Shown: one piece after another, positions 1 through 64,000 of the stretch
Position numbering within the stretch: the stretch's first letter is position 1
Layout of the letters: each line of letters opens with the position of its first letter
Assembly (NCBI GenBank): GCA_914767715.1
Contig: OU612075.1
Span: 9,672,001-9,736,000, forward strand
Direction of reading: 5' to 3'
DNA length: 64,000 nucleotides
From: Membranipora membranacea
Taxonomy: Eukaryota; Bryozoa; Gymnolaemata; Cheilostomatida; Membraniporidae
The notes under the pieces: model-generated
Databases searched by the model: none
What the model was told of the DNA's origin: nothing
The model's input: only the letters and a program-made list of their open reading frames with translations
Program-made: the position numbers and the translations under genes

Positions 1-675
1 ATAATTGCATTATGGATAAAACATGCAGCGGTGCTGTCAGGTAGTCTGTGACTGTGATTGTGATTGCAAGGAACCTTAGCTACCCCGCAGGTCTGCGCAT
101 ACCATCCATTTTCTATTACTGAGAAATCATGAAAATTTGTCGGTTCATGCATGTCCAGCAAGTACCATCCATAACAAAAAGCAATTTTGATCAAAAGCTT
201 TGATATGAACAGTGGTTGATTTTTGCTTTCCTAGACACTTTCATGTGTGCAAATCAGGTCATACCTTCTCAAAATGGATGGGTAACCCTGATTTAGGCAC
301 AATCATAACAGTCACAGCTTTATGTATTTATCATTATCAATGAAGAACTGACCCAATAATTGAAATAAAAAGTGCACCCTATCACGAGAGGCGGGAAGTC
401 ATTGATAAAATATAATATATAATCTATAAATATATTATTGTCCTTAAAACTATAGATTGTTGAAGCGTAATTGAAAGTTGGAAAAAAAGTTCAACACAAC
501 GTCTCGTTTTCACAATGAACTTAACGTTCCGATTGTTATTTTCTATGGAGTACGTAAAGGCTTTAGTTACTACTACCATAAACATTGCAATACTTATCTA
601 GCTGGCTAGATAGTACTGCTGAGTTCAATTGTGTGCAGGTCACCATCTCATAGGCAAATCTTTTATTAAGACACC
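1..675. other. 5' flank of the rhodanese gene
   Basis: No coding region or recognisable repeat is seen. A GTGTGCAG splice-acceptor-like sequence about 35-45 bases before the ATG at 676 suggests that the first coding exon may carry some 5' untranslated sequence from an upstream exon. No promoter element could be identified. Confidence 0.4.
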
Positions 676-2991
676 ATGAGCGTGATGGATACTATAACAT
701 ATAGGATGCTGACTTGGATTGGTCTTGGCGCAGCGTCTGTTGCCTCCATCCTCACAATCGATCCTAAGGTAAGCAAACGAACAGCCTAGCCTGTCGTTAC
801 AAGCTTTGTAACTGTTTGAAAAAGGGGAAGCCTCAAAGCCTGTCAGGAGAGGTTAGGTTTGAAAGTGGTACCAACACAGAACTCGAAATCATATAGATAG
901 GAATAGAATAATTCTGGGGAACTAAACATATGGACTGGGTAACAGACGGGTAAAGGTAACAATGCAACTTTTTGGAACCCAGTGAGTTTGACTACGGTTT
1001 TCAGGCGTAATAAACAACTTACGATATGTGAGAGCTTTTGTTATATCCATAAGTCTGAGATTTGAGTAACTGAAGCATCTGTCATTGGATGAAGGTTTGA
1101 ACATTTTCAAGATTACAAACGGGTGTTAATATATAAAAGATTTGCAGTGTTTCTCATGCTTGTGGATGTATGATGCGCTCAACAGGGTTCCCGAGCCGCG
1201 CTTCTTTGCAATTCAACTTTCTCGATATCTTCCCTTGAAAGAAGAAAAGTTGAGACAATTAGTTGTCAGGAAACTCTGAATGCGATACATTAAATTCAAT
1301 ATTACATCAAAGTGGACCAAATTGTGGGCAGCTTGTTTGTCTCTCCAAGACCATCCTGTTGACTGAACGTACACCATATGGCCAGATATCAAAACATTAC
1401 CTTGACACGTCTGATAACATGATGACAAAAATCAAATTGTACCAGGGTTACAAAGGCCGGTGATGTGATAGGACTTATACCAAAAGTCTCACCCAACAGA
1501 AGGTTGTGAGTGCAAGATAATTGTCAGAGAAGGAGTTCTTTGGACAATGTTGTAAAAAACCAGTGCGACAAACTCACCAAAAATTATTATACTTATACTC
1601 ATTCTAATTTGGTATAATAAATATATTACATTTTATTTTGTAGTTCATAAATATTTTGTAGCAAGGAAGTTTCACACGTTCACATCTCAAATCAAGGTTG
1701 GTATGTTAATGTGTAGACTAAGTTTGGTCCATTTGCCTGCATTCAGAGTTGCTCCCGATCAACTGATCACGCGGCAGGCAAAGGCTGCAGCGTCACCAGC
1801 CGAAATAGAATGGAGCAACTCGAATGCAGGCAATTGGATTAAGCTTGATCTAGATAATGCGAGACCACCAAGTCTCAGGGACACTTGGTTGACCACAGAA
1901 ACTACGACTTTAATTGTATTTTCTTTGTAAGATGGTGTTTGGTGATGAGAGGGTTAAGAAATGCTGGAAGATTGTAGAGTTTGATGAGCTTGTCAAGATG
2001 TTGAGACAGAGGTGCATCCAGTTATTCGATGTGAGAGAACGAGAAGAAGTCAGAGAGACTGGTATGATACCCAGGGCTGTCAATATCCCACGTGAGTAAT
2101 GAAAAATTATTTATTGGTTAAAATGTTGGTTTAAATCGCAAGGTTCAGTCACTTACTGCATCCCGAAGAATGGGTGGCGAGATAGGGTGTGTCTTAAGGG
2201 CTAGGCCGCAATGTCTGCGCCAATTTGCTCTCAGTTTGTAGGCAGGTCGGAGCACACCTGGGGAACCAACAAGTCCCAGTAGTTAGTGGACTGCAGTGGG
2301 ATTCGAACCCCTGGCCTTCAACAATTGCATGCTGAAGACTGGCGCAATAAGGGGGAGGGGTCGGTGCTGGTTGAGCGAGAGGAACTTACCATGTATTGAA
2401 GACTGAGGTTACTAGAAATTAAGTCAACGTTTGCAAAGATACAGACATACTCTTATCCTATTTTAGTCAGCGAGTTTGAACAGGCAATAATGATGAACCC
2501 CACAGATTTTAGGAAGACTTACGGAGCGTTCCTTCCATCTAAGAAAGATCTGAACATCGTATTGAGCTGTCTAAGTGGGAAACGAAGCCTGAAAGCTCTG
2601 GAGTTACTCCATAATCAAGGATGGAAATAGTAAGTAATTCTGTCTATGGTTGTGCAAGTCATGCAATTCTCAAGCTCTGATTATAATATTGATCTACCCT
2701 TTAGCTGTTTGAAGACAATGCTATGGTTGGGCAGGTTAGCTCAAGCGGTTGCTTAAAGTGCCATATTCAAACTTACTGACAGTCACATAAATTTGTTCAA
2801 ACACAAAGTTTAGATAATAATCTATAAAAAGATATTTTTATTGCAAATTTGTGTTCTCTACAAGCGTGATATGAATATACAAACATTCACATCTGAATCT
2901 GTATTCCCCTCTGTTTTACAGTGCTAGAGCATATGCCGGCAGCTGGAAGGAGTATTCCTCTAAGGAGCCTGTACATGTGGCAGCTGAATGA
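676..2991 (+). CDS. Single-domain rhodanese (thiosulfate sulfurtransferase-like) protein, 161 aa
   Basis: Exons are 676-768, 1932-2091, 2467-2629 and 2922-2991; all junctions are GT-AG and the phases agree (486 nt, 162 codons including TGA). Residues 1-31 include a hydrophobic stretch (WIGLGAASVASIL) that could be a membrane anchor or mitochondrial lead. The rest is one rhodanese domain: FDVREREEVRETGMIPRAVNIP is the usual DVR...E...G.IP.A.NIP signature, and SCLSGKRS carries the catalytic cysteine loop (CxSGxR). The C-terminal YAGSWKEY matches the end of the TSTD1/Hsp67B2-like group. Such enzymes move sulfane sulfur from thiosulfate or persulfides to acceptors. Exon 2 also begins with ATG, so a shorter form without the hydrophobic lead is possible. 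An AATAAA at 3006 lies just after the stop. Confidence 0.88.
1715..1854. repeat. Fold-back element, copy A
   Basis: The left arm begins GACTAAGTTTGGTCCATTTG and continues CCTGCATTC..GAGTTGCTCC. The right arm is its inverse (GGAGCAACT..GAATGCAGGCAATTGG..CTTGATCT). It lies in intron 1 of the rhodanese gene and ends about 75 bases before exon 2. Related copies are at 4879, 18528 and 19605. Confidence 0.75.
2140..2345 (-). repeat. tRNA-derived SINE, minus orientation
   Basis: Read on the minus strand, it has a pol III B-box match GGTTCGAATCC (plus-strand GGATTCGAAC near 2298). A body follows containing CCCAGGTGTGCTCCGACCTG and ATTGCGGCCTAGCCC. The same body recurs at 60510-60690. It lies in intron 2 of the rhodanese gene. 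Confidence 0.7.
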
Positions 2992-3534
2992 ACAGACAAG
3001 CAATCAATAAAAAGTGAACAATTACAAAATAGCCTTCTCAGTACCCAGTTTAAAAATACCAGAATCAGAAGATCTTGGTTAGTGTTGGCACTAGCTATCC
3101 TTAGTGCAAAATTGGAATGGATGATGAGATAAGATTGATTTCTTTGGATATAAGATTTATTCAACAAATACGATAACTGGACTGGTGTTGTTGTCTCTTA
3201 TTTCCATAGTAAAGAAGGTCATCAAAAACCGGTCTTTAGACGCAAATTTCACATTCTCATCTTGGGTATTGAAAGTTATAGATTATATATTCCTACCAAT
3301 CACGTGCCGAATACAGCCCTATTATCTGTTATATGTGTTATTCCCACTGAACTAAATTCTTCTCATGAAACAGAAAGTGTCATTACATCATAACATCGTA
3401 CAGTAAAAACACTCAACACAGGGACTCGTCTGTGTTGATTTGATTGGTTGTCCCCATGGAAATAGAGCCCAATAGAAACCTAAGCCGCTCTTAGGAGTCG
3501 CTCTATTTTTCGGGAATCTCCTGTATATAAGAAA

Positions 3535-3630
3535 TCAGTGGAAGGGATTTGTTCAAGAATGATTTAGAATGAACTTAATGGGCTAGCTAAAAAACATAAA
3601 ATAACAAGCTATAAATCCCTACCACTGATG
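3535..3630. repeat. Small hairpin element
   Basis: ATCAGTGGAAGGGATTTGT near 3535 is mirrored by ATAAATCCCTACCACTGAT near 3611-3630, giving arms of about 18 bases with few mismatches around a 55-base loop. Confidence 0.5.
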
Positions 3631-4878
3631 GCGTCAACCAGTAATAACGAAAACCGCAAAAATCGGGTAGGCATCTATTTATCGATGTCTAAGGCTGTCC
3701 CTACTACCATGAATAATATAGCCTGGAAAATTGACTTGTTCGTAAAACTGCAAAGCTTCAATGTAGTTGATTTGGCTTTCCTCGCTACTGGGGACTGGCT
3801 AACTTCGCAATCCCATTGTTTGGGAAAAGAAAGCTAATGATGCTAATCCAGATATGGAATTCAATGGTTAATCCACAACGTAAGAGAATTGTTCAGGTTG
3901 TAAAGTGCCACACCTCATATTCAATGCATGTAGCAGAAAAAAACTTGTCAAATGTTCAAATCTAACACAATTGTGCATACAGTTGTGTGTTCTGTCAGCA
4001 ATGACACCTGTATATAATTTTACACCAGTTTTATTTTAAAGTACCAACTAAAAATGACTAGCAACAGCGGTATAGTGTCATGGACAATGCGGCATTGTGG
4101 GAAAAATTTTCTCACAAGATTACAGTCGATAACAATATCAAAATAGGCATGTCCAACAGCATGATAGTGATCTCATGTTCCAGACGACTTACGAAAACCA
4201 ACAAGAGTTGGACTATCAGCTCCCATATAGGTATATGAATGTATAGACATGCCATTAAGAGTTCCAAAGATCATGATGTCCAAGAAAAAAAAAAGAAGAC
4301 AAGAAACTAGGAGGCCGCTACTACCAAGCTCCGACTTTATACAGCAAAATTTAGCAGTTTTGTACTAATCTCAACAAAATGAAAATAATATCTTCAACTA
4401 GGCCTGCCACAGATAGACATGTCAATTATGAAAGACTCGACCAATCCTAAGATACAAAATAGCGACAAATAATTTTTTTTATCTGATAAATTAACAAAAC
4501 CAAGTTTTGTTTAGAACTTAATCTCAATGAATCTTTAAATTTCAACATCAAGAGAGAAGAAATCTTTCCCTATTAACAAGTAGACAAAAGATACATCATC
4601 ATTTCCATTCGATGATTTAACATATCACTACACATAATATGTAGACAAAAAAGTGAAAGTGCTAAGGCCGATATGATATCCATATCTTACCTTTATAATA
4701 ATACCAATGAAAAGGAGCCAATATGGAAAAATAAATAATGCCCAGAGTATAATAGTCGACATTCAATACAGTCCCGACTAATTCCACCATGACTGAGACT
4801 TAGAATTAACTTGAAGAACTGATTACCAAAGAAGATAGCTATGTTATATCAAATAGCTGTTATGTTATTACAGTTATG

Positions 4879-4998
4879 TAGACCAAGCTTGGTCTATTTG
4901 CCTGCTTTTTGAGTTGCTGCCCCTTCACTGGTCACATTGCTTGATCAGTGGAAGGGGAGCAACTGGAATGCAGGCAAGGTGGATCTAACATGATCTAA
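4879..4998. repeat. Fold-back element, copy B
   Basis: Starts AGACCAAGCTTGGTCTATTT and has the inner pair GAGTTGCTGCCCCTTCACTG / AGTGGAAGGGGAGCAACTGG, then GAATGCAGGCAAGGTGGATC. Same family as 1715 and 19605. Confidence 0.75.
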
Positions 4999-6692
4999 CA
5001 GTTATGTTACCCTCTTCATGAATACCACTAATACGAAGCTTATACCAGGAGTCCTCATGATTATCGTATACACTAATACTTATATAATATCCTTCTTTGT
5101 GCAGGTGTGCTGACAGTGTTAGCTTCTGGCATTCGAACCGATTCGATCTACCAAAGTCCAATTAAACTTTGGGTCATTCAATCCTGTAATAGAAATGGAA
5201 AAATTGACTTATTTATCAAGCCTATAAGTGCATGTTAAGTCACCTAGGATGATGATTGATATACATTTTTGATATCTTTGTCATTCAAGGCAAAGCAAGG
5301 TTCTATTACGTTTGACAAAAATTGCAATTAACCTGTTATTGCAATAAAGGATATGTTTGGTCCAGTACTGAAACTAGAGTAGCGGATAGGGGATATCCTT
5401 GTAATTGGCAATACAGTTTTAACACTCGACCTGGTGTATTGACCACCTGAACTAAAAGTAATCCATGAGGCGTAGAAACAAGTATGGATTGTTCTGCCGT
5501 CGTGACCGGGAAATAATACTATAGGGATCTCATGTATGTATGCAGGAATCTGTAGATGGTGTGTTGAATCATTGACTCAATATGGATATCAAACTATTAG
5601 ACATAGCTCTTGAATATGGCTACATAGGGGAAGACAACTTTTCATTAAAACCAGATCGGAAACGGGCAATTTCATCACGTTGACATGTAGCGGGAAATGT
5701 TTGCGTCTTTCAACACTAACTAGTGCTTCAGCTATCAGACCATGCATTTGAATTGGGCAAGAGTACTATGGCTCCAAGTAACTGCTCCCAAGTGAGGTTA
5801 CGGTCATGCCTCGCCTAGGATACTTACTTGAGAACCACTGGTCCGATTTTCTTGATTTTTCATTCTAATTGTAGCTATTCCTTGATTTAGCAATTTCAAA
5901 ACCCTCAATAATCTTCAATTTAATTTCTTATGATTGTGATGGCAATTTATTAAATTTAAGCCACCTGTTCCCATGCAAAAGAATAGGAGCTGTCAATAAC
6001 TGGGAGCATCTGGCTCAGACGCCTCACAACCATTTATTCGTATCAATCAGGATTGGCAGCGCAAAGTAGTCCCAATACGACCAAAATTGGCGAAGTTATA
6101 GCGAAAAAAGTCGTTAAAACGCGCGAAAGTGTTTATCTCACTGAGTTGAGCATCTTGGTGAAAAAAATGCGGATTTTGAAAAAACTTTCAAATTTCAAAT
6201 TGAAACACTTATTCAGACAAAGTAGTCCCAATATAATTAACTTGTGATAATTAATCATAGTAACAAGCCTTGACATGAATTACAAGTACTAGATAAGAAG
6301 AGTTCTATAAAAACAGACAGGAATGAACAAGCCAGCTTGTGAACTATTGCAAAATACACCAAATGGACTGGATTTTAGAGACTTATATTACTAAGCCAAG
6401 TCTGGTACAGAAATATATCAGGCAAAAAACCATGAACAGTTGGATTTTCCTCTGTATTCATGAGGCATTTAATTCAATTCGAGCACTGATGTTGATTCAA
6501 AACTTGGGAATATCCAGAAAGGATATGTTTGTAGGTAATTCCCTTGCAATTGTTCACTCAACATATATTTTACTTGAAGTTATACGCAAAATGAATATTG
6601 AGTTGACAGCCTGCCTCTTGAAGACTGCGTGATAGGCCTTGTTAATATACCCCTTCTCCAACACAAAAGTTTCATTTGGTTCAAAATCAATG

Positions 6693-6913
6693 CCTAGTGC
6701 CCTCACCCAAGCTTTGGAGGATGCCCCTATCAGAAAAAATATTTCAGTTTCCGCACGGTTTTCACATAATTTTACGTCTCGTTTTGTCAGGTAAAACTGC
6801 ATTTTTGTCAAAATTATGACTAGTTTAAACGTATGATAATTCAAAATTGCTAACTGGCGCATCAAATTTTCTTCATCAATACTGGTCAGCACTGGGCTAG
6901 TGAGGGCACTAGG
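6693..6913. repeat. MITE-like element with CCTAGTGCCCTCAC inverted ends
   Basis: The left end CCTAGTGCCCTCACCCAAGC is mirrored by GCTAGTGAGGGCACTAGG at the right end. The 221-bp interior matches nothing recognised. A 129-codon minus-strand open frame over this element is treated as chance. Confidence 0.6.
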
Positions 6914-7411
6914 GTAATCATATTTGTCCACCTTGGACAACAATTGACACAGCTCACTCTCTTTATAGCATTGTCAACACTTATGGTTTAGCTATCAGTG
7001 TGTGAATTTGAAAGCCATTTTTTTTCAAGTCAAATAAAAAATTGAGCATTATTGTTGTTATGGCTGCATGATATGAGGGTGGTATTTATGTATTAACTGT
7101 ATTTTTTGCTCCAATAACTTGCAATGCCTTTTTATATGGACAATAGTGACAGTGGGTTTTGACATGTTGCTGAAATTCAGTGTTGCCGTATGACGTTACG
7201 TCATGGCATAACGTTGTAAAATTTAGGGTTTAGACTTCTTTGATTATGTAGATTGAGAAACCCTAAAAAGATTTTTGGCGAGGCATGACCTTAACTCTTT
7301 CCGCTTCAAAATATAATGCATTTGAATTGATCAAGTATGGCAAAGTTTAGAAAGTAAGCACATACAGGGATGCCAGGAGCCAGCCCAGCTTATATGATGT
7401 ACACCAAGAGT

Positions 7412-10400
7412 CTACGCGTCCGCCTCCTCATTCTCCACTCCTTTGAGCCGCAAACGAGCGAAGTCCTCAAAAATTATATCATCGTCGATTAGTGTCGGGT
7501 CATTGCCTTCCCTTTAAAAGATAAAATATAAATATTACTTCATGGATTAGAATTCAAGGGTAGTGTCACATCATAATGATACAGAATAAAATGAAATTCG
7601 GGCTGAAGATTAATTGATATAGAAGGCTGTATTAACAAGACCTTTTTAGCACATTGCAAAGATAAAATTGAACAAATTCAAGAACTTTTGGCAAAACTAC
7701 TAAATGCTTTTCTGGGGTGTTGTGGGATATTTCTGCATCATTGAAATAGTATACTATCCCTTATTCATATGCTTCGAGATGATGGAGCACGGTTGCTAGC
7801 GATTTAAATTTATTCAATTCCATTAAGTTTCAATTGCAATCATGGGAAGTTAGAAGTCAAATCACACAAGTAGGACTAACGAAAAATCATGAAAATCGGA
7901 TTGCTTGGCGTGGCGAGGCATGACCCTTAGTATACACAGCTACACAACTCTATTCTCAGGGTTGGTCTCTTATTGTTTACTTACTCTAGTTGTATGAGGT
8001 TCATATCGACGGCAGCGTCAGTATTAACACTAACAGGTCGGCTAGGTGGAGGTGTCTCTGGCTTGGGATGAGTCAGCGTGAACGGTAACTCGAGCGTGAC
8101 GTCACTAGACGACAGCAAACCCATCAACAATCGCACTTTGACTTTGTATTGCACCACTATACCCAGATTTTCTCGATTAGCATTGTCTCTTATGCTGCAA
8201 CATAAGAACACAGTCATAATACTGATATACAACTGTATGGTATACAGACGATCTCCGTGCTCCAAAAACTGCTTCACCCCTCCCAACCACAGCCTTCCAA
8301 TCAGGTGAGTTGTCCATAAACCTCACAAGATGGATAATTTGATGATCGTTTAAGGGTCAGCTCCCACTCTGTTTTGTGAGAGAAGGCAAATCTAGTCATT
8401 GTACACAATGTTTCTTTTAGTTATTTTATTATAATGGTACACAAGAACATTTAAAGTCATTAAAACAACAGTCACATGTCAAATACTGTACCGAAACAAA
8501 TGGTTCAACTCAACAACACTGTTTGACCGACACCTACATGAAAGAACTTACATGGTTGAAGAGGCCAGATTGGTGTCCTCGTGTTTGAGTTTGCCGTCGA
8601 GAGCTAGGCCTCGTTTATCTCTGTTTTCTTGTAGGCCTGGACAGAGATAGTAGACCTTACAGAACCCTGACTGACTGGGTAATACAGGCATCCCTTCTCT
8701 ACAAGATAATGTACAAGTCAATAAAAACAGTCTGCTATCACTTCGGTTTCAGCTCTGTGATTTCGGCAGCAAATTTATAATCAAAGACAATTCAATGCGG
8801 AGATTTTTCGTTTTAAATTTGGACAGTTCACCAATTTTTGCTGACTTATTTCCACAAAATTAGATTGAACTTATTGTTCAGTGGCAATGATATATTTTAA
8901 ACTTTTGTGGGGAGAGAAGCCAAAAACAAACATTATCAATGGCAAGGACTTAGAACAATGATGTTTAAAAATATCTCAGCGAAGGAATTCAAATAAGATT
9001 GTAACCATATATAAGATCATGCAATAACTCATGATTGAATTGACATGCAGAAAGCTAACACACACACAGACAGACAATTAGGCATTTTGTTAGTAAAGCC
9101 AGCATGGCAAACATGCAACTAACTGAACCACACTATAGGCCTACAAGAATCTCATCTAGAATGCTAAGGAAATTCCGTACTACTCCGAATGTGCCGCTAC
9201 TATAAACATATAAATATGTTTATGGCCTCCACAATCTCGAGATTATTTGATCAATCTGATGTTGCTACAGTGTGAGGAGCTATGAGAGGAAACTTCTACG
9301 CGAATATGAGAGCAAGATAATGTCAAAAGATTTATAGCCCGAGCAATTTAGTCTGCAGGTATGAGTTACTCACTCATAACTGAGTATGCATGTTTTACAT
9401 GCGTTCTGGTGCTTGAAGAGATGTACATCACAAAGCTGGTAAACTACAAATCACCAAACAAGCATTGACATCAATAATATTGGTGCGCAGTATGCAACAT
9501 GAAGTAAAGTTTATGTGAGACAGTGATATCACCTGATATGTGCTAATTATTGGAGTTGCCCCCTCCCAGTCTAATGTAAGGCAACTTCTAAATGTATCTC
9601 AATGATCCATTTTAAGCTCAAGCCTGCGTTGGTGCTTCATCAAAATTAAAAATGTAGCCTAGGTGCATGGTAGCAATTTCTGTGTGTCCCACAGCTTGGT
9701 AACCAACAAAACAAAGCTGATGAGCATCTAGCTGCTAAATTATTTCCGCAGCAAATTTCAGATACATGGCAAAGAAAGCCTGCTGCCCACGGTGAAGTAC
9801 TACTCAGTAGTAGGCCTAGAGTTTGGTTCATGTGTTAGCGGAGTTTGTGAAATCAGAAAGTTAGTGCAAGCAAAACAAAAAGATAGGTGAAGAGCGACAC
9901 CAAAAGTTAACTGCCATAAATTTTTATGACACCTTTGCCCGGGATGAGAACCGATAACAGAAGCATGTCAAATATGCCACAACACTGAAAGCAGATTATT
10001 GTGCCGGAATCACAGTCAGGAGTTCATATTCCAAACTGTGGTACTCAAAATTCTGGATTTCTCTGTAGAAAAGCATCTCCCTACCTCACAAGTGTAAGCG
10101 AGTGGTGATATTTTCAACTTAGTCTGAAATAATTCTATCTATGCAGCCCCACATATGTTTTGATTGTGGGGCCGCTTAGATAAGGCTTGCCTGAACCAAA
10201 CAGAATATTAAAGACTAACCTAAGAACAAAGCATGTTATAGTCAGGCAGTTACTTATGATAAAGTTGTGTCAGATTTGCATGGTTAAAATTCAATGCTCT
10301 ACTTGGCATGAATTATTGATGGTGGCAAGAGTGCCTCCCATAAAGGAAGGTAACTCTCTTGAATTTTAACCATGCAAATCTGACACAACTTTATCATATG

Positions 10401-13400
10401 TAACTGACTGACTATAACATGCTTTGTTCTTTGGGTAGTCTCTAAGGGAGTTCTTTTTTGCAGTCACGTTTCATATGTGTTTGATTTTCTACAGAGAGTG
10501 ATTCAGAGTGGTGGGGTTAGAGATAACACAACAGTGAGACCAGCAACCAGAAACGCTTACTCAGATTCCAAATCGGCTACGTTACATTTGTAACTAGCCT
10601 TGCTAAATAGTATTATGTCTGATATTTGTAGAACTGTAAATAAAGACGGAGAAATGAGTGGAGCTATGAAAGATAAAGTACTATTATTATTCTGCTGTAG
10701 CTGTTTGTTTTCAATAGCATTTAATATGACTCTGCCATATGAGGGAATTCGTAGAATTCGCTGCTTAGATTTGATGTTGGAGCGGCAACATAGTCATGTC
10801 ATGCCGCCACTCTGTTGGCCAGGTGACAAGGCTAGAGGCAATATTCCCCTGAACTGATTGTGCACACAAGCCTCCTTCCTTGAAAATGAGTTCTAAGGTT
10901 GACTTAAACGTAAGCATTTCTTTACATGGCGGCAAAGATATATGGCATAATAGCCTAGTCAGTGCCCAGCCCATTACAAAATATTCAAAATCAGGAATAC
11001 CAAAAATAAGTATTTCCTTTCAGCAAAATGAATATTCACAATGCCTAAAAATGATCACTATTAACATCACAAAGTGTGAAAGAGAACAGTATATTCATAT
11101 CTTCTGATGACACGGTTATTAATTGCTGGATGAGTTCCTATTGCATGACAATTGATAACTTCATGATGTTTATCAGTTTGGACCAAGTGGCATGTCTGCC
11201 TGTACACTTCCTAATGTCTATGGCACTTGTCTTGCAACTCTTCGGTCAGGTACTTGGCGTTTCCAGTTAACTAAATGTTCATGAGGTTGAACACAAACAA
11301 TCTAGAAACTAAGCATGACGTGTAAAAGAAAAACCAACCTGTTACAGCTATTTTCTTGACTTTTTTGTTAGAGTTGTTATCGATAGTAACATTCACAGCT
11401 AATTTTTCTCCATGAAAATATTTCTGTAAATAAACCAAAGTTCACATTATACATAATATTCATATAAATAGATAATTGTGCAACTATACTGGTATAAACT
11501 GTCATCTTGTTTATAAACGCGATTTTTTATATTTTTTATCTGTGACAGGATTGCCAAATATTAAAGACGACAAACAGACTCTGATGATAGGCCAAAATCT
11601 AGTAGAGCATCGCCATATAACCCACCTTGATATCACAGAAAATCATGAGCTGCTTGGAAAACACATTTTAATACTTTCCCAATTGCAGGGAGGTAATTCT
11701 AATGCCTCTGTATGGCACTCGCGCATCATAATATGCAAGAATTTGCCAATAAGCTGCAAGCTGATTGTCTTGACTCTTGACATTGCAAGTAGATCACTAT
11801 TGGCTCATTGGTCTAGTTTAGTAAAGCCTGGATAATAATAATATGCAAGCCTATCGGCCAACTCGATGATGAGCATGTGCCCTGCAGAGGCAACAGAGGT
11901 ATGGGTCTGCTACCATGGTTAGGTGGTTTTGTTACTAACTGCCTAGTTAGGCTTTTCTTAATATTGCTGGTTTAATAGGGAATGATAGCAATTTATCACT
12001 CCGAATTCATCATCACAAACCTACAAAAAAGCTTGTTAATGTACCAGCATTTTAACAATGATTGTGATTGTGTCATGTCAAGGCATTCCCTGCCAACACT
12101 ATACATTCTCTACCACTATTTATATCATCAGTAGAACCGTGGCAGAGAATGTATAGTGTACGCAGGGAATGCCTAGACATGACACAATCACAATCCTTGT
12201 TAAAATGCTTGTACATTGACAAGTTTTTTTGTAGGGTATATGATTAAGAACTTGTTGTAACAAATTGCCATAGTTCCCTATTAAACCAGCATTACCAAGA
12301 AAAGCCTAACTAGACAGTAAGTAATAAAACCACCGGACTATGAAAACAGACTGATTCCTAAAAAAATGATTCTACTTTAGCAACGGTATAGAACAAGCAA
12401 AACAAGTTCTGTCTAGAAAGTTTTTGTTGCCACTCTGCCTCTTTAAGAGCTAATTCAAGTTAATTTGAAAATGAGCCATCACAAATTTTTGTTAGCACTG
12501 CTCACAATTGCCACACTCCTGGTCCAAGTAGGGAGCGAGCTCTAGGGAGAATCTGATGTTATCGAGTTATCTCCCCATCACCCTCCCAACCCTAGCAACT
12601 ATTTGAATTCAGTGGTGGCTTCAATTCTGAGAGCAACAAAATGCCCTGGTTATCAAAGTTGCTTGAGAAAAATGGGTAGAATGAAAAGTGGGCAAAGCGT
12701 TAACACACCCTTACCTCCTTATCTAGTGATGCCTCTACTTTTAATTTACCCGAGGACATCATGAACTCTTTGGTACATTCAGCTCTAGGCTGAGGTGCAG
12801 ATTCCTCAGCAGCGTAGGTTAATTTCCTGATTGCCAGTCGCACTGAGTTACGTTTGTGTGGTTTCTCTGTTTCATTTTCGGCAACATAAGTTTTCAACTC
12901 ATAATCAACGCCACATGGCTGTAAGAAAAGATGAAGAATATATTAGAAGGTTATGATAATCCAGGGCTATTGGCAGTATGGACGGTCATCAAGTAAGAGA
13001 CAGACAACATTAGTGAAGCGGAGAATAGTGAATATCTAAGGTGACTGGACCTAGTTAAATTCACTCAAAATTTGGGAGATGGATCAGCTGTTAAGAACTC
13101 TGCAAACTTAGCCATAAACCTTAATTTAAGACTTCATTCTGAACAAAGGGCCATGTAACGGCATTGCAATACTATTGGGCAGCTTTCCAGGTTATGGCTG
13201 GAATGCAGGCATGGAGGCATGAGCTTCTTGAGCTTTTCAATGGATGTCCTGGATACCAACACTATGCCATTCTGCTAGGAGCCTTCCACATGCTCACTTC
13301 GTTTGGTGAACGTAAAATGAAACTTGCCCACAGAAGTTTGGCTGTTGCATGCGTACAGCTAATACTTAGAATAATTATTTTAACTACGTTGCACACTCAC

Positions 13401-16400
13401 TCATAGTAATTAAAGATGCATAGCTAGGACCTAAAATTTTATGGTACTCATGAATTAAATTACACAGACTTTGAAACACTTGACATGAGGCAAGCTTGGC
13501 ACATGATGTATGTAACGAGTAAGATAGCAACTTCATAATGTACACTTCAGCGATTGTAGGCTGAGTTCACTACGTAATGTTCATCACTAAGATAATGAAT
13601 GTTGAACAGCCATCATCAGAGTGTTTCAATCAATACTGTATGATTCAACTGGAAATTGGAGTAAGCACCGAGTTTGGAGTTGTCAATGAGACAGTCATGC
13701 TGTTTTGACAAACCGTACAAGCCCTGAACTTTAACAACCAATTAGCGCAAGGAACCCTCCTGCCCAGAGAGCTGATAGACAGGAAGCGATCAATGGGTGA
13801 TGTCTGTCACCAAAGATAACAAGTCTCATTCCTGTTGTGAGCACTTAGTTCTCGTTGATTTGAATGTTTACATGTAAATAATGCTACACGTATACAAATA
13901 CTCCTACACTGGTGAAAATGAACGGTAATATATTATTGTCTGGTCCTTCACATAGTGACCATGTTGAAATATTTTACAGTAGATTTCATCAGACAGGAGT
14001 TTCAGATATAAGTTTACAATGCCTAACAATGAGCTAGGGATTACAAGGTTACACTGCGTCATCGGGCCGTTGGCACATCCGCACATCGCTCAAGAAAACT
14101 CGGACAGTCTCTATGCCCCGTGTACTTTGACGAATATTCAGGGTCATCAGTGAATATCGAGTAACATTGAAACGAGTAAAAATAAAACTCAAATACCAAA
14201 TCATGGTGCCATTCTACCACGATAATTTTCTTCTCAACGGCTCAAATTTCAAATCACACAATCCTATCTCTGAAACAATGTACTCAAAAATAGTTCTCTA
14301 CCGGACCTGGATCATAGAATGATTCCATTTACAATCAGATTGTAAAACATTTTCATTGAGCACAAACCTTATCTGAATTTTATCTTACGACAAATTGTAA
14401 CTATTGAATGAGGTTATGACGCAAAGCCATTGACGTTTCCCTATACTCCGACATCATTATAATGTTATTGGCAGCCTTCAATTTTACACGTTATCATCTA
14501 GACAGACAGAGAGGCCCTTGAGATTTATAGAGTATTACAAATCATACTGCGTGTAGCGTGGTGATGAAATTGTAGTAAAACGGTCAAGTGAAATGAACAT
14601 GATCGAGTGTAAGTTTTTTTTTAACTGGAATACCATCGCAATTCAAACGTTAAGAACCCCCAACGGACCCTTACTGTCTGAAGAGTAATGCTAGCAAGCA
14701 GCAGACAGCAAAGTGCACCATGTTGAGTATAGGACTTCTGCACTGATTTCTGAGGAAGTGCCCTTGTTCAAGATATGCTCCGCATTGTTTACGAGTGCAC
14801 AAAAGTGCAACTGCATTGTGTCAAGTCAAAGTATTGACGTTACAATATGGGCCACAGACAGTTCAACTCAAACAGTTGTATGTTTCTCTGAAATCTACAT
14901 TCATTATTGTCAAAATGTATGGCAAACAAATTGAAACTTAACATTTAATGCATAACCATTAACAAGATAAAACCATTTAAAAGGCACTACTTGCCAAAAA
15001 ATCAAAGCTCAAACTATCAGCTTTGGACTATTGTTAATTCCATAAATTTAATTAACACAAAGATAAAAGCGGTTGCAAAACTGATAAATCCCTTTAATTT
15101 ATCCTGTTAATCCAGACCTACACCCAATTCCAGGATGAATGTTATAAACCCTTAATGGTCTTAGTCATCAAACTGCAAATACAACCAGATACGTTGATCT
15201 ATGAACCACCCTGAGAGAGTACTCCAATTGGGCAAAGCCATGAGCCAGTGATTGGTGACAACATGCATAGACAGTCGTGATGTACACTGTAGTTCATTAC
15301 GGCAGGATGTGATGGGTGATGGGTGATGGGTATGACTATGTGATGGGTGATGGGATGGGTGATAGTGTCTATCAGGTGATGGGCACGACTAGGATAGGTC
15401 ACTGATATTACGGGGTGACCCTAGAAGAGTAGATATTAGCTAGAGAGCTAGAGTTTAATTTAGCTAATATAGGGGAGACTTCAAGTTTGCTACTACCAAT
15501 TTTTCATTACTTCATACAAAATAATGAGATTGAATAAATGATAGCGCAAAATGGCCAACTCATCCCCCTGCAAACACTTTACTCCTCTAGGGTACTATTA
15601 CTGCTTTGGTTGAAAAACTAAGATAGGATAACTATTTTTCGAACCACAGCCCTTTTTTCAAAGGCCGGTTCACATTGTCTGGGATGGATATAATGGGCTG
15701 ACTGTCTGAGACAATGTGAACCAGGCATTACAGCTGAGTTGCTATAATTGCAGTTGAAGCAGATTTCTTACCTTGCCGGTGTCTTCAGGAGCTGGCTGTA
15801 AAGTGACTGATGATGGAGCATTTTGCGGAAGCTACAAAACAAATATTTCATATAAATATATATATCATCAGAATTAGTACAAATTTGTTCTGAGAATATG
15901 ATGGGTTTTATTAAGTCTATTGTTTTAAAGGAAAAAATATTGGCAAAGGTATATGCAAAGCTTCTATCGTAGACAGAGCGATCACCTTAAGTCAAAAGGG
16001 GTTCTCAACGCCTAGAGCTGGGAAAAATCACTCTACGGACTTTGTGACTGGACGCAGCTGGGCGGAAAATGCCACTACTTGACTCAGCAAAAATCATGAC
16101 CTAACTACAACAATGACTTGACACAAGGGGTGAGAGTTCATCCAGGCTCTGTTCATATCTGAGGATGAACGCATCAAAGACAACACAGTCTTGGTACATC
16201 TTGGAAAAGTCTTGTTACAACATCTATACTGGTAAAGCCAGTTTGTGGTTCAGTGTTCCATAAACCCTTAAAATCCCTGAATGGCACTGGATGACACGAC
16301 GTCATTATCAAGGTCTTCCTTTGCTTTGATGCGCATGTTAGCAGTGGAAGTACCTTTCCAGAAGCCGAAAATCACAGCTGTTGTGTGAAAGTGATTGCCT

Positions 16401-19400
16401 GGATGGAAGGAAGGACTTATTATGACGCATAAACCATCTCCATCCTTGAATAACATTTCCAATGATGCAACAAAGGAATATAATCCCATTTTAAATCTGC
16501 AGGGTTGAGACAGCCACTGCATAAAACTGATAGTGACGTATTTTGATCTACAATCTTTCCTAACCATAGACATAATGTATAGTACATTAAGTCTATGATC
16601 CTAACCAATAAGTCATTTCAAAGAAATTAATGGTCTGGTGAATAGTAGCAAGGCTTAAAGGGCAACCAAGGTTTCGCAGCAATGCACTAGTGGGTAGTAA
16701 ATAATGTGCTAGGCAGCATCAGCTGTGTGCATTACGCGATGCAAAACTCAAAGTAGTTGCTGACTTAAGCTGGGTAACACTTCAGTTTAGGGGAGGTTCC
16801 AAGACTTTGCTATAATAATTATAGAGCACAGGCTAAATAATAACAGGAACAGGAAACTGCTATGTGGTATTCTCTTTTAGCTGAGTTTGAGTACCTGATG
16901 GAAGAAATGTTTCACAAGAATTCTGGCTGAATAATCATCCGAATTATATTTTGTCTTTTTCCCCATGCAGAAGGTGCAATCTGCTATTAATCAATGGCCA
17001 TCAATGATCAAGTTGTTTGAAACCTTGGTTGCCCTTTAATGCACTTACATTCGAATAACATAGTACCAGAGACTATAGATAAATCTATAGTCTCTGATAG
17101 TACTACGAAATAGATAAATTATGACGTCTTTGAACTACCCTGCATACTCGCTTCTCCAGGATAAAAACTTTAACTACCCACATAAATAAAGCCATTGAAC
17201 TTTTTACAAAACATCAAACAAAACTGACTTGCATCGGCTTCTTATCAGGGAAGTAGTGTAGGCAGCCTATAACTAATATTTATTCTACTAATGGCATGGC
17301 ATTTCAATGCTCTCATAAGGAGAGTTCAACACCATGAGATCGCACTGCAACACATGCCTCCGTTCCCAAATATCTTTACATTTAGGTATTTACGTGTTTG
17401 CAATTGCCAAATAGTAATGGTTGTCATTTTCCAGTTCTCCTCATGTAACCCATGATGAAATGGAGTGCCTAGTTTAAAAGCGTTGACACCCAGCTTAAGA
17501 CCCAGTAAGCAGGACTGTGTCGATGGAAAAATCTGCAGACTATAATGCAGATTTGTCATACGTACCTCAAAATAGAATGGGTAGGCGTGTTGGCCGAGTT
17601 TCTTCATTAGCCTAGTTTGGAGCTGGGTCAATGGCCGCTCGTTTTCTTTAAGCTGAGGGTACACCTGATAACAAAAAAACAAGAAAAAATGTATTATACT
17701 GACAGTAGCACGCATGTTACATCTACGTAACAAAGAAAATTGTTCTAATTGTTGCAAAAATTGTTCACCAAGCTTCATGAAGCCATCGAAACATAATATC
17801 TCTGTAGCGCATTGTATGTAATATCAACCTGCATTTATGTGCAAACAGTAATGTAATAGTTTATGTGGTTGTTAGTGTTGGGAATACTGTGGCGTTACAT
17901 CATCGAGATTGCAAAATCCCAAATGACAACCCTCGAATTTTAATTATTCAGACAAATTTCCTCATTACATGATATGACATTACATGGCATTTTCACAATA
18001 AATTATGCAAGCCTGGATGTTGGTGACAATTTTCAGCAGAAAAAATGAAAGGTATAAAATATCGTAGGTCATATTTGGAGCATGGTGCCCTTTACTATAC
18101 TCTATTGAATTTGAACAGTAAAATTTTTAATTGGAAAAGGCCATTTTAATTCCCATGTCTGCGTTCTGTCTAATTGAGCTGGAGCACTTCAAACACTTTG
18201 TTATGTGTACAAACCATTTCCTCATGGCGCAGATTAACCATGATGGGGTGAACAGTGTTTGGCTTCACATTTGAGTGATCCTCGTTTGTTTTATTGAAAA
18301 CTTAGGTTTTTCCCACCACACAAGTGATAAGCCATCACAGAAAACCCCAGAATAACTCAATTTCGAATACCCAATACAAACACCTATATATAGAAATACT
18401 TTTATTCATGGACCTGAACTGTCTTTCATCACGCCAAGAGAGGAATCAGGTATTTCCTGGGTTTCACTCAGTTTTGCGGTTGGATGACGTGAGCAGACAA
18501 TTTTGACACACCCACCCTCTTGCCTAATTAGACCAAGTATGATATTTTAGTTTTAAGAGTTTTAAACTGCCCCCTCACCAGCAGAATAGAACTGGCCTGG
18601 AATGCTGCTAGATAGTGGATCAAACTTGATCTTCTATTTACCCACAGTACCTTTGATATTCATATGAGTAGGAGCATATTCTAATTGTATGTAAAAGTGA
18701 ACTGTTTAGTAATTGTTCAGGTGGTTGCTTTCATGATTCTGTGTCGTGTGTTGTGCTGTGAGATGATGTGTTCACACTGATTTTACAAATTCTATGTTCG
18801 AAATGGTTACATTCAAAGGTGATACCAAATATCATTTCTGGGCAGACTCACTCGTAGAGTCAGCGCAATATCCTGACATCAGGCTAGCGCTTGACCTCTT
18901 GTTATCGCCAGGTTGTAGAAAGTCAATGGCCCAGAATATCGACAGCAATTTCCTTGAATTGTTTAATGTTTCATAGGCTGCCTAATCACAACATTGAAAG
19001 GTTGGCAACCTCCCGAAAACATCACTTAGCCAAGTAAGCCATTCAGTCTAGTCTAGTGGCTGTAGTCAGCATGCAAACCTAAATGGGGTACTGATTATAA
19101 TTACACATCACTGTGTGTACTTGTCGCCAAACTAACGCTTATATTACACTAATATAACGCTAAAACTAAACTTAGACAAAGTGTGATCAGCAAGCACACT
19201 GATTACCACCATTATCACATTTTTCACTAGTCAACACAACTATGGATCACTAAAAATCAATTTTTTGAGGTCTGAGAAAACACGCAAACTTATGGATGTT
19301 TGGTTATAGCGTTTGGCTAATGAAAAACTGCAACTACATCGAGATATCTCAGGAAACTATAAATGTACTGTTGTGCACAGTATAGCACTATTACACTGGT

Positions 19401-22400
19401 GAGTTGTTTTATGTGAATTTCTGAGACCTTCTAGATTGATAGTTTCATTACGATCATGTATCAAATCACCGTTAAAATTTTAAAAGTTACAAACAAATAA
19501 AGTAGGAGATGTTTCTTTCCAATATAATGATATTAATATAATGGTAATATTGTGTGTGATTAATCAGTGTAACTGCTCTCTGAGAGGTTTTGCTAGGATT
19601 TTGCTAGATCATGTTTGGTCCATTTGCCTGCATCCGGAGTTGCTCCAGATCCACTGGTCACGCCGCAGCGCAATGACCAGTGGATCTGGAGCAACTGGAA
19701 TACAAGCAATTGTATTGAACTTGATCTAGGCTTTTGCCAACGCATTGTGAGACTAGCCATCCCACGCATCACCTTGCTCCCAGTAGGCAGCCGTTTTTTT
19801 ATCATGACAGTAAAATGTCAATAGTTTTTAATTTATAGACGAAATTGAAATGATTATATACCAGCCTACACAATTGTTTATACCTATTCAAATAAGGAAA
19901 TGGATCTTTAAACTTGATACAGACAGGTCTTTATATTACAAGTCATGATCACGCTGGAGTGCAGATATATAGATATGTAAATTATATAATATTATCTGCC
20001 CACTCGGTGATATCATCTTTGGAGGCCAAAGATAACTACCATAGTCTTTATATTATAACCACAATGATAGCTGCCGCTGCAAGGATTGTGACATGAAACT
20101 AGACTTTTGGTCTGGTAAACACTACACTTCTATCAAAATCTTATTAGGTTGCTTTCAGGCTGAGGGCACTCAATTTCACTAGGGTGATTTGTCCTTGTTC
20201 CATGACAGGATCATAAAGAACTCTATTTTTTTGTGCAGAACCAGAATGAAATAATAATATAAGGATGTTTTATCCCCGAATATCATTCCTTTTACAGACC
20301 CTTTTTTCAATGCTGACACTGTTTTCTTTTTGAATTGGGGGGGGGGGGGGAATAATAGAACAGGCTGCTTTCTAAATGGATCTGTTGCAGATCCAGTAAC
20401 CTGCTGGTGTTTCACTATTATAAATGTGCCGGAGACTGAGTCAGATGGGCAACAGACTTGCTGTTAAGCTGTGGCTACACACGCCTTATTTTCCATAGGA
20501 TTGGAGTACTTCAAGTACGGCCAGATGTATAGGATTTCTCTCAATATGATAGAAACAAAACCAACCTGGATTGTGGAGACAAATAGATCTTTGCGAAACG
20601 TCAAGCCGAGCACGTCTAAATCTTCTCGACCATATCTGAATGCTGCCAATATGTTGGCATAGACTTTTCTATCCTTGAGGTATTCAGGGTCTATTAACAC
20701 TACACCATCTACATGCGGATATGGAAAATAAAGTATAGCAAAATTACTGCTTCCAAGTTGTCCTGCATAGGTTTTCAAATGGATTGTGTGAAAACAGTTT
20801 TAAACTTTTATAGCTTCAACGGAATGATAGTAGAAATAAGGTGAAGTAGGTATGCGGTCATAATCTGCTGAGGAGAAGTTTGTGCCTATGATTTGGAGGG
20901 GATAGTTTTGTACCAAAGTTTTAAACTATTCTTACCAACGGGATCTACATTAGTTCCTGAGTCGACAAAATCTCGCTTGCCTAGATAGGTGGTGATCTAC
21001 AAAATAGCGAAATAATACTTCTATACTCTGTGATGACATGATTGGAATAATATGGCAGTTACAATTTTAATATGCTGCTATGATTGTGTGTCACAGTTGC
21101 TGCCTTTTTGCAAAGGGTCAAAGTCCATTCCCAAATTGGGTATGTTTATGTACCTTGCCAAATAGATAAAAATTGGCAGCACTTGCGAATCCACTGATGT
21201 CAAACGCAGAAATAATTGCCAAAAGAGGATCAAATGCCAAAGTTGACATGGTTTCATCGATGCACTTTTGCTGTTTTTGAGGGGTCAGAAAATCTTGTTA
21301 TCGTCATAGAACATTTATGGCATTGTATTTTCAGTCATTAGTGAATTTTTGCTGACCAAGTGTTTAAAGCCATTGGGATGTGGCAGCAGATTAAGCCTAT
21401 CATAACTCATGTTGATTGCCACACTTGGGCAGTAATAAAGGTTCAACGTTCTGAGTAAGGGGTGCAGTGACCTCGAAAGTGAAGTCAAAGACTAAAACCA
21501 TCTCGCAGCGTATATCCTTACTCTGTGATATACATAATATACATGAAAGTGACTGCATTAGTAAATCTCTTAGAAATTCAAACTATAGACAAGTTTGCAC
21601 TTATGAATAAACAATTGTCCGCAGTGTCTAATAGGCATGCTCTGTTAATTCATCTGGGAGTTTTAAAATTATGCTGCCACTGTACTGAGATCATGTTGAA
21701 TTCACGCTGCCGTTGATGCCGCTGCCGTTTGCTGACAGAGTGTAAGTAAGTAATAAGGAGCTAGAAGTCTCATCAATTCACTATAATTACTGTGAGGATC
21801 AATAATTTAACTAACCTTTCCATTCGGACTTGCTTTCTTAAAAACCCTGCAAAGGAAATGAGTATATAATGACACAAACTGTATAAACTGTTCAGCCAGC
21901 AGGAAATAGTGGCAATAGTACAGCGGCCATAGATTTTGTGATCCTGATTCAATAGTTGATATTGCTTCATCCAAATAAAAAATTCAACTATATATGCAAT
22001 CCAATCAAGGAATACTCAATCAATCTTACATACACAATACATTGTGACAGTTTCGATGGTCCGAGTTGACAGTTTTTAGGTACAAGGTAACACATTCTTA
22101 GCTTGTTATGACAGCTAGCCTACCTAAGTTGACAAGGGAATGTTGCAATCATAATGAACTGAGGTTATTTGAGCAAAATCCTCAGATCTTTTACTAGGCA
22201 GCAGCTCATTCCTAAATTGGTCACTGAGGAAAACTAGGTGGTTTCATCAGGCAGTGGGCGATTCGGGTACGGGACATCTGGTACGTATTTCGGCTACCTC
22301 AGTAAGGAACGATCAGAAATGCCACTGAGGCAAATTTTAATTGAAAGATCCCCCTTCCCTGTCTCATCAAACTAGAGAAAGTTTAGAAGCGAGACAGTCA

Positions 22401-22535
22401 GACAGAACATAACCTCTCTGATATTGACAGACACAGACAAAGCTGACAGAGTAAATAACCTCACCTCGTGGTGCCGAAACTAGTACTTGGTCTTTTAGAG
22501 TCGCCAGCACCGGCCTTCTCGCCATTAGATGCCAT
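7412..22535 (-). CDS. ARRB: Beta-arrestin, 427 aa
   Basis: Twelve exons (5' to 3' on the minus strand): 22535-22465, 21846-21816, 20996-20936, 20708-20566, 17664-17566, 15831-15772, 12918-12715, 11423-11339, 10633-10561, 8698-8552, 8194-7985 and 7511-7412. All have GT-AG borders and matching phases, totalling 1284 nt including TAG. Landmarks: [11 protein letters not shown] and YLGKRDFVD at the N-domain start; [20 protein letters not shown], the receptor-binding finger-loop region; [26 protein letters not shown] at the hinge side; [38 protein letters not shown]; and [10 protein letters not shown]. The C-tail keeps a clathrin box (NLIQLE) and the AP-2 motif ([16 protein letters not shown]), so this is an endocytic beta-type arrestin rather than a visual one lacking these motifs. 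It binds phosphorylated GPCRs, ends G-protein signalling and recruits clathrin coats. A polar 20-residue N-terminal lead precedes the conserved start. Confidence 0.96.
10209..10445. repeat. MITE with ~90-bp terminal inverted repeats
   Basis: The left arm (AACAAAGCATGTTATAGTCA, then AAAGTTGTGTCAGATTTGCA, then TGGTTAAAATTCAA) is mirrored by the right arm (TTGAATTTTAACCATGCAAA, then TCTGACACAACTTTATCATA, then TATAACATGCTTTGTTC). It lies in a minus-strand arrestin intron, about 115 bases beyond the exon at 10561. A related half-element is at 59645-59805. Confidence 0.8.
11922..12334. repeat. 413-bp long palindrome (MITE-like)
   Basis: The arms run from GGTGGTTTTGTTACTAACTG to AGTAAGTAATAAAACCACC, with inner pairs such as CAAGGCATTCCCTGC / GCAGGGAATGCCTAG and ACTATACATTCTCT / AGAGAATGTATAGT. 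Each arm is about 190 bases with a short loop near 12115-12140. It lies in an arrestin intron. Confidence 0.85.
15305..15386 (+). repeat. GATGGGT minisatellite
   Basis: Repeated GATGGGTGATGGGT units with interruptions (TATGACTAT, ATAGTGTCTATCAG). It lies in an arrestin intron. Confidence 0.7.
15661..15727. repeat. Short hairpin, GGTTCACATTGTCT ends
   Basis: GGTTCACATTGTCT is mirrored by AGACAATGTGAACC about 35 bases downstream. It may be a very small MITE. It lies close to the arrestin exon at 15772. Confidence 0.5.
16659..17035. mobile_element. 377-bp non-autonomous element with TTAA target duplication
   Basis: The terminal inverted repeats are AGGGCAACCAAGGTTTC at the left and GAAACCTTGGTTGCCCT at the right. 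The element is flanked on both sides by TTAA (16655-16658 and 17036-17039), the insertion-site signature of piggyBac-type transposons. The interior has no coding frame. It sits in an arrestin intron. Family assignment is inferred from the TTAA alone. Confidence 0.8.
17070..17104. repeat. Small hairpin, CAGAGACTATAG ends
   Basis: ACCAGAGACTATAG and CTATAGTCTCTGAT face each other around a 7-base loop. A looser relative (CAGAGACTATAG ... TTGTCTCTGGTATCA) is at 53406-53452. Confidence 0.55.
18528..18632. repeat. Fold-back element, divergent copy D
   Basis: Begins TTAGACCAAGTATG and ends GGATCAAACTTGATCT, matching the outer ends of the family at 1715/4879/19605. The inside differs (CTGCCCCCTCACCAGC ... 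GGCCTGGAATGCTGC). Confidence 0.45.
19605..19729. repeat. Fold-back element, copy C (best-preserved arms)
   Basis: The inner arms TTGCTCCAGATCCACTGGTC and GACCAGTGGATCTGGAGCAA pair perfectly around CACGCCGCAGCGCAAT. The outer arms are TAGATCATGTTTGGTCCATT and TTGAACTTGATCTA. Confidence 0.85.
20337..20350 (+). repeat. Poly-G run of 14
   Basis: Uninterrupted G tract in an arrestin intron; its length may be unreliable in an assembly. Confidence 0.9.
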
Positions 22536-23934
22536 CGGAAAGTTAAATAACTATTTGTGTGTGTGTGGCTCGTCTCTCAAATCATGAGGTGTTTTCCACA
22601 ATAGTTCCTTGTCAATCTCAAGCAAGCAAATAACGTCTGATGTCAGCCAATGTGGAAAGAGTTACAAATGTATATTTCTGATTGTAATCCTTGGTGTCGT
22701 CATATAGAAGTCTGCAAAAAAAGAGAAATATTTTTTTGAAACAATACCACTAAGACATTCCAGTAGCATAGTACTGACAATCTTTGGGAAATAGCTTTTT
22801 TTGTGTTACTCAAGCAAACAAGTTGAGCTATTTTTAGAGCTTAATCATTTAATTTAATACTGTTCCAAAGCCCAAATGCATTCAATCAATGAAGTTTGAG
22901 ACTGTTCTGATACTATTTTGGGCCGATCTCATCCACAGTAATGTAATTTTGCAGATAAATTAACCAGCAATCTACTAATTCTACTCCTACGGTCTACAGT
23001 AGGTACAACTAGTCATTGGATTGAGCTTAGTTTTCAGTCAACCCCCAGCTGATTTCCTCAGTCAGGATTTGATGATATATTACCAGAATGTAAGTGGGAT
23101 GGACGCTGGATAGAGGATAAGCAACTTAGCTAAAGCTTAGTGACTGAATAACAGGACGCACAAAATTTCACTGGTTAAGGTCAAAGTTTATATAAAGTAA
23201 GGACGTAAATGTAAGCTATCCAAATGAATTCCCTCTGATTCAACAGCTGCTGCTAACGATAAGTTTTCCTACTTCAGGCCTATGCGAAATGGCAAACTGT
23301 TTCTCCTGCGAATGACTATACTCCACAAGTTCTCAAAGTAACATGGAGGGAAACACTTTTTACATTGTTTGATAACAACACTGTAAAGCTCAGAGTCCTG
23401 TCACTTTCAGCATTTTTTGGCAGCAAAACCCTACACAATGAACCACAATAAGGTAGGCCTATTAAATATGTATTTAAATATGTATCTATATCTCAAGGGC
23501 ATATATAATAATGATAAATGATAATATTCACAAAAAATGATAGTTAGTAACAGACAATGCAAAAGGCCTACATCATGAATAACCAAAAGCAGATTAATCC
23601 ATCTAAATGATTTAAAACCATCAAGTCGATGAGTGCATTTGTAAATACAGTAATGGGTTTGCCCAATGAAGAGGGAGTTCATTGGTTTGCCCAACTCAGA
23701 CCTACTGTGAAAGGGAACAAGCAACACATCATCGACAACAACAACTTTAAAAATAGCATCCGCAATATAGACAATCAGACTTTACATATTACTAGATATT
23801 CTGTGAAAACGCTATGAAACTCAGACAGAGACAGGTGGATTTATTGCCATAGTGTTAATTCTGGTCAGCTCTAACCAGCTCTGACCAGAAGTCTGCTGGT
23901 GAAATAGGATGATGACCCTAGTAAACTAAACAAG

Positions 23935-23957
23935 CCCCCCCCCTCCCCCCCCCCCCC
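23935..23957 (+). repeat. C-rich homopolymer tract
   Basis: Twenty-two C and one T in 23 bases; likely length-variable. Confidence 0.9.
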
Positions 23958-24866
23958 GTGTAGATAGAAGGGAATAAAAAGAGGCTAGTAGAATTCATAA
24001 CGATGTCCTGGTTGCTATCATTTTCTCACCTGTGGCAAGCTGTATTGCCTTAAATCGAAGTTACCAGTGGGTACCATAAAGTTGAATACTCTTCATAAAT
24101 GTGAAAAAATGACTAAAACAGCTAAGACAAACATTTTTGTTGGCCACAATATTCTAATCAGGAAATGCCATTGCTAAACTGAATAGGTCATACTAGTCTG
24201 TTTGTGTAAGGGAATCAAAACAGAGTCAATCACACATTTCTTATCAGGAATGCCACAAAGGTAAACATTGAGGCCAACTAAAATATGACAGCGCTAGTTG
24301 GTGAAGGGCTTACAAACTGCATTCTTGTATTTTTCGTGTCAGCTAAACCGATTACCAGCATCGACCACCAGCATCGTAACATGCCACGATACGAGCATCA
24401 ATGGCAAGACGAGTGTCAGTACCTGCCACTTTTGACTTTTAACTGAGGCCCAGATATTTTCACTGGGTTTGCCACGTGAGGTTGGGGGAAACTTTTCAAT
24501 GATACTAAGCTGTGATCTAGAAACCCAATGCCTGGACAAAATGTGCTTGAAGGCATTCCCTAGCTGATGGGCATTCACTATTTTTATTTGCTTGTTTTCT
24601 GTAGTTAGATAATATTTGCATTCACAAAGAATACACTTGACGCAAAACTACCATACAAAGCATACTGAGCATAGCAACATCCTTATGAACTTCCACTGAA
24701 AGTAAATCTAAATGCTGCCAATAAATACAGCTGACGAAAAACAACCTAACTCCACTATATGCACAGACAGCAAATTGACATTTATGCATATTTAATGTCG
24801 ACCTATTAAAATAATTGCTCTGACGCTTAGACATGCTGATAATGATTACAATTGCTAACTGCCATT

Positions 24867-25012
24867 CCCAATGTATCAAACCAATCCAGTCCTCATCGCA
24901 ATACACCATGTAGTAATAGCTATATCAAGTCAAATCCTATCCCAATGTATCAAACCAATACAGTCCTCGTTGTAATATTCGATGTAGTTAGCTCAATCAA
25001 GACAAAGCCTAT
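24867..25012 (+). repeat. 74-bp tandem duplication
   Basis: Two adjacent diverged units both open CCCAATGTATCAAACCAAT (24867 and 24941) and both end near CCTATC. Matching middles include CAGTCCTC and ATGTAGT. Confidence 0.75.
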
Positions 25013-27208
25013 CGCAATGCGGAGGATTCTCTTTAACGCTACTGAGTTCGAAGTTGTATGGTGGCAGCAATAGATATGGTCTCAGTGCTACACTGACAAC
25101 AGTTATGTTTGGCAGAGGACCAGACAAACTAAGGAGATACATTTCTAGGGATACAACTAGCAACTACTACTACTAACACTACAAGACAAAGGTTTACAAA
25201 ACATTTCCTGTACTAAAAGTCACCAATCAGTCGAATTTGAGCGCCTAAATCGTCAAACCGAATCGCAATGATTTTATAGTCCTACTTATGAAATTGAAAT
25301 AATGGTCTCACATTTAGAATGAGAGCAATATTTTTAGGAGGAAAAGAGTAAAAATAAGAATCGAGCCTATCAGAGCCAATAGAATAAACTCATGGTCTCT
25401 AATAACCCTCTGATATCTTGTGAGTTCCAAATCTGCATCGGATGTCTGCATTTCCGCAATTTTGAAAATTTCCCACAAACAGTTTGATAGTCTGTAGATG
25501 TTATGTACCTGTTTGTAACACAACATTATATATTCGAATGCTGTTGATTTGGATATACAAATTGACATTTAGCTCAAATTTGCCATCATCTTGATACCTA
25601 ATTCATAATAGGGCGAATTTCTGTATTGGTCCTCATTGAATAAATGTATATTGTTATATGTGATCATGCATGAATTGATTATGGGCCAAGACGATGAAGA
25701 CAGTAATCATAAATGTAGGCGCCGAACTCATTGCTTTGCGTCTACCAATGAAACTATAACTGAATGGAAGAAAGATATCCATCGATCGATGAGGGAATAT
25801 CAGTTTTTTCACCTAGCCTACTACCTTCTAACCTAGTTGGAATTTGCTGATCTGCTGCACTGTGGGAAAAATTTAACTGTTCTGTTCTTTCTAGGGCACA
25901 ACACAACAACTGCAATTACTAATCAAAACTAATGCATGACAGGCAGTTAGATAGGCTGAGAGGACTGCTAAATAGTGCTTCAAGCTGTAGAATGAACAGC
26001 GAGGGATTTACTATAGGTCTGAACTCTGAAATGTGACATGATCATCATAAGAGGAGTAACTCAGTAATAGATAGATAAGATAATAATATTTTAGTTCAAT
26101 GACAACATGTACTGTTATGTAGAATTGAAATGCGTCCAATAAATTTCTGTACTACTTACCACAAGAATAATCCAATGTGCACAAAAGCTGGCTTTGGGTG
26201 AGGTGTCCTTATATCAGCAGTGATATATAGGTGATAGAAATATTACTGAATCTATCACCAAGTTCCAATTTGTACTACACAACTCCTGAGAATTAATAAA
26301 ACTTGACTGATATAGTAGATCAACCAATCAATATTGAGAACAAGCAACACGTGACAGGGATGTATGGATATCTACAAAATATGTCAATCAGCACATCTTG
26401 AATGATAAAGAGCTCACTAAATTTAACCTTAGTTTTACAGGCAATCCTTAATGGGCTCTCAAAAGCCGTCTCAAGCTAACTGTATTTCCAGATCTGTGTC
26501 TAAACAATTTTCCAAAGCAGAAAAGTTGTTAGTAAAATAGGGTAAGGAGGGGGTTAAGGAGGGGCCTTACCTAGATAGTGGGTGAACCAGGTGTTCTGAG
26601 TCCTTGGTAGACCTAAGTCAATCATCTGGGTTGCTTGAACTAGCCTAACTCTGGCTCTACAGCTTGTGAGGCATATGTAGAGAGCTCATTAACACAAAAG
26701 TATAAGTAGTAAATTATAGCACTGCCACTAGCAGAGAGAAAGGAAAGCATTCCCTTTTTTCTTGACTACCTTACTGTAGGGCTTACTACACTAGACTAGG
26801 TGACTAGTACTAAGAACAAGGTGTAACCAAGGAGTAACAGGTTGCTCCTTGGTGTAACACTCATTGTTAAGAATACTACTAACTAACTTAGAATTGAGAA
26901 AGACCTAGCTATGGTCATAGAAATAAGCCAGGATTTTTAACTTATTGTCTCAACATGCTATGTTTCTTTTTGTCCCTTTCAATGGGAAGACATTCCAACA
27001 GCATAGACTATAAATACCCAAAGTCAACCGCTTGTAGTGTTGTGGTGTGGGAAAAGTTCAAACAAGCTGCCGGTACAGTCTTGGCAGTTGACAAGACGTA
27101 CTGAGCTGAAGTTCCGCTCAAACAAAAAATATATAAATTGATTGGTTCTGCATTCAACTAATTGTATTTTACTTTTCAGGATTTCAAGAAAACAATGTCC
27201 TATTGACG

Positions 27209-30200
27209 ATGAGAGATTGTTTCCTTATACTAGCTGTGATCATTGCATTAGGAGAATGCGTTAAGAATGATCACAAGAAAGAGCCGCAGAAGCCTGCTAA
27301 ACCGACCATAAGTTCCAAGCAGACACCGCTGAAACAGCCGCCATCACAAGAGGGTGTGGTAAGTTTATAATGAATTATATCATAAGACTGATATAACATC
27401 AGATTTAACAAGGGGGGGGGGGGGCTGTCTAACCCTCCCTTGATAAATGGGGGGCTCAAAAAAATGTAGCATCATTAACATCCACATCTGGTAACCTGTT
27501 CATCCAGGAAAGCTAAATTGAAGTTTGGACTTATAGAACAATGTAAACGTGCCTTCGCATAATTGTGGTGTCCTTTGAACGGATCAACTTGTTTACCCTA
27601 ACATTGAATAATAATATGGTGTGCAACCTAATATTAGTTGCTACGAATTGGATTAGCTCATGCTAGCGGAAGTATTGTTCTTTTATTTTCTGATATCATG
27701 GCACTATACTGAATAATAATTTTATCCATATTTAGCTGTGCAGCCAATGAATGAAGTTGCCTGCTGAGGATATTCATGGTACATAGGGTATGTGATAAAT
27801 CAATCAGGTTAGCCTAGTGGTTAGCAGGTTTGATCATAGATCTGACAACACGGGTTCGTTTCGGCTCATGGCTACTGGTGTTACCTGAGAAACCTTGTTC
27901 AGTAGGGTGTTCCAATGGGTACCAGCGCATTATGCGATGCAGATCTTTGAAGGCTTTGAAGTGTATGGACCCAGAGACCGGGCGGTAATGATGAAGGGCA
28001 AAACCGCTTAGAAGTACCCATTGTGGCTTACATTAAGCGGTATTTAAATAAACTGCTAGCTGATGGATGTATTTTATTTTTTGTCTGTAGGAAGATGATA
28101 CAAAGTTTAAAGTTCCGATCGATGTGAATGAATTGAAGACTAAGAAAGCTAATGTCTGTCACCGATTCACAATGGCGATAAGAAAGAAGGAATCCACAAT
28201 GATAAGGCTGAAGCATGCGATGATCCAACTAGCAAAAGGTTAGCAAGTTATTACAATGTGATCGTACATCTTTTTTTCCTTGGCTTTTCTTGCATCATGC
28301 TTTGATGTATTGAACTTACGTGTGGAAGGAGTTTGTAACACACAGTTCATGGTCTTAAATGACCTGGTGTTGATTTGGTCATTTCTAGTAAGTTTATGCA
28401 GATTGATTCATAGCACTGCCAAAAATCTTCTAATGACCTTGAAGTTGATTTTTTAATACTCTGTGTGCTAAATGCAGATCATAAAAATCTGCTCTGCTCT
28501 GATGCTTTTTCTTACAACAGATTGGTGGTATTTAGAGTTGTCATGTGATTTTTTTTAGAAAAAAACCGCGGGAAGAAAAATTCAGACTTAGCAGACAGTC
28601 AAATTGAGATTCTAGATATATTCTCCAGACAGCTTCAGCTGAACGAGGCCATTGTCTACCAAACTATAGACTGGTTAGATACAAGTCTAACTGGAAAATT
28701 CAAAGTGAGTCATAGTACAGTACAGTTCACTTAATTCAAACCTCTGGGTCCCAAAGAAAGATTGTCCGAGTTAAGCAGAGTCTGAATTAAAGTGACTGTC
28801 CTATTAGAAAAGTGGATATATTACCCCAGTAACTGGAATATTGTGAGTTCATATGGCAAATAAAAATAATAAAAAAAATGAAAATTGTGGAAACTAGCAT
28901 TTTAGTTTTTTTTAAAACATTCTAGCAAGGATCATAGTGGATCATAGTGGCCAGGGGGAGGCAATAAATCACTATGATCCACTATGATCCCAATTTTCAG
29001 ACTTTGCAGCAGTTTTACTGCAACTAGGTTCACAGGCTGTTTCATCTCCTGTGCCCTAATGAATTTTCAGCCTGAGATCTTTAAAACCATACCAAACATG
29101 GCCGAAATAAGAATGCATTGAAATTCTGTTGAATTAACAGGAGCTCTGAGTTATAGAGTCTGAATTAATAGGAGTTCACTGTGTGTGTATGTCTGACATT
29201 GTTCAATATACTACAGTACTGCAAGGCTTATTCTCTCAATGGCAATCCGCTGACAGGGATTGCATAGTATCGGTTTTAGAACATTACAAGTCATCCCCCC
29301 CCCGCACTATTGTAATAAACTTATAGCGTTTTAATTATTCTACCGTACAACGCAAGTAATCAATATACTTTCTAGCAGAATTTGAGAAAGATGTGAAATA
29401 TGGAATTGTTTGATATCTAACTTATGAAATGGGGCGAGGGCTATTTGATAAAAGATTATTTCAACACACAAAGGTGGCAAAAAATAGGATGTGTTTGGTT
29501 TCCTCACGATTGATGGTTGTAGGTTAGGCAGGGCAGATCAGGCTCTGAATAGTGTGGTGTTTGATATCACAGGAGTGCCCTGTAACAGCTCATATTATCT
29601 ACTGAAGCCTTCAATGATATCAAATTCAAGTGTCACACACAAACACAATAATTATATAATTATATGTCCGCTGTCATGCAATGTTGTGTGATCTATACGC
29701 AACACACAAACTAGATGAATAATATAAATTCTAGGCTAGACTATGCCCTATGTAGGCGAATATGTGGGTAAATGGCCATAGTTGGAGGTAGCTCGTCAGT
29801 AATTTGAAACCACACATCATTGGAAATCCCTCTTGACCTGGATTTAAATATCAAGTTTTTTTTGTGACGTCATGCGCTAGCCACTTAGAGATTGTCTAAA
29901 ACTGAAAACTGTGGCGTGATCGTTTTTACCTCTGTGATGAGCCAGATGCGGCTGATACACAATGTCACGCGAATTTCATGTAAAGAATTACTTAAAGGGT
30001 AGATGATGCAGCCAACTTGTAGCAAAAGAGTTTTGATCAAACAATTTTTTTTCCAGAATGTTAAAAATTTGAAAACATTACTTTATGACAAAGTTTTATT
30101 TCTTCTCATTCTCTTCTCGCTTACACTCTTGTCAAACCCTGCCATTCCCAACTGTATTTACAATGATAACTAGTCAAACTGCCAAGCACTTCTTGACTAG

Positions 30201-33200
30201 TTGTACAATGCCAGGCCATAGACTACCTTTATACTAGCTGAGATCTAAAAATTCTCAATTGTTATGTATTGTCAATACTGTAAGTGTGCTAAGCTCTGAT
30301 CTGTTTACTTATCTGCTCTAGGATTATAATAATATGATGACTACTATCGAGAAGAGACTTAAATCATTGAGAGACGTCGCTTTTCAAGAAGAGCAGGATT
30401 ACCATCAGCTTATACTCGCAGAGAAAGATATAAATGTAAGTACAAACCACAGTGGCAATGTAAGTACACAAGACAATCCAAATGTAAGTACACAATAGAG
30501 TCTAAATGTATGTACATAATACAGTCTTAATGTAAGTACACAATACAATCTTAATGCAAGTACACAATAGAGTCTCAGTGGCATCACACACAACATCGAT
30601 ACTTTGCTTTAAGGATTTGTATGATCTTTTAAGTCATTTAGTCTGAGCAAGGAGTCTCTAACTCCATAGTCTGAGGACCTATTGTTCCTGCCCCTAACTC
30701 TATAATTTAACCTTGGTGGTCACGCCAAACTTATTCTGAAGTTACATTGACTAATTATAAATGATACGCCACTGACCCGGGATGTACACGCAATAGTATA
30801 TTATCAGGTGATCAGTGTGATGACGTAATGTCCTATGATATCACAGCTCTTGTAAACCTTAGAGATCGCTGATGTTGTAGACTTAAGCTTTTTACTTATA
30901 CACTCAATACATAGAGAGGACAACTAAGCCACAGACTGTCTAGACATGACATGATCAGTACCTGACATCGCCTATTCTTGTCTTGTTTCGTGTATACCCT
31001 TTTCATCATTTGGGTATTAAAATCACTGTATTCCTCTCAAGAGAGGTAAAGACACAAATTTGCCAGATTCTCCTTCAACATTTTTCTGAACATATAAGTC
31101 TATGGGTCCGAAACATAGACCATACAATAATAGTCTAAGAGCTCAGACTAAATAATAATACAGGTTCAACAATATATGAGTCTAATAGCTCAGACGGCTA
31201 CAAGTGCGTGTTTGTGGCATTAAATTTGTAATGTAATGCCACAAACACACACATGCAACCGAGTACTTTGACTAAAAATGATAATAATGAACCTTTATTA
31301 GTATTTAGTCTAAGGTCTACAAACACGGGTGTTTATATTAATACAAATATTGTTATGCCGAAGATGTTGAGGCATAAGAGAGGGACTTGGGTCAGGAACA
31401 CTCTCCTGTTCATCAGAAAAGCATGCAATTTTAAACAAGGGTCATCTGGTAATAAGATTAGCTTATCACACCCTCACAATTAGGATCAATGAGAAGGGCT
31501 GGGTTTGAATATGAATACTCATATGCCCTGATAACAGAGCAGGGTTTATTGAACAACATAACGTCAAAGCACAGTGACCCTGATCTTAGCTGAAGAACTG
31601 TGGTAAGTGCGTTTGCACTAGAAACTTATGTTAAATTACAGTAGAAGGTCACGCAGGGAGAATGAAATGTCTTGGAAAGGTGCCCCATTGTGACACATCA
31701 AATATGTCACCTTTGCTTACCTCATAGAGTTAATGTGCGGTTAGTGTAAGTGCACTTGTGCCCGGTCTCGTACGCTGAGAACACTTGCTCTTGATTGTCG
31801 TTTTATCAATGATGTATAGGGCTACTATCGCATGACAGGTGGTCATTGATCTTGACAGTAAATTACTAGAATGCAGTTATATCTATGGGCAATATAAATA
31901 GTGTATTCATATACTATTTATGTACTATTTGATATATATATATTTAGTCTAGTCAATTACTGTGAAATATTGACGTATTTGTCGCCCATCAAGCATCCAG
32001 ATTATTAATAAATTAGGTATTGTTTTAGTACCAACTTATAACTTATAACTTTATACTTGCGGATTCTTTTATCTTTTATTTTAAAACTTCTCATTTGAAT
32101 TTCGACAGAAAACTAAGTCTGATACAGAAGCCCAGCTACAACATGGCGGAGTGATGAATGACATTCTGTCGGAGATTTCTGATGCTGCTGATGAGTTAGA
32201 GGATGGCCTGGATGATAACTTATTCGAGTATGCCGGGCTCGAACAGAGAAAGGTATGTGCAGATTTCAGTAAACATGATGATTATATTATAGTATACACC
32301 CGAGGGTGCTGGGGGCTGGCGCATTCAACCTTGAAAGCTCCCCCAGTGGGACTTGAATTCACAAATCCTGCAGTGCCAACTGACTGCACCATCTCATTAT
32401 CCCCAATCAATCATGATTATATCGATATTATGGTTATGTAGAAAGCTACGATAGGAACTGAATTGTCTTCTCTATTGAATTGTGAAGACGACTCAACCTT
32501 AGATCAAAGCAATGTAACACTGGATGTTAGGCCTGGTGGGTCTGAGGGATTTTTTCACAATAAATGTGTTTTTGAAGAGGTTAGTCACTTTTCAGATTAA
32601 TCAAACAAATCTAGGTAAGCTGTTCACTAGTGATTTTTTTCTTTCGGGATGTTGATAAAAAAAGAAGATTTTTATAGAAATATACATATATTATATTGTA
32701 ATCCATAAATATGTAGATGCCGCTAATGATGAGCGAAATCAACCAACCATGAACGACTAAAAATATTGAATCAATGAGAATGAGATGACTTGATGCTAGA
32801 ACTAAGAGTGGTAGCAAAATATGTACTTGATTGGCCTCATGTCTTCTATGATACTCAAATCTCAACGTAAACTGTGTCGGATAGCTGGTAGTAGCATCTC
32901 ATTTTAACCACGGTTGGGAAAGTGGTTGATAATGTATGCTATTACCAGCTATCACGACACAGGTTAAGCGCTTAATCTTATCTCAATGTGCTGTTCTTAC
33001 TGTGTTGCTAATAAACATGCCTCATTCTGTAGCTAATTTGATATATTTGCTGTTGCTGAGACCATAGGAAAAGTGAATCTTTTCTTTTATAATTGATTTT
33101 TGTGTTGACAGCTGGGAAAGTCAGGAGAGAACATTGAGGCAGTAGTTAGACTGAGTTCCTCAGGTGACGAGGTTCAGAGATTGGTTGACGCTAACGGTAA

Positions 33201-36200
33201 CCAGTTCGTACTGAGTAAAAGTAAAGATTCCACGCAGCCTGTAGAAGATATCACACTATTATTGGTATGCTAAGTTTTTATTCATTCCTACTCTGTAATA
33301 TACCTTTCAAGTCGCGAATTTAAATTAAAATTGAGATATAAATTTTATTCACACCTGGATGGATCATCATTATCTGTTTGCATCGATGATCATAAGCGAA
33401 ATATGAAAGAAATATCGAATGTAAGTGCTATGGTAATAAATGGCCTTGAAGTTTTCCCTCATTCCTTGACCAATTTGTCTCTTCGATAACACAGAATTGT
33501 GTATTGTTTTGAACTGTATTGTTTGCAATATTGTCTTTTCTTGGTAAAGAGAAAGATGACTCCGTTTCTACATTTACACGCTGCTGTATATTCACCATAG
33601 AGTTATTATAAATAACAACTCTATCTCTATTTTAACTCTATGATATTCACCCAGGAAGGGTGGGAGGGTGACCCTCCCTCCCTGATTCGCAATTGTGTTA
33701 TAAACATGTAATTGCTATTTTTCAGGATTTTGTGTATATTATGATAGGATGTACTATCCTTAGTGCTCTCAGCTCTGTATTTGGCCTGCCTATCATGTTT
33801 GGTCAGGTTATATGTGGAGTCATACTTGGACCGTCCATGTTAAACGCCCTGACATCGACTATACAGATAGAAACTCTCGCTGAGCTCGGTGTTTTCTTTA
33901 TCATGTTTACTGTAGGATTGGAGTTTTCTCCTGCTCGAATTAGACAGGTTAGTGGAAGTGGTCATGACAGCAAACAGATTCGGTTTTCTAGAGCGAGCCG
34001 AGAGGTGAGAACTCAGTTTGAGCTCAAAATTTATATGGAAACACAGTGAATGGCTAAGACTGAAGGCTTAAACTTAGCAATCAAATAATTACCTTCGTCA
34101 GTGCTACGTATAGTGGCCTGCCTAGGTGTTTTATGGTAAAAACCTCATCAGAACCAAAAACGGATTTTTGCGCGATAATGTTATTGTATTTTTATTTTCT
34201 CTAACTCGTTATTATTAGTCAAGTCATTTGCACTTACTTCTCCTCTTTCCATCCAACAGGTGTTGTTCATATCAGTGGCAGGCAGCTTCGGTATAATGTC
34301 ACTGATGGTATTGTGTGGATTATTATTTTCATTGATACTGTCATCTTCGACATTCAGTGAAGGAGCGTTCATAGCCGCGTGCTTTTCTCTCAGTAGCACT
34401 CCTCTAGTCGTTAGATTCACTTCTACTCCTTCACCAACTACACAGAAACAAAATGGTAAGTCGAGATAACAGTAAAGAAATTCAAATGAACGTTGATGGA
34501 TTTTTTGCCACGCATTATTTTGTAGCTCCTCAAGGATTTGTCATGTTAAGATTACTAATCAAGTAATTTTTTCCCAACTTTTTACTTGGGACCCTGCCAT
34601 TGGCTCTGTCCAAATAGGCATCAAAAACAGCATTCTGCCTTTCATCGCCATTGCAATGAATTCTCATGAATATACTTTGATTTTACATAGGACCGTAATG
34701 TTACATAATGCTAAAACCACAAGCACTACATTCATACATTTGACTTTTTAACAGTATCGATTGAAGACCCTGCTCCATCTAGAAGCGCATATAAGCTGGA
34801 GTATGTTGAGTTCTTGCTTGGTATACTTGTACTACAAGATGTACAAATGGGGATGCTCATGGCATTCTTACCTGCTCTGGCTGGCCGTGGGTCTATTCTT
34901 GTATCAGCAGGCATTCTTATACAGGTTCTTTTAGGTAAGAAACTAAGTCTTGTACACTCCACATTCCTCTGCAACAACTTGACAGCTGGATTAAGTTTTT
35001 GTGAAACTAAATCCCCTTTCTGAAGTTTTTTTCACTCTGTGTTAGCTTAGCGTTTTTTTTAAATTATTGAAGACCAGAAGTTGTTCAAAAGCTATAGGGC
35101 TGGATCAGCAATGGCGACAATGACAAGTGTTTTAACTCGGTGAATCATGATTTCATATACCATCCTTCTGAGCTTACTTGACCAATCAGACATTCTTTGT
35201 GGGGGAACGTTATGCTTGCAGTCTAATCCAAATGTATGGAAAACTAAACTGGATAGTTTCTGTTTAATGTTATTCTCCCCTTTATGTTGCTTCATAGCAT
35301 GCTTTGGTTGTTAACCAAAGTTGATTAAGCCTGATACAACTGAAGCTGTCAAAAATACTGCATGGAATAGATTATGATTGTAATTGTCGCGCATTATTTT
35401 TCTTGCTGCTCTATGAATTTGGAGCATCTGCAATCTTACCACCCAATAATGCCTTTGTCATTTCATATAGAAACGCCAAATATGCAAAGACCTCTCTGAT
35501 AGCAGTTCCATTTCTCAAAAACTCAAATCCTTTGCCACACTGACATCGAGATTACACTATTAACATGTGAACCTCTGATCGTTATAGTCAATTTAGTACC
35601 AGTGCCTAACATGTACCCAGCCCTAATTGATAAAATGGAACACGTGTCAGCACACGTAATTACCTGTGATGGTACTCTTACTAAGTGAATTAATTCACTC
35701 TCTATCGATCAGAGATATACATGCAATAGTATATCACATGATCAGTGTGATTCGTTGCAGACCCAATTTCACTTTGTCGTTCTAGCTTTGGTGGTGGCAA
35801 TAGGGCTATCAGCTGCTACAATTAAAATAGTGCAATATGCCAAACCCACACTGCTGACGTGCTCAACTGAAATGCTGACCCTAATATCCTCTGGGCTAGC
35901 GTTTGCTATGATGTGGGTAAGTTTGTGTTAATAAAATTCAAAGGGGATTCGATGTTGCCTGTGCCACATTGTTGCATGTTTGATAACATCCAAAAATAAC
36001 CTCAATTGTTAATGGTAGGTCTAGATTGATCCGTTACACAAGCCTTTAGAGCCATCAACATCTTCTTGCCTTGAACACTTTCCCTTGAAAGGTGGCGCTG
36101 TTGGCAGTGGACGAGGCATGCGGCAGAGATTAGCTGTTGCACAGAACAACTTTTGTGATGTTTGCTGGAATGTCTATACCAGCCTCAGATATAGTGATAT

Positions 36201-38651
36201 GGGTTAAAACTGTCTTTGCTGAGTTGCATACATTCATTTGAATCCCCCTATCCTTCCCTCTTTGCTAGTAGCAAGATCTCGAACCAAACATATATTAATA
36301 CTATAATCATTTTACATAGTTCAAAATTCAGATGTTCTGATCATGTTTTATATACAAGTATGACATTTTCAGGCAACGTTTATTCGAATCCCCATCAGTA
36401 CTACAGTTGCAAATCTCCAAATAAACACCTGTAAATACTATAATCATCAAACACAGCTCCTATGTTATGATCATGCGTTATATACAAGCATGTCCTTTTC
36501 AGGCAACGTTTGAGATGGGTATATCCATGGAGCTGGGCTGTTTCCTAGCTGGATCTATAATTAGTGCCGGGGGAGACAATCTATCCTCAAAAGTAGAATC
36601 AGTCATATCGCCCATAAAAGATTTCCTATCTGCTTTATTCTTTGCTGCAATAGGTGAGTCATAGTGTTATATTATACCAATACTATATTATAAATATATT
36701 TATAATAATAATAATATTATAATTAAAATTACAATAATTTAATAATTATAATTATAACAGCTAAATTTATAATAATATAATAATATTATTTACCTTATTA
36801 ACTCTATAAGGTGAGTAGTAGACGAGGAAGGTAATCCTAAACATTCAGGCTAAAGCCATATTATTTCATAAATATTATTTTTACATTTACATAATACCTA
36901 ATTGACACCGGCCCCCAAACATACTGTCGTGCATTTCTTCATTTGTCTGTCGATTAAATTAATTAATTAATATCAATTCATTTGTCTCTGCTGTCTGTGA
37001 TCAAAATCAAGCCATCATGTTACTTTTTTTTTAAGAGAGACTTACTGCCAATAATAACCTCTCTCTCAATTCACAGGTCTGCATGTATTCCCTACATTTG
37101 TATCAGTGGAGCTTGGAGTAATGGCTTTAGCTACTGCTCTCGTTGTGTCATTCAAGGTAAGTCCATAAACATATAAATACACAAATCAATGTAAGTGGAT
37201 AAGTCTTATACATAAAAATATATGATATTATATAGTATGAAATATAGATAAGAATTATTATAGTATAGTATTCATCAATAATTACTGTATATAACATAAA
37301 TTTACGATTAGATAGATTGGATTAAACAAGGTATTCTTTTATTGACAGTAAGAATTTGAGATTGTGCCGTCTAATGATACATTCGGAAATTTTTAAAGGT
37401 CCATTCTCAAGCACATAGGGAAAGCAAGTTTTTAGTGCTTCATGTCACATATGTGTCCTTAGTTATGGAATGGTTTTCTGTCATTCAAATTTTTGGAGGG
37501 CAGTATTTCAGCTCCGGAGTTACTTGTACTGCTGAAATTTTCATTGGACGTGATGATGAATAATGATATGCTCTGTTTCTCTGATGTTTCAGTTCGGAGC
37601 CAGTGTTGCTGTTATGAAGATATTTTTGCCAGTTAACTCTCGGAGATACTCTTATATAATCGCTGCTGGATTGTCTCAAGTCAGCGAGTTCTCGTTCGTT
37701 CTCAGCTCGAGAGCTCGACATCTTACACTCATCTCTAGAGAGGTACGCGTTCTTAAGATCTAGTTTGATCCAATTTTACCTGCATAAGAAACTGATCCCA
37801 TTGAGATGCTACCTGTTTACATGTAGAATAGGGAGCTACTAGAAATGCATGATAATTTGATGCATTTCCACTTACATGACAATGCATGACAATATCCACT
37901 TGTGCTGTTTTTAAATTGCTGAACCTTTTATATCTTGCCAAGTAACACAACTGATCTCAATTCGTTTAAGCTATATATATAACAATTTGATTCGCAAATC
38001 AAGTCACTTAGATACACGAGACTATGCTTAAACAAAACTAAATGGTAAAACTAAGTGAAGTAAAGAGAGCAGCTCTCAATTGTCCCTAAACAACTAACTG
38101 ATCAGCCTTAGAAGGACGATAATAGCTGGTATAAAATAAATAACATTTCAATGTTTTTTTCTTTTTTGAGAATGCTTAAATGGTATGGTTTCAATGTTAT
38201 GATTTAATTGTCGAGTTTGAGTTCAACAAGGTGCGCAATGAAGTGAGGGCTGAAAGAACATCCTTTGAATTTCAAGTCATGGTGTTCATGATGGTTTGAA
38301 GGTACTAAATTATCAAATTTGGAAGATCAATGACCCAAAATCTGTCTCAAAGTTTCTCTTCTCAAGAAAACGGGAGAAAGCTGAGATCACAGAAGGGGGG
38401 GGATATGTTATGCTAAAAGGTTGTCTCCTCATTTTTACGGGTAGAATAACTCCCAAAAGTCTCAGTGCTTTTTGCCATTGCATACATCATATATCCATAT
38501 ATTTATTTTTTTATAGGTATATTTGACAATTCTTAGTATATCTACACTGAGTCTACTGATGGCTCCCTTCTTGTGGAAGCTGGTCCTGTATACAGAGCAT
38601 CCCAGTAGAATTAGAACCACCAGTACGACTGCTTCTCACCCTCCCACTTGA
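27209..38651 (+). CDS. TMCO3: TMCO3: transmembrane and coiled-coil domain protein, cation/proton antiporter, 699 aa
   Basis: Fourteen exons: 27209-27358, 28091-28238, 28559-28704, 30322-30435, 32109-32252, 33112-33264, 33726-33947, 34260-34455, 34755-34934, 35786-35916, 36503-36653, 37077-37156, 37593-37742 and 38517-38651. All phases fit; 2100 nt including TGA. Residues 1-17 are a signal peptide ([17 protein letters not shown]). About 60-285 is a charged, helical, coiled-coil-prone region. About 286-690 is a multi-pass CPA2 (KefB-like) antiporter domain with [54 protein letters not shown] and [12 protein letters not shown]. The length is close to vertebrate TMCO3 (about 680 aa). The likely role is monovalent cation/H+ exchange in an internal membrane. 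An AATAAA lies near 38964. Confidence 0.94.
27412..27424 (+). repeat. Poly-G run of 13
   Basis: Homopolymer tract in TMCO3 intron 1. Confidence 0.9.
27804..28058 (+). repeat. tRNA-like SINE, plus orientation
   Basis: It starts with an A-box-like GGTTAGCCTAGTGGTTAG. About 40 bases later comes a B-box-like GGGTTCGTTTC, then an unrelated body (CAGCGCATTATGCGATGCAG, GACCCAGAGACCGGGCGGTA) and an AT-rich tail (TATTTAAATAAA). It ends about 30 bases before the TMCO3 exon 2 acceptor. The tRNA fold is not intact, so it is not called a tRNA gene. Confidence 0.65.
28721..29185. repeat. Possible pogo/Tigger-like non-autonomous element
   Basis: CAGTTCACTTAATTCAAACCTCT at the left loosely mirrors GAGTCTGAATTAATAGGAGTTCACTGTG at the right, and GAGTCTGAATTAA occurs near both ends. 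Inside is a hairpin, GGATCATAGTGGATCATAGT / ACTATGATCCACTATGATCC, at 28929-28990. Confidence 0.4.
28929..28990. repeat. Perfect 20-bp hairpin of GGATCATAGT units
   Basis: Two direct GGATCATAGT units are followed about 22 bases later by their exact inverse. Confidence 0.8.
30433..30575 (+). repeat. 24-bp tandem repeat containing the TMCO3 exon 4 splice donor
   Basis: AATGTAAGTAC or a near copy occurs at 30433, 30457, 30481, 30504, 30529 and 30552, spaced 23-25 bases. The first copy contains the genuine exon 4 donor (GT at 30436). Confidence 0.9.
30776..30825 (+). repeat. Partial copy of the 215-bp dispersed repeat
   Basis: GTACACGCAATAGTATATTA and GGTGATCAGTGTGAT match the 3' end of the copies at 35540 and 48381. 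Confidence 0.55.
31207..31251. repeat. Small hairpin, GTGTTTGTGGCATTA arms
   Basis: GTGTTTGTGGCATTA and TAATGCCACAAACAC are perfect inverses around a 15-base spacer. It lies in a TMCO3 intron. Confidence 0.75.
35540..35757 (+). repeat. 215-bp dispersed repeat, copy 1
   Basis: From CTGACATCGAGATTACACTA to CACATGATCAGTGTGATT. It matches 48381-48598 along its whole length at high identity, including GTGAATTAATTCACTCTCTA. It ends about 30 bases before the TMCO3 exon at 35786. Confidence 0.85.
36301..36510 (+). repeat. Duplicated splice-acceptor region of TMCO3 exon 11
   Basis: Two diverged copies run from CTATAATCAT through TATATACAAG to TTTTCAGGCAACGTT (36301-36380 and 36438-36510). The second holds the real acceptor; the first is a decoy with an intact TTTTCAG. 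Confidence 0.8.
36661..36792 (+). repeat. AT-only low-complexity tract
   Basis: Nearly pure A and T (TATAATAATAATAATATTAT type) in a TMCO3 intron. Confidence 0.8.
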
Positions 38652-40045
38652 AATGCAAAGTGAGACAGAAAAAACTTTTTTGCCGAGAATTTTCTATAAT
38701 AAGCCAGTGGATTGGTTGTGATTTGGTTATCTCTCAAAAACACAACAGAATCTCAATTATTTTAAATGTTGGATATGTTTAAAACTGCGAAATAATTTAT
38801 GTAGTTTGGAAATGAAATCACCTTATTCAGATTCGATTTTTGTGATAAAACTCAATCATTATATTTTTCTTCTATTGTATTTGCTATTGAGTTTTCCAAT
38901 CGGAACATTCCACTGGCATTTAACCTGCTGTTATTCCCTTCTATACTGATATGTGTTTTTCCAATAAATTTTTTTCCTTACTACGTTGAACAACCCTCTG
39001 CCTCAGCAAGTTTAGATTAAATTATCATTGAATCGCCAAATTTAATCATAACGACAAAAGATTCATCCTGTGTTTCACCAATATTTTTTAATGTTTTTAA
39101 ACTTTGTTTGAAGTTATCAGTACTGAGTGGTCAGTTGCGAAGTCCATCCAATCTCCTAAGGCTGCGTTTATATTGCCCATTGATAGGCATACTAACCAAC
39201 CACCTGCTTTGATCATTTATATCATATATATCATTTAAAAATGTTCCCAAGTGCTAATAGATCGCAGTTCAAAGATAGCTTGTTCTAATCAATCAAGATT
39301 TATGGTTGTGTAGCTGGTTGATCATTTGGCAGTATAGACGCAGCTGGACAATTCTCTTGTTTTCAACAAAAATCTCTGATGTTTTATAATCGCTCTTGTT
39401 GTTCCTTTAGTAGTTTAATGTTTAGGCTGCCCAACTTTTCAACTCCTGTGATATTATCGCTATATTTTTCTGCTACTTCACTGCATTGACAAGGTCAGTG
39501 AACTATAATAAATAAATATTGATAGTTTGATATTGCAAATGCATGATAGTGATTGATAATTTTTGTGTGATCGCCAGCATGCTTGTGAGGTATTTCATAA
39601 GTAATGAAAGGTTGTCCCATATTAGTCGCAATGTAGAAGTTAATGAGAATTGTATTATATGCAGTGTAGTTTTCGTGATGTTCTCTGCTCTCTCTCTCTG
39701 TCAAGCAAACATTCCGCTTCATTTTGAACAGCTGCATAATCAATTACAAAATTGCCAATATTGATTATTAGACTTTGTTGCATTGTGGATCTTTTTAATA
39801 ACTTTATTGCCTTGTTTTATTACTCTATTGAGTGAGACACAATGTCAACAAACATCTGAGTGGGCTACAGTCTTTCACAGCGAATCAAAATAGCTCATTT
39901 CTCTGAGGGGCAGCAGTTTCATTTCATTTACCTACAGCATTGAATTGTACTATTCAATGACCTACAGTAACCACAGAACACAGGTCTTCTGTAGTTTCTA
40001 CAACTCCAGTGGTTGAGATCAACTTCTTCAACACAGTTAACACTA
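38652..40045. other. Convergent 3' region between TMCO3 and the F-box gene
   Basis: It holds the TMCO3 3' untranslated region with a polyadenylation signal near 38964, one MITE-like inverted repeat at 39160-39347, and open frames that match nothing. Confidence 0.5.
39160..39347. repeat. MITE-like element, GCTGCGTTTATATTGCC ends
   Basis: GCTGCGTTTATATTGCC at the left is mirrored by GGCAGTATAGACGCAGC at the right (two mismatches). A looser inner pairing TGATCATTT is visible. Confidence 0.6.
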
Positions 40046-41635
40046 CTAGCTAGGTGGAAACCTAATAGTGCTTGGCACACAGCTTGAAGGTGTGTTCTGT
40101 TGTATTAGACTGAGGGTAGTCCATGAACTTTCCAGGTGAAAGGTCCTAGATCCGAGTGCTTTGTGCCAGTCATGTGATCCCGGTCTTACCCGACACCAGC
40201 TATCATCTTTCAGGCTCATCCTCTTCTTGATCACTCCATCAAAGCCCATGATGTACCTGAGAGGCGTTGACAGAATATACTCCCCGTCCATCTCCATATA
40301 ATCGATCCCGAGAATGCTAAACAGTCCAGCTTTAGAGTTCTGTCGTCTGCTAATCGCACTATAGAATGTGGTTTTTTCTTCTTGGCTAAATTCAACCATG
40401 TCTAGCCAACAACATTGGAGCTTGAGAACTTGTAGATTCGCCAAGTGTTTTACGATAGTAATCATCATATAGGGAAGAAGTTTAAGTAGACCAGACATAT
40501 CAAGTACTACCAGATTAGGACATTGCTTTGCCAACAGGAGAAAATCATTTTCTTTGAAAGGTGTCATCTCATTTGGAAAAAAAGTGTATTCTAGTTCTTG
40601 AAAAGTTGGTACACTGACATCCAACGCTCGAAGTTTTGGAGCACGCTTTAGGAAATGTTCAACTAACAACGAAAAATTCCCAAGGCCACTCTCTGTCACC
40701 CTCAGCGTTTCCAGGGCTTCAAAGAGTAAACTGTGCCTGGAGGTTTGACCAATGTCACACTGCCAAACAGTCAACTCTAAATGCTTCAGATTTTTGAAGT
40801 TTTTGCAGAGTAGGGTCGAGTCTTGGAACTCAAGGGATGTGTACAATGGATCTGGCTCCGAATCGATCACCTTCAGACTGCCACCCAAGTAGTTTGCCAT
40901 GATCTTATCTGAAGGTAATACCATAGCTAGTCGCTCGAGATTATCACAGGGAAAGTTGACATCCAAGAAAGGATCGCCCACTTTGATATAGATAAGTTCC
41001 AGATCTTTTAATGCCGGTAGCCAGCGACAAGCAATCTGAAACACATCAACCTGCTCAGTAAATGAGTCACGGATGTACATGTGCAACTGCTGCAAATGTG
41101 GCATAGCCTTAAAGATACTGAGGAGTCCTTCCTCAGTTACTTCCGGACAGAATCCATTGTCGTCTTCAAAGTCGTTGTGTAATACAAGACATTTAAGGGA
41201 TTGAAACTGAGCAGCGAATACAAAGACAGTATTTTCTAGACTGATGCGCATCTGCGATATAATGAGCACCTTTGGATCTATCACCTTTGAGCAGTTGTCT
41301 ATTGCTGACTTCAAAAGTTCCAAATCAGTGTCTAAATCCTCACATTCATCATGACTATTTATTATTAGGGCTCCAATACCCCGCTGTTTCATATTAAGTG
41401 CGACCTCAACCTTCAAATCCCTGTATTCTAGAGCTGCAATAATGTTAGCCCAGACCTGCTTCTGACTGTAGATTAGGTCACGTAGATGAGTGCAAACCTG
41501 AGCCATTTTTGCCAAGCTTGACATCTCGAGATACTGTAATATGTTTATCTGGACATCAATGTTTAGGTCCAGGAGCTTTAGAGACGAGTCTGCATCTGCT
41601 TCCACTCTCCTCCTTTTTGTTGCGCGGGTCTCCAT
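40046..41635 (-). CDS. Intronless F-box protein with leucine-rich C-terminal region, 529 aa
   Basis: One uninterrupted reading frame. Residues 1-20 are polar with a basic KRRR patch that could be a nuclear signal. Residues about 22-65 form an F-box: LDLNIDVQINILQYLEMSSL, then AKMAQVCTHLRDLIYSQKQV, then WANI. The remainder is a series of leucine-rich segments of irregular length (FQSLKCLVLHNDF, MPHLQQLHMYI, LPALKDLELIYI, FKNLKHLELTVW, LRALDVSVPTF, CPNLVVLDMSGLL, LANLQVLKLQCCWL), typical of FBXL-type substrate-binding solenoids. It would act as the substrate receptor of an SCF ubiquitin ligase by binding Skp1. I cannot assign an orthologue. Every neighbouring gene is split by introns, so a retroposed origin is possible. 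Confidence 0.9.
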   Translation of the reverse strand: METRATKRRRVEADADSSLKLLDLNIDVQINILQYLEMSSLAKMAQVCTHLRDLIYSQKQVWANIIAALEYRDLKVEVALNMKQRGIGALIINSHDECEDLDTDLELLKSAIDNCSKVIDPKVLIISQMRISLENTVFVFAAQFQSLKCLVLHNDFEDDNGFCPEVTEEGLLSIFKAMPHLQQLHMYIRDSFTEQVDVFQIACRWLPALKDLELIYIKVGDPFLDVNFPCDNLERLAMVLPSDKIMANYLGGSLKVIDSEPDPLYTSLEFQDSTLLCKNFKNLKHLELTVWQCDIGQTSRHSLLFEALETLRVTESGLGNFSLLVEHFLKRAPKLRALDVSVPTFQELEYTFFPNEMTPFKENDFLLLAKQCPNLVVLDMSGLLKLLPYMMITIVKHLANLQVLKLQCCWLDMVEFSQEEKTTFYSAISRRQNSKAGLFSILGIDYMEMDGEYILSTPLRYIMGFDGVIKKRMSLKDDSWCRVRPGSHDWHKALGSRTFHLESSWTTLSLIQQNTPSSCVPSTIRFPPS

Positions 41636-42078
41636 TGCTCTATTATTCTGTATCTCAGTTCAGTCCTCTCGGTTCAAGGGTCCCTTCATTTACATGTTTC
41701 TCTGATAGCACACATTAGCTCTGCAGTGAACTTGTTGTAACCGCTTGTTGTTATCTGATTACTACATACTTAGAAACCATATAGTACTACTTATGTTTGA
41801 CTAGGCAAAGCTGACAAGCGAGTATGTAATTTTCTACTATCAATAGTCATGCAATGAGTAATGGTATGCTGCTTTTGTATATGAACAAAGGTGAAATAGT
41901 TATATCAGCAATCAATAACATATAATACGCAGGGCTTTCATTGAAAAATAGTTTCTCTATTTTTGCAAGAGAGGAAAGCTTGAATCAATTGATCACCATA
42001 GATCTGTCTTTTCAATAACCTAACTCTTCTGGATCCAATTCAGCCTTATTCTTCTCTTTGCAGGTTTTATGTACTAAC
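41636..42078. promoter_or_regulatory. Head-to-head intergenic region, candidate bidirectional promoter
   Basis: Only 443 bases separate the start codons of the F-box gene (minus) and the ankyrin/caspase gene (plus). TTCTCTTTGCAG at 42052-42063 looks like a splice acceptor, so the caspase gene probably has an upstream non-coding exon, perhaps within this gap. No TATA box is convincing. Confidence 0.4.
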
Positions 42079-42394
42079 ATGGCTGACAGTGACAGTACGG
42101 ACAAAACAAGGTTGGACTTCGCAAGTCTCACCAAGGAAAAGGTATGTAAGGATGACATCAGATGTGAATAGACAAATTCATATCATCATCATTAATATGT
42201 CATCATGTTTAGGAATGTGCCAAGATTCATGACTGATTGTGCTGTCACCGAAATTAATTGATTGAATATTCATTTGCTCGCTGTATCCTGACTACATTCT
42301 GTTACCATCATATGAACTGCTGTATTACCAAAGATTATAAATACTGGTCTGGTCTGGTCTGGTCTGGTATTACTATTGGTTTAGATATTTTATG

Positions 42395-42425
<31 letters not shown>

Positions 42426-45400
42426 AGAAGTTTAACTATCAAATAAACCAGTTAATAAGTTGCAACGAAGTAGCGTAGTACTTCTAAGTGATCACAAATA
42501 CCCACCACAACTTGTAAGGACAGCGCAACCTTACAGGTAGTAATATTGGCGGCTAATCAGATTGACTTGTTGTTAAACAACTAATCAGCAAACAACTAAG
42601 TAGAAGCAGGTTTGAGATAGGTTGGGATTCAGGCCAACAATGGGGCCCTATCTGTATTATTGGTTGTGTTGATATTGCTTTTTCGGTGTTGTCTACTTAC
42701 TATTGGGCATTTCTGAATGTACCCATGTGCTTGTGTTTTGGTTTTGATTGGCTGATTGGTTTTGGTTTGTTGTTGTCTGTTAACGTTGGATTTTGTCATC
42801 AAATTTGCACAACCAACCTGAGTAGACAACTTCAATTTGTGGACTGAATCCCAGTCTAGGTCCGAGAGCAACTTTCTGATGTTATTTCTTTGCTGTTTGA
42901 ATTCCATCGCCTCTTTTTCTTTCAGGCAACACTTGTGAGAAGACAGTATCAGAAATGCTGCAGTAATAGCGTACTGAGTGAACTCAAGTCCTTAATCGAA
43001 TGTTATGGCCTTCCTCTCGTAGAAGCTATTGGTGTCAATTTCGTCAAGACTGCAAGTGTAGCAGCAGTAATACTTGAATCGATCCCGACCGAGAAGCAAG
43101 AAAACTTTATCTTCAATAGTAAATTGTTCTTTTACCTTAACCCTTTACATCGAGCAAGCTCAAAAGGAAATACAGATCTAGTCAGATTTTGGCTTTCCAC
43201 AGGCTACTTCACCGGTAAGAAACTCTTTGCTAAGGATGATAAAGGAGATTGTGCTCTACACCATTCAGATAACACAGAAATATTTGTAGCCCTGCTAGAA
43301 GCCTATTCAAAGGAGTCCTCCATCCAAATATCTCAGTGCATAGATGACAGATTACTAAGCAAAGTGTGTGAAAATGGGAAAACCGAGATAGTTAAATATA
43401 TCACTACTAATCATCCTGAGCGAGCAAAGCAAATAATGCTAAAATGGCATCAGGAGGGAATATCAGCTAGTCGTTTAGCATCTTCTGGTAAAGTAACACA
43501 AATGCTGTTGAACATGTGTACATCTGATGAAAAGATTGACATGCTGAGACAGACAGACTCTGAAGGCAGGTCTGCTTTACATTTAGCCAGCGATAAAGGG
43601 CAGATAGGAGTTGTCGTAACCCTCTTAGAATATGGCAAAGAGCTGAATATTGCTGATAAAATGGTAATGCAGAAAGATGGAACAGGATGCACACCATTAT
43701 TTTATGGATGCGAGCAATGGATGGGTACGACAATCGCACATCTATTAATAAGCGCTATTTCACAGGAGCGAAGAAAGGATTTGCTCACATCCTCTGATAA
43801 TGAGGGTAGGAATATCCTACACCAGATTGCATGCAACTTTATTGGCTCAGCCAAACTAGCCGGTACGGTGATTTTGGCCCGGTTTATGTTTCGTGAGCTT
43901 ATTGAGTACTTAGTATCTCCAGATACCCTGGAAGATGTACTAATGCATCCAGATGATTCAGGTAATACCCCTCTAATGTTAGCTGTTGACTTTGGGAAGC
44001 TGTCAATGGTCAATGACATCCTTCTGTTCTTCGAAGCCCAGGTGCATAGGGAGGCCATGCTGAAAGCCTTAATTGAGCATCGCAACACTCACAGACAAAA
44101 TATATTCCACCTGACTATCATAAACCCCATGTGTGACATGTTGTTAGATCTGATAGTGCAGTTCAGTCACTATGCAGATGCCCCTAGTATCTATGAACCT
44201 GATGTGTATGGGAACTCTCCTCTGACATACTTAGCAGGGCGGTACATGACTGAGCCATTTGCGGTTGGACTGATGAAACTGTCTCTGCCTCATCGAAAAC
44301 GCATCATGTTTACAAATAACAAATCTGGCAAAAATTGCATAATGATTCTTCACAAAAATGATCATGACAAAGCTTTTTTCCTTGACTCCATCTTATGCGG
44401 GAACGATCATGTTAAGTTTGGAGGGAATGACTCGTCAACTTTTTACCACTCCAAGAATCAGAGCACAGTTTACAACTTCAATTTCCTCCAGTCCTCATAT
44501 GATGAACGTATTTGGATAGTTCTGCGATACGCTTTGAATGAATATGACATAACTTTCTCAGTCTCGATCAGCAGTCCTACTGCTGACAACAAACCTACCA
44601 AGCCTCTGGAATCTGCCAATGAAGTTCAAAAACCTATTGCAGCTGCAGCAACACAATCTGCTACTGATGAAACCACGGAATCGATTCAAGTGAGTAATCT
44701 TGCGGCCACCGGTTTTGTGTAATCGCGCTTTTGTGTAATCGCGCTTTTGTGACTGCATGCTTTGAGTCAATCACCATCATTCCATTTGTGCAGTGCAGAT
44801 AAAGTGTAATTTAATCAATGTAAAGATATTTTGTGCAAAGCCCTTGTGTTTTGGTCTTTGTAACAAAGTGAAAGTAAATGGTGATACTTGTAGGGCACCA
44901 AGAGACTACAAATCTTATTTATTGATGAGAATGACACTAGCTTGAGCAAAGCAAGAATCAGAAAACAGCTTTACGATTTGGATAAAGAGGACAGACATGG
45001 CATGCCAAAGGTCAGTCTCTGTACAAACCACTGACCTGTATTCCTCCATCAGTTAAACATTGAACGTAGTTGTGTTTATAGACAATGCTTAATTTTATAC
45101 CCCAAGACTACCAGCTTCATAGTTTTCATGGCGAGTGAATTAGCCGGGGAATTTCTCCAAGCATATAAGGTGTGGAGACATTGCGTATCAAGCAATAAAA
45201 AAATAAGTTTAGGTATCAGTAACATAACGTGTCTCAGCTGGATTTGATTCTTAATCATATCAGTTATGATATACATAATATTTAAATGCCTATTAGTCTG
45301 GGCCCCCAGACCCTTGCCCCTGCCCGACAGTCCCTTGGACTGTTGGTCTGTTGACAAGGGTTTTGAACATACTGATCTCTTTCAGGTGGTCATAAGAAAT

Positions 45401-48021
45401 GTGCCTACGAACATGGACACTTTTAGTTTCCCGCCACCTGGACCAGATTTCATGATATTGACATTGTTCTACAATGATGCGGAACCTAAAGGGTATGTAC
45501 AGATGGTGCATTGGTGTTTGTTGGTGTACCATATTGCATTGGGTGCAGAGATGCAGTACAATCAAGGAATATGTGGGAATTATAAAGAGAGGAAAAACTC
45601 AACATGAGAAACCATCTCTGCTCCCTGCTATCAGATTCTGTAGAGGTGTAGACAATCGGAGTTATCTATTCAATACATATTGTAGGGCAACTCTCAAGAG
45701 TCTTAGGTAACGTAATTGAACACATGATATATTATCCGTATTTTGTAATTAACCACTTGGTTGCAGTTTTGCCGTTTTGGTCGGTGAAACATATTGTCAC
45801 AGAGCCAGGCACTGCTTACAGTGTTTAGTTTCCAAAACTGCAATTCTAAAGGTTATTCAATTTGATCCCCATATTGAACTCTTGCAGGTCAGATGCCTTG
45901 AGTCAGAGGGTGAGAGAACATTTATCACATTCAACATCCAACAATGTAAAAGAGATTATTGACCAGTTAAAAGAACTCGAAGATGTTGAAAGGGTTGGAG
46001 TGAACTCTACTCTTGCCCGCCACACGAGTCTTGGTGATCAACTTTGTTCTGGTGATAACCCTGATACTAGCCAGAGTTACCATATTGTCAGAAGAGATGC
46101 GAAGAAGAGAGCTCTCATTGTCTACTACACTAAGGATAGAGATGAATGGGAGTACCAGTACAAAGATTGCGTTAAACTGCTTAAGCATAAGCTAGGATTT
46201 GAGGTTTGGCATATTTAGTTGTCACATCGATGTAATGTAACCATATTGTCTTCTCTTGTTTTATTGATTGATTGTGTCCAGATTCAGAAAGATCAGGGCA
46301 TTAGCAAGCTTCATGCAACTGGCTTGAAATGTGAAAGATAATAGTCAATAGTCAATTAAGAGTCGTTTGAAGTAAGAATTGTATTTTCCTGTAAAAAAAG
46401 AAGACAATATGCTATAAATAATCAAACTGAAAGATTATCCCGTTTGAAACTTCTTCCAACCTCCTTTATTTTGGCCAGGTCGGAGAATTGAAAGATATTG
46501 GTAAGGACAGCCTTCTCAAGCACATATCTGAATTCGCCAGAGAAGACACGGCATATCTATATGCTCTCGTTATAATGGCTCATGGTGACCTTAACGGCAA
46601 TGTCAGTGATGTAAACAGCGAGCCAATTAGTGTACAAAGTGTGATTGATGCGTTTTGTCATGGCACTTTGACCCCTAAGGTACGTGACGGATGTTTGATG
46701 GTTTATAATGGCAAGATATATTCTTACAAATTGATGTTCTGCGGTTAACAGTTGGCTCCGGTCTGGCTCTGGTCTTTCCCACACAAGAGCCAATTGGAGC
46801 CAACACATTGGCTGGCGTGAGTCACTAATAAATTATTGATTTTAATCCTTCGGAAAATTGATATCAGTCTAACTTATAAAACCAGTTGCCACCACAAACA
46901 CATTCTCTGTTCTAAACTATTGAATTATGGTAATTCCATTATTTTAGATTGTACTTTTGTCATTTTGCCGAGGAGAGCTACCTAAAGGTAACAGGACGCT
47001 ATCTAGCCCTGAATGCCAGATTCTTCCTGGTATACTGGATAAATCGGAGTTTTCTCCCTCAAAAGATCCTCTAAATAAGAAATCAAAAGTTAAAGAATGG
47101 AGGAAGCACCCGTTTCCTGATGTCATTGTACCGACAAGTTGTCATGTCATGTACTCAACACTACCTGACAGCAAGTAAGAGATACAGAAACCACATCTTA
47201 TAGCTACCTGAGTAAAGCCGTTTTGTATCAATATATATAAAGTGGCCCAGTTGCATGCACAGATATATGGATGCTGTTATAGAACAAAACACCCAAATAT
47301 AAGCATCACAGCATTTGACAGGTGGGGTAGCGTCGAAGCTTGGCACCCAATTCCAAATATCTCAATTCAATAATGTTGCCAATAGGAAAAATTTGCACCG
47401 AGTCACACTTTTATTACCTTGTCAATTTGATGGTTTAACTTTTTATGGTGTAGTTGAACATTGTCCCTTGTCACTAGCATTGCAATTATTATTATTATAC
47501 ACTTTTGATAGACAATAACAATCATGGCGATCTCTGTTTGTTGAAAATATGTTTTCAACATCCAAATGTTTTATATTTTCAGGGCACCCAGGAGGCAATG
47601 TTTATTTGGGGTCATGTGCGAACATATTGATGATATCATAGCTTCAGTTGATGGAGCACAACTTGTGAAAGTTATGTCTATTAATGAGGAGAAACCAGAA
47701 TCACTGCAACTACATTCAACATCTCAAGAATTTGGTGGCGCAAGGCCCAAAGTAACTTTGAAATTACAGCCTGCCAGACGATCAGACGCCACCCCTGTAG
47801 AACGTAAAATGGCAACTATACATCATGATAAAGGTGTAACCACAGGGAAGCATGCCCCATCAATGCCCACTACAGGTGACATCAACATTGATCTCTTAGA
47901 GGCTTTTGTTGACGTGTCTGCGCTTGTCCGAGAGAGGTCAGGCTTTACACAGTACACAAATCACTGTTACGCAGTCGATAAAAGCAGTCAGAGGCTCCTC
48001 ATACAGATACCGCCTCATTGA
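42079..48021 (+). CDS. Ankyrin-repeat / caspase-like fusion protein, 1077 aa
   Basis: Exons: 42079-42141, 42926-44689, 44894-45010, 45386-45492, 45888-46203, 46479-46679, 46948-47174 and 47583-48021. All are GT-AG with consistent phases; 3234 nt including TGA. Residues 22-609, in one long exon, carry about eight ankyrin-type units (PLHRASSKGNTDLVRFWLS, CALHHSD, SALHLASDKGQIGVVVTLLE, TPLFYGCEQ, NILHQIAC, TPLMLAVDFGKLSMV, NIFHLTIIN, SPLTYLAGRY). Residues about 610-750 are an alpha/beta stretch I cannot assign. Residues about 755-1077 read as a caspase: RALIVYYTKD (first strand), LLKHKLGFEVGELKDIG, the catalytic histidine in VIMAHGDLNG (His824), the catalytic cysteine in IVLLSFCRGELPKG (Cys863), the p10 substrate-pocket segment MYSTLPDSKAPRR, and an ending LLIQIPP. 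The usual QACxG box is SFCRG. Whether it is proteolytically active is uncertain. Confidence 0.88.
42344..42425 (+). repeat. TGGTC repeat followed by (AT)n
   Basis: Several CTGGT units near 42344-42369, and an uninterrupted AT dinucleotide run from about 42399 to 42425, in intron 1 of the ankyrin/caspase gene. Confidence 0.85.
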
Positions 48022-48380
48022 TGTGAGAATTTATCATCCAAGAACAGCATCTGAGCAGAAGAGCATGACATATCTCAAATTATTGTAATTTATAAACTGG
48101 AAAAAGCAGTCAAATCATTGCAAGGAATCATGCATTCATGTCCAGAATTACAAATAACCGTAGCAAAGATGACTCTGATCTGCTCCTAAGTGACGCTATG
48201 CTTCTTCTTTTCGTTATTTTCACCTTATTTTATGCTACTACCTTGCTCTCACGGATGTTATGTCTGTGAGGTTAGCACGTAACTTTTATTTGCATTAATT
48301 ATAAACTTTTAGAAAACCTCAATAAATAATTCCAGGTTGACTACTCTTGAAAAAAAGGAGCATAACTCTGTTTACATACA

Positions 48381-48598
48381 CACTGACATCGAGATTACAC
48401 TATTAACATGTGTATCTGTGATCGTTAGAGTCAATTTAGTAGCAGTACCTAACATGTACCCACCCCTAATTAATAAAATTGAACACGGGTCGTCACACCA
48501 AATTCTTTGTGATGGTACTACTACTAAGTGAATTAATTCACTCTCTATCGATCAGAGATATACATGCAATAGTATATCACGTGATCAGTGTGGTTTAC
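48381..48598 (+). repeat. 215-bp dispersed repeat, copy 2
   Basis: Matches 35540-35757 from CTGACATCGAGATTACACTA through GAGATATACATGCAATAGTA to GTGATCAGTGTGGTT. Confidence 0.85.
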
Positions 48599-49334
48599 AT
48601 ATCTATCAGATCTCTTATTTTTGGAGGTCCAAACAAGGATCTACCCTTGGCAAAAAGAGCACAACTCCCATACTCAATTTTTAAGTTCTTGGAGAGCAAA
48701 TTATTGTTCTGTGAGCAAGCTTTGACAATTGGTATATATTTAATAAGAATAACCGTTCCCCATTCGTTCATATAAGCAACCCTTTGAAAAAGGTGCAAGT
48801 TAGAGGCCACGAAGTAGGGGGTTTTGGGGTTTGGCATTTCCATAACAAGGAATTATCTCCCCAAATATAAAGAGGGGACAACTCCCAATATAGTACATTT
48901 CCAGAAGAAGACAAATAGCCCAAAATCATGTATTATGCTGATGGTTTGTGAAGACTACTACCCGATTAGCCAAATGAATCGTACTTTAAACTACAGTCTT
49001 TTGTAGGGAATCAACATTTTGCATTTTTTGATGTTCATTTTAAAACAATTGTCAAACCATGGAGTTAGAGACTCCTTGGTTTGACTATTTTTTGAAACTA
49101 AGTGGGTTAAACAACTGTCACTCTATATGTCAGCAGTGACAAATGTGATAGCAAGGTTCTTTAGGCAATCATATTGCATATGACAGCTCTGAGCAAGCAG
49201 AAGAGTACTCTAACTCCTAACTAAGTCAAGTGGGCCTGACAGTCACAATGACATAGCTCGAATCATGGGCCCCTGGGACATACATAAATACTTGCCTTTA
49301 CTTTCCCAATCTTGATCAGTGTTGATTACATTTG

Positions 49335-49590
49335 GTAGGAATCTGCCAATGATATTAAAGAATCTAGATCGGTTTGTATTAGGCCCTCATCCGATGGTTT
49401 AGTGATCGGTTTATAGAGAGTGATTCGTCAGCATACAGTTTGATAACACAATGTTTGACATTATCAGGCATATCATTAATATATAGTAAGAATAATAGTG
49501 GACCAAGGCAGCTACCCTAGGAGACACCAGATGTTACCTCACGGGGATGACCTGGCTCTGTTAACTATAACGGCACCATGATGCAATCCA
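49335..49590 (-). pseudogene. Decayed non-LTR retrotransposon (LINE) reverse-transcriptase fragment
   Basis: On the minus strand the translation gives REVTSGVS*GSCLGPLLF, then LLYINDMPDNVKHCVIKLYA, then DES, then DEGLIQTDLDSLISLADSYQ. These match the GVPQGS-LGPLLF-IYINDM and YADD blocks of LINE-type reverse transcriptases. A stop replaces the Q of PQG, and the second catalytic aspartate of YADD reads as E, so it is inactive. Only about 85 codons survive. Confidence 0.85.
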
Positions 49591-49608
49591 ATTGATGGTG
49601 TCTGGATA

Positions 49609-49770
49609 TGGGCTCCTGGGACTTACATGTCTTTACTTTGCCAATGTCCACTATCAACCACCCAAAAACACCAAACAGGGTGAGACACAAAGCAAATGGG
49701 GTGGTTAATGTGGGTGGTCGAAACTGGACATTGACAAAGTAAAGGCACACAAGTAAGTCCCAGGGGCCCA
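49609..49770. repeat. Inverted-repeat element with TGGGCYCCTGGGACTTAC ends
   Basis: TGGGCTCCTGGGACTTACAT, then CTTTACTTTGCCAATGTCCA, is mirrored by TGGACATTGACAAAGTAAAG, then AAGTAAGTCCCAGGGGCCCA. A third single arm, TGGGCCCCTGGGACATAC, lies at 49266 on the far side of the LINE fragment. Confidence 0.75.
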
Positions 49771-50026
49771 CCCCAGGGCTTGTTTGACTGGTGGTAAAAT
49801 TTTGTACTTCTATTGACTGTATTATTACTATGTCACCTCATCAAAGGAATCAAAAAGATTACTCCTTGTCTCATCCTCAGTTTTATATAAGCAGTATAGA
49901 CAGTTTTATGAAATAATCATGGTAGTTGGTTTGGTACTTAGTCCAATCCAACCCTCCTTGAGTGCTGTACGGGACATATCAGACAGCGTTTATGCGGCCC
50001 ATATAGCACAAACAACAACGTCTCAT

Positions 50027-50280
50027 AGGCCTTGAGTGCTGTACGACATGTCCCTCACAGCACCTCCCACATGTCTTACAACACCCGTCGCCAGCGACGG
50101 TTTTGTTGCCTATTCAGAACAGGATAATTTGTTGTAATGCTTCTATTGTTACTTCGAGTCCAGCGGTCAGGGCCACCTTAACACAAATTTATGCTGCTAA
50201 ACTGGGCGCTGGCTGGCCACGAGTGTTGTAAGATGTGTGGCAGGTGCGGTGTTGGACATGTTTTACAACACTCAAGGCCT
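50027..50280. repeat. Inverted-repeat element, AGGCCTTGAGTGCTGTA ends
   Basis: AGGCCTTGAGTGCTGTACGA, then CATGTCC, then CACATGTCTTACAACACCCG, is mirrored by GAGTGTTGTAAGATGTGTGG and ACATGTTTTACAACACTCAA plus GGCCT. Extra partial arms flank it at about 49958 and 50333. Confidence 0.75.
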
Positions 50281-51561
50281 AAACAGCAGTGCTGTGTGTG
50301 TGTTGAAGCCTGGGCTGCATGCGTTCAGTAAACCATGTCCCATACAGCACCTGTCACATTTCTCACAGCACCCAAGTGTTGGATTAGACTAATTTGTCTA
50401 AGCACGCAACATGGGCTGCACTATGATTTTTCAACAACACTGGCTTCCGCCCATACAGTACTGGAAGTTTTCTGTATTGTTATGTTAGTTTTCTATCCCC
50501 AGTCCACTGTGGTGGGTCAAAGTTGACTTGTGTATGCTGATCAGCTCTGAACATTCATGACTGCCTCACTGGCAAAATTCATCAAAAATAATCTATGTGC
50601 TGCCATGTGGAATTTTTGGCACAGCATATACAGGCCAGACAGTTGACAACTCTTGGTCAGCATACCAGTTGGGCCATCTTTCATACAGTGTGCGTAAATG
50701 TTCAATGGAGGATCGTACAAGCCAGGCTAAAAACAATATTCACATAGACTGATTTCATCAACACATTAATTTTCAGATTACTGTCCTTCAGCAACATGAG
50801 CTAAGATCTTCTGACTGCCCAGTAGTGTGCTGGAGTTACCCCATCTGAATACACAGCTATGGGCTGAGTGACGCTACCCGTAACAATAGGTGATGTACTT
50901 CCTTATAAGTAGAACTTGGGTGTAATAGTCTGAGTTTACAAACTCATCGTGAATAACTTAATCAAATATCCCTCTCCTGTTTGTTTGAATGTTTGGTAAA
51001 GTAACCCTACCAACAAGCACTGCCATGAGGCTAGTGTTAGTGCCAATATTTTGTATGCTAAGTTGCAGGATTCAGGATTCAAGCACAAAAAAAACCAAGC
51101 TTACCATTCTATGTTCTTTATTACATTTTCATATCCCAGAACCAGAGATATCTAGCGCTGAGGTATATTAAAAGCTATAGTTGCGCCTCCCAATATTTGG
51201 TATCATCTTGAAGGTCCTAGTCTAATTAAGAGCAGCGTGGCAACATTTTAAATAACCTTTCGGGCGCAACTGAAACCATTTGATTTACTAAAATGAGAAT
51301 TCTTCTCAACTTTTCTCAACCACTAAGGTTGTCTCCTCTCTATCGCTCTATCTCATATAAAGATGTATGAAATGCTAAAATTTCGGATCATTGGGCCCCG
51401 AGGTTGGGGTAAAATCTTTGAAAAATATGATTGGCACGTGATTTGCCACATTTTTTATCCCAAATGAGCAACTATAGCTTTAACAAGATAATGTGTACTC
51501 AAATGATACACAATGTAGCCGATAACTGCTAGTTTCTTTCCTTAATTCAGTTCAGGTGACG

Positions 51562-54500
51562 ATGAGTTCAATCTTGTATACTACGATTGACGGATTGTCC
51601 TACTTTCTCAACGTTCATTATGAAGTTGTGACCACTCTGCTCTGCTGGGCCTACACTTCAGTCATCACAGCAAGAAACACTCTCAGTGGGATATACTCTG
51701 GAGTCACACTGACATGTGAAGTGACTGCTACTCTGATATATGATTCAGTAGAGATTCTCATACACTCGGCTAAGCTACTTGTCTATGTAGTTCTCAAGTT
51801 TTCGGACTTGGTCTTGCTGATATTATCATGGATTGAGCTGTTGATAATCAACGTAAGTAATATTCAATTTGGAGTCATGTGATAGCTAAGGATACCCAAA
51901 TACATGTCCTGTTGGAAGAAGTTATTAAACGCATGTCGCAGTGACTTAATTCAGACTGGAGTCATCAAAATGTAATCCATAGTGTAGACCTACTACTTGT
52001 CAACTTTTCAATAAATTGTTTTAATTCACTTGGGTTGGTTGGGTTTGTGACATAAAAGTATCAGAAATATGCCTGTTGTCGTACTAAACACTGCGTAGAC
52101 ATGAGAGCATCCTGTGCTACAAACCATTACAACCGCCTAAACTGTGATAGTATGACAAAAAAGTCAGCCAAAGGACTTGATGACACACATTATCTCTGTT
52201 TACAGGTATACCTAGCTTTGCAATGGGTTGTCCTCGGCCTAATTCAAGTTCTCTCAGCTATCAAGGATGGAGTTGTTCTTGTTCTCCACCTCCCACTCAT
52301 TATTCTATCATCATTAGACGACCAACTTCTCTGGTGCTATGTGGAGTTATCTACTTTCTTACAAGCTTCAGGCAGCACTCTCGTGGCAAAACTCTCTGTT
52401 ATTTTGTACCATATGTTATTGGCACCCTATTACATACTGGGTTATATTTATGATCTCGCAGTGGCCTCAAGCAGCTGTGTCTACAGGTTAGTTTTTATAG
52501 AAAAAATACACATAAATAATATTATCTAAAGCTACTCATTGCCACTTTCAGGGCCAATGAAAACGCGCTTACATGAGAGGAATTGCATAACATCCATTCA
52601 GTGCACCCTGGTATTGGTTTGGTGTTGGCCAGCTAGGTTGATATCTTGCACCACTCACCATCCGATCTAGCCGGGTTCCCAAGTTGACTAAACCAAGTGA
52701 GAAAAAAAATTCATAGTCAAGACAGCTTATTCAGCGTTGTTGATTTTTACAGGCTTGTATCTTTGACTCCCAGCATAGCCTCAGATTCTTGGAACTCATT
52801 CTACACGTTTTGTGCTAACACAACTGCCCAACTGAATAAATCGTTCCGCTCTGCTTTCTCAGTCTATGGTGAGGTGTTCTGGGGTTGGACCATCAATATC
52901 TCACAGTTTTATCTCAGCTGTGAAAGTGTGATCGGGAAAACCTCTGATTATGTAAGTTAAGTCGCATGCTATTCCTCTGCTCATTTTTATAGATAATTGA
53001 TTTGCTTTATGACAAAATTATTAATTTTCTAGATGATGGTGCTATAATACCATCTATGGTGAGGGTCTGACTAACAAACTCTCTCTCTCTCATCGGTCAT
53101 TGAGCCGTTTGCTTTAGATGTCTTTTAACCTGAACAAAATCCTTCATCGCTATATCTTGTCTATCAAAGATAGTTAAGAAACACTAATAAAGACTTACAG
53201 TTGCGTTTGATTTTATGTGGACATAACTGGCCCAAAGTAGTTAATGGTGTTGATGCTGCTTTCTATTGAAGTCTAGTCTCCCACCCTCCCTGGTCCAATT
53301 ATTTTATTTCTCCCTCAGTTAAAGGAGTTGTCCAACCACAGACATTGGATGAATAGCTCCAAATGAGTCATATTCTGTCTCTTATTATATTGTATATTAT
53401 TATCTGGTATCAGAGACTATAGTTTATATATTTCTATTGTCTCTGGTATCACAGTTTGTGGGACAAACTCTCTAATGGTGTTTAACCTTAAAGAATTGTT
53501 TTTTTTTCAGTTGTACTACGTGCCTACTGATATACATTTTGGAACTAAGGCTAGATTTCAGGACTTGTTATGGCACGTTTGTATGACGCCTCTTATGCTC
53601 ATCAATGAGATAAGTAGAGATATGCGGTTATACACTCAGTATTTCTACAAAGCTCTTTTCTACTTCACGTGAGTCGCCAAATTATGCTGTACTATACAAT
53701 TGTACCTGAAAACATTCTGTTTTGTTACCTAGTTTCCTTCATCCACTCTTTGTATCACAACCATCCAAGATCACGGCATGGTTTTGTATTTTCAATATCT
53801 CCCTTTTTTTTATATTTAGTTTTGGTCATTGCACCGTTTCCAAAAATCATCTATACTTATGGCAACGGGCCTGAAATGCGACAGGAAACCCTCTCACCGG
53901 AAAATCTTTCATATTTTAGTTCTTGGTGGGGTACAAATGGGAATTGCTGAGTTTTAAACTCCTTAGTTAATTAATATTCTCTGTGATATTATCTTTCTAT
54001 CTATCTTTTTTTAAACAATCAGTTTACATGGCAAGGCAATATATGAACCTAATCTATTACATGTCTCTCGGTCATATACAACTTATATCTCAAATTTATT
54101 TTAGGACTGATAAGGAGCAGGCAAATTCTCAGCACAGAGGACAGATATTAATACCTTTACCATCTGTACAGACCAGTGTATACTGTATATTCGAAGACCT
54201 TATATGGATAACTTGGCTAACTATTAAAACTAACTGGCCTGTATTATTAGTATGGGCTGTGATCATCATGACGATATATGTGATACTGAAGTATCAGGGC
54301 ACTCGAAGCTTGATACGGAGCAGACAACAGAGAGATGTGGAAAGATTGAGACTTCTACAGCAAAGAGTTGATCACCACCTGATCAACCAACCAGGTAAAT
54401 CCAACAGAATCATCAAGCCCTGTTAACGGTGTGTGATGAAATTGCAATATTATGATAATTTTAAAGATTTACTAGCCAACTTGAGAACACATTTGCACAT

Positions 54501-56055
54501 GTAGCAAACAGCGTAACCAAATAAAATTTGTACTGCCAAGCAGTTTAAATTCAAAGGAAGAGTTGTCCTCTTTATATCAATGCGCTGATAACTCCTAACG
54601 TGTGGCAACTAATAACTGACAGCATATATAAAGACAAGAGATTTTTCAGATAGACATGTAACAATATTATACGCAGATGACTAGTCCAGTGGCCACCCTA
54701 ACTATATTGCAGCTTTTCATAATAAAAGAATAAAAAACTAATCTATAGTATACAACTCAGTTACTATTCAAACCTGGATTTTATTTGATAATCATATCAT
54801 TTGGGGAAAAGGCAGTCTCGCAAATTAAGATATAAACCTCAAAATCATTTGCTGTATTGTGATACACTTGTCACATAGATCCAGCAGCACAGGGAGTTAT
54901 TTGAAGTTTCATAACGATGAGCCAAGTAATAAGTATTTCTTTTTAAGATTCTTTCTCCTTTCAGACGACGCCGGTGACCGACCTGAGTTAGACCCTGTGG
55001 ATTTTGATTCAGATGAGGAGATTTCCAACTCAGATTCAGACAATGAGGATGAGGAGCTCATTCATATACCCAGAACTAGGTCACAGACTCGTGTATCTAG
55101 GTCACGATCTAACACCCCAGATCTCACTACTCCAGGGAAAGTTTTCAAACACTTTTCATGTGTTGTCCAATGCTTGCACATATTGGTGAATGCATCATGT
55201 TGATCTTTAACTGGTTTTAATAGAATCAGGTGTTTGATATTATTCTAGTGTTCTCAGTCTAATTAAGAATACTGCTCTTAGTACATACACAGTCTGTTGC
55301 CCAGTTACAACTGATTTTCGCACAATGTAGAGATATGAAGGTACTGAAAGGGTACTACTTTGTATACACATTCATGAATTATTACCTTTTTAATACATTC
55401 TCACCCTGATTGGGCCACAGGCTCTTTATGAAATTATAGTAGTATTCTAAATCAGTATGAGAACTCTAGAGTGATACAAAAAACTTGATTCTCTCACAAT
55501 CACTTCAATTCCCCAACTCAGCACCACTTATTCAGCTCAAAGGATTGCTCTAACGCAGAAGAATCCCCTGTCCTATCTGATTTGATAATCTTGTATGGGA
55601 AAGATCCTCTCCATCCAAACAAAACAAGTTGAGAGAGGCCGTACTACACTGTTTTTGAAGCTTCCTAGCTATCATAATATGGTCAGACAGCTGTGAGTTA
55701 GTCGATTTTCATAAATAAAGTCTGTGACACATTATTTCTGTAGATTAAATGGTTAATCATGTTAACAAAAGTTAAAAACAAAACACAATTTAAGAAAGAT
55801 GAATGTTTTCAATATTTTGATTGTTATTTCAGGGCTGAGACCAGATATATCAGAAAGTTGAGACAGTCAGTTGAAGAAGAAAAGACGAATAGACAATGTA
55901 TAGTATGTCACGTCAATGTTAAAAACATTATCTTACTGCCATGTAGACATTTGTGTGTATGCGGTGACTGTGTACAGCCCTTACTGAGACGTAGACCGAA
56001 GACATGCCCCCTGTGTCGGGGCAGGATCAACCAAGTCATAGAAGTTTTTACATAA
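51562..56055 (+). CDS. RNF26: RNF26-like multi-span membrane RING E3 ubiquitin ligase
   Basis: Exons: 51562-51852, 52206-52486, 52753-52951, 53511-53668, 54105-54394, 54965 to about 55138 (donor uncertain) and 55833-56055; roughly 540 aa. The first five exons encode several hydrophobic spans (LVLLILSWIELLIIN, WVVLGLIQVLSAI, VVLVLHLPLIILSS, NWPVLLVWAVIIMTIYVIL). Exon 6 is acidic and serine/arginine rich (SDSDNEDEE, RTRSQTRVSRSRS). The last exon has a C3HC4 RING: CIVCHVNVKNIILLPCRHLC, then VCGDC, then CPLCRGR. This architecture matches RNF26, an ER-membrane E3 that shapes endosome positioning and STING turnover in vertebrates. The last donor must be phase 2, yet the best-looking sites near 55070-55140 are weak. 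An extra exon between 53669 and 54104 is possible, since a hydrophobic open frame precedes 54105. Confidence 0.82.
53406..53452. repeat. Loose hairpin, CAGAGACTATAG-related
   Basis: TGGTATCAGAGACTATAG and TTGTCTCTGGTATCA form an imperfect inverted pair like the one at 17070. Confidence 0.4.
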
Positions 56056-58332
56056 ATATAATGTAAATATTTTAAGACATGATATTTGTATAAATTTTTT
56101 TACAATGCTATTGCACCAGTGGTGTCCAATCAAAAATGCCGACTGAAACCTCAAAGCATTGATGAACATTCTTAGATGTTTAAATCTGCAAAGAGCTTTG
56201 ATAGATTTGTGGCTCTGTTCTTTGTCACTTTGGGAAACCGGCGTCGGGCTACCCTTTTCGGCAATCATTATTTTGCAGTAATCTACCTCACTTTTTGTTT
56301 AAGAGTCCTTTTGTTTCATTTTAATTAAGAACATAGTGAAGAGAGGCTTTAAATCTGCCAAATAATATTTTTGTATTAAATATATTATGTTTCAGACCAA
56401 AACCACACAAACAGTTTCTTAACTCCCACGACCACTATACAAACAGTGGTCACATCCCCCAAACTCATTTCCTCACTGAGATGCCACATATTCAGGTATT
56501 CAGTCAGTTTAAGCTGTTCACATTCAGAAGCTCGGCATGTTTTAACCGGTATACGATAATGTTGTTACATGCATCGTTCATTGATATTACCAAGTGCCAA
56601 GTGTCATCTTGGAAAAGAAATGCAGTTTTGTATCCAGGTGTGTCAGGTGACCATCCCTCCAGCAAATTGGCTGACAAAATCTTTCCACCTTGAAGGAAGT
56701 GGAACCTGCATCCCTCACGTTTGGCCAAAACGCCTGAAAAAAATCCATGAAGCCCTGCATCAGTTCTATCTGGCAGTGCAAGTGAAAAGAAGTCATCAAA
56801 CATACATGCATCATTGTATACATACAACGTAAAACAGGAACAAGGATTGATGTCTGTTCTAAGGACATTACTCTAACCTGTCAGTTCAACATGAATCTCT
56901 ACAAAGCATGATGATGCAAGATCAACTTGTCAATGGGAAAAGTGAATGAGTTCCTGTTTCAATAACTTTGAGTTGTCCCTCTAACAACCAGGGAACCACA
57001 ACTCTACAAAAAAAAGTAATAGAAATGCCTGCGCACTGATATAATAATGATATCCGGATACTGAAGTGAAACTGCCGCAGTTCCTGATTTTGGGCTTGGT
57101 GTGGGTGGGGGGTGGGAAGGATGGAAGCTCTATTTACTTTGGAGTTCCAGGTTTTGAAGTAAACACAGCTTTAACTGCCAAAGTTGAATTCTTTGTCATA
57201 CTAGAAACACTTTCTGATTGGTTGAATCATATTGTTTTGATGTCGCTTGGAAATCATACTACTGTCACCCCTACCAAGCCCAAAATCAGGAACTGCGGCA
57301 GTCCTATGGCTCCACCTACCTGACTGTGGTGAAATTCTTCTTACTGTGGGTAGACTTCATAATTATTATACTTATAATCAGGAATAAGTATCAGAATTGA
57401 ATTGAGTGTAACGTGATGGGTGATGACCTTATAAGTTTGTGTATATAAATCATTATTGTAGATATAATGTCAGAGCAACTAGTAGTAGTACAAATAGTCA
57501 CAGGTCTACTCAAAACTTAACTGCTTGGGCCTCTGTCAAGTGAACTAGTCTGCTGTGTTTGACTGACCTCAAATCCAATCTTTATAGGCTTTGATATGAT
57601 TGGCACCAGACATTCAGAGCTAACACATTGGCTACTGCCCCCTCCCCCTGGTTATTGTTGTTTGGAGGTAATTTATGATAGAGAAGATATATTTAACTCT
57701 CCTGAGAATCGAATATGCCGCTATCCCGATCAGTGTTGCTTGGAGAACTTCCTCCTAGCTGTTCATGCATACCTCTTTCGATTGATTTAGTCACATGCCG
57801 CTCATTCATCAGCATTCAATTTCAAATCTAAAATCTTTGCCAAGTTCTCCTTAGATGTGCACAGTAAAAAAAAAGGAGCTAGATCTAATGCATTAATTAC
57901 AAGATATTTCAATGTTTTAAATATTGGTTGTATTTCCTAAGCATGTAATCAGTAGAGGAGCATCATGGGGTGGAGCTGGGATGAGGTAGAAAGAGCATTG
58001 CATCAGTACCAAAAGAGAACAGTTTGTCTTAGAAATCTACAGTAGCGGTATTGTGATGAATCTGTATCAAGTTTGCCTGATTTCTCTGTGAAATCTTGAT
58101 TGATTGGACTTCACCCTCAGTGGTATTATCAGAATTCATGTATTTTTGAAAGAGGATGCGTTCCATAATTTTCCGGCTGTGTAAAATGATTCAGCTAGCA
58201 ATATGCTATCATACTAAAATCTATCCAGTGTCTAATGTAGTCCTCAGCAGTTCTGATTAGATTAAAGAATGCTTTTATCGATATTAAAATATTAACATGG
58301 AGGAATTCAATTATTTTAGCTGAGTCAATATA
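56056..58332. other. Intergenic region between the RNF26-like and TRIM-like genes
   Basis: No supported gene. It contains an inverted-repeat element at 57071-57302 and several overlapping open frames near 56480-56870 on both strands that match no family. Confidence 0.45.
57071..57302. repeat. 232-bp MITE with ACTGCCGCAGTTCCTGATTT ends
   Basis: ACTGCCGCAGTTCCTGATTT plus TGGGCTTGGT is exactly mirrored by ACCAAGCCCAAAATCAGGAA plus CTGCGGCAGT. No transposase frame lies inside. Confidence 0.85.
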
Positions 58333-61300
58333 ATGGCAGCAGCAGAGACTAACAATCAAGCCTTCACAGAATGTGGCTTATGTTTTGTAAATGATCAGCT
58401 GAAAAGATTGCCCTGTAATCCTGGACACATCTACTGTGTAACATGTCTAACCAAGGATTCAGAGGTTACCAAGATTATAAAATGTCCACTGTGCAGGTAA
58501 ACTTTCTTTTTTACACTTCATAGCTTGATTTTGTTATTGTAGGCCCTACATAATGATATTGTGGTCAGTTGATGATAATAATTGATAGGCTATATGATTT
58601 GTTTATAATTACTATATGGTCAAGGTGCCAAGTACTGCAGTGGCCTTCAGTTTGCCTTTTATTTTCAGGTCAGTATTTGATGAATGTATTGATGACATCC
58701 CATCAGCAGATGCTCCCTTAGACAAGTTTCTCTGCTGTGATGTTTGTATGAGAAAAGATGATACAAGAGAACTGGCACAGATTTATTGTGTAATCTGTCA
58801 AGAAAGGCTTTGTACTTCCCATGAAAAGGTAAATTTGCTCAGACTCAGAGAGGATACCTTTGGATATATCCGGGGTGAATGCTTTGAGATCTTATGGTTC
58901 AAAATTTATTGGTTGTAAGGCAGTAGTTAGTGAATTTAATTATCTCAAAACTAAACTCCTATATGACCTTAAAATTCTCTTAATGGGTCAACTAACAGTG
59001 AGCCGTCCATATCAGCTTTGGATGATTATCTTTTAACTTTATGTGTGTCAGGGCCTTGGTTGTATGTCAGGGCCTTAGTTGTGTGTCAGGGCCTTGGTTG
59101 TGTGTCAGTGCCTTGGCTGTGTCAAGACCTTGGTAGAGTTACTAGATAGTTAGATGGAAATTACAAATACTAGCTAGTTTCCCCTCCTAATAGAATGATG
59201 ATATTTTGCTTAATTCTATCATGGCTGGCATGCTCAGCTCCCAGCTGTCTCAATGTAATAGACATTGACAATTAAATTCCATGTATTTTATAGTATGTAT
59301 CGGTTTAGGATAATAGCCGTCAATTTCTGATGTAACACATTTATTGCAGAGTCACAATGATCCCCTTGATGATCACATGAGGATAAGGATGGATGAGTAT
59401 AAGAGAGATTTTAGAAAGATGGAGACAAGATACTGTGTTAAACATCCTAAGAAGGTTTACTCAACGGCCTGCGGAAAATGTAGTCGCATGTTTTGTTCTG
59501 TCTGTATTGAGAATATAGATACCTGCTCTGATGGTAAATATATAACATGTTTATATTTTTTCCTTAAAGACTACCCAAAGAACTGCTTGTTTCTTTTATT
59601 GCACATCTGGGAGACTGTGACATCATAATGCAGAGAATGGGAGTTACCTTACCTTATGGAGGCACTTTTTCCACCATCAATAATTCATGCTAAGTAGAAC
59701 ATTGAATTTTTTTACCGTTCAAATCTGATAAAACTTTATTTTAAGTAACTTCCAGACTATAACATTCATTGGTCTTTGAGTAGTCTTTAAGATAGTTTTA
59801 GGCGGTCGGAGTGATAGTTAAAGCTACAGTATCATTGACTTGGAGACCCTAAGTTTTACAGAATTAGATAATATAATGAAAGAAAGTGTGCTCCAACATC
59901 GTACCCTGATTGTCAATGAGAGATAAAAATAGTAACACAAGCAATGTTAATGATTTACATTCCTCCAGGTAATAACCACAACCTGAAGGCAATAAGTAGT
60001 TTGGTTATTCTGCTGACTTACTTGGTGAATGAGAAGAAAGTATGGATATATGATAAAGAGGAGCACCTGTTAGGAATGTCGAAAGAACTGACAGCTGTCA
60101 TATCTGACTGGGATACAGAGACACAAGAGATGATTGAGAAGTTGCATGAAGCCAGAGATAAACATGTAGGTGTAGACTTTGGAGGATCTTTGTGTTGTTG
60201 AAATGACAGTTTCTATTTAGGCTGACCTCATGTTCTTGTCAATAATTATTGTAAGACCTCCCATATCCCAGCTGATCATATGGAGTTGTCTACTCAGTCT
60301 TTATGGGAACATTAATCCCAGATGCATTCAGAGAAGCAGGTAGTTCATGACACATCCCTGAGAGAACTACCAGGTATGGTATGAATGCCTATAGAGGAAG
60401 ACATAAGACCTTTAGGCCTGTACATGACACAATGTGTTGCCGTTGGTACCAAATTTTTTATGTCCCGTCCTGCCCTGAGTATTATTTTAATGAAGGTACA
60501 CAAATCTTGGTTAAAATCGCATGGTATAGTCACTCACGGCATTGCGACGAATGGACTGAAAAATAGTGGGTGCCTTAGGGGCTAGGCCGCAATTTCTGCA
60601 CCATTTTGCTCTCAGTTAGTGGCCAGGTCGGAGCACACCTGGGGTCCAACAGGTCCCAGTAATCAGTGAAGAAACGAATGCATGATTTTGATGTTTACCC
60701 CATTAGGTTATGGAGTTGATGCAGAAATATGCTGAGTTAGAGGAGAAATTGATAGACCTCAGAAATCAATCCAGAATTGAGATGACGAGTTTTCTGGATG
60801 ATGAGATGGGGAGTCTACTTGATAAGCTCAGCAAACAAGTAGCAAAAATAGATACCAGACTTTTCACTTATCATGAGGTATAAACAATTACATAAAATAT
60901 TCTTGGTTGGTCTAGTTTAAGAATTAGACTCTTAACTTTTCAAAGAGTTTCCTTCTAAATTTTGATATATTACTAGTATATTGTAATTTCCAATGTAATT
61001 TGTGACATCAATTTGATGCACCCTCAACAGCATCGATAGTTACCTTCAGTATTCATCATGATAATGTTCTCCCTCTTGCTTTCACGGTATAGTAACATCT
61101 AAAATATGTCATACCATCGGAAAGCTCTTGATGTCAGGATTGCGGAAAACCCATTTTCAACGATGTAGTAATTGGTTTGTGCTGCTATTATGCATCGAGT
61201 CACATCATCTCAAATGATAGTCATTATATTCTACCAGGTAGATGTGGCAGGTGGATACAAAGAGACAGAGAAACTTATAGATGAACTGATGAATATGAAG

Positions 61301-62580
61301 ATCCCTCAATATAAACCCTCATCTAATCATGTCAAGCTCTCCGATACAGGTATTGATTTTTTTATAGGTTACAACTGTAACAAAGCAGCTTCATGCCATT
61401 TTGGTGTCATTTATTTTGGTTAAATTTTGCTCCAAAACTTAACTGGGTGACATTTATCCCTATATTTTTTAGATTACGGAGACATTCAGCTTGCTCTTCA
61501 GATTACACAGTCATATCATAATCCCATCAATCTGCCCGTCTTAGTAAATCTTGACCCTCCGACTTCTATGGAATTAGTCAGTGCTGTCCAATTCCCTTCA
61601 TATGTTCACTCTGTAACCAAATATAAAAATCACTTATACACTGGCCTTGAAACTGGAACCATAATGAGAGCTCATGAACCTGTAAATACCAGTCCACCTT
61701 CTCAGCTTGTGAATGTAGGTGGTTGGGTATCCAGTATCCAAGTGTATAACAATGAGCTGTATGTGTTATCACTTGACACCAGTAAGGTTTATGTGTATGA
61801 CTTGGCGGGTAGACTTAAGAGGTCATGGTCCCATAACAGTAGCAGTGGTTAATTTAATAAGCTTAGGGTGGTCAATGAGAAGGTGGTTGTTCCAGATGGA
61901 GCATCACGGTCGCTAACAGTGTACACTCTTCAAGGTCAGCTAATGAAGAAGGTTAAAGTTCCTGGTATGACAAGTAACGGGAATGCTTTAGCTGTATGTG
62001 GAGATGACTCTGTTATCTTATCTGACTGTGGTGCAAGCAGTGTACTCAGAGTGAACATAGACAGTGGAGAGGTGATGTGGACATCTAAACATTTAAACGA
62101 ACCTCTAGGAGTCGTCTGCTACAAAGACAGACATGTACTCGTGTCTAACCTGAACGCTGAAACAAAGATATGGATACTGGATATGGAGACAGGTTAGTTC
62201 ATGATTGGCTAAACCACATAAATGTGTTTTCTGCATGATTGTCTGACGTTTTACCTTCATTGATGGGAAGCAGAAATGATTAGGCATTCAATTTGTATGA
62301 AATCCTGCCGAAGTCATATTCATGATGCGTTGCAGTAAATGCGACACAAAACTTTGGTAAAAATTGGAGCAGCTTTATTTCACTGTTATAGCTTGAAGTA
62401 CAGGTATTTCATGACATTCCATTTCCATTGTTCTACCTTTCAGGAGAGAAGAAAGGTGAAGTTTGTGGAGAGACCAGATATTATGATCAACACTTTGACC
62501 TCGATGTTTGTGATGACACCCTGATTGTTGCTAAATATGATCAGAAGACAGTACAGTATTACAAGCTCAACTCAGCATGA
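58333..62580 (+). CDS. TRIM-like protein (RING, two B-boxes, coiled coil, beta-propeller) with one in-frame stop
   Basis: Exons: 58333-58496, 58669-58828, 59350-59533, 59969-60165, 60707-60877, 61238-61349, 61473-62192 and 62444-62580. All phases agree; 1845 nt. Residues 14-54 are a C3HC4 RING (ECGLC, LPCNPGHIYCVTC, KCPLC). About 74-107 is a B-box 1-like zinc site (CCDVCMRKDD..YCVICQERLCTSH). About 130-165 is a second B-box (YCVKHPKK..CGKCSRMFCSVC). About 190-330 is coiled coil. From about 335 repeated strand motifs (HSVTKYKNHLYTG, VSSIQVYNNELYVLS, KVYVYDLAGRL, LTVYTLQGQLMKKVKV, VCYKDRHVLVSN, DDTLIVAKYD) suggest a WD/NHL-like propeller. Codon 456 is TAA (61850-61852), yet coding resemblance continues unbroken in the same frame for 158 codons. 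If translated normally the product is a 455-aa truncation. Predicted role: E3 ubiquitin ligase. Confidence 0.85.
59043..59134 (+). repeat. 20-bp minisatellite, TGTGTCAGGGCCTTGGTTG
   Basis: Four and a half diverged units in a TRIM-like gene intron. Confidence 0.85.
59645..59805. repeat. Half-copy of the 10209 MITE family
   Basis: It follows the right half of 10209-10445 in order: GGAGTTACCTTACC, TCAAATCTGATAAAACTTTAT, AAGTAACT, ACTATAACATTCATTGGTCT, TGAGTAGTCTTTAAG. Identity is moderate. Confidence 0.6.
60510..60690 (-). repeat. 5'-truncated copy of the tRNA-derived SINE
   Basis: It shares the body of the 2140 element (plus strand: GGGGCTAGGCCGCAATTTCT, TGCTCTCAGTTAGT, CAGGTCGGAGCACACCTGGG, GTCCCAGTA) but lacks the B-box end. 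It lies about 15 bases before the exon acceptor at 60705. Confidence 0.75.
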
Positions 62581-64000
62581 TATGAGCTAAGAGAAGCTCA
62601 ACATTGTTTCTAATCCATCCATAATCTGTATTAGTCTACTAGCAACATGGTGAAGGTCATGTGGGTCAACATTGTTGATGAGGATGAGGACAATGAAATC
62701 CCAATTTGTGCGTTACATATTTAAATCATCTCAAATTATTCTTGCGACTTACTTGCATGCAAAGTCTTGACTATGTAATATGTGTAACTCAACTAACAAC
62801 ATAGTGATGGGCAAGAGGGTCAACATTGTTGCCATCGGATTTCCTGTTAAGAGCTTACGGTCAGGCACCTGCATATCCATTTAATGTTTTGGCCTTGTTT
62901 CTTTCAGTCCTACCAATAAAAATAAGCATACCTACATTTATATATATTATTATGATTATGTCCTACCCAGAAGATATTTTGCACATTTATGTGTGTAGTC
63001 TTCTTGCTGATCGATATTGCTGATATGGATTTCACGTTACGAGCTTGGTTCGCATATTCACTTAATGTTCTGGCCCTGTGTTTTTTCAGTCCGCGTCATT
63101 ATGATAAACATTATTACATTTATATATTATAGGTAGGTATTTTGCATTGTGATTTTTTAACTCATCATTGTGTGTCTCAAATAAAGTCTTATTTGTCTCA
63201 TTATTGTTCCCTATCTGATAAGTCATGACGATGAGCCATAAACATACAAATCAGAATAGACTATAAGATAGTCTATGTTTATTATTCATGTCTGTTATAG
63301 AATAAGAATAATTGTGTTCTGATGTGCTATTTACACAATCTCCGCGGCGATGTTCTGTCAGAATCTGCCCCATTTTCCCAATGTCATTTTCCCACCAAGC
63401 CATTTTCCCACCAAGCCATTTTCCCACCTCCCCTTTTCCCACTCTGCTGTTTTCCCACCTGGACATTTTCCCACCGAGCCATTATTCCACCGGGTTGATT
63501 TCCCACTGTGCCAATTTCCTACCTGGATGTTTTCCCACCAATCTAGTTTCCCACCTGGATGTTTTCACACCAATCCATTTTTCCACCTAGACATTTGTTC
63601 AACAAGCCATTATCCCACCAGGCCGTTTTCCCACCAAACAATTTTCCCAACAGGACAATTTCCCACCAAACAATTTTCCCAACAGGACAATTTACCACAG
63701 TGCTGTTTTCCCACCACAAAAGTTTTTCACCGGACAATTTTCCCTTTGTAGCCTTTTTTTCAGGCTAAGCCATTCACGTTTCACAAATACGTTAACAATG
63801 TTCACATCCAGCCAACACTGGAGAAATAATAGCTTTGGAAATGGAGATGTGACCTGATTTTTTTAGTAGCGGGTTGATTTTGATTTGAGTTTTTTATTGC
63901 ACAAGTTAGTCCAAGTAGTTTATTTAATCAAAATTGCCTCCTTTGTTATAAACTACTTTTTTGACAAAACAATTTAATGGTGCCTATGCCAATTCTCAAA
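62581..64000. other. 3' flank of the TRIM-like gene to window end
   Basis: Contains AATAAA-type signals (near 62918 and 63180) and the C-rich minisatellite at 63363-63745. No gene is recognised. The window ends in AT-rich DNA. Confidence 0.5.
63363..63745 (+). repeat. C-rich minisatellite, ATTTTCCCACCAAGCC-type unit
   Basis: About twenty diverged units of roughly 18 bases, each with TTTCCCACC followed by a variable five to seven bases. Because the unit is a multiple of three, long open frames exist on both strands, but they are repeat artefacts. Confidence 0.9.

Follow-up and report, generated by a model that had tools for sequence, protein, structure and literature searches.

A predicted gene of Membranipora membranacea joining an ankyrin array to a divergent caspase-like domain

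Introduction

Caspases, enzymes that carry out cell death, are usually activated by adaptor platforms through death-fold domains, and initiator caspases with a CARD or DED carry a long N-terminal part ahead of the p20/p10 caspase. CARD-caspases are also described in corals, in the portions of PMC7586219 used here. Hybrid caspases come from amphioxus, for which the excerpts of PMC2575513 describe published LRR-caspase and TNFR-caspase proteins, the TNFR-caspase having been validated by cDNA analysis, and propose these hybrid caspases as a shortcut to cell death; the same excerpts give QACXG as the active-site motif. A further group, the TRADD-N proteins found in sponges and additional marine invertebrates, is presented in the consulted parts of PMC8195603 as a set of diversifying immune-type proteins whose variable C-terminal parts include ankyrin repeats or a caspase.

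Here we analyse a locus in a 64,000-nucleotide stretch of the M. membranacea genome (the window) that is predicted to encode an array of ankyrin repeats, a repeat type that binds other proteins, followed by a caspase-like domain. Its likeness to the amphioxus hybrids lies in a recognition module joined directly onto a caspase domain; as far as the excerpted account goes, however, those hybrids use LRR or TNFR modules and keep QACXG (PMC2575513), whereas the protein described here has ankyrin repeats and SFCRG and is predicted from genomic DNA alone. With CARD and DED initiator caspases it shares a long N-terminus before p20/p10, and activation by clustering would be analogous, but an ankyrin array stands in place of their death-fold N-terminus; Pfam detected no death-fold domain in the joined protein or, at E up to 10, in residues 1-93. 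Most TRADD-N proteins, in contrast, start with death-like domains and TRADD-N, and in the parts of PMC8195603 consulted ankyrin repeats and caspase are alternatives to one another. Neither the whole protein nor its linker matched TRADD-N or death-like domains at E up to 1, a threshold that leaves room for remote similarity.

Gene model

The gene model comprises eight exons on the forward strand (42079-48021) separated by seven GT-AG introns of consistent phase (Table 1), which join into a 3234-nt reading frame of 1077 amino acids plus a stop, with no internal stop codon. An initial annotation had proposed one phase-consistent gene with ankyrin repeats and a caspase-like domain, and both this reading frame and the Pfam matches below support the proposal. 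The donor of exon 2 lies 33 bases ahead of the end of its frame and allows phase 0 entry into both exon 3 and exon 4; because exon 3 is 117 nt long, its skipping would preserve the frame.

Table 1. Positions, within the window, of the exons and of the features assigned to the gene; splice ranks were obtained with generic weights on sites scored over 41900-48100.
Feature	Positions	Strand	Remarks
Exon 1	42079..42141	+	residues 1-21; start codon at 42079; donor rank 7/356
Exon 2	42926..44689	+	residues 22-609; 588 open codons; donor rank 3/356
Ankyrin region	43130..44317	+	about residues 90-485; outer limit 485 set by eye
Exon 3	44894..45010	+	residues 610-648, linker; 117 nt; weak acceptor, rank 80/404
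Exon 4	45386..45492	+	linker; acceptor rank 12/404
Exon 5	45888..46203	+	remaining linker and start of caspase large subunit; acceptor rank 25/404, donor rank 45/356
R768, candidate first S1-pocket arginine	46138..46140	+	MAFFT column of conserved Arg in caspases 1, 3 and 8; short loop, register uncertain
Exon 6	46479..46679	+	large subunit including catalytic His
H824, AHG motif	46581..46583	+	aligned with catalytic His of caspases 1, 3 and 8
Exon 7	46948..47174	+	last part of large subunit, carrying catalytic Cys, then intersubunit linker and beginning of p10; acceptor rank 50/404
C863, SFCRG	46966..46968	+	aligned with catalytic Cys of caspases 1, 3 and 8
Exon 8	47583..48021	+	p10 containing roughly 75 inserted residues (judged by eye), C-terminal 45 residues common to P0001, stop codon
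R935, candidate second S1-pocket arginine	47590..47592	+	MAFFT column; also PR in P0001
Candidate polyadenylation signal AATAAA	48321..48326	+	300 bases past the stop

No background segment sampled at the length of exon 2 was open (sample size not stated). Counting against the model, codon scores for exons 3-7 were only mildly above those of random open segments (fractions 0.07-0.15), and the score of exon 8 was below zero, yet reached by 0 of 199 open segments; this codon-score test is a weak one and partly self-trained, since exon 2 formed part of the training set. A tblastn search of the protein against the window revealed no convincing paralogue outside the gene, the one 13-residue hit (E 0.54) being a chance match.

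Caspase-like domain

In the joined protein, Pfam Peptidase_C14 matches residues 757-948 at 3.1e-8, with 34 bits against a cut-off of 21.4; the coding sequence of this domain is split over four exons. When exons 3-8 were searched one at a time with a limit of E 10, none matched Peptidase_C14; the match thus depends on the exon junctions, with the proviso that short pieces are less powerful queries. Scores against human caspases 1, 3 and 8 exceeded chance: hhalign scored residues 746-1077 at 37.0 (maximum of 200 shuffles, 23.6), and a profile of the three caspases scored the whole protein at 11.0 bits (maximum of 2000 shuffles, 7.3). A PDB search with a limit of E 10 matched 29 sequences, of which the best alone fell under 0.01 (0.0023); 26 of them are caspases (caspase-4, caspase-6 and ancestral caspase-6) and none is named as a metacaspase or paracaspase.

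The catalytic His and Cys are present in caspase order, at the residues 824 and 863 already singled out from the AHG and CRG motifs. The active-site pentapeptide reads SFCRG and thus departs from QACXG while retaining CRG; because of this departure the predicted protein is, judged by its sequence, a divergent caspase-domain protein and not a canonical caspase. Caspases carry two S1 arginines, and a candidate for each can be aligned here, R935 lying six residues past the Pro of STxP, like its counterpart in caspase-3 (hand count). In p10, the profile match extends to residue 948; a PDB search with only the p10 piece, run to a limit of E 10, found nothing, and neither this piece nor P0001, the relative described below, has a significant match to known caspases. 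At the C-terminus hhalign gives the expected register without significance, and MAFFT disagrees, placing the last caspase helix elsewhere. We think it probable that the caspase domain extends as far as the C-terminus and contains an insert in its p10 part.

The protein search with the caspase part, which covered 1279 candidates with a limit of E 10, returned a single relative, P0001 (189 aa, ENA), with 65% identity over 13% of the query; the likeness is C-terminal, falling in the last part of what exon 8 encodes, and this conservation favours the gene model. Searches of region 600-1077 against long proteins (0 of 7993 scored candidates, those sharing most words, at E up to 0.01) and of exon 2 against proteins (0 of 7999, likewise scored, at 1e-10) yielded nothing further. 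No relative carrying both halves emerged from the protein, viral-contig and prokaryote-contig searches, and the viral contigs and prokaryote genome contigs held no relatives at all, as expected for an animal gene.

Alternative explanations and proposed mechanism

Taken together, these observations lead us to consider it probable that the locus is a single animal gene encoding a hybrid caspase, in which an N-terminal ankyrin array is followed by a C-terminal p20/p10 caspase with His and Cys intact. That one transcript would carry both halves is suggested by the splice logic, which combines a strong exon 2 donor with a weak exon 3 acceptor. The weak acceptor counts against the fusion and in favour of two adjacent genes, one for an ankyrin-only protein and the next for a caspase of its own that would begin within exon 3 or 4. 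In favour of two genes are also the continuation of the exon 2 frame to a stop at 44720-44722, 10 residues past the exon, and the availability of Met646, Met658 or Met671 as a start for the caspase. Yet such an arrangement would pass over a very good donor with a choice of in-frame acceptors downstream, would leave a gap of 204 bases devoid of AATAAA and ATTAAA, and, with a start at Met646, would keep about 100 N-terminal residues without known identity ahead of the caspase; we therefore regard it as unlikely. Polyadenylation motifs speak on both sides, since AATAAA occurs inside introns 1, 3 and 6, which counts against a single gene, and intron 2, searched for AATAAA and ATTAAA, contains neither.

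A genuine fusion might still be a pseudo-protease, serving as scaffold or decoy, or a protease of changed specificity instead of an active Asp-specific caspase. The replacement of QACxG by SFCRG, the shortened first loop, the p10 insert and the p10 piece that lacks a PDB match all lean in this direction, but the retention of His, Cys and two alignable arginines makes it a distinctly improbable outcome. We give very little credence to a decaying or mis-assembled locus, or to a joining of the halves in a minor isoform only: while the searches found no whole-length relative, 1077 codons without a stop across eight exons speak against it.

Returning to the hybrid caspase, we hypothesize, as the most likely mechanism, that the ankyrin array would bind a cellular or foreign protein and so gather copies of the molecule, whose caspase parts may then dimerise and undergo self-cleavage between the subunits, where D887 is one candidate site in the linker; the protease could then attack downstream substrates as part of cell death or innate defence. 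Each of these steps is a proposal, from clustering and dimerisation to self-processing, as are activity, Asp preference and role, and an active sensor-effector protein, the function initially suggested, can reasonably be inferred from the predicted sequence. More tentatively, the protein may belong to a caspase lineage whose own ankyrin array replaces death-fold recruitment, and its altered pentapeptide and p10 insert may suit unusual substrates. If the hybrid is real, it would offer a one-molecule path from recognition to proteolysis and would add a further kind to the hybrid caspases described in amphioxus. The initial annotation could name no described family with such a layout, and no ankyrin-caspase family appears among the open-access literature matches listed; since LRR-caspase and TNFR-caspase are already published, however (PMC2575513, as excerpted), the principle of a hybrid caspase is not new and the ankyrin-caspase is a further variant of it.

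Ankyrin region and linker

Exon 2 encodes an N-terminal stretch without family match, the ankyrin repeats and about 125 residues again without family match. In the joined protein, Ank_2 matches over three stretches at 3.1e-20 (73 bits against a cut-off of 27.3) and Ank at 2.9e-13, so several repeats exceed the profile cut-off as in an ankyrin repeat protein, and exon 2 matches ankyrin proteins in the PDB. The initial count of about eight units is soft: three are strong (90-115, 234-259 and 366-391, scoring higher than the 5% level of the maxima from shuffled sequences), two are weaker (160-185 and 274-299, above a lenient per-position threshold) and the rest are placed by eye. For residues 1-93, Pfam returned nothing up to an E of 10.

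Between the two domains lie about 260 residues (about 486-745) without a recognised domain. For the linker from about 600 to 745, Pfam gave nothing under E 0.2 and NCBIfam nothing, the best PDB match stood at 0.22, and caspase similarity was looked for and absent.

Single-sequence folding of exon 2 gave a mean pLDDT of 43.8 (54.8 for residues 22-114), and Foldseek returned no match under E 0.001 for either fold; models of this quality carry no weight in the domain assignment. A PADLOC match of exon 2 to PDC-M72A (2.2e-4) was judged to reflect ankyrin similarity. The weak Foldseek matches of exon 2 are partly ankyrin proteins.

Results

The initial annotation had described one phase-consistent gene joining ankyrin repeats to a caspase-like domain. 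The eight coding exons joined here from the window sequence bear this out: they define a eukaryotic-type gene at 42079-48021 (+) with seven of seven introns GT-AG, agreeing phases and an open frame of 3234 nt (1077 residues, no internal stop), in which H824 and C863 fall at the positions previously assigned. Exon 2 by itself holds 588 open codons, a length at which none of the background segments sampled was open.

The caspase-like C-terminal domain, also proposed in that annotation, is recovered in the joined protein as Peptidase_C14 (Pfam; 3.1e-8; residues 757-948) at 34 bits, above the curated cut-off of 21.4 bits. Exons 3, 4, 5, 6, 7 and 8 taken singly give no match to this profile at E up to 10; the appearance of the signal only after joining at the proposed sites supports the splicing inside the caspase part, although signal is also weaker in short pieces. 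A profile built from human caspases 1, 3 and 8 scores the whole protein at 11.0 bits (2000 shuffles peak at 7.3), and hhalign against the same three gives 37.0 (best of 200 shuffles, 23.6), pairing LGFEV...AHG...PKIVLLSFCRG with the caspase large subunit. At E up to 10 the caspase part matches 29 PDB sequences, 26 of them caspases (caspase-4, caspase-6 and an ancestral caspase-6), with only one of the 29 under 0.01 (0.0023). The second-best match (0.017), a spike-protein construct, was taken as chance.

The caspase domain probably runs beyond residue 948, which we offer as an interpretation and not as a result. An insert of about 75 residues by eye is followed by the 45 C-terminal residues (about 1032-1077), which can be aligned with the final helix and strand of caspases, a register that hhalign picked without significance (score 11.5, probability 0.1); MAFFT differs, placing the caspase helix on the residues directly preceding the p10 insert. 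The sole relative found, P0001 (189 residues; ENA contig of 1101 bases; E 8.2e-11), shares 65% identity across 13% of the query and covers the C-terminal part only; it bears no information on the ankyrin half. It is 43% identical to exon 8, from which FVDVSALVRExSGFTQYTNHCYxV is almost unchanged, and its insert is far shorter. Its match on the window, 47557-48009, starts about eight residues upstream of the exon 8 border; we treat this overhang as fortuitous and the border as an intron common to both, in which case the source would be eukaryotic.

Ank_2 matches the joined protein in three stretches (Pfam; 3.1e-20). The suggested count of about eight units is not firm. Measured against a simple consensus, three units (90-115, 234-259, 366-391) score above the 5% level set by the maxima of shuffled sequences. 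Another two (160-185, 274-299) pass only a per-position threshold, which is lenient, since three windows of low score beyond the ankyrin half clear it as well; by eye the pattern goes on as far as about residue 485. Pfam gives nothing for residues 1-93 at E up to 10 and detects neither CARD nor DED nor a death domain in the whole protein at E up to 1; residues ~486-745 hold no recognised domain. Within this linker, 44894-46041 (residues 610-735) has an alternating strand/helix look by eye, matches no family and could be an undescribed domain.

Discussion

The critical point is the predicted single transcript that would carry both halves. In its favour, of the 356 GT sites across the locus the exon 2 donor ranks third; it lies 33 bases ahead of where the unspliced frame would end, and intron 2 (204 bases) is free of AATAAA and ATTAAA. 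Since exon 3 is 117 nt long and exons 3 and 4 begin in the same phase, the frame continues even if exon 3 is skipped. Against it count the exon 3 acceptor (rank only 80 of 404), AATAAA in introns 1, 3 and 6, Met646, 658 and 671 as possible starts of a separate caspase, and the merely mildly coding-like codon scores of the small exons: the fractions of open background scoring at least as high are 0.069, 0.114, 0.071, 0.070 and 0.148 for exons 3-7 respectively. For exon 1 the fraction is 0.004, and the score of exon 8, slightly negative, is yet reached by 0 of 199 open segments. We consider two adjacent genes in place of a fusion unlikely.

A little less probable again is a fused protein whose caspase is inactive or re-specialised, a reading that concerns the active site. 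There the His/Cys dyad is kept. The S1 pocket of caspases is defined by two arginines, whose alignment columns R768 and R935 occupy; counted by hand, R935 lies as far from the STxP motif as its counterpart in caspase-3 does, and the R768 loop is about five residues shorter than that of caspase-1, which leaves the R768 register uncertain. The pentapeptide is SFCRG and QACXG is absent, in contrast to the amphioxus hybrid caspases, for which QACXG is quoted in PMC2575513. Because of this substitution we call the product a divergent caspase-domain protein, with putative protease activity and putative Asp preference.

For the fused protein, the best-supported mode of action, by analogy, is that ankyrin-mediated binding would cluster protein copies, upon which the caspase parts could dimerise, cleave themselves in the intersubunit linker and go on to process substrates that belong to cell death or defence. 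Every proposed step follows the behaviour of initiator caspases; the gene itself shows the parts alone.

The initial annotation was right in its observation, and its interpretation is plausible, with real precedent in amphioxus: LRR-caspase and TNFR-caspase hybrids, the latter with cDNA, are described in passages of PMC2575513 and are the nearest published precedent we have seen. Passages of PMC8195603 describe TRADD-N proteins of sponge and other invertebrates whose variable C-terminal parts are ankyrin repeats or caspases. Among the matches listed from one open-access library there is no named ankyrin-caspase family; such architectures may already be recorded in supplements, domain databases or subscription papers. 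The phrase "ankyrin-caspase" occurs once, in a paper on disease variants and isoforms (PMC13429693). The word ankyrin is absent from PMC4715348 (coral), PMC3196919 (amphioxus), PMC7836458 (bivalves), PMC12909245 (sponge) and PMC2575513, and the ankyrin or caspase passages of PMC6321704, PMC6040629, PMC5094078 and PMC3499355 contain no such fusion.

Neighbouring features

Features of the window around the ankyrin-caspase gene
Feature	Position	Strand	Evidence or remark
Single-exon F-box gene	40046-41659	-	F-box 4.7e-7
217-base repeat	35536-35752 and 48379-48595		90% identical; one copy shortly downstream of the caspase gene
Self-reverse-complement stretches	11897-12359, 10208-10445, 19604-19729, 31138-31318, 49609-49770		71-81% identity
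Sodium/hydrogen exchanger type transporter exon	33672-34046	+	1.1e-14
Exon with arrestin N-terminal domain	20467-20799	-	3.6e-6
Tandem array	63370-63716		16/32/64-base units

The self-reverse-complement stretches resemble small inverted-repeat transposons, and the exchanger exon may have its continuation at 34179 (0.037, under the cut-off). Within intron 2, a perfect 16-base tandem repeat of 2.4 copies (44713-44751) spans the stop codon that would close the unspliced ankyrin frame. The candidate ATG of the F-box gene, at 41635, stands head to head with that of the ankyrin-caspase gene at a separation of 444 bases, and the two genes possibly have a promoter region in common.
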